64,000 bases of DNA. Origin: Hoplostethus atlanticus. Lineage: Eukaryota; Chordata; Actinopteri; Trachichthyiformes; Trachichthyidae. The translations under genes were made by a program, and so were the position numbers. Positions 1-64,000 of this stretch are shown here, piece by piece. Numbering within the stretch: the stretch's first letter is position 1; every line of letters starts with the position of its first letter. The notes below the pieces were generated by a model. It searched no databases and was not told the DNA's origin. It saw only the letters and a program-made list of their open reading frames with translations. The DNA lies in NCBI GenBank assembly GCA_034670405.1, contig JAXDDX010000057.1, positions 1,535,001 through 1,599,000 on the forward strand. Direction: 5' to 3'.

Positions 1-2912
1 TGCAACAGGGGTCACGTGGGCTGTATGAATCGCTCAGTATTTTCATCACTTTGCCAACATCAAGGACGTGTGTAACTCTATGATATCTATGCTACCATTG
101 ATTAATGGTGCTGAGACTGAGCCAGGAAACCTGCCAACAGTTATTTTTAAACCAATCAACCATTTCAGATGTTTCAGTTGTTCTGCAAATGTTTGCGAAA
201 CAAGCAAAGCCGTCTCTTACCACAGTGAGACACTGTAGCGGGTATGGAAATGAGAACTGTGGGTGTGATTTCAAATTGGGAATGAAAATGTTGTCCCATC
301 AGGACATAGTTGTGTGTCTAATAATACCCCCCCATTCCTATGAATCACAATCAGACAGAGATACTGGTTTTAGATGCTGGGTGTCATGAATAAATGATTT
401 CCTCCTCGTTTTAGCGCACACACGGGGGAGGAGGAGGGGGTTGTTGGAGATGTCGGGGTGATTGACAGCAACCTATAATGCTATGTGAGAAAAGTCTGAG
501 AATCTGAAGTTGTTTGAATAACTATGCAGATGCAGACTGTAAGATCTGGGACGGCTGTGCCTGCTCTGAATGCTTGTTTTCACTTTGACGCCACAGGTCG
601 GTTGAAATGAAACCCCATGTTGTATGTTGCTTCAGTGTTGAGCCCTGTGATGAACGCTACGGTGTAGGACAGTTTGGTCAGAGCATTTCTTCCCCCAAAA
701 GCCAGACACCAGAAAAATAAGACTCAAACTTATGTCAACACGTTCCTGTATTAAGCCTGGAGCTGCTCCACAAAGAACGCATTGGGAGGATTGTCAAAAG
801 GTGAGCAGGAGCACCCAAGGGATCAGAGTAGCGTCTGGCTCAGAACGGACACTACTACAGAATTAAACTGTAAACTTTTTGGTGTGTAAGTTAAAATTCA
901 TTCGTGGCTCTAGGCTTTCTACCAGATGTCATCAAGTTTTAGTTTTACTCCTTTAGTCTTCCAGCTTTGGAGTTATTCACATCACAATTATTGATCTGTC
1001 CTAGACCAAAGGAATTCTTAAATTGAGTATTGTTCCCCTTTGACATTTTATATTATTTCCCTTCTAAATAAGCTATTGATGTGCCAAGAGAAGAGAGAAG
1101 CCTGATAAGCCTGATAAGTTCAACGCTATTGCCATTTGTACTGTAGGTATCCAGAGCACAATTTGTCTGGCTTTATTATGACAGGAGTAGATGTGGTTGA
1201 TTTGACTGCCTGGTTGACTAGGTATATATGAGGGAACTGGGTTGGAATAAAGGAGGCAGAGGATTTGGAGCATAACTCTGGAAGCCAAAATGCAAAAAAA
1301 AACAAAACATTTTCACGAAGGGTTTACATGAGCGAATGGTAATATGCCCGCAGCACTCATCAAAGTTAAGACATATTCAATAATTTTGTCTTCTGAAGAG
1401 GCACTGAAGCAGGAATGAGAACTGAGGGGCCGTTTGTGTGTATTTCCATACTTTCCTCTCAACTCACAGCAAAGGGCTTCAAGCCAAATCATCGAAAAAG
1501 GCTGATGGGGTGAAAAACGCTGTCCTTATCTATAAGAGGGGAAAAGATGCGTATATGACTTGGTTATCATGCTGCTCACTGAAAGAGAGGAGGGGAAAGG
1601 ATAAGATGGGGAGGGGGGGGGAGTCAGGAGAGAAATGTGTGCTCAAATGTCAGGTTAATTGCATGAATGGATTACTTGGCAGGTAAGACACCCCTAAATA
1701 AAAACAAATGGTTTGTATTATCCTCCATTAGTGAAACCTTCAGAATCATCTTTCATCATTTACAAAAATATATGGAAAAGGCAATCTAATCTCAGTGACT
1801 CAAGATCAATCAAATTGCTAGAGACAAAAAAAAAAAACACTGCTGCAATGATCAACGAAAACATAGGGAAGGCTCATAAAGCGTTCTGATTACATTTGCT
1901 TCATATAAACATTTTAAAGGATTGCTACTTGGTATGTACATCGTGTATGGCTGGACTTGTTCGTTCCCAATGATTAATATGGAGCCACACATCAATTTGG
2001 CGCTGAAATCCTCCGCAGGTCTGCATGTTCAACATTCCAGCCGTGTCCAACTCAATGTCTTAGTAAAACAATCAGGAACAGACATCAAAGCGATGTGGTA
2101 TTCCTTTTAAGTGGAGAAAAACTGACATTTCTAGCAGCGTGAACGCGGTCTATCTGCTCACTGCGTTCCTGTGGTTAGTGCGGTGCCGACTGTGCAGCGC
2201 TAAAAGCCAAGACACAGCTCCAGACTCTCAAAGAAAGCACGGCTCCAGCGCATAGCCGGCTGGGAGCACGGGGGAATAGAAATCAGCAGCAGCTGTAAGC
2301 GCCTGTGAGTTTATGGTGTGCATCGCTGCATCTCTTCAAACAGCCTCCTTCTCCAAAATAAACAACAAAGAAATCTTTAGTCTCTCTAAAGTATCCTTTA
2401 TTAACCCCGAAGGGCTTTCATGAAACCAGTGTTAATCTAGTCTATTTCACAGTCCCCCTGATTGCATTGTCGAGTTCTGTTCTAAAATTCATGGTGCAAA
2501 CACATTGATTTGTCATCTCTCCAAACCTGTGTTGAGATCACAATTGTTAACATATATATGACGCCTAACAAATACAGTAAGGCCACATCACTATTTGCAC
2601 AATGACACTTACAGTACATGGTACAAACCCTGTGTTTGTGAGAAAGCTTGGCATAAATCTACAAATAGTCAAGAGGATGAAAAGCTTAAGAGACTCATTT
2701 ACAAAATAGAGCAAGGTTCTGATGCAAAATGCAATTCATCGTTAAAATGCCACCATGCTTCCCTTTTAGGCCAAAGATTTAAGTTTGTCAAGAATCAGAC
2801 TTCATTAATCCTAATAATCAATGAATCCCAACACGTATATGTTTAAAGTCTTACAGCATTGAGACCGTCACATGCTGGTATTGTACATAATTCTCACTCC
2901 CGCCCGTCACAG
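1..2912. other. Intergenic DNA left of B3GALNT2
   Basis: No exon, RNA gene or recognisable element was found on either strand. Open frames here are short and have no recognisable product. The human neighbour TBCE is not detected; it may lie beyond the window edge. Confidence 0.5.
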
Positions 2913-3367
2913 TTTATTCGGATTACTTCTAAAACAGGTTAAAAGCCCAATCCAGATTCAGTCTTGTTCAGTCTTGTTCCACTTCCAATTTAGTTTGTCT
3001 TGTGTATGTGCACTGAAGCCATTTTTCACTCTCAAATGAGTTCATGATACAAGGACTGACAGTAAGTGACTGCGACAACAGAGTTTTTTGGCGTATTATG
3101 AAACTGTAGATGGTTTGTTACCTTGCTACAATGGAGCATAAGGAACCTGAATTTTGAGTTACAGTGGAATCTCAAAGTTTTGAGGACATTATTTTCCAAC
3201 GGCAAGTCCTACACTTCAAAAATGTGTTTATATAATAATAATAATTGATAAACTCCAACTGATCTCAGATTGGGGCTTTAAGGAAACCACAGAAACAGAA
3301 ATGATAACAAGTGTCCAGTGCATTTTTACCCATAGTGCCCTGTGCTGAGTGCGGGCTCAGCCAGATT
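2913..3367 (-). other. Probable 3' UTR of B3GALNT2
   Basis: The first AATAAA on the minus strand downstream of the stop codon is at 2913-2918, implying a 3' UTR of about 450 nt. This is inferred from the hexamer only. Confidence 0.3.
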
Positions 3368-6300
3368 TTAGTGGCCCCAGGGACAACCACAAGGGTCTCC
3401 ACAGGCCCTCTTCCTGTCCCAAAGGATCCGCAGCTCCTCGGCTGTGTGTTGGGGAGATGACAGCATGTCCAGGTAACACTCCTTCTCACACAGCCAGCCG
3501 GGGTCCTGGCAACAACAAAGGGCAAAGACAGTGGCTGCGGTTACATGCACCGAGTACCCGCGGCTACTGGCCATACGATTAAGGTTTTATCCGGGTTAAG
3601 CTACTAACATGAACCTTTGATGCTCTGCAAGATTAACACAATATTCTACCTGTGGTGTCCCGCCCACAGCTAGGACGGTCCACCAGCACAAAAGCATGAA
3701 AATGTGCAGCTGCCAGCTCCCCCCTCCCTCTTTGACTGAGCAGTAGCTTACTGCTAATACAGGGGAAACAAATGATGATCCCAATAGCAAAAGTAAATAC
3801 TGCTTGGCTTGCCATAATGCTGTGCAATCCTGAGTTTGCACAGACAGTGAAAAACAAAAGTAAAAGGAGTAAGATGTTTAATATGGGAGTGTGGCAGGCT
3901 TGTTTTTTTTCATAATTGAAGTATGAGCTTAACTGGGTTATTCTAACCTAGTTATCCCATTGACATGTGTCGCTTGTTGGCAGATTAAGTAATATTTCCG
4001 TTTTTCTTTACCTGATATTTCTGTGGTCCAACAGCAGCCATCCATATACCCATGCTCACATCTTCCCCCTGTAACGACACGTTCCATCATGTGCAACACG
4101 CAGGACAGAACCCCTCGTGTTATATTCATGACTACCTGCCACCCACTGTTGTTTGGTGCTGGGTACCGTACCTGGTAGGCCTTCAGTTTCTCTGCATTAG
4201 TGGCCAGCCACTGGACCAGGTCGCGGGAGACCACATACCCTGAGCCACAGGCAAACGCCGGGTAGGCTGGACTGGCATACTCCAGCTCCTGCCACTTCCC
4301 AATGCGATCCACCGCCCAGCTCTGCCTGAAACTGGGTCAGGACGATGCGTGTTAGCACGACGGCTACACTATCTTCACATTCCCACTAACACTCACCTGA
4401 CCTTACATCGTTTTGACTAGGCCCAGCATTCACAAAGCATCGGCCTCAACGGCCGGCTAATGTCAGCCGGCGGTGTTCAGAACTCGAGCGGCTAACCTAC
4501 GACACTAGCTGGACTGATGTCAGGAGAACAGTTGCGCGATGTCAAGAGGATCAGACAAATGGGTCGACACCGCGTTGTACTTACTTCCCCCACCAGAAAT
4601 TGCTGCGCTTGAGGCCCTTGTGGTCAATCTTCATTAATACTGAGTCCACGTCGATATAACAATCATCATCTGTCTTCAGGAGCAGATTAAAGTCAGCGTT
4701 TCCCACGGACCTACCAGAGAGGGAATTTGCAACCTTAATTAAAGCTCACCTTCTGTTTTTAGTTCTAGCAGACTGGATTTACTATCAAATACCAGTGCGA
4801 TTAAAGGGCAGAGGTCTTGCAAGTAAATAATGAATCAACCAAGCCATCCCATAAGTAAAGTCTGCATACTTTGCTACCCGGTGAGTTGCAACCGTACTTT
4901 TCCCCTGATTGAGTGATTCTAATCGTGATAGCAAGACATTTTCAAGTCAACGGCACACTTTTTCGTTTGAGGTTGCTGATTTCCTGAGAGGCCCGGGCAA
5001 TTTGGAGACACGGAGTCATTAGTTAGCTCGGCGTACCATTTATAGAACTGAAGCAGTTTGGAAGGCACGTTCCTGTAGGTGTCTACCACGTCTACGAACA
5101 CCATGTCGCCATGCCTGAGGCTCTCCTGCTGCAAAGCGCCGTCCTCCTGCCTCAGCCCGGAGGCACGGCGCTCCATCCTCGCTGGACGGCCCCGGAGGAG
5201 CGCCGACAGGCCCTCTCCATCTGATACACAGGGAGAAGGAGGCAGACAGGTGGTGAGCGATGGGCATAATAGGAATAATGATAGGATAATCTGAGATCTG
5301 CTGCAGTTAGAACAGTGTCCTGACTGATAGTACAGGATTTAAACACTTATTGAAGGACAGTAGGTAGCTTAAGTCCTTGGCTGGCAAATAAGAAATGATC
5401 AACATTTTACAGAATTGATTGTCTACGTTTTAGAGATACTGAATGCAAACACATGAGGTAAAACAAATGGTGAAGCAGATTGTTTTTTATTTGGTGTGGT
5501 TGCAAGAGCCCCGAGGTGAAAGAAACGCTAAATCTGATAACCTGCCACAGTGAACAATGTTTTCTTTTGTATTTCTGCATAGTCTCTTTTTCCTACCGTT
5601 GTCATGTATCAAATTGTTTTCACAAAAAGCACATTAAGCTGTCACTGGACCAACCGTAGATAGTAAATGTAAACCCTCCAGCCAAACCAGGAAAGCCAAG
5701 GGCACTTCTATGAGGCAAGATACCTTCCGCAATCTGGAGTGGGAAAAAAAAAACAATGATAGGATAAACACGGATTTAACAAGATTTCCCCCTTTCTTTT
5801 CATTTTTAGTACCAAAGTACAACTACTTACAGAGGAGATCTTGAGGACGCCTCCCCCATCATTGAGCTGCACACAGGAGGAGTTGACCGTCGTCAATCCA
5901 GCAGAGTCCAAACTCTCCCAAACCAGTGTCCCCTCAAAGCCCTGGGTAGAAGACAGACATTTGTCCTTGCACGTTTAGCTTGGTGTTCTTCTGTTCAACC
6001 CTCTTAAAGTTGACGTATATTTGAAGGACTGACCTTAGGCAAGATGAACTGCTCCACTGGTTTGTACCACACCCCATTCATGAGGGTCCCTGTGCTGATG
6101 GCACTAAAGCGGGCAGTAACCACAGCCTCCTGCAATACATTAAAGTCACTGGGATCACATTTGGTGATGTCACACCCAGCTGGAAACACAACTGTTTTTT
6201 GTTTCCGTAAAAATCTACCTTGATCCACAATGGAAACTTGAGTGTGTCTAATCATGGTGAGAGTAATTTCACCACAGGCTAATTGCCTTAAAAGGAAAAA

Positions 6301-9300
6301 TCCGCCCTAAAACACTTTAACACTGTTATAAATGAGCTATTGGTGATGCACCTTGCATTTCTGAGTCCATTTTGTTGTTTGGTGGTGGAGTTTTCATATT
6401 CCTGTGGATAAGTGGCCAAACATAGATGACGTGATGTCACATTTCTTTCTAGACTCGCCGACGTTCAACAATCACACAGGGAGAAATCCATCGTCGCCTC
6501 AAAGGACCATAATGCAATGCAGCCACAAGATGTGTTGCATTTTGAGTAAGGGCCGCGACTTTTTCTTTATTGGAAAGACTCGCTCTGCTATCACTACTCT
6601 GTCCACCAACCCGTATAACCCACAGCTGAATGCAACAGGCACGTTCTCTGGGGGGTGTCGAAAGTCATTCTGGGAAATGTAGGAAATCACCAAATGAAGT
6701 AGCAGTAGATGAGGCAGTAAATTACAACACTTCACCACACTTCACTTCACAGATGTATAACAGTATATGAGTATCCCAGGGTGGATTTTTCCTTTAAAAA
6801 CAGCAGTCAGGTATTTTCTGTAACACGGAGAGTAACTAGGACAGGCACGGCCATTCAGCTGAGTACCTCCAGCTGCCCCCAGGCCGTGTCTATCAGGCTC
6901 CGTGGAAAAGGAGCATACGAGGTGCATTGTGTTCATAGGTCGAGGCTGCGCTACCTCTTGGTCCAGCTGGAGAAGCTTCACGGTCACGTTGCCCTGCAGC
7001 TCCTGCCGGGGTCCGCTTGGATACACCCCCAGCCGGGTGATCACCACTGGGTGGAGGACCTTAAAATCCAGGGCTACGGCAGACACGTCAGCGGGGGCCA
7101 GCGCCGAGGGGTCAGACACCTTCACTAATTCCATCTCTGTCCTGCCCTGCCACTGGGACAGAAAGAGGTCTGGGGATCAGAGAGTTACTGAACAAGCACA
7201 CGTGAAATTTATTACCACCCCAACATGCTGACCGCCTCTTTTCGGCGATGAAGATCGGGTGATTTGGGGAGGGCGAGCGTTCACAGAAGTAGGCATACTC
7301 TATTAAAGCTACATCATCAGCGCTTTGAGAAGCTGGTTCTTGGGACCTGCTGTCTTCAAAGCCAGCGTCTGCTCGTCAGTGTGGTTTCTTAATTAGAAAA
7401 GAGCAGTTTATTACCCAGGAGATCAATGAAAAGACCAAGGCCGTTAAAAGGAAGCGGGCTTTTTACTTTACACCTTCTACGCAAATTCTGGTGCTCACTC
7501 GTAAACAAAGACAATTAAAGGCAAGGCGTCGCAGAGAAAGACAAAGCAGGAGTTTATCAGAGCAAATGTTTCTCTCACTGATTGGGTGGAAATGAGCAAG
7601 ATGGTTTCACATATGTATGTTTTTTTATTCCTTTTGCAGATCAAATATGAATGCTTTTGTCTGTACTTGTAAATATTGATTACTGATCTGAGTGCGTCTG
7701 CTGGCATTGACCATTTTGAGTATACTTGTTGATTCTATAAAAAAGAAATCTGGGGAAAAAAATGGGTAACACTTTACAATAACCATCATTAATCATGATT
7801 TAATATTTATCTATTATTTAGTAGTGAAGCAACAACTAATTGATGATTTGTCAATGTCCATTGTTTACTAATCATTAGTAAATTATAGTGTATTTATCAT
7901 TAAGTAATGACGTATTAGTAAGTCAATCATTTGTATATTTTACTACAATTCAGAAAAAATTAAATCAATGATTTATCCAATTGCCTCTTTAGGCCTACAG
8001 CTTAAAATACAAACACAGAATGAAACAAAAACTGTCAAAGCCATAGAAGTGAATCCAACAATCCCTCTGTCATGTACTGACTAACAAGCAAGGAGCGATG
8101 CTGGTAATGAATTTCAAGGCTTTCACAAATTAAATGAATGAAATTACCCAAATGTTATTGAGGCACGCCGTTTATTTACACATACACATAACAGTCTGTA
8201 TTGGAAGGTTTAACGGTAAGTGTTCAGAAATGATTTGTGACACATAATCATCATAAAGTTTCACTGAACCGCCATTCATCAAGTTTAACCACGAACACCT
8301 CGTCTAGGGGCAAAGTACAAAATACAGATTTACCAAAATGTTTCGGACAAAGTCAAACGAGCTATTTAGCATTCACCTTTCAGCAGCCTCAACATAACTA
8401 CCAAAAAAAACCTGTGATGCATGCAGTATAAACAAACAACACACAACAATTAATTGTCCACTTAGTGCGTGCTTTGAACTAAATCTAGAGTCAGGAGTCC
8501 CACTGTGTTTAAAAGAAGCCATTTTCTCCGTCTCTTCCAATCACACAAAACATGTCACACCAAAGCTGTTGCCCGTCCCTCTTTCTGAGGCAGGTCACGT
8601 TAACACGTACAGCCATTAACACCGTGGAGTGCACAGAATGGGCCGGGGAAATGAAACAGCACTGTGAGCTCTGAGGTCCAAAGACTGAAAAAGCCCATTC
8701 TGATGAGCAGTGATTATGTTTACACGAAGGCGGCGAATCTATCCGAACTGAAACGTAGTCAATACTCTTGAATTGGATTGACTGCTTAAAGGCGGCAAGA
8801 CAGAATTACTTCAACGTTTCAGTCAGATCGGTGAGATCTAGATTATTTTACACAAGTCGGTTCTTTGTATAGCTTTAATTTACAGATATTATCAAGAACG
8901 ACTGAACGAATGCTTCAGTGCTAGTGATGCTTGCAGCAGAAGTGTTGACTGTGAGAGATTTCTGCTGTGGCCTTGTGTATCGACAGGAACAGATTTGTGT
9001 CCTTGAGCTGTGTGTGAACATGAATACGAGGTTTGTTTCTTTTCTGAACATGCATTCTTTTCATTGTCCTCCTCTCCTCTCATGCAGCCTCTGCTCTGCA
9101 ATGTATGAATGTATGCACAAGTGACGGATTCTATAAAGACCATCTCTCACTCTTAAGGCTGTTACATCCACTCATTTGCGTGTTGCTAGGGTTTGACTGG
9201 GTTGGTGCACACTTTTTTTTTTTTTTTTTTTTACCTGGCTCGGTGAGGTTCAGGAGGGAGCAAGAGTAAGGATCTTCTCGATCTTCTTCTGGAATGGGGC

Positions 9301-10751
9301 ACCCATGCTCGCCCACAATAAACTTCACCCCCACCCTAAAAAAAATAAAAATCACAACACAATCACATTCATCTCAGAGCCTTTCGTGTAATATCAGGCT
9401 ACAAGATGGTTATTTCTAAAGCTTGTCCATCTATCCAACCTCCCACCCTCTGTTACCATGGTTACCGAGGGTTGCTTAAAGGCCATCATGCCCTATCTCT
9501 TCTCAGATCACTGGATGAGAAGGTAATAGACAAAAAAGAAAGAATGAGAGAGAGAACAATATTGGCCCCTGGTCAGATAAAGATAAAGGTGTTGACAGGG
9601 CAGTCAGTTATTTGCTGCCAGCTGCAGGCTTTATTTCCACTACATGAATTTGGCTTTGGGGGAGAAAAACAACCCTGCTGGAGTCTGAGCTCCCACCAAC
9701 AGACCTGTGTTGAAACTGGGGGTGGTCTTGGAGGTAGCCCAGCCAGGTCTCCCTTATCACTTGCCGGAGCTCATAATGGTGTCTCGCTGACAGCACTCCC
9801 ACCAAAACTTCATAGGAAGGTAACACTTCATCTGCATTGGAAACAGAAGAGTGTTGCAATTAGCCATACAAATTAAAAAAACCAAACTGTAAGAATCACA
9901 GTTTTGAGTGAATAACCCAAACAACAGGATATAATAGAATATAATGCAATATAATATAATATTAGCATTTCTATCATAATATCTATCACTTTCAAGCATG
10001 CAGGGTATTAAACAGTGTCCTAACCATGCAGTAACCATGATGCAGTGGAAAATAAAAAGGTGGAGAAACTATGATCTCCAGTCAGTGATCACGATAAGAC
10101 TGCCAACATTAATACAAATACATTTTTCAGAAAAGCATGATTTCCTTTTTTCATTAAAAAGATCCTCATATAACTTACATCACTTTGATACTACCTACTA
10201 TTAGGCATACCATAATGTACCTCATAAAGATTTCTGCCTTTATGCCTAAAAAGGTGGGTAAAACTAGTTTAGGTGGGTTCACCCTCCGCTACACCACAGG
10301 TCCTGAGTAATAACGCAATTGACTTCATATGACCCTGATACTGGACTGGTGAACGGCAACACCGACCGCGGTACTTTCAATGCAACACGGTAAGGCTGCG
10401 ATGCTTTGCTCGCTCCTGTCTTGTTACGTTTCCAGAAGCTAGGCTATCCCAGCAACGCCCAACATTAGTGAACTATTGAAAGAAACAGTTACGCGTCTAA
10501 GAAACAAAACAAGCACATTGTATTTCCCGGTACAAACTAAAACCCCAAAACAGACAAGAAAGCAACCAATAACCCGCGCGTAATGTAAAACAAAAAAAAA
10601 GTTGCGAGGCGTGTGATGATGAACACCCCGAGCAGGACTGTAAAGTACCCGAGTGTGTGGTGTCCGGCCGGGTGGAGGGTCGGTGTGCCAGCCACAAGTG
10701 CAGCAGGACGGCGACAGCGCAGGGGAGCAGAGTAAATGCTAGACTACGCAT
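3368..10751 (-). CDS. b3galnt2: Beta-1,3-N-acetylgalactosaminyltransferase 2, 12 coding exons
   Basis: GT31-family type II membrane glycosyltransferase of the ER. In the known family it adds beta-1,3-GalNAc to GlcNAc-beta-1,4-Man on O-mannosylated alpha-dystroglycan (core M3); human defects cause dystroglycanopathy. Coding exons in transcript order: 10649-10751, 9705-9831, 9235-9335, 6955-7136 (or 7152), 6034-6129, 5831-5941, 5655-5733, 5037-5220, 4585-4710, 4172-4331, 4012-4068, 3368-3505. They sum to 1,464 nt (487 residues; human about 500), with matching phases at every junction. Visible features: an N-terminal hydrophobic anchor (residues about 4-21, ending LLHLWLAHR), the start of the catalytic domain (VGVLSAR), [23 protein letters not shown], the metal-binding DxD as KTDDDCYID (DDD at residues 342-344), [14 protein letters not shown], and a Cys-rich tail. 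The start ATG at 10751 matches the human N-terminus. Exon 10 has three nearby AGs; the first restores WWGNFR as in human. The acceptor of exon 4 is ambiguous (see findings). Identification is very secure. Confidence 0.95.
6288..6797. mobile_element. TTAA-flanked MITE in a B3GALNT2 intron
   Basis: The left end reads TTAA then AAGGAAAAATCCGCCCT. The right end reads AGGGTGGATTTTTCC then TTTAA, so the ends are near-perfect inverted repeats (one base more or less) bounded by TTAA. The interior of about 470 bp has no transposase. TTAA target duplication is known for piggyBac and Kolobok superfamilies; the parent family is inferred. It lies between the exons at 6129 and 6955. Confidence 0.7.
7153..9234 (-). 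other. B3GALNT2 intron 3
   Basis: A 2.1-kb intron holding the MITE-like remnant near 7.8 kb. No other coding or structural feature is seen. At its upstream (9.2 kb) end a 20-base T run (9213-9232) abuts the donor of exon 3. Confidence 0.6.
7765..7975. repeat. Fish MITE-like remnant (AT-rich)
   Basis: It begins GGTAACACTTTACAATAA, the start of a very common fish short DNA-transposon family as I remember it, and continues into repeated variants of ATTAGTAA and ATCATTA. The far end is not clear. It sits in the large intron between B3GALNT2 exons 3 and 4. Confidence 0.4.
9832..10648 (-). other. B3GALNT2 intron 1
   Basis: About 0.8 kb of AT-rich intron with short ATATAAT-type repeats near 9.93-9.97 kb. 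Nothing else is recognised. Confidence 0.6.
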
Positions 10752-10960
10752 GGACGGAGCCCTTCATGTAGACACGCAGCCTCCAGCTTCTCCACTCGGG
10801 GACCCAGCGGCACGGAGCCTCTTCCTGAGCTGCACAACGCGGGTCTGTGTCTGAGTGTGTGTGCGTGCGCGGTGCATCTCAGTTCTGGAGCTGAACGACG
10901 TCTCACGTCCGCCTCTCCTGCTCGGTGAGTTGGACCAATGGGCGCGAAGAAGCCGAGCCG
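10600..10960 (-). promoter_or_regulatory. CpG-rich promoter and 5' end of B3GALNT2
   Basis: The stretch around and upstream of the ATG at 10751 is clearly richer in CpG and GC than the AT-rich DNA on either side. It includes an inverted CCAAT box (ACCAATGGG on the plus strand near 10933) beside GCGCG. This fits a TATA-less housekeeping promoter. No transcription start can be placed from sequence alone. Confidence 0.5.
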
Positions 10961-13225
10961 CTATGGAGTATGGGATATGGCGTTCCAGTCCTTCTAGCCA
11001 ATCAAATTTAAGCCTACACGTATAAGTGATTATAAATGTAGATAGTTACATGTAATGTATAGATAGATATACATATGACTATAAAAGCACACATTTATAA
11101 ATATATTAAGAAATAAACAATACATTAATCTGAATCATGTATAATACAAAGTAATAGTATATAAATTATATAATAATGATTACTGTTCTCTCTTGGAGAA
11201 TGCAATTGTGTGTAGCCTATAAAAAGACGACGACATGTAACAAAATGGATTGGAACTTAGGTTTCTTAGGTTTTACATTCAGTTATACATTCTGTATTAT
11301 TCTGTGTTGTATGACTCCATAAAAAAGAACCAGCACCATGTAGTTTTCAATATCCCACTCAAACCACTTAAATGTGAAACAACTGAATAAATATATAACT
11401 TTACTCAGTATAAAAACTATTCTTAGAGATAAGTGAGACACAGTATTGCTGTGGTGGTGCTTCCTACATTTACCCTACAAAGAAGTGTGTTGACACTTAG
11501 TGTTGGTTAATTTTGCTTCAGTCCACATTGTGGATTTCTAATGAGCTGAGAAATAACTTGTAAGAAAAGTGCAAATTAACATATGAATCATTTTTGTTCT
11601 CCTAAAACCAAGGTGACATGTTGTAGCTTTAGGATTAAAAAGTAAACCAGTGCTACACATAAATCATTTAAATGGAATTTATTGTGCATGGAATGGGATG
11701 TTTGAGGGGTATTTCTTCTGAGTGTATGCACCAGTGTTTCTCCTGCACATTGAGGCCTTACCAATCACAGCTATGCAACATGTGCACACCACATGTCAGT
11801 GTTATCAGTAGACATCACTGAGAAACATAATAGAATAATTGAACTGTACATAAATAATTAAAGCAAAAATGATTACTTTTCCCACATGGTTTTGGTACAC
11901 TTTGGGGCCTCATTGCTTATCTTGGAAAAGTGGTCCTGCGCAGATTCTCGGTATTAGATAACCTACCGGCCTAGGAATAATTACTTTTATTTAATCCTTT
12001 TTGAGTTGTTTCCATAGATATGCTTGTTTAAATGATTTACTTCCCTCTCTGCTACACATTATTCATTTGAACAGGAAGGGTTATTCATAGCATGTTCATG
12101 GTTTCTTGAAACACATCCAACACTGACAACATACCGCATATGGGCATACCAGCACTCTACTGCACCTGCACCTATTATCCATCCAACTGTGTTCTGGCTG
12201 TATAATTATATTTATTATATATTTACTACATATATATATATACACCTATTTATACTCTGTTTATTCCACTCCAACTCATGTGTACAGCTTTTTCTCTCGT
12301 TTTTTCCTGCATTGTTCAAAACACTCAAGAGCCCAGTGCAATATTCTCTATAGAGCTGTTCATATTTCTGCTTATTCTTTTTCTTTTTCTATTACTACCT
12401 TCCATGGCTTCTCATCAGTGTAGTCAGTCAGGCTACCACAGAGAACCATATGCATACTGTATAAATGTGAAACCTTTTTCTTTTTTAGACTTTTTTTTAT
12501 AAACTACTTATGCTTATTTCTTACTACCTCAGAAAGAGACCTATTCCCTCATGTTCTACTTTTTATATCCTACTTTTCTATTATTTTGTGTTGTTTTATG
12601 TTAAATGTGACCTATAGGAGTAGCCCACCAAATCAAATTCCTTGTATTTGCAAACTCACTTGGCCAATAAACCAATTTTGATTCTACTTCAGAGTGCAGT
12701 GAAATAACTTCCAAAAAGAAATAACCTATATTGGCCTATTATCCCCAAAAAAAGTGTGTAAATCCAGTGATGATGGAGCAGACTCCAAGTGAGGCTGTAA
12801 TTGCATGCATGGATGCACACAAGAAATAGCCACAATAGACAATCTGAATGAATGTTGCTGTCAGTGGCTAAAACACTGAACCACTATTATGCCCCGTTGT
12901 CATGTGGCCCGCTGTGTTGGCTCAATGTCTCTCTATGGGCAGGAGGCACATTGGGTGGGGGTGAATTGAGTAGAGTAGAATTGAGTAGTCTTTTAAAGAA
13001 TGATACAAGACATGAATGGTCTATCCAGATGACTTCAGGTTTGATTTAACCACAAGAGGTCTCCACCGCACCCATGAGAATATCATGTTTCTCCAAGAGA
13101 TGCGCTGATTTGCTGTGCCCTTTTTCTTCTTCGTTGGTCTGAGGGACTGTTTTTAAGGACTTCACGGAGAGAGAGACATGACGCAGGAACATCAAAGACA
13201 CAGTATATTTGGGTTGCCGTTTCCT
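10961..13225. other. Intergenic DNA between B3GALNT2 and GNG4
   Basis: AT-rich sequence (short ATA repeats near 11.05-11.17 kb and 12.2-12.25 kb) with a LINE-like tail at its right part. No exon is seen. Confidence 0.5.
12110..12690 (+). mobile_element. LINE 3'-tail-like fragment
   Basis: The stretch ends AAATTCCTTGTATTTG...CTTGGCCAATAAACCA followed by TTTTGATTCT, the layout of the 3' end of many fish non-LTR retrotransposons (a CTTGGC-AATAAA motif before TGATTCT units). Upstream is T-rich, non-coding and UTR-like. No reverse transcriptase remains. The left boundary is a guess. Confidence 0.5.
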
Positions 13226-15229
13226 TTTATTCATTGGATCCATCAAAGGATTTACAAAGCCTGCTATTTAAATGTTTTTTTTTTCCAAAGAATTAATTTC
13301 ATTCATTAACACAGCTGCACATTGTCTACATATCCGGACCTCAATGAGAATTATGTGCAGAGTAGCACCCAGAAGTCGACAAAGAGGCAATACTTCATAA
13401 TAGTTCTCAGTTTGCTCTGTTATAGATAGAAATAAATCCATGCAAAATTCATCTCTAGCCATGAACTTCGTTTTTTCTTGTTTCAGATTTGGCACCATCC
13501 TTGAGATGAGGTCAGTGAGAGCACCCTGAGGTTAGTCTCAGGTGTCTAAAATAGGAAATAAAGACACAATTATTGTCCTGAAAACAGTTTGAGCAGAATC
13601 CAATATCTTGTCTTGTGACAGTCTAGGAAATGAGTTTGATTCCTAATGCGATGGCTATTCAAGTACCAGGAGGAATTTCTCTTAATTTTACAGAAATCAA
13701 AATGTTGATGATGCAGAAAACCTGAACCATCGAAGGGATCATAACATGTAAACCGACCCTTATCATTATTTTTAAAAAATACTCAGATAGTATCAATAAT
13801 TGCATGATTTATAAATGTTTTTTTTCCTAAGTATCATACAAGCTTAGTAGCACTACACGTCATGTAGCTGTCAGTGCTGTGCAACAAATATTCAATAATA
13901 CTACTGATAATAACAATATTATTAATGATCAGAACAATTCATTGTAAAAATTAGCAAATGCTATTTAACTACCATGTAAAGGAAATGTTTGACAGTGTGC
14001 TTTTCTTCAAAAACAAACAAACAGAAGGCTGTGGGACGACAGTGTAAAGATTACCCTGCTCTCACAGAAATTGGCACTGTAACATACTGTACACTCTAAA
14101 AGATCGACAGTCCCTTGGAAACAGAGGAGGCTGTCAAAAGGAGCAGAGAAACATGCAGGCCTCTGGTTTGGCATTATGGTCAAAGGCCTTGCCATTCACT
14201 CTAGGACAGGCAAAAAGAATCAGGCTCAGGAAACATGCCCAGAAAACAAACTAAGCTGTTGAGAAAATACGGAGAGACGGACAGATATCTAACGCCTTTT
14301 CGAAATATTCCAGTCAGAGGCTGCAGGATTAACTGATACTGGATCAGATCTGAAGTGGATGGAACATTAACAGTAAATCAAACTGAGCAGCAAAGGTAGA
14401 ATGCATTAGAGTGGGCCTGGAGAGGAGCAGCGCAATCATAAATAATGTTTGACTTGAGGGTTGTTTGCAGAATTGAAACGTTAACTCTGTGTCATTCAAT
14501 AAATATATATGTATTTGCACCAGGAGCCGGTGCAGAATACCTCTTTCTCGTTACAAGTAGTTTGCCTACACTGTAATAATTTATAATGTGAGGTAAGGCT
14601 GCCTGATTTTTCTCCGCTATAATTTGAATCTGTTCTGTTTGCACCACTAAAATGTGTGGGTTCATTTCTGATTAATCTGGAGGCGAATTAAAATAGAAGC
14701 TGCTCGTAAAGCAAGTGTTGGATTCCCATGGTACCCACGGTAATTGTCGCTAAGAATAGTCAAACCTGTACATTGAAATTAATACAAAATGTAAATTATA
14801 TTCAAGATAAAAAATTGATTGTGACAAAAAAGATTAATACTATTTTGTTTGGATAACACTCGGGGGGATAAATGTTTAAAAAAATAGAAAACACTGGGCA
14901 CATTTCTGTTTCCTGAGGCATGTAAGATCTAGCACAATAAAAGAAAAAAGAAAAACATCTTTCATCTCATTAAGCACTGAGCAAGGCTGTTCTCTAATAA
15001 CAAAGCAATAACAAACCTATTTAACAAGACATGATACGCTCACTGGGTTGCCAGTTTGGTAGCTGACTCCCCCAAAACCTTCAGCCACCCGTACAGAGCT
15101 GACCAACAACAGGAGTGTCCACCTGGCAAAACTCAACTCAATGCCTATGGCCAGTAGCTTCAGGGGTGGTGAAGACAGAGAAGCCAGGCAACGCCATGCC
15201 TGAACCTGTACATCTCTACCAGCAGGTCA
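13226..15229 (-). other. Possible 3' UTR and flank of GNG4
   Basis: The nearest AATAAA on the minus strand below the GNG4 stop is at 13226-13231, which would give a 2-kb 3' UTR. Long 3' UTRs are known for this gene in mammals, but the sequence alone does not prove transcription. Confidence 0.25.
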
Positions 15230-18200
15230 TCAGAGGATGGTGCAGAAGAACTTCTTCTCCCGGAAAGGGTTCTCGGAGGCGGGGACGGGCACGATGAGAG
15301 GGTCCTCGCGTATGTGGGCATCGCAGTACGCCATCAGGTCGGCGGCTGCTTTGGATACCTGCAGCAGTGAAACGAGGGAGGGAGACATGCAGAGGTGATC
15401 TGACTGTCATTAAAGCTGCAATGTGGCACTTTTTGGACATGAAAATACCGATAGATAGATAAATAAATAGGATCTATTAGACAGTATCAGTCTGTGTCTG
15501 TCTGTGACCCTGTGTGTTCATGCCTAAATCCCTGTGTTTGCCTGAAACTGGCTTTTCAAAGATGTTTAGGATGCTTTGGGGCCATTTGCTGTGGGCGTGG
15601 CCAGCAGCAAGCTAGGTTGTAGCTATCAAGCACAGAGAAGTCATAGCAACAACAACAACAACGCCAGTAAGCAAACAACAGACACGGGTCAACACCAGCA
15701 TTGTTTTTTTCTATATTACAGATTACAGATTGCCTGCATATGCCGTTTGCTTCTTCAGCGCCTGTTGTGGCTTGAAGGACGCCGGCTAGGTGCCGTTTCA
15801 AGGTAGACAGCTCATCAAGATGAGTGACAAGTGTTGGGGCAGGGAATTTGAGCAACTGAGGGGGAGGAGGGCGGGACTAACAATACACCTCGCTGACTCA
15901 AGGAGAAAGGTTGCATTTTGCAGCATTAAAAGTCAAACGCTGACTATAAATTTCACAGTATGACGAGACTGCATCTGCCCGCATGCCTCCATTCAGCACT
16001 GGGTGGGAGGTTATGGGAGGCGAGGCCACAAATGGTGAGTTGAGGAGCAGCTGCGTCAGAAGAAAGACGAGGGCTCAGGGATCTATGTGGAGGACGAGGC
16101 CATCTGATGTCCTGCCTGCCACCTACTTGTTCTCTCACAAGAGAATACGACTCCCGTCATGCTAGCTAGAGTCGCACTCTTAATACACTTGGACACACAC
16201 ACACACACACACACGCACGTCGCAAAACAGCAGGTAGGGTGCTTTTCAACACTGACAGCCCAAACCGCTCTCGAGTGTAGGTAATGAAACAACACCGGAG
16301 CACTACTTGAGACGGTATTTCTCATTTCCTGGGAGAGTGAAATTAATACAGCGTCTGGGAATCAATCTCAAGGTATATGTATAGGTGTCAAACCTTGAGT
16401 GGCTACATGCACCGGTCTTGATAAGATTATGAGAATACTGCGGCTAAGACATGGGTAATGTGAACACCTAATCCAATTAGGCTACTTTGATTAAGGTCAC
16501 ATAGCACCGCCATATTAGAAATGTGAACGCCATATTAGAGATGAGACTGTTCACTGGAGGTTTCACAAGACATACAACACACCTAATAATTCATCTTCTT
16601 TTAAAAACATTCAACATTAGATGAATTGATAAAGTCACATGTGAACAAAACAAAAAAACAACGGAAACATCCAGACTGCGGTTTATGATGGAGGTAAAAG
16701 GCATAGCTTGTATCCTATTGGGTCACGATGCCACAGAGATGAGTACGTGTACTTTTTTTTCCGCTATGCACCGTAAACAGCTTTGTTATTCTCGTAATTA
16801 AAGTCAAGGCAATAATTCCATTATCATGTAAACGTAGCTCGTGTTTCTGAGGAGAGCGAGGGCCCCGCAGGAGACGGGTGGTAGTGCACGGTGTGTCATT
16901 AGGCCCAGACTGGCTGTAATTACACCGCAGCCCCATGATGGAAGGAGAGTCCTTCTAATTAGCACAGATCACTTTCCTTTGGCTGATTGAGCAATTAATG
17001 AGAATATGGTGATCCCTACATCAGCAGCACAGAGACCGCTCTAGTCACTGATACAGTCTCTCCCCCTCGTCAGATCCCTTAATTAAAGTTTCAAGGATCG
17101 GCAGACGTAGCCAACTTTCTCTTCTTCCTGTTCTCTGTACTTTTCTCTGCCACTCTGCTTTCATTTACTACCATGCTCTAGTTCGCTGGCTCCAGCCTTT
17201 TGTTGCTCAGGTACCCTCCATGCCAGGGCCACCCCAAGCCTTTTGGGGCCCTGGCATGGGGCCCTGGCCCCTGGCCCCCCCGCTCCTGGCCGTGCTCCGT
17301 GGTTAGCAATGCAGCAAAAACAGTTATCAAGTTATCAATCATATATCACCTTTGACCATTAATAATGCAGTTGTGAAGAACTAGTACATGAAAAAACTAG
17401 CTAACAAGCTAATATTATTTAAGCACAAAATCAATCAGATGTTTGTGGGAAATGATTATAATAATAATATAATGAAATGACTAAATGGACATTTATTTAT
17501 ATGAAAGGTCTATGTAGGTCTAACCCCACTCCTTCGACAATATGTCTTTTCAGTGAAAAAAAACGAATAGAAAACAAAAACCCACAAAAATGAATGTCAG
17601 GAAACAGTCAAGCTGTCCTCGCCATGCAGCTTCCAAATCCTTGGATATAATCTTATTATTATTTTATTTTTTTGATCTACTTATGTCCAGCTGAGATGGG
17701 GGTTTCTTGCTGAGTAGGGATGATGTTGTACGGCAGGCGTACGGCCCTATAATGCTGAGCGAACAGCTTCGGGGCTCTGGGGCAATCACTCCGCGAGCAC
17801 ACGAGGAGCATACCCAATGAGATGATGACACCGCCTTTCAGGCTGCACAAGCAGTCGTTCATGAAAACAGTTCAAAAGGGCCACTTCCTTCACGCCCTGA
17901 CAATGTAATTCAGTGATTTCAATTTGGCTTATTTTGCGGTTAAAACCATGACTTTTAAGAAGGCTCCATCTAATATTTACTGAAGGAGGTAGAGTTGAGC
18001 CAATATTGACATCTAGATTTACACTCAACGAGAAGCCATTTTATGACACTTTAAGGCACGGTAACTGACCCCATTGATCTCAATCATAAAAAGCCTATTG
18101 TGCTCAAATACAGTCAATTTTTAACCTTTATTTTTCTATCACACTGTCTGGCCACTGAGCAGCTCGATGTTAAATACCTTGCTTACGGGCACTTGGATAG

Positions 18201-19221
18201 TAATTTTGGAGCACAAGAGAACATTATCTATTTCATTTCGTAGCTGTTGTAGTTATTCGAACAAGCGATTTTCAGGTCACAAGCCTGCTTCTCTGGTTTC
18301 TCTGCTTGATTAGACTGTCAATGGAAGACCTAAAATAAGGGAAAGGGCTGCAAATCAAGTACAATCCCTGAGTCCAATCCCCGAAAGGATGAAGGTTTAA
18401 AGACGATATGTGGGATAGCAAAATATCGGAGGCAGGACAATATCTCTCTGAGGCGGGCGGCAGTAAGCTACCTCAACCAACACTATCACTCTCCTCTCAC
18501 TGTTAGCAACACACACGTGACCTTTCAGCATCCCTGCAGCCCCTGGGCTGGCCCCACCTATGATCTCACATTTAGTGTGTACGATTGATACACCCTCGGT
18601 ATGTGTACCCAGCGGTTACACATTGGCAGTCTAGTACAGCCAGGCCAGACACTGTGGCGGCGTCTCCCACGATGCTCTGATTCAGGTGCTTTCGAGGTGA
18701 AGCTTCATGATGATGTCTGTCAGAAGACGCTGCCCTGAAGTTTAGCGGTTTGTTGTTGTCTGATAGCCTGCGCTTGGACAAACGTTATTCCAATGACGGT
18801 AGTTCCTGCAGTATCTATGAAGTATCTACATAGATAAAAGATGATGGTGATGGTTTTTGCTATCAATCCATCTGATAACCGAGTATAAATGCAGCGAGGC
18901 TGACCTAGGCAGGTAAAATGTTAATGGTAGGTGCACTTTTGTACCCACTCAGCAAGGTAAGGTAACTAACCAAAGCATCTTGTGTTTCTGTTTCAAATTA
19001 AGATCATTTTACTTTCATTTAGATAGACAATCCAAATATAAATCCAGTTACAGCTTACAGATATATTCATGTTTAGCTGTCAATTCAATTTCTAAACCTA
19101 CTAACAAAGATAGAAGAGGCGCTATGTTGTTATTCTGGATTAGGCTTTCATGAGAGACAGGACACCTGACTTTGAGACTGGGAGTAGTACAAGATAAAGG
19201 CTTCAAATACAGTGTCATGGT

Positions 19222-19267
<46 letters not shown>

Positions 19268-19406
19268 TACTGTGTACATACATTCAGGTACAGTTAAAGT
19301 CAAGTACCTTTATCCTATCCATGCAGGCCTCCATTTTCAGCTGCTCCACAGCTTTCCTGGCTTGGGAGATGCTGGCTGTGCTGTTGTTGGCGATGCCGTC
19401 CTTCAT
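15230..19406 (-). CDS. gng4: G protein subunit gamma-4, two coding exons
   Basis: Gamma subunit of heterotrimeric G proteins. It pairs with a beta subunit through a coiled coil and anchors the dimer to the plasma membrane through a prenylated C-terminus. Coding exons are 19308-19406 (33 codons) and 15230-15358 (42 codons plus stop), giving exactly the 75 residues of human GNG4. The N-terminus [19 protein letters not shown] is diagnostic of gamma-4 rather than gamma-2. The core has [14 protein letters not shown] and AAADLMAYC, and the end is [13 protein letters not shown], where CTIL is a CaaX box whose last Leu predicts geranylgeranylation. The first coding exon probably starts at about 19413 (AG acceptor just upstream), so at least one non-coding 5' exon lies at higher coordinates. 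Gene order next to B3GALNT2 and LYST supports orthology. Confidence 0.96.
16850..17095. promoter_or_regulatory. Candidate conserved non-coding element (homeodomain-type sites)
   Basis: The block holds several TAATTA/ATTAAT-type cores (CTGTAATTACA, CTAATTAGCA, GCAATTAATGA, CTTAATTAAAG) in a balanced-composition sequence unlike the surrounding AT-rich repeats. Such clustering is typical of developmental enhancers. Conservation cannot be tested here, so this is a suggestion only. Confidence 0.25.
17220..17257. repeat. GC-rich inverted repeat
   Basis: The arms ATGCCAGGGCC and GGCCCTGGCAT are exact reverse complements around a 16-base centre that itself can pair (CCCCAA with TTGGGG). Directly after it come further GGGGCCCTGGC and CCCCTGGCC units. 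Confidence 0.6.
18170..18310. repeat. Dispersed repeat, family A copy
   Basis: It shares the 20-base word starting GGTCACAAGCCTGCTT (18275-18294) with a copy at 29695-29714, together with nearby ledger-like motifs (TTGCTTACGGGCAC). It looks like an old fish interspersed repeat; class unknown. Confidence 0.45.
19225..19263. repeat. CA microsatellite next to GNG4 exon
   Basis: An uninterrupted run of about 19 AC units, 45 bases downstream (in gene direction) of the donor of the first GNG4 coding exon. Confidence 0.9.
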
Positions 19407-19413
19407 GATGCTC

Positions 19414-22229
19414 CTGTCATGTTGGGCAGAGGCACAAAGGCATTTTTCCTCAGCCAACATCCATTTTATTTGAGGACTGATCTTTTGAAGCCATGCTTTG
19501 TCATCTTTCAATCAAGAGTGCAAAGTTAACACACATGCTTGCCTTCATTCTTACTTAACCTGACAAGTTGATTGAGAATATTATTTCCAGCAAAAGGGGT
19601 GGGGGTTGCAGAGACAGGGAGCATTATAAACACACACATTCACATCTAGGAGCAGCCTGGTGCAACTAGCCACCCCACTAGAGCAGTGGGAGCTCAAGTG
19701 CTTTGCTCAAGGGCACCTCAACAGTGATCGTAAAAGCGAGGGGTTGAATGTGTCTCAATCACTTCTGAGACCGTTTCTCTCAGCGTTCCCGTGGAGTCGA
19801 ACTAGGGACCCACACGTCACAATCTGCCTACCCAGCAACTGCAGACTGGAAGCCCGTCTCACACGGTCGCTTACTCTCCTTCTCAAGTTCTTCCACTCTG
19901 CAATCACATGCAATGTGCTGGTATTCTTATCTAACCCATTCCACTGCATGTCTGGCTGTGAAACTACCCATGCAAGGACTAAACCTTGCTCTGATTTCTC
20001 CTGCCATAGCCTTAGGCCCCTTGACCTCCCCCCACTCCACTCCTGAATTGTCACTATAGGCCTACGAAGACATGATGCTGGTCCTGGAAGACAAATGTGG
20101 AATAAAAGATCCTTATAATCTGCATGACAGTGGCAGGTAGGGGGAACTGGAAGTGGTTTCCAGATAAAAACAGACATGAATCCTACAGCACCTCGAGTAG
20201 CTTTGCTAAACCCAGCCCAGTCTTTATTATAGGCCCGTCTGCTATGATCAGTGATAAAAAAAACAACCGATCAACTCGCATGTGCTAATGACCATTTAGG
20301 GGTAGGGTGCACGCGCATGAATTCCCAATCACTGGTATTGCATCGATTTGTTCATTTAATCTACACCGGGATTAACCGGTTTTTAAATGGATGCACCTGT
20401 TATGAAGCGACTGCAAACGGGGGATACGGACGGTGAAAAGGAGATTCAGCTGAATTCACCCTTTTTTTCCAGGTCGCACCCTACAGAGGCTATAAAGCCA
20501 ATTTATAGCGTTTTATCACACCCTCGTTGTGAGGTATTAGGCCCTCTCCGTGTAGGTTTCCCTTCGTTTCATCCGTACTGTAGTTTACACGGTTGATATC
20601 ATATCGAGCAATCATAGGGTCTATAACGTTTTACCCCAATCTAACGATGTAAATGTCCTACAAAATCGGCGACTCTTTATTTCTAGGGATTCAATTGTAG
20701 ACACATCGTGCGAGTCGCGGCCCTTAATTGTCAAGAGCAGAAAACAGCAAACCACACATCATTACAACGCTACACACACACACAAAAAATTGTTTTTCGT
20801 GGAAGAATAATCTCTCAAAATCTTTCAGATGAATGTAGGGCTACCACCGCCGACCTACCTGAAATGTGCCAATTGTTTTCCAATTTGGAGAATTCCGGGT
20901 TGACTCCACCCAACAAAAAAAAGGGAGATCTGTCAAATATCAAAACGAGGGTAATAAGAGGAAATCCCGGCTACGTTTCGGTCTTGAATGAACCCAAGGC
21001 GATACTGACGTTTTAATTTCGTTTCAGCGGTTTGCTCGAAAATGTGTCGTGCAGTTTACGCATATTCCGTGTAGGAAGATGAAATCCAAATGGTCAGGTC
21101 TTGGTGAGCACCACGGCTGGACTTGGAGAGATATTACGCATGCAGCAGGGGGGGAAACCTCTGGATGACGATGAAATAAAGGCTGTGGACCAGGGACCGC
21201 TCCATCGGAAGACCAGGAGCTGCAGCAACAGCCCCTGTAGTTACACAACTGCCCCCCAGCCTATTAAACTGAAGTCTGCTGTTCTTTAATTTGCCTTATT
21301 GCTGCAGAACGCACCAGGGATCTGCAGGCTTCCCCATTTCATTTTACATCAGCTTTGACATCATTGGGTCTCCCCCCCCTCTCTATAATAATGGTAAGGT
21401 AAGCGGAAATGGAGACAAAGCAAACGTGTCATGTAATGTTTCTTCAAATATTTATATATACATTTATATATATATATATTTATAATATACTGATCACTTG
21501 GTTTGTCCATACATACAAAAAAAACATAAAACAAGACCTTTCAGGACTTCTCTCTTGATGCCAAACTGAAAACCCAGCCCAGAAAGGTCTATTAAATGGG
21601 GAAAATGAACACACATTTATAAGTAACGTAAGACAATGATCTTAAATTATGCATAGCTTGATTTATCAACAGAAAAATATTTCCTTCTGTGACCAGAAGC
21701 ACAAAAAACGTCTTTCAGTATCCTATTTTCCTCCCTGCATTTTTGCCATTTTCTCAAGACAACATTCATACAATCTCATACCTGCTAACATTCAGGAGAA
21801 AAAGGTTGTGGTACTCTGCATACAATAGTTGAATAGTTGAGACACTGAGACATACAAGAGGAAAAAGGTCCAGGAGGAAATGTATGTACACACATGCAAG
21901 CCTGAAACCACAGTAAACATCCTTGGAGCACTCAAACTGTAACATGAGGTGGGTCAGGACAATCGAACAAAAGGAATGACGTCATGAAATGATAATGTTC
22001 CCTTTCTCGTAAACACATTTGAGTCAAACACAAGAGTGAAATATAAGACAATATCATACATATCAATGTCATTACAGAAGGCTCACTGCAATGACCACAA
22101 AGGCAAAATAAACTGTTGTTAAAACTGATATCACTTCATAGGGTTTTTTTTTCCTGATGAAATGATGAAATTATCTATTACATGTTCTCTATTACATGTT
22201 GTCTATGCCCTATATTGCTTTCTGGTTTA
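19414..22229. other. GNG4 upstream region and LYST 3' flank
   Basis: Mostly featureless. Between about 20.25 and 21.12 kb CpG dinucleotides are noticeably less depleted than elsewhere, so the non-coding first exon and promoter of GNG4 may be here, but no exon boundary can be defended. A short AT repeat lies at 21.45-21.49 kb. Confidence 0.35.
19625..19870. repeat. Dispersed repeat, family A-like copy
   Basis: It contains CTTTGCTCAAGGGCACCTC and GTGGAGTCGAACTAGGGACC, words I recognise from a common fish interspersed repeat that also ends in the CCGGTCACAAGCCTGC-type word seen at 29.7 kb. Class unknown. Confidence 0.4.
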
Positions 22230-23832
22230 AGATTTATTAGTGGAATTAAATCATAGCTCAGTTCACGCTGGTAACCAAGACCTCAGATCATTGGCTGGCC
22301 TTAGATTAAACGGTAGCTGATTGGCTGATCGTCCAATCCAATAAAAAGTGCTTTGACCTCTTCCACTTCACTTATGACAACATAAAATAACAAATTGAAA
22401 GTGCAGTAAGTTGAGCGGGAATGTTTGCCAACAAAGTAAGGGCTGACCACTTCTTTCCCTGATTGGTGACTCTATTCTGTAAATGATCAGAGAGGAAGAT
22501 GATGAATCCTGGGCAGCTGTAATCCCCATCAGCAGGGGAGATGCTGTCACCAGTGAGCCACTAGCTCCTCTCAGCTCAGCCTGACCCTCGGTCTTCTCAG
22601 CGCCTGGACAGGACAGGTCCTTCTCTGCATCCACCTACTACAACTCTTAAATAATGCTGTTCAGGTAGTGAGCATATCATGCAGATCAGCAAGGGGTAGA
22701 TAGGGCTATTCAGGAGCGTCCTCTCTGCTTCTCCAGGGAATATCTCAATGGGCTACAATGGTATCTAAAGCTGTTTGTTGTTAATTGCTTTCTCAGTCTC
22801 CTAGCCTCAATTTCAATTATGAATTTTAGTGAGCTCTACGAAGTAGTGAAAGGTTCTAGTGCATTTGAGAGGCAGATGGTTTAAGACAGTAAAACAAGCC
22901 TCCGCGGCGCTTCTCATAAATAGACGAATGTCAACATTTCTCAAAGCAAAATAACAATCACAATCAAAAACAAGGTTCAAACAAGGCAGGCCTTGATAAA
23001 GGAGTATGACAGTAAATCTCACATCCACACATGGTCAGCATCATTCTAGCATGCAAAAGTAGGACAGAACACAGGCAACACGAGGAGCAGCGCATCCAAA
23101 CAGACCTAACATTCCCCCATCCCTCCACTAGGCTTGTATACATAATGATCCATCAAACTAGTGTTCAGACTTGAATGAAGCAGACAGCAGAGCAGAGCAG
23201 CGCCTCACTCCCCCAGAGCCGGACAGACATAAGGAGTGGCTCCCTCCCGGCTACTGCAGCGTCAGCAGGACATGCTCTCTGATCTCCAGCAACAGTCTGT
23301 CAGGCGACACGCAGCAGGAGATGCATGTGTCGTGGAGGTGAAGGACAGGGTCGTCACACTTCGGGTCTGGCTTGGCCAGTCTATAGCAGCTTACCAGGAA
23401 CAGCAACAACAGCAACGACATCAGGCAAGGATCATCGCATAACAAGAAAACTCAAATGCAGAAACCATCCCAACAAAAAAAAAAAAAAAAGACCAATCAA
23501 ACCAAACGTATTCAGAAATTCATCTTGTATAAAGTGTCTGTTGCAACCTCGGCCAAAGTCTCCATCCATCTTGCCCTCCCATTCCACTTCAGTATGTCTA
23601 TAAATATATATACATATAACACTATTTTCAGGATAATTTCTATATGCTGGGAGAGGCTCTGGTAGAGTTTGCTTGGATGGGGATGGCTTTAGATAGAGGT
23701 CAGGGCAGGGTCCATGGGGGCTGAGGAGTCTGTCCGGGTCATGCTGACGCTTCCTTCTCCCATTAGGAGGGGAGGGGGCTCCTCCTGGAGAGGCCAGTGG
23801 AGAGAGAGCTGTAGAGTAGTGAAGGTACACCG
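22230..23832 (-). other. Probable 3' UTR of LYST
   Basis: The first AATAAA on the minus strand below the LYST stop (23833-23835) is at 22233-22238, giving a 3' UTR of about 1.6 kb. A 16-base A run on the plus strand at about 23475-23490 interrupts it. Inferred only from the hexamer. Confidence 0.35.
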
Positions 23833-26196
23833 TCAGCCTGCAGCGTAACTGCTTAGAAAGGAGTAGAACATGGGCAGCTTCATGCGCTGCTGGTCCCGTC
23901 GGCACCAGGCCATCACTGTACCCTCGCTGTTGGCTGTGTAGAGGTGGTGGCCGTCACATGAGTAGGTCAGGCTGAGGTAGGGACACAGAGAGGATTATCG
24001 TCACAAATATGATTTGCTGGCAAACACTGGCAGCCAATGGCCCTTGTAAAATGGCAGTAGATGAAAGCAAAGGATAGCATGGACGTATGGGAAAAAAAAA
24101 TGATACCTGATGATAGGTTTGCTTGATTTGGGGAAGGTGATCTCTCTCACTGGTTTCAGATCCCAGGTACTCCACAGCCTGAACCATTTCAGAAATAAAG
24201 GCACTTAGTCCGAGTAATTCAAGGTCGTTAGAGGAGAAAAGGTGTAAGCGTCGAGTCAGTACTCACCTGACCACGCCGTTCTCGAGCCCCCCAGCGATGA
24301 CGTTGACAGACACCCCCTCTGGCTGATTGGAAAAGGCCACAGAGCAGATAATCTCTCTGCAGTGGACGTGGCCAATCAGATCGCCGTTCACCGTCCACAG
24401 ACGCAAGTCGCTGCCTCCGCCCACTGGATACAAGCAAAGAAAACATCATGACTCACACATCAAAAGGTATCAATCAATAAACACTGAGAGGCAAAGAAAA
24501 TCCACAGAGCAAGGCAGTCCTCACCTGAGTCACAAACTGTTGCAATGTCACCTGTGGTCTCACTGGCGGAAACTGCTGTCACTGGGCTTTTGTGGCCTGT
24601 GAGGCTTTGTACATAACACAGCCTGAGAGAAACACACGGCAGTTCAGAGACCAACATGGAAACAGTAGCACCAATTCTGTATATTGCAAAGCATCACCAC
24701 GACTCCCATACACATACACTCCCATACTCCATACACACTGACCTGTTGAGGTCCCAGAGAATACAGGTGCCATCTTTGCTGACACTGATGAGGATACTGT
24801 AGGGCTTGCAGACAAACAGGCTGGTGACTTCCCCTGTGTGTCCATACAGGTGAAACTGAGACTCCACTTCCATCTCTGAAGGCTAAAAAACAATACACAT
24901 GGGACAGTCATTTTACAAAACCAGCCACATATTAGAGACCAGAAATACGTCCAGATACGGGCAGGGTATAATTAGCCCACTAGTGATTTTACCAATCTCT
25001 CTAAAATGGTCATTCTTACCATTTTATAGTCTATTGATACCCGACAGACAAATATGTAATAGTCAATATGGCTAGCATCATCGCAGGCTAAAACAATATG
25101 AAATAGTTGATAAATAAATAGTTAGAGTATAGTTAGAAATAGTTTTGGTTCAGTGACAATAAAAAAATCTGACTCTACGAGTGGGGGATGAATGTGCACC
25201 CTAATAAAATGTTTTTTATTTTTTTTTGTGTGGCTCCTGTTTCTCTAGGATACATCCGAGCTGTGGTAACAAACAGATGAAACCGTTTTTGAAACAGGTT
25301 TTAATTGAGGTAAGAGGGGTTACTTTACATTCCCTACAAGCTCCCTTAAAGCACAAACCACAAAGACCACAAATAAACCATAAAGAGTAACAGGAATTTC
25401 AGAAAAACACAAATTGATGGCTACTGAAACACCCTTCAGAGACCGAGAGAGGAGGCCTGGGTATCCATTGATGGGGACCAGTGGAAGTCTGAAAGCCTCT
25501 CTGATGACTGAACTCCCGGACCCATAATCCCACTTGTAGGCTTGGTAAAAATGTGTTTCTAGGGCAACTGTGATATGACTAATGAAGCCGCCACTGAGAA
25601 ACCCAGAGCATTTGTGCACGGTGAGGCCGTCTAGGGGGGAGTGGGTGGGGGATAATGGAAGATGGGTGGGTGGGTGTTGATGTGGAGGCAGAAGGTTGGA
25701 GGGGGTGGAAGGGGGACGTTGTCATGGAAACCCACCGTGGTGCTGGTGAAGCGGTTGCTGTAGGCGGTGATGACTCCACACTTGCTACCTGTGAATAGCT
25801 GGCAGCCATCAGGGCACCCAGGCACAGCTGGTTACCTGGGAGAGAGGGAGACGGACGGTCAGAAAGCAGGAATGAGCAGCCTAACAGCTGCTTGGGCAAC
25901 AGAGTAGATGCAGAGTTGAGTAACGTTGATGGCAAGATTAACTCCTTTCACTTGAGGGTGCTCTGGATTTTTCTAAGCTCTTCCACAAAGAGAGGTTACA
26001 TGTTCGTCTGATTACTGCCCTGATTGTCCTACGTAGGCTGTGCTGAGCCTTGTGTTCACCTGGTGAAGTTGCGAGCACTGGATGAAGTTGATGGGTGGCT
26101 CGCTCTGTTTGCTCTTAAGCCGCAGCATGTTGTCTGCATAGCCCCAGCTCAAGATGGCTGACCACTGGATGTCTGTGCTGTGCATGCTCCTAACGC
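23833..26196 (-). CDS. lyst: LYST WD40 region, exons C46-C52 (C47 frameshifted)
   Basis: Residues about 3556-3835, ending [11 protein letters not shown] then TGA as in human. Landmarks are [106 protein letters not shown] and [19 protein letters not shown]47 is 100 nt where 99 are needed; the surplus base lies in the GGG at 25812-25814 (plus strand). Read literally, TGA follows at 25809-25811, removing about 260 residues. Confidence 0.93.
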
Positions 26197-29100
26197 CTAC
26201 AGAGGAGAAAGAGCAAGATCAATAGGCTGAGGTTGTGGGCCACTGGTCAATACATATATCCAAGGTCAGTCGTGACTTGACTGGTGCGTTTCCTACCCTG
26301 CTCCTTGCTGTAAATCATCATGAGGCAGAATTTGCGCGACAGCCCACAGATCGCTCGCGTTGGCAGAGCCAGCAGGGATCCAAACCTCTCCCCATGGGGC
26401 TGGCTGAAGCACACCACTGGGTCTGGGGCACTGGGGGAGCCTACGTATTCACCCCACTTCAGACCTTTGATCCATGGGAGGGGACTCTGTGGAGGAGGAG
26501 GCAATCAGTTGGGAAGCAGATCATTTTGTGGGATTTGCATCAAGGTCACGTCCACTACACCGCACAGCAGGTAGTATAGCAGCTGACGGAGGACTTGAGG
26601 CAGACAGGCTGACTAGTATATCTATTTTTAGATATATTATTAGATTGTTTTCAGATATTAAGCAAAAGAAATCGATCTCCTCCCCTACAGTATAGATTAC
26701 CGGGTAGACTATTTCCTTGGCCTGTTCTCTGGTTTCCCTGAAGGCCAGTTGAACCAGGAGACCCATGGCTGCTGGCAGCTCCCCCTCCATCAGGAGTCTG
26801 GGGCTGGCCCTGCTGATATGGGAGGCACTGAACAGTTGTCTGGGTGTCTGTCCATATGTCTTGATCATGGTCTCCAGGGCACGTCGCTGTACTGGGTCCT
26901 CTACAGCTGAAACATCCATGCCAAAATAGGTCTGGGGAAGGGGATATGAACATCAAAGTCAGTAACAAAGACAACTGCAAGCAAAGACATTGATTTTCCC
27001 TCTCATTCCTAAGAAAGAAGTGATGAGTAAAGCAGCCACTTACAGCTGGGTGGAAGACATTGATGGCCTGGACGGCGGCCTTGCCTTTCTGCTTAAGCCC
27101 AAACACCAGGTCGATCCACTGGCACAGCGTCTGGGACACCTGGTCCGACTCCAGCGCCTGCCGGTGGATCAGGATGAAGAGACGTGGGTCGTTGCGTGCC
27201 CAGGGGGGCAAGTTCACATGATTTACCCTCTCACTGTTCTGACGCACCCCAAAATCGAAACCTGTATAGACACATGGGACAATATGTTTCAAATTGTGAT
27301 CGCATGATGCTGTGAGAATTGTATAGGGTACTCTGCATGCATAAAACACTGATGGAAAAGAAGGATGACAAAAGAGAACGTAGATATACTGTATAGCAGT
27401 GTAGTTTCCTACCCTCTCTGTTGACCAGGAATTCTGGGAGGTAGAAAAACTCTGGAATGAGCTCTTTGACATCAGTCATGGACTCGTAGGAGGACAGGCG
27501 CCACGTGGTGTTCATGGAGTGAAATGTTCGGTCCGGGATATCAAAGCTCTGGTCTGATTAAGGCCAAAGACAATTAATTATAGATTCGTCTCTCCGATTG
27601 AAAAGATCCCCTTTCATGACCTTGGAAGCCATGCTTGCTGCATACATTTACAATCACATAAAAAGATGGGACACTTCAGAAGATCAGAAGCGAGAGAGAT
27701 GAAGATCTTGATCTGATTTAAGTGAAAGAGGGTGCGGTATAAAAGAGAAACATCCTTTCATGGATAACAGCTATGATGCCACACAGCCACGGCGATGTGA
27801 TACACAGTTAAAAATGAGCCCAGCATGTCCCTGCATTAGGCACTTGGTGCTAAAAGCATCACACATTTAGAGTTCCAAGAAGGAGCTGCCAACACAATGC
27901 AGACAGGTGGCACTCGGTGCTGCTAAAAGCTTTTTGAAGCTAAACAGTAATTATCTGTTGTTAAAGCGCCATGGGTTGGCAGTCAATTAACATTTAAAGT
28001 ACTTGTGGAAACTATATACATCGTAACACATTGTGCAGCTGTACCCCTCTGTGGTAAAAAAGTACTTTTTGTCTTAGTTTATGATTTTTTTTACTGGATT
28101 TTAGTGAAGGTTGGTGTAAGCAGGTGTGTGTGACTCACCCTGGTAGGCCAGGAACATCTTGGTGAAGGGTGGCATTCGGACTAGGAAGTGCAGCACAGTG
28201 CCACTGTTGGAGTAGTGTGAGCCGTAGTGGTAGGGCTGGACGGGGGGCATGGGGTCATCCTCGCGAATGCCCTTCTTGTACTCCTCCTCCAGGTACTGCA
28301 GGACAAACACAAACACCAATGTGTTCTCATAGAGTACATCACACTGGGCAACACTCGAGCAATACGTGCAGAAGGTACAACAGGTCACACCTTGTAATTG
28401 TCCACGTAGCGATCCTCTTTTTCTTTCGACTGGACTGCGATGGGTTTGTTCAAGTTCCTGCAGGACAACAAAATGGAAATAAGGCAGAAATGAATGATGA
28501 TTTCCTCTATGATCCTCTAGTAATAAATGACCGTGACATTTCCCTATTAGAAATCATTGCCCGTCTTGACTCCAGGGAGGTCCTATTTGTCTTCTGTAGA
28601 GCATCCAGTTCATCAAAACAATAACATGTCGATTAACCATGTCTGACCTGATTTATCATAATAGTCTGGAAGATCTCAGGCATAGACAGGAGCAGGGCCC
28701 TTATTAAGTATATGTGAAAGCAGTTTACTTTGAAAAACTAAAATAAAACAAACAAAAACAATTAACTGGACAAAAAAGACAATTAGTTGAAGTTTTGCTT
28801 TGTCAACCTTGCAAAAAGCATTCAAAGGCATTTCAGACCCGGGGTCTGGTGCATAAATAACAGAGGATGCACAAATTCTCTACGCAGTGCTTATGACTCA
28901 CCTTAATGACATTATATAATCTAATTTTCTCATTACATTTCCTTTTTTATGCATAATACATGACATGACCTAACCTCAAATGCCTTTCATAGACACACAT
29001 CCCATTTATAGTAGAGTTGCCATCCACTAACACTGACCTATAGATGCTGGTGTCCTGCAGGTCCAGAGTCTCACTGGTGTAGTCTCGCAAGATAAAGGGG

Positions 29101-32100
29101 AATACTGGGTACTGCATGAGGTCATTGAAGGAGCGGCCAGCATGCTTGTTGAGATGTGTGAGGTACTCAAAGTTAGAGATCTGTCCTGAGCCCCACAGCT
29201 GTGTGAGTGCGGTGATGTTGCCGTGCTCCAGTAGGTTGGGTAGATCAGAGGTCAGGATGTTATGGTAGACATCATCCCGGAACTACGCCAAGAACACAAA
29301 GAGAGATGAGATGATATCCAACACAAGCTTGAAGCAAAATGTGAGAAGAGTACAAGTCCCAAGAAACACACATTTCATTTATTCATCTTATTGCTGAATA
29401 ATGTTTTTTTGTCAATTAAAGGCCTAATGAACCCAGAGTTTCCCCTACAACTGCATAGGTGGAGTGGGTCACATTTGAGTCCCGCCCCACTTCACATTTG
29501 TACAGTTACACAAATTCACACCTGGGAGTTGCAGAGTACAACCACAGTTTTGAACCTTTGGCTACTGGAGCATATTGCGGCTAAATGCATTTCTCAAGGG
29601 GACCCTGACAGGATGTGAGGACGAGTTGAATGTCAGGCACTTTCTCCACCTAGAGTTTGCCATTTGGTCTGGTGATTCAAATTGGCAACCTTCCGGTCAC
29701 AAGCCTGCTTCTCTCACTTTTAAGACATGCATCTTGTATTGTTGTCTTACCTTGGTGTTGTCAAAGGCCAGCAGCAGCGTCCTGCCATTGGTGAGAAAGA
29801 TCTCCACAGCGTTGTCCCTCAGCTGCCACCAGCGCTTATGGACCTCCTTAATCTCCTCATACGTCCAGGAGAAAGAAGCTGCCTCAGTCTCCCCATGAAG
29901 GCTCTGTCCAAACACATAAAGACATCCAGCGTTGAGTAGCCAGACGGACTCACTTAATGCAATGTCATCCCTCTGGCGGTGCCGTGCAGGGAATAAGCCT
30001 AGACAGCCCCCTGATTTTACCTGGTTGTCATGAGCATCGGCAGCATTGTCCTCCACAAAGTACATCCCAGACTTTCCTGTGACACAGCATAGGGTGAGTG
30101 AGATTTGATGTACTTCATAAGAGCAAGATAAACAAACCCTCGGTGAATAACTAACAAACACGTGCATGAGAGGGAAAGCAGTATTCTCCAGTGCATAGGA
30201 GAGCACATTATTCTTTCTGCCTTGTGACTAGCTGCTATTGTAGAGAGTATATTATGCATGAAGCAGCTGTGGGCGAGGAGCAGTATCTTACCCAGAAGCA
30301 GCTCCCCTGCTGTCTCTCTGGAGGGGGCAACACTGATGCATCGTCTGGTGAACCTGAGGACAAACATTTGTCATTCAGGAAATACACCTCTCAATGTTAC
30401 AAAGGTGGATTAGAACATGTGTTTGCATTCTTCACATCATCCTGGTTTCCTGAGAGGGTTATATTGTTTACTAAAGGCTTACAGAGAAGTAGGAAATTAT
30501 ACCTGATGGGCTCACTAGTGGCCTTGTCTTTCACCGTGGAGGAGAAGGAGGAGTGAGTCTTATCCTCAAACAGGAAGGACAGTGGTGGCTTCATTGTGTC
30601 TGTCAGTCACACAGGACAGATTAAAGGACACTGAACCAGACAGACACAGACGGACACACAGCCAGAGTACCAGACAGCATGTCAGTGAAATGTTGCCTTC
30701 TTGCTAGAAGTCTAAGGTTTATTCACCTTCAGCCTTGCGTCTGTCCTTGAGCAGGTATTTGTTGGGGATGGTGAGGTAGCATCTCTGTAGGCGTCTGCGT
30801 TCCCGGTTGGGCCCTTCGGTGGGGTCAAGCTGCCAGGATGTTGGGTAGGATGTCTGGTCATACCACACCGCACTGAAAAATTGCAAGAGGATGCAATTCT
30901 TTCCTCATATGGAAAAGTGTTTCACAGAGCTTTCTAAACAAGGTACTCTGGTGCTACAAATTAATCTGCTTGTATGAGAAAATCTTTTATTATACTCAAA
31001 CTGACCAAATCCTTAGCAATAGCATCTCATTTTCTCTACCCTACATTTGAACACTTACACTGAAAAATAAATTAGGTATAAAAGGTGTGTCCCCATGTAT
31101 TGTAATTATCGCAATTACTAATAATAACAACTACAATTCTATTCTCCTCATTATTAATGTTGAAAGAAGAAGAAGAGTCACCACCACAATATCTATCAAT
31201 ATATTATATCAATTACACAATATATATCTATCTATATACAATATCGTGTAACCCTTCTGAGAGATAGATTTCCATGCTCACCGGTCATGTGTGAGCTGTT
31301 GCACCAGCTCTTGCCAATGACGACTGGCACTCAGGTCGATCTTGTAGAGGCCTCTGATGTGCTGGATGACTTTCTTCCTCTCCATGCCTTGCCGTAGAGA
31401 CACATTCTGAGTTACATCTGCTGCAATCTTGGAAATGTCCTTAGACTTTCCATCCAGCCTCTGGATAAGACTGCAGAGGAGAAAGGCAGAAATGGAGTGG
31501 ATAAAATAGCGGCTTAAAGACATAACACAGCAGAGCAAACCATTGACCAAAAACAACCGCTACTCACCCCCTCTGGGTGTTGGACATTTTCTTTTCCCAC
31601 GCCACTTTGCTTGTTTTCTCTTCTGCCTCATATTTGAACTTTTCCTGGATAAATAACATCAGAAGTAAACTAGTTTTCTGGGGATAGAAACCCAAAAAGC
31701 CTGCAGTGAAAAACAATCCTGGCCAACCTGACAGGGCATACTAAGGACTGCGGTATTTACGGAAGACCACAAGATTTTCCGCCTCCACAAATGTTGATCT
31801 TTCATGCTGTTGAGCTTTGGATTAGTGTGAAATATATCCAGGTAAACACTGTTTGGCTAAAAAAGGCTTGGACATTTTTTCCTTTCCCTTTTAACAAGGA
31901 ATGTTGATCTCTGTAGGACGCACCTCTTTGATGGCCTTGACCAAGTCTGGTTTGTGTGGCGCATTGGGGGGAATGCAGCGATGGCCACAAAGCTTGAGCG
32001 AGGTCATGAATATGCCCACAGCAATCTGCTCCTCTTTGGTGAGGCTGTCCTTGTGGTCATGTAGCATTTCATACAGGTAGAGCGATAACTTCGGTCCATG

Positions 32101-35100
32101 CTGAGAGAGAGAGAAGAAAATAAATCAATGTTGAATATTTTAGTTGCGTTTGAGCCAAGCCAGATGCCGTGAAGGACAGGAAACACACCCCATCCAGCCG
32201 GCTGACCTTCAGTAAAGCCCTAGAGGAGCGCACAATGTTAGAAGACTCCCATGGCAAAGCAAGGGGGCTGATGAAGAGCATGAAGACATCTGAGTTATTT
32301 CAGAGCCAAGGCCTGACAGCTGTCTGAGAACTCCTCTGTACGAGTGCAAATGCCAAACAAAACTAATGTACACTCACTCTTTACTTGATCCAAGTATCTT
32401 GATCCAAGAGCATTGCATACTTCAAATAAAAGTATTCCCAAATCAAACACATGATCTAAAATCCCAAGCATGCTTTTTTTTTTTAGCTTAGTAGTTGTCT
32501 ATGAATGTTAGCACTGTCACAGGGTAAGAGGACTTGGCAGACTAATGAGGCAGTCCCTTTGCACTCACCTCTAGACCTGGGCTGAGGCTCTCCCTGAGGA
32601 TTTCTGAGTGTCTGGGATCAAATACAAACTCCAGTGCCTCCCTCCTGTCAGACAGGGGAAGTGCAGGGCTGAGTGTGTGGACCAGCAAGCGGCCTATTTG
32701 GACCCTAAAAGTATCCCGACACGACCATAGGATCCTGCGCCACTGCTGATGCGGTGCTCCCCCACGACCCGTACTGCCCTGGGGAACCACAATCAACATC
32801 ACAAGGTCAGCCTTCATACACCAGAAATGTGAACATTGTAGATTTCCAAACATGGAAAAAGCTTGTGAGTAGTTATCATACCAGGCTGATTTTGATCCCC
32901 TCCATCATGAGTTTGAGGATGTCCTTCTGAAAGCTCTTCTTGCTAGCAGGGGGGAGGGTGAAGGGAATGGGCGAGGGCGAGGGCGGGACAGAGGCGGAGC
33001 TGCCCTCGTCTTGCACTTGTGCACCTGGATCCGGTGTGGGCAGCTGGTGGTCTGGAGACTCAGGAATACTCAGCAGGTCATAGAAGTCCTGGCTCACATC
33101 TGAAAATAGAGAGAGGTCCAGAGAGAACCAAGATCAGAAAACAAAACGAGAGCAATCTGGGAACAATGTAGGAGGCGTTGTTATACAGTTCTGCCCGAGA
33201 TTATTGGCACCCTTGTATTTAATGCAGATCATATCATAATCTTCTGAAATAACTGGAAATTGAAACAACTTTCAGTCTTCACACGTTCCTCTGTTTTGTT
33301 GAACAGCTTCAAAATTGAACAGATTATTGGCACCATTTGCTAATACTTTGTTGTACAGCCTTTGGCAATGATGATGCTTCCAAACGTTTCTTGTAACCAT
33401 CAATAAGCTTCCTGCACATGGCAGTTTCTCCACTCTTCAATTACAGCCGGCTCCAGTTCTTCAATGTTTGAAAGATTAATTTGACCAAGTGGCACATTTC
33501 AGGTCACACCATTGGTTCTCAATGGGATCGAGATCAGGACTCATCGCTGGATATTTCAGAACAGTCCAACGTTTTCTCTTGAACCATTCCTGGGTCATTA
33601 TTTGGAGAAGGAGGCGATGGTGTTTTGGGACTGGATAGGTGGGAGGAAATGGGTCTGTTGTTATCCTGCAAAGATGTCAATAAGCAAAAAAGGAGGCGTT
33701 TCTATTATTTACCATGGTAGATGAGTCTGTTGACAGCAAGGACCACAAGTCTCTGCAGCCGCTGGACAAACTCTGTCTCACTGGCTCGAATGGGGTTTTC
33801 CTGGCTCATCCTCCTCTGCATCATCTGGTGGAGCTCATCGCTGGCTACAGAGCGCATCCGCGTCAGGAGAGAGTCGGACTGGGCCAGGGAGACCCGGCGC
33901 CGGCCTAGAGGTGCATCATGAGGACATGCACAGTTATAAGAATACAAATTGTGTTGGTGTTGCCATCTCATATAACAGGTGCACTGGTTGCTGCACGTGA
34001 CATTATATGAGACACTTCAAGAGTTCAGTTCAGAGTAAGGTTATACAAATATCTCAGAAATCATTTAAGACTCCAAAGATCAAAATGCTATTTGTGCTGA
34101 AATGTTTAACAGTGGTTTAGTTCAGCATTCATACACACACTTGCACACACTAAAGCACCAGTATTGCACAAGAGTACTGGGCAAATTAACCCCCAGTTGA
34201 GGACCAGGGAAAGGGTGAGTTCACTGCAAAAAAGGGAAACATGTCCCTTGGCAGGGAGTATGTTCTCCGCTGTGGACAGCTGTCCCAGCTACCTGAGTCA
34301 GAGTGGAACATGTAGGATGGCGCTCCAGTGGGGGAGGGGAGGGGGGAGTCCTGGGAGAGGAAGCTGAAGGGAGGGGGCAGGGGGATCTGGCCATAGGAGC
34401 AGTAGTGCTGTCTGGGGATGCGGGGGATAATGGAGTCTTTCATGGCAATGGAACCTTTAAATTGGGATGGGAAGGGATCAACACAGACAGGTGAGAATGT
34501 CACAGTGAAATGCTTGAGAAGACTGGGTGAGTTTTGCACGATGACTGACTGGTCGGAAATTAAGACGATCAGGAATCTGTCAGGAAACACCATTTTCTAC
34601 CACCACACCCGTTGGAAACACTCACCTGCAATGCTCTTGCGCTTCTGATGGATGGCATGATGTGGAGAGCTGGGTACATTTACAGAGCTGCTCAGCTTCT
34701 GAGGGTCCTGATTGGCTGTGGTCTTTATGAACTCTATTGCTGACTGGAGGACACGGAACTGCAGAGCCACTGCCATCTCTGGAAAAAAGAAGAACAGGAA
34801 TCATTTACGTTTTAGGCATTTAGCTGAAGGAGTGTGCAAAAGTAGAATAAGCTTCAATTCCTAAATCACTAAAAATTACAAGCAATTCTTATGGTCATGT
34901 CAGAGCAAAGAAATAGCAAAGGAACAGAATAAGAGCCAAGGAAAGAGATAGCAAGTAGAGTGAGAAGGGAGGGGAAATCACTCAGTGAGAAAATAGCAAC
35001 GTGAGGTAGTTTTTGAAGAGATTAGTTTTCACCCTACGCCAGAAGATGGAGAGCGACTCAATCCATCATGCACTGCACACTGTAGCCCAGCTTCTCTGTT

Positions 35101-38100
35101 CAGCAGAGCTTGACAGCGTTATACCATTCAGAATTGTAGAGCAGAGCAGGAGACAACATTTATGTGTTTTGCATGTCCATTGCATAGTCTGTGTCCTGCC
35201 CTCACCCTGTGTGCGGTGCATCTTGCTAGTCTGCATGACACCTAGCAAGGTAATGAGGTCTTCGATGATGCGGAAGTACTGGGACCCCGAAGAGCTGCAG
35301 GAGTGGATCGTCACTGCCACTAACAGCTGCTGGATGTCACACACCAAGAGCTTGTAGTCATTCAGGGGAATACTGAGGAGGGAGGACGAACAAACAAGTA
35401 CAAACAAGAGAATATTAAGCTCAGGTAGTAAGTCGACCACTCTGCCAGATCAATGAAAACTGAGAGGATTCATTATTTAATTCATGGCTCAAGGGTTTAA
35501 AACAAAAACAGAAAAAGCATATGTGATTCATGCTTGGACAATGATGCAATTCAATGAATCCTCCTCCATCCTGGCAGCCGTACCCGTTCTCCATGCCGTT
35601 GAGGGTCGAGAGGGTGTTAAAGAGCACGTAAAGGAGCCCGTGGTCCAGCAGGATGTCTGCCAGCTTGGGACAGGCGTTGAGGAGCTGCAGCAGCATACAC
35701 AGGATGTTATGCACCAGAGAGTTCTCATACAGGGAGTTCTCAATCAGACCCAACACTGGAATGATACAGCGCTTCCTGAAGGGGGAGATATTCTCCATTT
35801 CCTCCAGGTCCAGACTGGAAAGAAATACAGAAAAAACAGACTTTGGCTGCAAACGTTGCTACATCAAGATTTATTCAACATTTCATCACCATTTATCATA
35901 TTTCTTTATCAACAAAAAACTTTTCTGCCTCAAGCAAGTGTAAAAACGTTGACATATTGAGGAACTTTCATCTAAAATTGCTGTGACACATCATCACTTG
36001 GATGAAAGCCCAGCTAATGTTGTATCGTCCCATGACTCACTCTTCCTCCAGACCCACAGGCCGTCCAAACAGCATCTCCAGGAAGCATTCGAGGAGCCCC
36101 TGGCTGCCCTGGTGGAGGTACAGCTGGTTGGCCAGGAGGGAGAAGCCGTGGTTCTTCAGGAACTTCTCCTTCTGCTCCTTGAAGGCTCTGCTGAAATAGG
36201 CATCCAGCAGCTAGGACAAAGGAAGGGAGTAATATGTGAAATATATAGCTTTAGTACAGTATCCTGTAGTACAGTACTGTTTAAATCTGTCTGATCCAAC
36301 AAGTCACAGTAAAATCATTACAGTTACAGTTTCCTGTTAGGGGCAGGTATGAGAGTCTCCTACAGTTAACTGTGCTTGAGAGCAGCGTTTCCTCAACGGG
36401 TGGGTTTCAAAAGTACCTCACGTCACCCTCTCCCTACTGAATCATACACCCTCTCCCATATCTTTCTTATCCACTCACTCTAATATGCTCTTATCTGTAA
36501 AAAAAATCCCTTCTACTGTACCTCTGTCCTTATCTCCTGCTTTTCCCATTTCTTTTCATAACAGTTATCTCTCCCGTGATTATTCTAGGGTCACAGGAAT
36601 ATTGTCTCAGAGCACCAAGGCTCTGGCCTTTGCACTACTTAATATTGGTGGCTTGTAATGTTTGTGATTCAGGAATTTAAGTGTATTCTACTCATGCACT
36701 CACAGTAAGCTGTTCTGAATAGAGTCAACTAGACGCCTAAAATATCAAACGGAAATGTAAAAATGACATTCTGATAGGATAATGGACAAAAACATCCCAA
36801 CTTGATGAAATGTTATGCAATTTACTGATCCATGATGTCATGAACGCGGTGAAATTTGAGCCATGGTTTAGAGTATATGAGACCTATCAACAGGGATAGA
36901 CAACCCACCTTCATGACACCTTGCTGGATGAGGGGCGAGGAGTGGTTGACCAGGACGATGAGGGCCTCTGGCTGGATGAGCTTGTCCATCACCTCCTCCA
37001 GCATGAGGTCAGGCAGCAGCAGCAAAACGCCCCTCAGAAGATCATAGAGTCCACAGCAGATCAGCACCAGGCAGTCTTCAGTGCTGGACCTGGGACACAC
37101 AGCGCGCACAGTATTGCTGACTTACTGAGGGGTCAGGAATGAATCATTTGTACACAAAACATATTTTATTTTACAGAGAATGTTGAATGTATAGGCTATG
37201 TGTTGAGAGATGTGGATAATCTGCTAATTTACTGTCTATTGCATGTCTTGCATTGTCCCTTTGCACTATAAGTAAAATCCTGTTGTCCTTGTACCATGTC
37301 TGACAGTATGAAACCTTTTAAGTACTCAACGTCACCAAAGCAAATTCCTGTACATTTACTGTACCACGTCTGTTAAAGTGATTTTGATGTTGATATTATT
37401 AATATAATCAAGTTGTACAGAGCAAGTGTGGATGTTTTGCTCATAGGGAGGGAATGGTGGGTTTTTTTGCATCTGTAACCCAATGGAATAAACCTTGCAT
37501 CAGTCAGGAAAGGACAGAGGCCAATTGTATACACAGTCTTTGTGATTAACCTGGGTCAACGCCAAACATGAGACTGTTTGAATAAGCTGTTCCAATAATG
37601 AATCCTGCTAGAGCTGATACAGCTTGCAGGGAGGGTGGGAAATTAACAACAACCATACATTTGGAAATTCTGGCTGTGGCTACTCAGTTTGTCTAGTTAG
37701 TTTCTGCCCTGCGTACACAGCTAAAGCAATCCTAATCCCTTTAATTAAATGGAAGATAAAAGTGGAAGACCTTCAGAGAGCGAAAAAACACAAATGTGGT
37801 TGTTGAGAAGATTATAATGAGCACATCTGCTTCAATCCATTTAAGCTTTAAGAGAGATTGACAGTAACTGGCTGGTGGATATAGGTAAATTAAACCAAGG
37901 CACTGCAAATCATTTTCACAGTTGGCTGAAGATAATTAACACACTCAACTGCAGTATGGAGATTGTTATGCAAATCAAAGACAAAAACGTTGTTAATCCG
38001 AGCAACCCTGTGATCAACTTAGGTATTTACAATTAGTTACATAGCAGAGCGGACGCCACATGGGCACACAGCACACATTACTGTAAGTTAAAGTGTAATC

Positions 38101-41100
38101 AAGTGTGTTATCCGTATAGACCAATATGGTAGATGATAATCAAACAGGCAAGCCTTGTAAAAGGGTACTATGGTATATAGTGGTATATATATACACACCA
38201 TACTATACTATGGTATAGTACCTGTCATTGGAGTCAGTCTTGCTGTGGGTCCTCTCATAGCCAGGAGAGTAGGTGTAGCTCTCCCAGTCCTCGGGCAGGG
38301 AGCCTCGATCAGCCGCAGTGGGCCAGCGACCAATGGCCAGGGAGCCGTTCGGAGCCGGAAAGGCCAGGCCCAGACTGGCCAGATTGCTTTGGCTCCTTTG
38401 GAAAGACTGGATGCCTTTCAGGCTGTCAGGGCGACGTGGTGCCTCATCACTGGCCCAGTCAAACCTGTCCTCAGACTCTGTAACCCCCACGCTGCCCTCT
38501 GCCAGGCTGTCCACCTCCGTCGCCTCATCCCGCTCCTCCTCTACGCTGATGGAAGGGGTGCGTAGGGCTCCTACCTCGCCCCCTTCCCTAGAGTCACAGA
38601 TGGTCTTGGCGGATTCACAACTGCTCAGGAACTGCTCATCACCTCCGCCCTTCTTGAGTGTCTCTGTGCTGCCCAGAGCTTGCTGAGTGGTGAGGGAGAC
38701 CCTGTCACCTTCAGCTGCCTCACTGGAGCTACCATGTCCAATTCGCGGTGTCAGCAAGGGGGAGGAGTACGGAGAGGGTACCAGACTCGGGGGGCGTAAT
38801 GACTGATCATCACCTCCATGTTCAGGTGAAGGAGGGTGGAGGTGGCCTGGAGGGCAGAAGAAACTTATTCAGCACTCATCAATTATTAGACTTTATAATA
38901 GAATAAAACATTTAGACTTTAGGCATTTTGCTGGACATCTTATCAAGAGGAGCTTATGGTATACAAATGATCACATATAGAGAGAGGGGCTAGATAAAGA
39001 ACTACAGAGAAAAAGTTAGAAGGCTTTTTTTTAAACTACACTAGACTATTTTCAGAGCAAGCAGAGGAGAAGCTAAGAGACATATGCTGACTTGCTACAT
39101 GTGCAAGTTCCTTTTCCCAGAAGTAATAGCGTTTACGTTACAACCTTAAAATAAAACTCTGCTGACCTTAATTCATCATGGAGTGACAATGGGGCTGTTG
39201 CAGCAGTGAACGATAAATAAATTAAATACATTTTTTATCATTTTCTAGTTGGAGGAAGGACATTCTAAAAAAAGCAGCGCTGACCTTCTTAGAAATGATG
39301 TCAATGAATTAAAAGGCTGCATTTAATTATCCTGCATGTGTTGTAAGACTGGTGTGGTAGGGGTGTACTGCACCTTCAGAGGGCGCCTCAGTGAACATAG
39401 TGGGGGAGAGAGAGACCACAGAGCTGCTGGCAGACTTTCCTCCACTGTTGGAGCGTCTTAGGTACATAATGGACTGGACCTTCTCCTGGTACAGCTTTGC
39501 ATCTGACACACAAAAGGATGAAAAGAACATGGCAAGTTAAAATCAATGTGATTTTGAAAAAGAAGTACTGATTACAACTGTTTTGCTACCTCACCTATGT
39601 GCAGCGAGAAGTAGAAGCCGGTTGGGGTGTGGCAGACGTAGGTGTTGGTTGGTGGGTGAACGGCCAGCAGGAAGTTGTAGACAAGTCTGAGCAGGTCCAG
39701 GTCCGGAGGAGAACCCAGTACTTCCTGGATGATTTTGACAAATGACAGACAGACTTCCTGCGGGATGGAAGTCAGATGCTCGTCCCGATGCTCCTGGAGG
39801 AAACAAATAACCCTGTCAGCAATACTCTCTGAAGAGAGGCAAGGTATTTTGTACGTTTTCTGACAGTGGCCTACCTGTAACACTTGGCAGGTGAGCAGGA
39901 AGCGATGCACCACCTGAGCCTTGAGGAACTGACGGATGTTGAAGACCTGCTGAGGGTGGTGCACCCTAATGAGGATCTCTAAGGCAGCAAGTAGGGTTTC
40001 CCACACGCCACACTGACAGAAACACAACAAGAAAAATGGACGATAATGGAGAGGCAGAGGCATCATTTGGAACTTCATGGCCTGCAGAGTATAACCCGGT
40101 GCTCTAGGGTGAACTAATGGTTGGGTTGAGAGAACTATCTCTTTCCTTGAGCAGAGTAAAAACACACATCACAATCTTAACCAGGTGTTGGACAGAAAAC
40201 AAAACATAAAACAGAAGTAGAATCTGCACACTGCAATTGGCTCCTAAGGTGTATGAATATGTTGACCTATGAATGTGACGCTTCAAGCTCCCTGCCCTTC
40301 ATCATGTATAAGCATATAAATTCATACACATTGGGAGCAACTTGCAGGAGGCAGATTCAGTACCATCGTTCTTTCCTGGAAAGCTGTTCATATGCTAAGC
40401 ACTGCATGGGTTCAAATCTAGCTGATACTAACAGAAAACAAAAAGAACCCCTGAAGTTCACAACATGTGTGTGCAGGCAAGTGTGTGTGTGTCTGTTGAA
40501 ACCAGACCTTGGCCAAACAAAATTTGCAAATAAGATCTTGCCCTTTGTTTTAGTCTACTTGCAGAGTGGGGTTTGCAACATAGTACAACAGCATGAAGCA
40601 TGAAGCTCAGATTATCACAGAAAGGTATCATAGATACATCAATTTAGTATATTATTTTGTAGCTAACCTGACACTTTCTATCTAAGCTGTCCTGATGTGG
40701 TAAACCCCACCCATCCAGGGCTCAAGGCAGGATAAAACAACCAACAATTTACTTGTTAGTGTATGGAGATGGAGATGTGTTTACCTCAGCCTTAGCCCAG
40801 ATTTTCCAGTCCAACAGGACCTCTGAGAGAAGCCTGATATCCTGCACCACAGCGGTGGACTCTGTGTCCAAGCGGAACTGACCGTCCTCCCCCAGGGTTA
40901 GGATGGGCCCACTGCAACACCCATCCAGCAGAGTCTAGAGAGGGATACAACATGGCAGCCGCATTAGATGTACAGAAATATCTACAGTGTTTGTCAAAAC
41001 TTGCACAGTGCTGCACACTTTAATCAGAAACACCGCAAACATATTGATAGTCATTATCTCTCCAGAAACAGCCACACGATTTAGAATCCCAGACAGGACA

Positions 41101-44100
41101 ATCAATACATTACCCGTTGAAATTGTACGGAGTACTTATCACTCTGTCAAACCCAACAACATTTATTCCCCTGAGAGTTCCTGTCTCTATTGATCAAGGT
41201 CTGTCATTTGTAAAAGTGACCAGCTTGCAGTGGTCATACATCTTATAGTCCTCTGGGTCTCTGACTGAGGTAAGACAGCAGCTTGTGATCTTGGCCTAAT
41301 TTTGAAGTCATGTTGATGCGGCACGACCTGAAATTTGCTGAAGATAAAGTTATTCTGCTGTCAGCCCAGTAAGGCAAATCCAATCGAGCAATGAAACACA
41401 ATGATCAACCAATAGTGTGTTAAACACCACCCGCATGTTATCATTGTAGGGACAAATACCAAATGTCTAAAGATCATTTGTCTTGTTAATGCATCATCTT
41501 ACGCATTTTATTCATTTATGCTCACTGTTATTTATCCAGATTTCTGTGCATTGTATTTTTTTACATTTTTGTATTTATTAATAGATTTATTTCTCATTAT
41601 TTAAGCATTTCTTATTTCTCATGCCCTCCATCCATTTCAGGTATGTATGAGTGTGTATCACTAATCTGCTCCGTTTTATGCCAAGCAGTATGTGAAACCC
41701 CAAAGCGCCAAAGGCAATCAGGGGTGCTGTGTGTCTCTACAGGAGCTCACTGTTTCATCCAGTCAGACAGAATCCATTTCAGCACACAACCATCACACAG
41801 CTCTATTACAGACACAGCCGGAGGGTCAAGTAACAGCAGAGTCAGAAAGCTGGCTCATAGTGGCACCAGTGTGTCAGGCTGAATTCTTGCTAGAAAGAAG
41901 TGCCAATGAATATGCTTTGCTGCACAAATCCATAGAGATTGTGGGAACAGATGAGAGCAAAGAGCTCAAGATCTGACTCACTTTCAGCATATGATATCCC
42001 ACGATGCACTTGGATTTGATGAGGACCTGGTGGATCATGGAGTATCCATGGTAACAGTCCATCTCGTGGATGCGGTGCTGGTTGAACTTGGACAGAGACA
42101 GCAGCACCCGCAGGGCCAGAGCCTGGGTCTTCTCACAGTCACTCAGCTCCACCGCCTGGACATCACCACCACCGAGATGAGGGAGAGAAAAATCACAGTG
42201 AATTGGCTGAATAGGACCACTGTGTGCCAGCAGGTGCCAGCAGTTGCCAGCAGTTGCCAGCTTGTATAACCTCCTTTCCATAAAACATTTCACAATGTTT
42301 CTGGCAACTCTGTGTTCTCTCAAAACAGGTGAATCACAAACATTGTTTTTGAAGCGGCATTATGTAATCTACGACCTTTATTGACCTCTATCAGCGACAA
42401 TTATGAATTGCTACACCACTGATAGAATTTATCTCCCCGTACACAAGTCTCTGGTGGCCTGTAATTGGCACAAACAATATAAGCACAAGTAAGCGTGCTA
42501 ATTAGAGCACAGATTCAACAGTGAGTAGGTAATGTGTCATAATCCAAGATAATAAACACTTCTTTGTCATTTGCGGCCGCTCACTCACATCATCCATCAT
42601 TGAGCAGCAGAAAGTGTGATAGGTAGGGGGGGTGGACAAGGAGGTTTGTTCTAAAACAGAGTATGGGCTGGAGAGTGAGTTTTGAAAGCCAGAAATCTCA
42701 TCATTGACTCATCATTGGAACGTCATGACTTTTCTATGGCTTTCCATAACTAAGGGGCTGGTTTCTACTACAGCTGGGCTTGCTGTGGAGGAAATCAGCT
42801 GAGAACCACCAACTAATGCAATGAAATTGTAAAATACACTCATTGACACAAAATCTGTCAAATTCCCTGACTTTCCCTGTCTGGAATACATCTCTCTATA
42901 GCTTTTTTTTCCTCCATGATATTCCAGAAATGCCATGACCAGAGGAAACCCTGACCACAGAGTCACATTAACAGCATGGACCATCCTACCTGTGCAAAGA
43001 GGAAGACAAAGGTTCCTGTTCCTCCAATTTTGTGCAGGACGTTCTGCAAGCCTTGGGGTTCAGTGGGGAGCAGACCCTTGAGAGAGTGGGGCTCCAGGGA
43101 AACACTCTGCACCTCCTTGGAGCTGAAAGGACGCTGGGTGACCACAGTCTTGGCCTGGCCCTTCAGTCGGATTACAGGCTCATAGATAGTGTAGACTCTG
43201 GGACTGCTAGGGGCATACACCACCGCCAAGCTCTCCTGTACAGCCAGAAACAGAATCAGACACATGAGCAAAACAATATTCATCCTTTTCAGCCAAACTC
43301 TTCATCCTTCAACTTTAAATCATTTCAGTAATGGAATTAATGCCAGGGCCACGTCTAACGCCAACCCCTTTTAAGTCCCAGAGACAACAAAATAGTACTG
43401 AGTGTGATGAGATAAATGCAGATGTGATTAGAGTAAATGTGGGAATTTACAAACAAAGATGTTCTATAAGATTCTTTCTATTCTTTCTTTCTTATCAGCC
43501 GAGCTGCTATCAACACAGCTATTAGCTTTTAATGGGAGAAAAACAAGTTTCAGTCTCACTGAAATACAGCAGGTGTAGTTCAACTGTAATAGCTTTTACA
43601 ATTGGGGAAAAATGATTTCCTACAGTGCAAGATCATTCATGACAAATAATTGAAGGAGTGCACTATGAAATGAAACAAGCAATAGAGCAATAGCAAGGAT
43701 TTGCTATGCACTTGAAGTACAAGTACTGGGATTAACAACAATGTGAATCTGTAGAAAAACCCATCTGACATGGATTGGGTAAAAGGTAACAGTAACAAGA
43801 TAACAATTCCTTGTTTTGTGTGATGATGTGCACAGTTGATGTAAAGCAAAGACAGGATGTGGTATTAAAAAAAAAGCACTTACAACCAGTGCTGTTGTGT
43901 CCACATCCTTGTTCTTCATCAGAAGTTCTCGTACATGCTCACACTTCAGCCCTTCCTGAGTAACATACTTGGAGAATGTCCCATTGGGCTTGCCGTACTT
44001 GCAGGGCATGATGGAGGTAAGGTCAGGTCCGTTGGCGTACAGGTAGAAGGCCTCCTCAGACCCTATTCTAGACCCTGGAAAAATGGAGGCGCACAGAGAG

Positions 44101-47100
44101 GAAGACAAGTTAAAATCCAGGTCTTAATATGACAAACAAAATAAAACGTCAACCTGCTGTAGCATGCAGATGGATGCTATGTTTACTTTTTTTTGTTGTT
44201 CCCTGTGTTAAGGGATACCTTGGCATTTAGGATTTTTCTTTACTGATCAGTTGTAACGTTGTGGTGAAAGGAAACAGAACAAGAATGCGACAGAATGATG
44301 ACCACAGAGAGGTTTGAGCCCATCTAATGACATCAGTCGGTTACAGGTTGAGACTGCCTAGACACAAGCCATTCATAGCCAATTAGAGGCAACAAGAGAA
44401 GTATTCAGTGTGTATCCACAGAGAATGCTGAGAATCTACAGCATGCTGCAAACCACACGAGCAACAGCCTTACACAGCCACTGCATCCCCAGACAGGCTT
44501 ACAAAACATAACTGCACTTCAAAACTTATTTGTACAATACAAGAAGTTACCCATTTACCACCAGGGTGCAGCATTGAGACCATATAGGAAAAAAATGATG
44601 AAGGGATAATGCCAGATGGCAAGCATGCCGTTAGAAGTAAAAACACCTGACTGGGATTAAGAGTGGAAGAGATTATGAAAGCCCGATTCCGGCCAGAATA
44701 ACACCACAGGAAATTCCTACCGTTGAAGAGGAGCACAGTGCCGATGCTCCAGCGTCCTCCCTGCTTCAACAGCTCCTCAGAGGAAGGCATACAGTGACCC
44801 AACATACAGAAGGTCTTGTTGCTATCCGATGACAGACTGGACTTTCTGGGTAGAGTGTAGTCCAGAGAGACCTCGCATTTCCTGACGTAGGAGGGGGGCA
44901 GAGAAAAGCTTCACTCTACAGTAGGTTGTGTTTAATTATCTACAAGTAAAGCTTAATGTCCACCTTAATCAATTAGATTTGAAACCAATAATAAGCATCT
45001 GATAAAGGCCTTTAAGTTTGTAATGTTTATCTTATGAACTTGTTTTGAAAGTGCTTTAGAAATACATTCTTGTTCTTACTCTTCTTACTATTCTTATTAT
45101 ACATGTCCCACCTGATTCCACACACCCAGACCTACCAGGTGGCCGTGGATGTTCTTCTTGCCCTCTGGCTGCTGGGTGTAAGTGAGGCCAAGGTGCTGCC
45201 ATTGGCCTGGCCTGAGCAGTCCTTCTCCAGAGTCTGCCTGCGCCAACAGCCCTGCTTTTATGTCATCGTTAGGGTCTATACAAATCCTGAGGAAGGCATT
45301 AACACACTTCAAGTTACATAAAGCATAAAAAAGCATAAAAAAAAACCGACATGTAATTGAACAACCAGTAGTGTACACAATGCTATTCACACACACCTCT
45401 GACACTGACATCTACACTGGAGCTCACCTGAATGTGAGTGACCCTGTGGAGAGGTCAGCCCACACCTGAAGCATCAGCGCCTTGGAGCCCATGGACAGAA
45501 TATGCATGAGGCTTTCCTCTACTACTCTCTTCCCAGCCTGAGAGGAGCCATGGTGGGGTTCAACCGTCGGAGGCTTTCCCTCCTCTGGAACACAACGATG
45601 ACAGAATATCAAAATCAATTCACATCTATGGACACCAAATGCATAAGCTCTCTCACAGGTGACGGAGCGGCCTCTCACCCTTGTCCTTGTCCCCGTCCTT
45701 CTCCTCCGACTCTGCCACCCTCAGCCACATAGAGGCACTGAAGCCGTTGGCCATGTGGGGCCAGCAGTTCTGCCCTACCAGGGGCAGGTGGAGAGGAGAG
45801 ATGTGCCAGGGGGAGGTACGTATGTGGCTTGGTCGGGCCTCAGCATCCCCCTCTCTGCGCCCGGGAGACAGTTTGCCCTTCCAGAGCAGCCCCATACCTT
45901 TTCCACCGACAGCACCATTCTGTCTGGAGCCAGGGGACGTTCCTCCCGTTGTGGAAGCCCCAAGGATTATGGGAAAGGACAGGAAGTGAAGAGGTTCCAT
46001 ATGCATGTTGGCTTCGACGATCTGTAGGATGCCTTTCAATAAGATATCCTGGCGGGTAAAGAAGGAGATGGGAGGTGAGAGAAATAGCCACTATCATCTT
46101 AGATATAGATATGATAGAGCGAGCACTCAACATCTGAAGTCAGTTACTTTTGGGGATGCCCCTTTCTGGGGTGATAAAGTCAGAGCATAAACAAGGAAAG
46201 AAGAGAAAGGAAAGTACAATGAAATAAAACTGTGTAGGTAATATTGCTGAGCAGTCTTGGGAGCCCCGATTACCACCACAGTGTTAAAATGTATACTTGG
46301 CAATCCATCTAAAAAAGCTCTGCCACAAACCCGTGGTAACCCAGACAGACTCCATAGCATGTAGATAAACATGCCATAACCTTTACTGATGGTCATGGGA
46401 AAACATGCTGTATCTTACAAACAGATACTGTATACTTGGGAAGCAGTACAGAAAGGCCAACATAATTACATTTGGTCTCATAAAACATAGTTAACACAGT
46501 TAAAAATAACCCCCTCTTCACCTTAAGAACATTATTTCTTGGACACAGGTTATTAATGTTACGGTAAATGTGGGAAAGTGGTAAATGTCTACAATGTAGA
46601 CATTTCCCAACTCCCTGGTAAATGTAGACATTTCCCAGCAGGGAGGTAAATTTAGACATTTCCCAAGGTAAATCTGGTAAGTGTGGACATTTCCCAGTTA
46701 ATGTGAGTGGAAAACACTGTCACAAATAGCGGGCTAGAGGCTCTCTTAGTCCTACCATAAGGCAGACCCTGCCTTTGGTAAGTTTTCATGCATACCCTAT
46801 TGGATGGTGTGTCGATGAAGGGCTTTTTTTTTTTTTTTTAGATATAGTTTGGCCAATGAATGAATGCCTGATTGATTTTATTTTAGTCCAATAGTGGATG
46901 CAGTAGCCTACACAACTCATTTCCATCCATATGAAAAAGATGTGGTTGCCAAAACGTGCTTGCCTGTCAAATAAATATTTTAAATGTGATTTAGTGTAAC
47001 ATAACTCCATGAGGCCAATAACCTATTAATAAGGCTGCTACAACAAATACCTTTCGGTCGATACCCTAATGTGATTGAATTCATCAAAAGACCCTCAGGT

Positions 47101-50100
47101 GCAGAACTATAGCGTTAGGACAGCGGCACATTGTGCAACATATTACAGAAATGTGGCCAGCAGGACACTGAAGGAGAGAGAGCCTCGCGCTATTTGTGAC
47201 AGTGTTTTCCACTCACATTAACCAGGAAATGTCTACAGTTACCAGATTTACCTTGGGAAATGTCTACATTTACCACTTTCCCACATTTACTGTAACATTA
47301 ATAAGGCAGGTCTGTGGTAGTAATTCGTAGCAACACTTTTGTTCCCAGCACATTGGTGCTAATCGTTTATGGAATGGAGTCGGCCCAGGTGGCATTATGT
47401 GATGATGACAGGGGGAGAAAAGAGAGTTAAACAGAGTGGACATCTGACAAATATGTGCCGGTACACATAACACAACCTAAAAAGGTTTTAAAAACTTTAA
47501 TGTTCACACACTGTGACCTTTAATGTGCCCACAACGTGAGCATAAGCTGTAAATACTATGGACATAAGCTAGTGGTTCATTGTTGAGTGATTGATAGGTG
47601 TTGCTATTTACAGTAGGAGGGGTCTTCTCCACGAAGAGGCGAATCAATAGAGCCAGTTCCTCCGCTGTGATTCGCTGGCTCACCATGGCAACCAGCAGCT
47701 CTAGCAGCACAGTCTGGCAATCTGGATAGACCAATGAAGAGCAGATTACATAAACAGATTTTATTCACTTGGGCATGCACCTGAACACCACATGCAGAAA
47801 CACTAACAATCAATGCAACATTCCTCTTGTCAGAGCGATCCAACTGTAAACTACAAAAAACACTCGCCCCCAGTAGAGGCCCTTATGGTAAAAATACAAG
47901 GCCATAGACTTGAGCAAGAACATCCTAAGACAACCTGATACAAGTGCAGAACAGATAAATATGGATCAAATCATCCTTTACCTAATGTGAGAAAACAAAA
48001 TGTCTGAAACATTGTAAATTGTGTGCACCCCATTTTGTTCTATTAGAGTTTGTGCCTGACAACATCCTTGAATAGCAGGCAACTAAAATAAATAAATAAA
48101 ATAAACACACAAAACATAAACATCAAACCTTTAAAGGAGGGGTCAGTTTGGCTGAGGATGTTGTGGAAGCCAGTCAGGATGGTTTTGACTCCGCCCTGTG
48201 AGGACCAGAACATGGGGTCAGCCATAGATTTCAGAGGAGGAAAAGACTGAATGATGATGCAGTTAAGAGATGGGCAGAATGGTAAGAAGTGGTAAGTCTA
48301 ACCTGGTCATAGAGCAAGGCAGCGTTGCGGTGGTTGGCTTGGACTGCCCCCAACAGGCTGTGAAACACGTGGCTCAGAACCTCCAGGTCTGGGGAGCCGG
48401 TGGCCAGAAGCTGCAGCTCCATGGTGCAGATCTCTGGGAAGAGCAGCACGCCACGCCCAGGGCCCTCCGCCACCGCCCCGAGCTCATGCAGCACAGCAGA
48501 CTCCACTTTCACTCCTGCGAGAGCAACCACAGACAGCAGGGTAATATCTAAGACGAAACGAAACACACAGACATGACACACGTCACACTAGCTGGCACAG
48601 CAACACATACAGGCAGGCTACGTTCTTTAAAAGAGCTTCATGTTCCACAGGCATTCCCTGCTTTAGCTCAGCTTTGCTCCAACCTCCCATCTTGGAGGCA
48701 GCTCGGAAAAATGAATTAGCCTCAGTCCTGCGCTCAGCCTCGGAGCAGCACGGGAGTCCCCTCATGATTTACAGTAGAGCAGCCCAGCAGGCTCTCACGC
48801 AGCTTCTGGGACCTCCTTTTATTAATGAAGCCCTCTTTCTCCCTATGCGCTCACACACAGTTCCTCTCAATCTCTCCTCTCTCTCCCCCCCCCCCTCTCT
48901 CTCTCTTTCTCTCACACACACGTAATGTACTCAGTAATTATAACCAAAAAAGATTATAACTATCAACATCCTTGTCTCTCTTAATAGCACAATAGCTCTC
49001 ATTTTTGTGGTAAAGTTACAGTGTAGCCCGACAAATAAACTATTAAGCTACACTGAGATCACTGAACTCAAACAAGGCTGATACAGAATCAATATTACAA
49101 ATTACCATTACACCAAAACTTCTAACTAAGCAACAAAACAAACATTACACTAAACACTAAACAATAAATTAGATGTCTTATCCAACAATCTAGCACGGAA
49201 ATATTTTATATAATATATAATATAATAATAATAATAATAATAATATCATATTTCTCATTGGCTCAATTAAAAATAGGTAACAATCAGAGAAATATAAATG
49301 TTGAGTTCTTTTAAGAGCTTCTTAGGTTCTTTGGCAGGCTGTACTCTGTACACTATGTAAAATACAATCCAACTAAAATCATCGTCCTGCTCACTCGCAA
49401 CCATAAATCTGATCTGACAGGAGCAAAATTAAGAATTAGAGTGTGTGTGAGTGTGTGTGTGTGTGTGAGTGTGTGTGTGTGTGTGTGCGCATGAGTCACA
49501 TGATTCAGCTCATGAGGCTGTAGAGTGCAGTTGCCTTACATCATGCAAAGAGTAAAACAACGACGCTATTCTGAAGAGATGAAAACAATAAAAGGGGGTA
49601 ATCAGGAGATGTTTTTAAGCTGGTAGACCAGAGAGGAGAACGTAGCTGACCCAAGATGGTATCGCGAAAAGGAAGTGCACAGTCCTTTTTCTGCCATGTC
49701 ATTCGCACACACTGGAAAACTAGTCATGGTCGTTGTCACATGCCAAAGCAGACAAGAAATCTGTCATGCTGTTTTTCAAGAGACTTCTTGTCTTTACCTA
49801 CTTTTACACTGCAAATAGCGTACTGTCTAAAACCGAAATGCTATTTATCATAAAAACGTCCAGTGAAGACAAGAGCTAACACTTCCCAAATAGGCTGAAT
49901 GATCATTTCAGTGGTGGGAGAGACTAAACACTGATGGTTTCCCAAGGCTAAATCATATGAATACATGACCTTTTTCCTCAATCTATCAACATTAGACTGC
50001 TGAAACGTATCACCAACATAAACAAACTGCAGAGATGACTGAGTACATGAAGTGAAATGTGATTTACAGTGTTCTTAAAATAGTCCTCGGGAAGTCAAAA

Positions 50101-50500
50101 ATGGCGAAAAACGAAATTGGAGTAAGCCTTAAAAATAAAGCAAACACTATAAGTCACAAAACCGTAGAGTACAGTATTAGCTGGTCAACGTCCATTATTG
50201 GTGTCAGAGACCCCCCCGCCCATTAGATTAAACTAGTCTAAGCCAGTTTTCATTATAATGGTGAGGTGTGTCCGGTAACCATGGATTCTTGAAGAGTAAT
50301 TGGGAGTAGCTTTGTATGGTGCAGCAGTAAGTGTGGACCTACCCTCTTCCTGCTTGGTCATGTCCTCGGGGTTGCTTTCGCTGTCTGCGTCGTAGCCCTC
50401 CTCCTCCCCCAGGGGCTTGACGCCAGAGCTCTGCACCTCGTCTACCTCTTCAGACAGGTCGCCCGCTGGGGCCACACCCTCCACCAACACCTGCAGCTTA

Positions 50501-50569
<69 letters not shown>

Positions 50570-53500
50570 AAGAAATAAAAATTATTTCAATGTAATACAA
50601 TCCATTGAAAAATACAACCAAACCATGAGCAGCTGGTAAAATGAGAAGAGCTTACCCCATGCTGTAAAATATGATGGTCCTCTATGTGCTAATGTAGCCA
50701 GTAGCCAGCTTTCTCTTTGGTAAAAACCTCAAATGTGACTTAAAGTAACTGCTACACTATACTCAGTATGACAAGCAGCATTCCCCACTACTAATGCAGC
50801 GGAGGAATCGCCAACAAAATGTTTTCAACGAAAAGAACAAAAAAGAACAAGATTTTGGTCATAAGACCTGATACCAGCTGACTTGAACACCACTCACAAG
50901 CCAGTTCCTTGAAGTGTTTAGTCAGTCATCTATGCGCTGACAAAGGCAAACACACACACACACACACACACACCACACACCACACACCACACACACACAC
51001 ACCCTCTAAAACTGATTCATGATTCAAAGGATAGGCTCACTGTAAAACACACCCCTACCCCTTTAAACAGAAAACTAGGCAGCTTTCATATTCAATTGCA
51101 GGTGAAATGAACATTTCCAAGGAAGGTTCTTCCATGGACAAACTTTGTGCTGAAACCCTAATCTTTGAACTTCGTGGCACATACACGTATTGGTTTAGTG
51201 AACTGCACAGACCGCTGCACTAATCGAGAAATAACTAAGCTCCTAGGAAATAGGTAAATCTATTATATAAACACCTAAATCCTCAATGTCGGAGCAGGCT
51301 TAGTCAGACAGGCATTTTAAGACAGAAAACACGTCTAAGACCCCAAGACAGGAGACAGCCACTACCAGGCTGCAAGTCAATTCAACCAACGGACAAAATA
51401 GATCATTTTACATTATTCTTTCCTTACTTTTATCATTCCCCTGCATAAGCAAGCAATTGCATCCAAAAATGAGTATGAGCTTTAAGTAGATTCCAAAAAT
51501 AAAAATAAATAGTCCTTACATAAGTTGTAAAAACCGGTTGGGCGAAGGAGAACACTACTGTTCACACACCTCAAGGCCTATACAATCTACATAACGCATG
51601 AACTAGTTTCAGAGCATTCAGCCCCAGCGCTCCTTTATCAATAAGTACGTTTACATAGACACTATATGACAGATACTAACTCATATCCCTGTTGAAGTAT
51701 TTGGATTATAATTATACCCACATGACTAACCAGAATATTCTGAGTATTATCAAGGAAAAAGAACTGACCACAAACGCTACACTACTACACAGGGAGAGTT
51801 TTTTTAATGCGTCGGTATCCTGGTTAATGCTGGCATATCCCAGCATTCATATGAGGCTTTCTAATAATCAGGGATGGAGCTTATCCTGACTTGTGTGACT
51901 CGGGTATGGCATTTTCATGTGGCAACACTTGAATAAAAGTACAGATTCTATACAATCCCATGGTGCATTTGTGGTTTTGCAAGCTGCAGATAACTAGCTC
52001 TCGATTTCAAACCACAATGTAAAAGGCCAAATCTCAATCATAATCCATGTCACACAGGGTTGTGAATTATCCTACATTTTTACTCATGTCCACATGAGTA
52101 TGACAAGAGCATAGTAGGAACTGTGTAAAGGTTTGTAGCTAGGGTGTGAAGACTCATAGTTAACGTTAAAGTTTGACATTAATACAACATTTGCTTCCTT
52201 TTATTTAGTGCTGTAGATACTAATAAACAAGACGACATGATTTATAGAAAATTATTTTATTAAGTGCTGTCTATCTTTCCAGCAATGGTCTATGCAAACC
52301 ATTTCAATATGGTTTTAGTCCTCACCACAACACGGAGACCGCACTCACAAGGTGGCAAATGATCTAGTGCTCAGTTTGTCAATTTGTCTTGACCTGAGTG
52401 CAGCTTTCGATTCAATATCCTTTAGGGTTTGTATCTGGTTTGTTTTTCTGGGAGTTTTTCCTTGTCGTCATAGAGTGCCTTAGGCTGGTGGTGCTGGCCA
52501 GCTTAGGCTACCTTAGGCTATTTTATTTTATGTATGTCCTCCTCTCTGTGAAGTCCTTTCAGTCCTATTCAACCTGTTACTCTGTTTTCATGTGCTTTTG
52601 TTCTGATCATATTCCGTAAACATGTTATTCATCATAACTGATTGATAATAGCAGTGTCATAAATCTGATTGTCTATCAGTCTGATCTAGTCAGGCCTGTA
52701 AAGTCATTTGAGGCTTGTTTGTGATAAAGGGCTATAGAAATAACTTGACTTGATGGAGTTGCATAGTGCCAAGGTGTAGAGGAGTGAAGTGCCTGACTGG
52801 CTGACCTGAACTTCATCTCACAAGAGTATTCCAAATAACATGAGAATATAAAAGGTGTATGTAAATGCGACTGTCTCTCCCAAATCAGGACTCACCCTAT
52901 CTGGCTTCTCCTCTGGGGGATCGGGGCAGGAGGACACCTCGGCCAGGGCCACTCTCAGCAGAGAGTCAAACAAAGGCACGGCAAGGTCAGAGTTCACCAC
53001 CCCAGAGCGAGAGAGCTGATCTCTCACCTCACACAGGGTCTCTCCCACCGACTGGAGCTATAGATGAGGGGAGACAAGAATACTTCAAATGAGGCTGGGT
53101 CAGTTTGTGGTTGATGAGGAGTATACAATGCAGTGTGGTATTAGTGTGTGCTTGATACATTATGAAATGACATACCTGAAAGGAAAGTTCAGGCTCAATC
53201 CTCTGCAGCGCTGAGTTGGCACTGTGTAGACAAATAGCCAACAGGGCCTCAAGGAGACGTATACTTTGCAGTGGCCACTCCTCCTCGAGCTTCTTTGCTG
53301 GATCTTTGGTCTTTCCTTCAGCTGCTGTACTACTGCTGTAAGTGTCAGTAGTGTCATGAGGTGTCTCCTCCACCCCCAGTGAGGTAGAGGTGGGCTCAGC
53401 TGGAGCAACGGCTGGGGCCGGGGGCTCAGAGTTAGATGGGCTGGCCTTGCCCTTACCATCCCTCTTCTTCTTGGCCTTCTCCTTGGTCTTACAGATAAGT

Positions 53501-56500
53501 TTCTGAATAACCATGGTCATGAGCCGCGAGCACACGTCCAGGCCTCCGAGCCTGAAGAACTGCCTCTGGAACACGGGACTGGCCAGGTAGATCCAACGAC
53601 ACACCGACCAAACATCTGCAGCCAGGCGTACCTGCTCTTTGGAGGGCAGAGCCACGCTATCTGGGGACAAGCAAGGCAGCCGCCCACCCAGGGGTTCACT
53701 GGCTGTGCTGTCATAACCTGACGTGTCCTCAGAGTCATTGGCTGAGTCGCGGTCGGAGTCGGCTTCCTTGCTGACACAGAGGAAGGCCACACACAGGAAG
53801 AGGTTGATGGTGTTAAGGTGGGTCTCTGCCCGGCTGCGCCCTGGTCCGGCCCCTGGCCCACTCCTGCTCCTACGACGGGGACACGCCTCCTTTAGGCCTT
53901 CATAGAACTTGCTGAGGCTCTGTGGGCCCTCTCCAGCCCCTCGGGACCCCAATTCCTCAGCCAGGCCCAAGATGGCCTCCCGTTCTTGGGCATCAACACT
54001 CTCCAGCTCCTGAAGCACTCCATCAGCCTGCTGGTCTCCAATGCCTAGTATCAGGGTCTCAAACACCTTCAAAGCCCAAGACCGTGTCTGGTCCAGGTAG
54101 ATGAGCTCTGTCACCTGGTTCAGCCCATTGCAGCTGATGAAAAGGTCTCTGATCACCCTGCAACAGAAAGCATAACCAATTAAACTGAAGCAAAGCAAGA
54201 TATAAAGAGACATCAAACAACACTACAAGCACTAAATGTTAAATGCGGACAATTAGCAACACTGATACACACTCAAGGATGACTACAAGGAGGAATAGAT
54301 CTATGCATTTGTCTTCCTTTGGTTGAGGAAGCATTAATAACAGGGCAGGTAGGACAGGCTGGATGTGAACCGCACTCACCAATACATGATCAAAGTCAGC
54401 AAAAACAAAACTGATGTTTTAACCTTTAAAATGCGTTCATACCAGCACACATACAGTATTGTTGCAGTGATAAATAATAAAATCCCCTTTAATACAATAT
54501 GGGGGGAAATTACTTCAAAGAAATACTGCATAAGCTCTGAGCCACCATGCGGTTGAGGAATATTTGGTAAAAGAAAACTACACTCCCAAAATTGTACTGA
54601 CATTATCAGATAAACAAACACAATACACTTTAATCTAGGCATAGGCATGACTAACTGATCTATTGAGTAATTGAAACAGACATTCTGCTTTGAGCTCACT
54701 GCATGAAATAGTTCATTGCACAACAGTAGATCAGGATAATTTATTACTGACTTGTCTTGCTCCCTTTCCTGCTAAATTTCGCCCTAATTTGAACACTTTT
54801 TCTTACCCTCCACTAATAATGCCATGCTATAGGATTATTACTTTTCTAATGCAATGACAAAAAAGGTGTATATTAGGAGTTACATTTTCCTGGTGATACT
54901 TTTGCTGTCATGGAATTATTAGTCACAAGCAGCAACTTGGTAGCTATAGTCTAATAATGTGGCTTCCGCAGACCATCCAAAAAAGCATAAAATGTCCATC
55001 AAATTCCTCCAAACAGCTCGTGCAGCATAATCCAAGTGTTTTCTAGCCAAACTCACTGTGGGTCCAAAAGTTCAATATTTACCTGATTATCTCCTATGTT
55101 TTCCTCACTGACCATGCTCTGGTCAAGTGCGTACCCTACAGTAGTAAGCGAGTTTTCCACCAGAGCACTGTAGGGAGCACTGTGAGGAAACTATACGAAA
55201 TAATGAGCGCTCTAGTGGAAATCTCTGCTTGCGACTGAAAAAACTAAAACACTCGGAGTCTGCTGCACAGAAATTTGATGGACATTATATGTTTTTTTGA
55301 GCTGTAAAAAGATGGCCCTGTTAACCTCAATAGTTTGAGAGAAGGCTGACATGGAACTGTGGGAGCTAACTCGCTGTGTGTTTGGTGGTCCTATGAGCTT
55401 AAAAGGGAATTTCAAATGACATTGGGTGAGTGACAATGACTGAATTTTCACGTTGGGTGAACAATTCCTTTAAATAATGGAATTAATTGCGCTATGGAAA
55501 TGATTTAAAATGTCCATCCACACTTAAAATCAAGAACAAAAACAGCCAAAGGCTCAGGAAACACAAAAGCAGACAACATCAAGTCTACTGCAAACTGAGC
55601 ATGCCCAGCAGCTTATCTTGCTGACTGAACCAAACTGTATTGTAAACAGCCGGAGAGTTAAAATCTTCAGTTGTGATAAAGGATTGTATTCAGGATGAAT
55701 ACAGCTGATGATTTCTGAGTGTGAGATTCACATGTCTAATGTTTTCTTTGCATAGTCCTAAGGACTTCAAAACTCTGGGAAATGAATGCCTTTTGAAAAG
55801 GGAGATGAAACATCACAGCTGTTAAGAATTTAAAAGCCTGTCAAAGCCTGCAGAGAGCAGAACAAAATACTGCATTTTAGAGAGGAAACCAATCAGCCTA
55901 CTGCATGTCTCAAAGCAAGGAACTCAGTGTATTCAAATACTTATAAACAGGCCAAGATCAAATACATTTCAAAAGACCAACATATAGTACTGGCTTTTTC
56001 CAGGTATTAGCTTATCTATAATCCATGTTACATAAACAATAATCTTCCATCTCACTCAGTTCACAAAGGCTAATAAATAATTTAATAGCATCAATTAGCA
56101 ATGACTCGGGGAGACAGATCTGATGACAGTGGATTAGGTGTCTAACTTTGAGTTGGCTGATTATATTTGCTTCATGTCAGACCATAACAGGAGCAGTGCT
56201 AATTTAGTCAGTGAAAATTCTGACAAAATATTCTTCAACATCTCCTTTTACATGACAAAACTAGGTGCCATGAAATTCAAACAATGATTAGACTGAAATG
56301 ATTTGTCATTTTTTAACTAATAACCGACAAGAAAAAAATGATTTAGAGACTACTGGACAGTTAATTTGCTTGAGCTGTAGTTTTACATGAAATTATATTA
56401 AGGCGCGTTTGTTTGAGAGATGTGATCTGATAGCATATTAGACTCCACCCCTCACAGCTCTCCCACAAGCAATTGATCACTTGTACACAGAGAGAGAGAG

Positions 56501-59500
56501 AGAGAGAGAGATCATAAAAAAGTAGGATTTGAGAAAAACACATTTTAAACAGATGTACAGCTCACCTTGAGTTGAGGAGGGCAGGTAATGTCTGTAGGTA
56601 TATGAGAAGCACCTCCACAGGCAGGCATTGGGTGTGGTAGCTGCAGACCTGAGAACAGACAGTGGACACCCCCAGCTGTTGGGCATGATGGGCCAGCTCC
56701 ACTCCTCTCTGCAGCACAGGGTTGAAGATGTGTGTGTAGAGCTGCCACTGCACTATTGCATTGCCCCGCAGGGTCAGGTGGCACACATGGCCAGCTATCT
56801 GCTGACTCAGCTGCCAGTCCTCTCCAAACACTAGCTCCTGGTAGGCCTCCAGGGCGTCCCACTTCCACAGCATGTCCTCTGCCCCCCCTCCACTTGGCAG
56901 AATACCCTGGGAGCGGTAGGACAGGCTGGGGGGAGCGGCAGAAGGCTCCCCCTGCTGCAGTGTCTCCTCCAGGCTTGGTAGCTGGCTGCTGTCCAGAGTG
57001 CAGATGTTACACGAGGCCAACTTGGCCTTTTCTGAGGGTTGCCCCCCACCAAGCTGGTCCAGGATCAGTCTGCCCAGGACACTCAGAATGTGGGACTGGT
57101 AACTGCGCAGGCCAGGAGCTTGGAAGGCATGCAGCAAGGGTCCCACCACTGAGCGGGGGTCCATGCAGCAGCAGATTCCCACAGCCTGCACCCCAGCCAG
57201 GACCTGCAAAACAGCTGGCCCACTGGGGGAGAGGCGCTGCAGCAGCCGCAGACACTGATGAGCACAGGCAGCCAGGCAGCAGCAGCGCTCAGGGTAATGC
57301 ACTGCATCACCCATCCCCTCCTTGCCGTCTCCCTCCTCTTCAAAGGGGTTGCGTCGCGCAGCCTGCTTGAAAGCAGAGACAGGCAGACCAGATAGGTCTC
57401 TGTGGTGATGCAGAAAGTGGGAATATTCACAGCGACGGTGGCGTCGCCGGGCACACACTGACTGATGCAGCTGTTCTGACTTGGCTTTCTTGACAGCACT
57501 GATGATCTTGAGGACCCCCGCAATGAGGCCACGCAGCCTCTCTGAAGCCTCACCTCCCACCTCAGAATCCCTGGCCCTGCCAAGTCCCTCCAGCCGTAGC
57601 ACGGTCGTCTCGAACAGCTCCAGGCCACGGTGCTGGACAAACTCATGGATGAGCTCCAGTGCCTGACTAAAGAAGAAGGGGTTGGGAGTCGAGGCCTGCA
57701 GGCAACCCAGCAGCACCTGTAGTACGCCCTCTAAAAGCTCCGGCAGCAGCAGGGCCCTGTGGCGATAGCGGGAGAAAGAGAAGTCATCCTGGACCTCCTG
57801 CAGGGTCTTCTTGGGCCGAGGAGCAAAAGGGTTAGCCTGCCTGTCCAAGCAGCTGCGGATTTTGAGGGTGGCTCGAAGCAGATCTGTCAGGCTGCGTCTC
57901 AGGCTATCTGGGAGGGTCTCACTCTGACTCACGTCCACAGACATCAGGTGCAAAATGGTGCGTAGCAGCATCCTCTGGACCAGGGCGATGGGCTCCTCCG
58001 TCCAGCCTCCAGCCAGATCCTCTGCCCCCGCTCCTCCCCCTCCCCCTGGTCCACAGCAATCTCCAAACTCAGTCAGGATCTCAGTGAGAGTGGGTACTAC
58101 ACTGACTGCCAGGCCAGGGTTGTGGTTGATGCTCATGTCAAACTTACACACCTTCTCCAGTAGGGAAAGCAACACATGGCAGAGGTCAAAGGGCGAGTTC
58201 TCCATGCGGTTGAAAATTGACATTGCAGCTGGGTCTGTCAGGGTTTCAGTGTCCAGTGTCTGGGACCCGGGGGCTCGGGGGTGGGGGTAGGGTGCACTCA
58301 TGGTTTCTGGAGCGGTGGTGGTTGGTAACTGTGGGGCTTCTGAACGATGATGTTGACAGCTCACGCGGATGGTGGAGCCATGTGACCTTCGATTCCTTGC
58401 CCCACCTGAGCCCGCGACAGCTTTGTCTTCAGAGTTGGCTTCTGAATCTGAGGTAGAAAGCTGGGACTTGCGAGCATCACTCACTGAATATCTCTGAGCA
58501 GTCCTGCGGGATCTCCGTGACTTCCAGCTGCCACTGCCAATATGCAACCGCTTCCCAGAGTTCTGTGCATCTGTACTACTCTTCTGGCCCGCTCTGAGAG
58601 GGACGGCCTTCACCTCCCGGCTAAGGAACACTTCCAGCAGGGACGGCAGAGTGAAATCTGTCAACACACAAAAACATCTCAGTCAGCTTTACAAAAGGTA
58701 GTGGTGAAGTATTTGAGACGTACTTCAGTCTTTGTTCTCAAGTGAACCTTTGTATCAGTTCCTGAATATTGACCCACCAGGGCAATGGGATTTGGATACA
58801 TCATTAAGTTCTTTAACTAATCAATAATGGGTTTTCATGTCACCACACAAAAGAGTCCCTACATGTCGTGACCAAATCTGTTCCTCTCCAGCTTAGAGAA
58901 TGAATGAAGATCATTTGAAATCACACTAACTTTAAATTGTGCACTGTAAAGTCAAATTTGGTAAATGTCTGTTTACACTGGATTTTCAAACCATTTCCAA
59001 AATACTCATTTTAAAAAGACATGAGTAACATACGGCTCATTTACATGAAAGGAGCTATTGCCTGTTTGTTAAAAACACATTCAGTGAACAAATGGAGGAA
59101 TTAATTAAAGTAAAAATGTCTAGGGTCCATGTTAGATAAGATTAGCACTCCTACACTAAATACCATCCTAGGGTCACTGCAATTACTCGTCTTCTCCTGT
59201 TGTGTGACTGATTCTGTTTGTAGTAAAGGGACAGCAATTCAACTAACACAACACCTTATGTTAAAATGGTAAACAACTGATTCACCGTCGGAAAATGAAC
59301 AGACACATTGTTTGCAGCGTGTGTAAGTAAAATACTAAAGTTTCATAAAAGAATTACTGATTTGGTAAAGGAACCACACAAACACTGTTCACAGTCAAAA
59401 GGGACCCAAAAGCAATGAGTGAAAAGTCAGTGGACACCTCTACTAATTATTGAGTTCAGGTGTTTCAGCCATCCTGTTTTTCAGGGTTTGGGCTTGGCCC

Positions 59501-62500
59501 CTCAGTTCCAGTGAAGGGTAATCTTAATGTTACAGGATACCAAGACATTTTAGCCAATTGGGCGCTTCCAACTTTGTGGCAACAGTTTGGGAGGAATTAT
59601 AACGCCGATTGCGAGCCAGGCTTTCTCAACATCACACCAAACAGACACACTCCAAAAGCTTGTGGAAAGCCTTCCCAGAAAAGTGGCGGCTGTTATAGCT
59701 GCAAAGGGTCCAACTCCATATTAATGCCCATGGTTTTAGAATGGGATGTCCAGCAAGCTCATATAGGTGCGATGGTCAGGTCTCCACTGACTTTTGGCCA
59801 TATAGTGTATGTTTCAGTACCTTCAAATCAATGGTGAGATGCCTGACTTGAATAATTGGTGATGGATTATGCAAACAATGGGGTCATTTTATACATTAGC
59901 AGATAAAATAAAGAAATAAATATATAAATAAATAAAAAGCAAGGGAATTATTGGGCTATGAAATGCAGTCTGAATCACAGTTATTCTGCACAAACACTAT
60001 TACAGTTTGCTGTGCATTAGAGAGATCTGGGGTTTTACACTCATGAGGTAACTATATCGTTATCATTAGTTACAGACTAGGAATAAGAAGTACTCACACG
60101 TCATTACAGCTGGGATGTGTAAACTATGTTCTGTTGGTCGAGCAGATCCACTCCATTAACCTTAACGATAATAGAGGTGTATTTTTGGCTACTGACCTGG
60201 TGCTTTCTCCTCCTGTACAGGGATCTTCCAGACCAGCGGTAACAGAGACAGCAGCAAGGTGAGTAGCTCCTCCCGACAGGTCAGCTCCTGAGAGAGGAAC
60301 CAAACACACTGAGGTTATCTGGGTTCTCCCTCCTCTCTCCCTCTGTTAACACTTTCATGTCACATTATGACACTCCCACCAACACAAGTCCAGACTCAAG
60401 ACCTTAGGCAATAGAAAAATCACCCCACTACACCCCTTTTCATCAAGGAGACATCACTTAAAGATTTGTTTGAATTTAACCTTTTTCAAAACCTCTTGGG
60501 CATTTATCATTTTCCAAAATTCTTTTCAGCCCTGGAAAATAAAACTGTCAAATTCCACTACTAGCCTTTAAGGGCTGATGACGAGAAAAGGACAGTTTCC
60601 TTCATTTTCAAAGCAAATGTTTAGACCAGCGTCGGAGAGCAGTGTGGGGCAATGTAGCATCTGCATGACAGCTTTTCCCTGAATAAAGTTCCTGGAACTT
60701 GTGGATCCCACTGCTATCCAGAGCATTCCTCATAGCAGAGAGAATCCACTCCTTCATGTGTGAATTAAAAACAATCAGCTTGCTGGACTGCAAGACCACC
60801 ACAACATACTGTACATCCTAGCACCACATAACTCCACCTCCCCAATTATTCTGCATTACATTTTGTGCAGATAATCAGTAAGTTTTAGTTCAGGATTCAT
60901 GTATAGCATGGCCTGTATTCAATTTAAATTCTGTACATGCCAGTCAAATCCGTTTTCATCACTACTCCATGACACATAGGGCAATTTCCATGACCACATT
61001 TTTGGTCCATCTTCAGATTTTACTGTTCCGTAGCCAGTTAGAATATGCAATGTCTTGGCTGGCTACAAGTCTTGCTTGGAACTTGTAGCCTCTTACATAT
61101 ATTTTCCATTTTACAAGGTTTTAGTGTTTCCCATGACCGTATGAACCCTGGTTACGTGTTCAGTAGTTTGCCTGGTATAATGAATAAGTGTCTTGTCACC
61201 TTCATTGCAGTAAAACTATGGCGAGACGGCTATGGGTGAGTCATCTAAATCAGTGCCAGAACTATCTGTTAGAGACAAGGTGGCACATGGGAGTATTTAA
61301 CATCACAACAGGACAAACCCATCTAACATGCAGGACTAACAAGCTCACTCATACTTAAATGCGAGCATCTTCACTCTTGCTCTTTATTGCAACTGAAGAG
61401 TCTGTGAAATTACCTAAAATATATTAACAATTCTAGGCCATGTGGACTAAAGACCACATCCCAATTTTTCATTCAATATTGCATTTGCTACTCCAAGTCA
61501 GAGGATGACTCTTTTTGGCACAAAAATGACAAGGCTTGGTGACAGTGTGAATGAAAAGATGGTACAAGCTGTAGTTGCTCATAAGCAGGCAACACGTTTA
61601 AATTGGCTCAGGAACGACAAGGCAATGTCAGTCATTGCCACGTCGCCATGCTCTGCAAACAGATGTCCTTGTCATCATTACCTGCTAGATTCTGTGTGCT
61701 TTACTCAGGTCTGACTAAAGGGCTTTAGAGATATACACACCCCTCTAGACAAAGTGTAAGCTTTGGCATCAGATCAGAGGTAAAGTTGAATCAGAAGAAG
61801 CCTCTCCTGTTTTTGGAGCTCACAACATTGAATGATACTGGGGGTCAATTTCCCCCTAGAGCCTATATAGCTTAAGAGCTGATTAATACAGACAGCAAAA
61901 GGCAGACATGGCTGATTCCTTGTCAAAATGCCAATCTTACTGATTGAAACAGCCACACAGACATACATACAGTATATACCTAACTGTTTATGCCATTTAA
62001 CAGAGCACATATCAATAAATAAGCACTCTGAATACACTGTACAACATGTGCATGCCTTGGGCTCTGCTGGTGAAGTCTGTAAACCCGTGCATCAATGCGT
62101 AGGCAGAGAAAACACTGGTGTCAGTCAGAGCCTGGTCCCAGTTATGAGCGGGAACAATACCTGCCTCTGTGGACGAACCCATTCCTACCATTTAACATGG
62201 TCACCTAAATAGCATGCTTACAACTCACTGTCACAGACAAATAGTGGCGTTAAGAAATAGAATGCCTGTCTTTGCCCTGCATAGTATCTCCATCAATACT
62301 GTGCCAACCAAAGTCCAAAACACATTTGTAGAAGCCATTCCATTTGTACAATATACAATTTTCTTAAATGCAAAATTAAAACTGCATTTTCTTTGATCTG
62401 GATTCAGTTTTCTTGTGTCAGTATGAAACAATTATAAATTTGTCTTCTGGTGCATTTAAAGGTTTTCTTTGGTCTTTTAGTATATATACACATCCATGAT

Positions 62501-62831
62501 TTGCATAAAAAAGTGCTCAACCTTTATATAAGTGATAAAATATTACATTTTTTATTAGGTTACCTTTTCTTTTAAATGTATATACAACCTTCAAGAGAGT
62601 TTTTCAGACAGATTGTTTTGCAGAGGTTAAGAATCTCACCTGGTCAATGATGGAGTCCAGTGTGCTGAGCAACAGGAAGCCCCGCCCCCTGACCAGGTAC
62701 TCCCCCAGTGCCACCATGTGACTCTCCTCCTCATCCTCCTCCCGTGTCTCTGCTCTCTGAGCCACCGCACTGCACAGCTGATGTACATCAGTCAGGAACT
62801 CCCTCGCCAGTGTGTTACTGGCCCCACTCAT
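23833..62831 (-). CDS. lyst: Lysosomal trafficking regulator (LYST/Beige), 52 coding exons
   Basis: Giant BEACH-family protein that controls size and fission/fusion of lysosome-related organelles; human loss causes Chediak-Higashi syndrome. Coding exons C1-C52 in transcript order: 62640-62831, 60197-60287, 56566-58657, 53176-54157, 52896-53057, 50343-50496, 48303-48514, 48129-48195, 47612-47721, 45679-46048, 45428-45584, 45112-45286, 44721-44881, 43884-44074, 42990-43235, 41982-42155, 40785-40934, 39875-40012, 39595-39793, 39374-39502, 38222-38846, 36909-37089, 36041-36210, 35584-35814, 35206-35372, 34626-34778, 34293-34454, 33713-33904, 32882-33099, 32569-32778, 31924-32100, 31568-31644, 31282-31470, 30727-30872, 30503-30599, 30292-30353, 30021-30076, 29751-29903, 29038-29282, 28391-28457, 28139-28295, 27413-27553, 27044-27261, 26701-26931, 26297-26486, 26060-26196, 25736-25835, 24743-24882, 24525-24622, 24267-24423, 24107-24178, 23833-23971. 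Sum 11,510 nt; less two surplus bases this is 3,835 residues (human 3,801). Every junction has AG/GT and matching phase except where C12 and C47 carry one extra base. The start [16 protein letters not shown] matches human. Confidence 0.97.
26297..29282 (-). CDS. lyst: LYST BEACH domain, exons C39-C45
   Basis: Residues about 3140-3555. The BEACH signatures are clear: [52 protein letters not shown]-type core as [86 protein letters not shown] and QTPRQLF. Nearly identical to human, with no missing conserved block. Confidence 0.97.
29440..29725. repeat. Dispersed repeat, family A copy
   Basis: Holds the word GGTCACAAGCCTGCTTCT (29695 on) shared with the 18.27-kb copy, plus CACATTTGTACAGTTACAC and ATTTCTCAAGGGGACCC. 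It ends close to the donor of LYST exon C38. Unclassified fish interspersed repeat. Confidence 0.5.
29751..30599 (-). CDS. lyst: LYST PH-BEACH domain, exons C35-C38
   Basis: Residues about 3017-3139. Landmarks are [83 protein letters not shown] and AFDNTK. In the family this PH-like fold packs against the BEACH domain to form a composite binding surface. Four short exons (97, 62, 56 and 153 nt). Confidence 0.96.
30727..33904 (-). CDS. lyst: LYST pre-PH region, exons C28-C34
   Basis: Residues about 2614-3016. Landmarks are [22 protein letters not shown], split by introns as expected, then [98 protein letters not shown] and [12 protein letters not shown]29 is variable and Pro/Ser-rich in its first half. 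A Tc1/mariner remnant fills most of the intron between C28 and C29. Confidence 0.94.
33192..33610 (-). mobile_element. Tc1/mariner-like remnant in LYST intron
   Basis: The minus strand reads [11 protein letters not shown] followed by an A-rich tail and the terminal words ATTATTGGCACCC (plus strand 33202 on), the 3' part of a Tc1-type transposase as found in fish. Further on, TTCTCAATGGGATCGAGATCAGGACTC on the plus strand fits the same element. It is 5'-truncated and not functional. It lies between C28 and C29. Confidence 0.75.
34293..34454 (-). CDS. lyst: LYST extra cassette exon C27 (54 codons)
   Basis: Open for 162 nt with an AG acceptor at the high end and TCAG|GTAGCT at the low end, phase 1 at both ends. 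Predicted peptide is Pro/Ser-rich ([39 protein letters not shown]). Leaving it out joins KRKSIA-G directly to [13 protein letters not shown], which is how the human protein reads. It is therefore an optional or fish-specific exon. Use in transcripts is inferred, not shown. Confidence 0.6.
34626..37089 (-). CDS. lyst: LYST armadillo-like middle region, exons C22-C26
   Basis: Residues about 2259-2559. Landmarks are [118 protein letters not shown] and [12 protein letters not shown]. These helical repeats are typical scaffold in BEACH proteins. Confidence 0.95.
37090..38221 (-). other. LYST intron between C21 and C22
   Basis: 1.1 kb. Apart from the LINE-tail fragment and an AT-rich palindromic stretch at its low-phase end (38165-38223), nothing is recognised. 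The next intron (36211-36908) is likewise plain. Confidence 0.6.
37195..37400 (+). mobile_element. LINE 3'-tail-like fragment
   Basis: It reads CCTTGTACCATGTCTGAC, then CACCAAAGCAAATTCCTGTA and TGATTTTGATG, the order found near the 3' ends of fish LINEs. Short and degenerate; no coding remains. It lies in the intron between C21 and C22. Confidence 0.45.
38222..38846 (-). CDS. lyst: LYST Ser/Pro-rich linker exon C21
   Basis: A single 625-nt exon, residues about 2051-2258, low in complexity and poorly conserved except for short islands: [38 protein letters not shown] and AIGRWPT. The human equivalent is likewise one of the least conserved parts. Its donor lies in a small palindromic AT repeat (see findings). 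Confidence 0.92.
39374..43235 (-). CDS. lyst: LYST region 4, exons C15-C20
   Basis: Residues about 1706-2050. Landmarks are [142 protein letters not shown] and [13 protein letters not shown]. Very close to human throughout. Confidence 0.95.
40230..40352. repeat. Short element with imperfect inverted ends
   Basis: The left word TTGGCTCCTAAGGTGTATGAAT is mirrored on the right as ATTCATACACATTGGGAGCAA (reverse complement with a few mismatches), about 60 bases apart. Perhaps a tiny MITE remnant. Intron between C17 and C18. Confidence 0.4.
40935..41981 (-). other. LYST intron between C16 and C17
   Basis: About 1 kb with no recognisable element or exon. The introns at 42156-42989, 43236-43883 and 38847-39373 are also plain. 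Confidence 0.55.
43884..46048 (-). CDS. lyst: LYST ConA-like region, exons C10-C14 (C12 frameshifted)
   Basis: Residues about 1355-1705. It carries the lectin-like sandwich found in BEACH proteins: [98 protein letters not shown] and MPCKYGKPN. In C12 the frame fits human LYST as far as IHGHLV, then one surplus base (in the CC at 45131-45132) is needed before VWVCGIR, which again fits human IWVSGQR and the phase of C13. Read literally, translation stops at 44822-44824 in C13. Confidence 0.9.
46550..47304. mobile_element. Foldback/MITE element with long inverted arms
   Basis: The left arm starts TTATTAATGTTACGGTAAATG and runs to about 46745; the right arm is its reverse complement, ending CATTAATAA at 47304. 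Each arm contains TGTGGGAAAGTGGTAAATG and GTGAGTGGAAAACACTGTC. The left arm has extra tandem copies of a GGTAAATGTAGACATTTCCC unit, including the palindrome around AAATGTCTACA. The centre (46746-47185) has no transposase. It sits in the LYST intron between C9 and C10. Confidence 0.85.
47612..53057 (-). CDS. lyst: LYST region 2, exons C5-C9
   Basis: Residues about 1120-1354. Landmarks are [41 protein letters not shown] (human [15 protein letters not shown]), [22 protein letters not shown] and [13 protein letters not shown]6 is preceded by a dinucleotide microsatellite that serves as its pyrimidine tract, and has two in-frame acceptors 6 bases apart (exon starts 50496 or 50490), which would include or drop two residues (LQ). 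The C9 donor ACT|GTAAAT is weak but keeps phase. Confidence 0.9.
48515..50342 (-). other. LYST intron between C6 and C7
   Basis: 1.8 kb holding a C/T-rich stretch near 48.88-48.92 kb, an ATA run near 49.21-49.25 kb and a GT microsatellite at 49441-49489. No exon recognised. Confidence 0.6.
50505..50566. repeat. 62-bp AG/CT microsatellite forming a splice pyrimidine tract
   Basis: An uninterrupted run of 31 AG units. On the gene strand this is a 62-base CT run ending 9 bases before the upstream acceptor AG of LYST exon C6. Confidence 0.95.
51645..51925. repeat. Probable fish MITE copy
   Basis: It opens TACGTTTACATAGACAC and continues with AACTCATATCCCTGTTG, TGACTAACCAGAATATTC and TATCCTGGTTAATGCTGG, the word order of a common fish MITE whose ends read ACGTTTACATG. 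The right inverted end is decayed. Confidence 0.4.
52300..52760 (+). mobile_element. LINE fragment: reverse transcriptase start fused to 3' tail
   Basis: The plus strand encodes [16 protein letters not shown], then after a stop and frame change [10 protein letters not shown], which is motif A of non-LTR reverse transcriptases (catalytic Asp in the LDLSAAFD word). Directly after this the sequence changes to 3'-UTR-like DNA ending AAAGGGCTATAGAAAT and AACTTGACTTGA, the tail of fish L2-type LINEs. The rest of the enzyme is deleted. Antisense to LYST. Confidence 0.75.
53176..62831 (-). CDS. lyst: LYST N-terminal region, exons C1-C4
   Basis: Residues 1-1119. C3 alone is 2,092 nt and C4 is 982 nt; both are fully open. 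Conserved landmarks are [95 protein letters not shown] and RVIRDLF. The region is helical and armadillo/HEAT-like in the family. Two Ser/acid stretches ([31 protein letters not shown]) are retained from fish to man and may be phosphorylation-rich linkers. The end of C4 has a low-complexity Lys/Pro/Ala linker ([14 protein letters not shown]) that is unlike the human sequence. Confidence 0.95.
54158..56565 (-). other. LYST intron between C3 and C4
   Basis: 2.4 kb, mostly AT-rich. It contains a MITE end at 55.44-55.47 kb and an AG microsatellite at about 56491-56511 near the donor of C3. Confidence 0.6.
54950..55473. mobile_element. MITE copy with one preserved TTAA end
   Basis: The right end reads TTTTCACGTTGGGTGAACAATTCCTTTAA, split here as GGGTGAACAATTCC before TTTAA, the well-known end of an abundant fish MITE. 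The other end is not found, so the left boundary is approximate. Confidence 0.5.
58658..62639 (-). other. LYST introns flanking C2
   Basis: Two introns (58658-60196 and 60288-62639). Apart from the Tc1-like copy at 59.4-59.8 kb nothing is recognised; no further exon is needed by phase. Confidence 0.6.
59428..59812 (+). mobile_element. Non-autonomous Tc1/mariner-like copy
   Basis: It starts AGTGGACACCTCTACTAATT and ends ACTTTTGGCCATATAGTGTA, the characteristic ends of a fish Tc1-type family. Internal words CTTCCAACTTTGTGGCAAC, TGCGAGCCAGGC and GGAAAGCCTTCCCAG are transposase-gene scraps joined by deletions. The 125-codon open frame across it is not a gene. LYST intron between C2 and C3. Confidence 0.75.
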
Positions 62832-62838
62832 GTCTGAG
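62640..62838 (-). CDS. lyst: LYST first canonical coding exon C1
   Basis: The acceptor TTCTTGTAG precedes C62838. ATG at 62831 opens [15 protein letters not shown], aligning with human [15 protein letters not shown], so this is the conserved start. The seven bases before the ATG stay open and in frame with the upstream exon at 63698-63786. Confidence 0.93.
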
Positions 62839-63158
62839 CTACAAGAATGGAGGAGAAAGACATTTAATAAACAAAACTAAAAGCTGCTTTTCATTTCAGT
62901 GGATTTCAGTGGATGGAAATATAAGTTAACCAAAGCACTCAGTAATGGAGGTTGTTAAGAAAAGTGAAATGTCATTTGGTACAAAAGTGAAATGTTTTGG
63001 TACACTGAAATGTACTTTTTACACGAGTGTGTGCACGTCTTTTAACATGTGCACACACTCGACAACACTCTGTATAATTAATATATGAAGTTGGCCTTCA
63101 TGACGGGGAAAACAAACAAACAAGTGGAGCTAGCATAGGCCAAACCAATTCCAGGCAC

Positions 63159-63182
63159 TTATTTATTTATTTATTTATTTAA
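63159..63182. repeat. TTTA microsatellite
   Basis: Five to six tandem TTTA units upstream of the first conserved LYST coding exon. Confidence 0.85.
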
Positions 63183-63320
63183 ATGGAAGTGAAAAATGGT
63201 GAAATTATGCTCATAGACTTCACAGGCTTAACCTCCCTCTTAAACACATGGCAATGTTATGTATCTCATGTCAAATGGCATGGTCCTGAATTATTTGTTA
63301 ACTTATGCCATTCCTTGGCA

Positions 63321-63350
63321 GTAAAGTAAAGTAAAGTAAAGTAAAGTAAA
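63321..63350. repeat. GTAAA pentanucleotide repeat
   Basis: Six exact tandem copies of GTAAA, abutting a transposon end. Confidence 0.95.
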
Positions 63351-63390
63351 GCCAAAAATAACTGGTTTCAATGCAAATAGAAAAATAGTT

Positions 63391-63478
63391 ATTTGTGTGA
63401 AGACTGAAAGTTGTTTCAATTTCCAGTTGTTTCAGAAGATATTGTACATTATCTGCATAAAAGGGTGCCAATAATTTG
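63391..63478 (+). mobile_element. Solo Tc1/mariner end
   Basis: The reverse complement of this stretch matches 33194-33290: both contain ATTATTGGCACCC, then AATATCTTCTGAAAC/AATCTTCTGAAATA and ACTGGAAATTGAAACAAC. Only the terminal 90 bases remain. Confidence 0.7.
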
Positions 63479-63697
63479 TACTAAGCCGTGTCTCATTCCA
63501 TCACTAAGTTGCTACTCAGAATACCTAAACACACACACTTCTCAACCTACTTACAATCTGTTCAAGAATAGAGTAAGCCTAAACTGTATTGCCAACATTA
63601 CAAGTCAATAATGAGTGCATCTACTAAGAAGGATCTAACTTGAACATGAAAACACATTCCTCACAATAGCCTCTCTAACATATAGCCATCATCTTAC

Positions 63698-63835
63698 CTA
63701 ATATTAGTGGCCCCAACACTTTTCTTCCATTCATCTTGCTGTGTATGAACCAAGCTTAACTGCAGCTCTACTGGCTGTGTGCTCATACTTTGTCACAGGA
63801 CTACTGACTGAATTTTCTGTTCTGCAGCACAAATT
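63698..63835 (-). CDS. lyst: Upstream LYST exon, possibly coding
   Basis: A strong donor AG|GTAAGATG ends an exon at 63698. Upstream of it an ATG at 63786 (A at -3) opens 29 codons starting MSTQPVELQ. Splicing to the acceptor at 62838 keeps frame and would add 32 residues before the conserved Met. A TGA lies two codons upstream of this ATG, so the exon could equally be 5' UTR. The exon's 5' boundary is not known; 63835 is arbitrary. Confidence 0.4.
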
Positions 63836-64000
63836 CCATTAAATTGGAATTTCAAATGGAAGCTTTCCAGATTTGCAGTAGATCAGCGCATCACATGAAA
63901 GCATGTGATGTCACATGCACAGGGACTGGCCTTCCATGCCCTCTACAAGACCTCAGTATTCAACCGTCATTCACAATAAGTGGCCTTATATTCTCCCCTA

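What the first reader, a model, noticed from the sequence alone, without database searches (positions are those of the whole stretch)
25736..25835. One surplus base in LYST coding exon C47 (WD40 region)
Splice sites and neighbours demand a 99-nt phase-0 exon; it is 100 nt. The frame reads VTSCAWVP, then TGA. Dropping one G of the plus-strand GGG at 25812-25814 gives [16 protein letters not shown], as in human. If real it would remove the C-terminal WD40 propeller.
Basis: partly seen in the sequence, partly recalled or inferred. Interest (0 to 1): 0.7.

Follow-up and report, generated by a model that had tools for sequence, protein, structure and literature searches.

The report
Probable assembly error in fish LYST
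A fish copy of the lysosome gene LYST really does carry one letter too many in one exon of this sequence, but similar one-letter slips elsewhere in the gene and in the gene next door make a mistake in the assembled genome the likeliest cause.

Summary
Window 25736-25835 (minus strand) is a 100-nt coding exon of a teleost-like LYST gene, between phase-0 splice sites, and it reads VTSCAWVP then TGA (25811-25809). Removing one base anywhere in 25811-25815 gives the human-like reading, so the surplus base has no unique position. I found no splice-site choice that mends the frame.

In my model of 51 coding exons with 50 GT-AG introns, only these two exons break frame. The held assembly (633 Mb) shows no other LYST copy in the two searches that answered. 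In 8 neighbouring genes (4,753 aligned codons) one more break appeared, in NID1; the SACS giant exon (3,859 codons) is open. LYST's 2 breaks in 3,698 aligned codons do not clearly exceed this background (P = 0.22, or 0.07 by another count).

Best explanation: consensus indel errors in the assembly, about 0.82. A real null allele remains possible, about 0.13. If the exon 12 break were real too, the protein would end near residue 1,605, so loss of the WD40 propeller would not be the main effect. Reads or transcripts must decide.

The parts
23833..62831 (-). LYST-like gene, start codon to stop codon, 51 coding exons in my model
   Evidence: tblastn and splice-aware alignment to human LYST typed from recall; exon chain, phases and GT/AG ends
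25736..25835 (-). Coding exon 46, 100 nt, phase 0 to phase 0, one surplus base (or two missing)
25811..25815 (-). Stretch within which removal of any single base gives the human-like reading (three distinct sequences, one protein)
25809..25811 (-). Premature TGA in the frame set by the upstream exon
26060..26196 (-). Coding exon 45, intact, leaves phase 0
24743..24882 (-). Coding exon 47, intact, enters in phase 0 ([15 protein letters not shown])
45112..45286 (-). Coding exon 12, 175 nt, second frame break, between HGHL and WVCGIR; best single-base removals lie at 45129-45134
44721..44881 (-). Coding exon 13, intact; read in the frame left by exon 12 it meets TAG at 44824-44822
45585..45678 (-). 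94-nt intron that my aligner missed and miscalled as a frameshift; not a lesion
3371..10763 (-). B3GALNT2-like gene, no frame break found; end points approximate, donor of exon 1 not resolved

Best explanation
The 100-nt exon is an intact 99-nt LYST exon in the animal, and the extra base is a consensus indel error of the genome assembly. Shown: the exon is 100 nt, the frame breaks, the gene is otherwise intact in my model, a second one-base break exists in the same gene, and a further break exists in the next gene. Inferred: that these come from sequencing or consensus building rather than from the animal.
For: 51-exon chain with 50 GT-AG introns, no in-frame stop and consistent phases except at exons 12 and 46. 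The part after the break is highly conserved: 180 of 201 aligned residues equal recalled human LYST in block 3601-3801, so the frame was under selection until very recently. Second break in exon 12: the register HGHL#VWVCGI|RKCEV; VWVCGIR is the only 7-mer of 63,979 on the minus strand that scores that high against IWVSGQR. In-frame ways out need a donor (TGT|GTGGAA, -0.5) below all 58 or an acceptor (-5.2) below all 59 of the local site scores. NID1, next to LYST, has a break too: of 4 donor-acceptor pairs above my score cut-offs 1 is in frame and it carries a stop. Two unlinked breaks in one gene and one in its neighbour fit a background of errors better than one mutation. The sequence lies in a 2.88-Mb contig without N in 264 kb, 1,161 contigs in 633 Mb, which suggests long reads (inference). 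Indel errors that break frames are described for such assemblies (passages of PMC9516821; PMC5632298; PMC8445201).
Against: The background is low: 0 breaks in the 3,859-codon SACS exon and 1 in 8 neighbour genes with 4,753 aligned codons; LYST, 2 in 3,698, lies above it, P(2 or more) = 0.07 at the control rate, 0.22 by conditional binomial. The surplus base lies in a run of only three C, a weak homopolymer. No reads or transcripts were available. The NID1 break may be one base missing or one surplus, depending on the donor, so a common sign of errors is not shown.
Confidence: 0.82

Rival explanations
1. A real null allele of LYST in the sequenced animal, of the Chediak-Higashi / beige kind: the mRNA is read to TGA at 25811-25809, and the protein, if the mRNA survives, keeps BEACH and loses about 226 C-terminal residues.
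For: The frame break is unambiguous in the sequence. Natural truncating LYST alleles live in captive animals: corn snake lavender, 603 residues lost, and Aleutian mink, 3,801 to 3,193 (passages of PMC7584913). A zebrafish lyst mutant is viable enough to be studied (passage of PMC11106369).
Against: A single mutation does not account for the second break in exon 12 or for the one in NID1. An allele with exon 12 broken would not be under selection at exon 46, yet both would have to be carried together.
Confidence: 0.13
2. LYST is being lost in this lineage (early pseudogene), both breaks being fixed.
For: Two independent breaks in one gene.
Against: No in-frame stop in the 51-exon model apart from the frame breaks, and the 50 introns keep GT-AG. 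No second copy to take over: 14 of 43 protein matches lie in this gene at 86-99% identity, the other 29 at 32-68%; the exon's DNA has one match. NID1 would need to decay at the same time.
Confidence: 0.03
3. The ribosome shifts +1 at GUG CCC UGA U and reads on in the conserved frame, as in antizyme (OAZ) mRNA, so that the full protein is made in a regulated share.
For: Skipping the U after CCC gives exactly V-P-D-G (equivalent to removal of 25811). OAZ1 uses UGG-UGC-UCC-UGA-U (passage of PMC11818727), which resembles UGG-GUG-CCC-UGA-U here.
Against: The likeness follows from the conserved residues WVPD plus one base. Downstream 70 nt fold no better than shuffles, z = -0.03 (pseudoknots not modelled). 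Human LYST (recalled) needs no shift. It leaves exon 12 and NID1 unexplained.
Confidence: 0.01

Closest known systems
Frame-breaking indel errors in long-read or collapsed genome assemblies
   Same: Single-base breaks in otherwise intact, conserved genes; false insertions and indels of this kind are described in PMC9516821, PMC5632298 and PMC8445201 (passages seen)
   Different: Here no reads were available, so the error is inferred from neighbours, not shown
LYST truncation alleles: corn snake lavender and Aleutian mink
   Same: A frame break or stop in the 3' part of LYST (PMC7584913, passages)
   Different: Those truncate within or before BEACH; this break lies after BEACH, and a second break lies far upstream in the same sequence
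Mouse beige-J and Ing3618
   Same: Lesions in the WD40 region of Lyst (PMC11106369, passages)
   Different: In-frame loss of one isoleucine and a missense change, not a frame break
Antizyme +1 programmed frameshift
   Same: NCC UGA U at the break and the +1 direction (PMC11818727, passages)
   Different: CCC in place of UCC, no predicted stimulator, no need of a shift in recalled human LYST

Membership tests
LYST (lysosomal trafficking regulator) gene | BEACH domain with PH-like domain before it | tested here: met
   Pfam Beach 6.1e-111, PH_BEACH 4.1e-21; LRBA and neurobeachin structures match one BEACH exon
LYST (lysosomal trafficking regulator) gene | C-terminal WD40 repeats | tested here: met
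   PF00400 1.9e-14 at 504-539 of the C-terminal piece, with X at the break
LYST (lysosomal trafficking regulator) gene | Full-length colinearity with human LYST | tested here: met
   2,410 of 3,698 aligned residues identical to the recalled human sequence
LYST (lysosomal trafficking regulator) gene | Conserved neighbours (human order recalled, not looked up) | tested here: met
   IRF2BP2, ARID4B, GGPS1, B3GALNT2 on one side, NID1, GPR137B, EGLN1, TSNAX on the other
LYST (lysosomal trafficking regulator) gene | ConA-like lectin domain | not tested
   No domain search was run on that part
Assembly indel error | Further frame breaks in unrelated genes of the same assembly | tested here: met
   NID1, 1 break among 8 neighbour genes; SACS exon 0 in 3,859 codons
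Assembly indel error | Rate in LYST no higher than background | tested here: inconclusive
   2 in 3,698 against 1 in 8,612 codons; P = 0.07 or 0.22
Assembly indel error | Extra base absent from reads | not testable with these tools
   No reads held
Chediak-Higashi / beige null allele | Frame-breaking change in LYST coding sequence | tested here: met
Chediak-Higashi / beige null allele | Change present in DNA or RNA molecules of the animal, with phenotype | not testable with these tools
   No reads, no record of the animal
+1 programmed frameshift of the antizyme kind | Shift site UCC UGA U | tested here: not met
   CCC UGA U here against UCC UGA U
+1 programmed frameshift of the antizyme kind | 3' stimulatory pseudoknot | tested here: inconclusive
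   70-nt nested fold z = -0.03; pseudoknots not modelled

The most novel reading that the evidence does not exclude
The extra base is real and tolerated: this fish makes its WD40-containing LYST by +1 ribosomal frameshifting at GUG CCC UGA U, an antizyme-like site, so that the share of full-length LYST depends on the ribosome (and perhaps on polyamines), with a BEACH-only form as the default product.
Probability: 0.01. Interest if true: 0.85.

Novelty: not a real feature. Interest (0 to 1): 0.12.

Why it matters
As an assembly error it matters only for annotation: an automatic gene model would call LYST truncated or insert a false tiny intron, and a loss-of-LYST claim for this fish would be false. 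If real, it would be a fish null allele of a gene for lysosome-related organelles, with expected effects on pigment and immune cells. The second break and the NID1 break are a warning that other 'broken' genes in this assembly need reads before any biological claim.

Tried and rejected
Third frame break called by my aligner at 45676: rejected. The sequence holds an ordinary 94-nt intron, ACAAGG|GTGAGA ... TTCCAG|AGGAGG, with matching phase 1; the aligner missed it because the region is poorly conserved. So the aligner can give false breaks in unconserved parts, and I dropped this row from the LYST count.

Alternative splicing of exon 46: no GT or AG site near it with a usable score restores the frame before the TGA. 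I looked at sites scoring above 2, by reading the sequence rather than by a full enumeration of pairs.

Alternative splicing of exon 12: in-frame ways out need the weakest donor or acceptor of the set; a micro-exon was considered from the intron sequence and set aside because VWVCGIR already matches in the exon.

Relatives in other collections: genome contigs and viral contigs gave 58 and 6 pattern matches, none of them a relative. Rfam: no hit in the window. Organism: not named by any tool; 'teleost-like' is my inference from gene order, structure and compactness. The Asian icefish genome paper (passages) came up in a search for fish LYST pseudogenes and reports no LYST lesion in the passages seen.

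A sacsin-like gene on contig C30 was left out of the controls because it is poorly conserved (34-54% to the recalled human pieces). It has an in-frame stop near 660,935 and a frame change near 661,440; counting it would raise the background and favour error. Three further SACS rows upstream on C3 (open frames 87, 538 and 65) were not examined. DISC1 in the flank was recognised but not tested. GGPS1's first residues and B3GALNT2's first donor are poorly modelled. Searches were cut in output, so genes in the flanks may have been missed.

Full report
What is there. The minus strand of the window carries a complete LYST-like gene, from ATG at 62831 to the stop at 23833-23835. My final model has 51 coding exons, 11,336 exon bases, 50 introns with GT and AG ends, and a protein of 3,777 residues with X at the two breaks. 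2,410 of 3,698 aligned residues equal the recalled human sequence. Pfam finds BEACH, PH_BEACH and WD40 in the C-terminal part. Next to it lies B3GALNT2, and in the fetched flanks IRF2BP2, ARID4B, GGPS1, NID1, GPR137B, EGLN1 and TSNAX, the neighbourhood of human LYST as I recall it. No tool named the organism; a teleost is my inference.

The finding. Exon 46 (25835-25736) has 100 nt between a phase-0 donor before and a phase-0 acceptor after. Its splice sites are ordinary to strong: the acceptor scores 13.7, at or above all 59 acceptors used, the donor 8.5, at or above 33 of 58 (these sites were among those that built the scoring table). It reads VTSCAWVP and then TGA at 25811-25809. Allowing one extra base raises the alignment score from 586 to 627; without it the best path needs an acceptor that is not AG. 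Removing 25815, or any of 25814-25812, or 25811, gives [33 protein letters not shown], score 170 in each case. So the claim holds, but the base is not uniquely in GGG.

A second break. Exon 12 (45286-45112) reads ...[16 protein letters not shown] in the incoming frame, and the next exon then runs into TAG at 44824. With one base less near 45129-45134 it reads HGHL-[V/E][15 protein letters not shown], matching human [20 protein letters not shown]. VWVCGIR is the only one of 63,979 minus-strand 7-mers that scores at least 25 against IWVSGQR. The gain in alignment score is smaller than for exon 46, 354 against 338. The in-frame alternatives use a donor (TGT|GTGGAA, -0.5) below all 58 or an acceptor (gcgag|G, -5.2) below all 59. 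I judge this break likely, not certain. A third break called at 45676 is false: a 94-nt intron lies there.

Error or biology. After many unanswered requests the window's own assembly could be searched: 632,777,144 bases, 1,161 contigs, window at C57 1535001-1599000. The exon's DNA occurs once. With the C-terminal 696 residues, 14 of 43 protein matches lie in this gene at 86-99% identity; the other 29 are at 32-68% and fit other BEACH or WD40 genes. So a decaying duplicate with an intact partner is not supported. I then measured frame breaks in other genes with GT/AG enforced (a GC donor was still allowed). NID1 1 in 1,186 aligned codons; GGPS1 0 in 298; GPR137B 0 in 395; EGLN1 0 in 360; TSNAX 0 in 280; B3GALNT2 0 in 489; ARID4B 0 in 1,232; IRF2BP2 0 in 513. 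That is 1 in 4,753 codons of 8 genes. The SACS giant exon is open for 3,859 codons. The NID1 break sits at an exon start, tag|GTATTGACC, near C57 1,618,350; of 4 donor-acceptor pairs above the cut-offs only 1 is in frame and it has a stop. Whether NID1 has one base too many or one too few depends on which donor is used. LYST (2 in 3,698) against controls (1 in 8,612): P(2 or more) = 0.07 at the control rate, 0.22 by conditional binomial. The sample is small, and LYST lies on the high side.

Judgement. One real mutation would explain exon 46 but not exon 12 nor NID1. A dying gene would explain exons 46 and 12 but not NID1, nor the lack of other damage (0 in-frame stops, 50 of 50 introns GT-AG), and it has no second copy. 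Sparse consensus errors, about one per 12 kb of coding sequence by the pooled count (0.081 per kb), explain all three. The contig sizes suggest a long-read assembly (inference). Frame-breaking false indels are described for vertebrate assemblies (PMC9516821, passages), unphased PacBio assemblies (PMC5632298, passages) and collapsed haplotypes (PMC8445201, passages). I put 0.82 on error, 0.13 on a real null allele, 0.03 on gene loss and 0.01 on programmed frameshifting.

If it were real. The stop comes after about 3,551 of 3,777 residues, so about 226 are lost, the BEACH domain stays and the main WD40 match goes. Lesions of the WD40 part are known to matter: mouse beige-J lacks one isoleucine there, Ing3618 is a missense change there (PMC11106369, passages). 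Longer truncations occur in lavender corn snakes and Aleutian mink (PMC7584913, passages). But if exon 12 were broken in the same molecule, translation would end near residue 1,605 and exon 46 would not matter.

The boldest reading. The break reads UGG GUG CCC UGA UGG; antizyme mRNA shifts +1 at UGG UGC UCC UGA U (PMC11818727, passages). Skipping the U restores the conserved frame. The likeness is what one extra base in the codons for W-V-P-D produces, and the following 70 nt fold no better than shuffles (z = -0.03; pseudoknots not modelled). I do not exclude it, and I do not believe it.

Noticed in passing
window 45129-45134 (exon 45286-45112): Second one-base frame break in LYST, between HGHL and WVCGIR.
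   Followed up: yes
L013, about 9350 (C57 near 1,618,350), minus strand: NID1-like gene: no in-frame splice pair without a stop at one exon start (tag|GTATTGACC); a one-base break of uncertain sign.
   Followed up: yes
L046 (C30 656001-666000), near 660,935 and 661,440: Sacsin-like gene with open frames of 1,644 or more and 1,458 codons, separated by an in-frame stop and a frame change: error cluster or decaying gene.
   Followed up: partly
window 45136: Strong unused-looking donor CTG|GTAGGT (score 7.6) inside exon 12, right before the second break; using it would leave the frame of exon 13 wrong.
   Followed up: partly
window 33479-33676, minus strand: Open frame with a Tc1/mariner-like transposase stretch (motif recalled, not searched) in a LYST intron.
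   Followed up: no
window 50505-50566 and 49441-49487: Long AG and GT dinucleotide arrays in LYST introns, the first just before the acceptor of exon 6 (50490).
   Followed up: no
window 25795-25825, minus strand: UGG GUG CCC UGA UGG resembles the antizyme +1 shift site UGG UGC UCC UGA U.
   Followed up: partly
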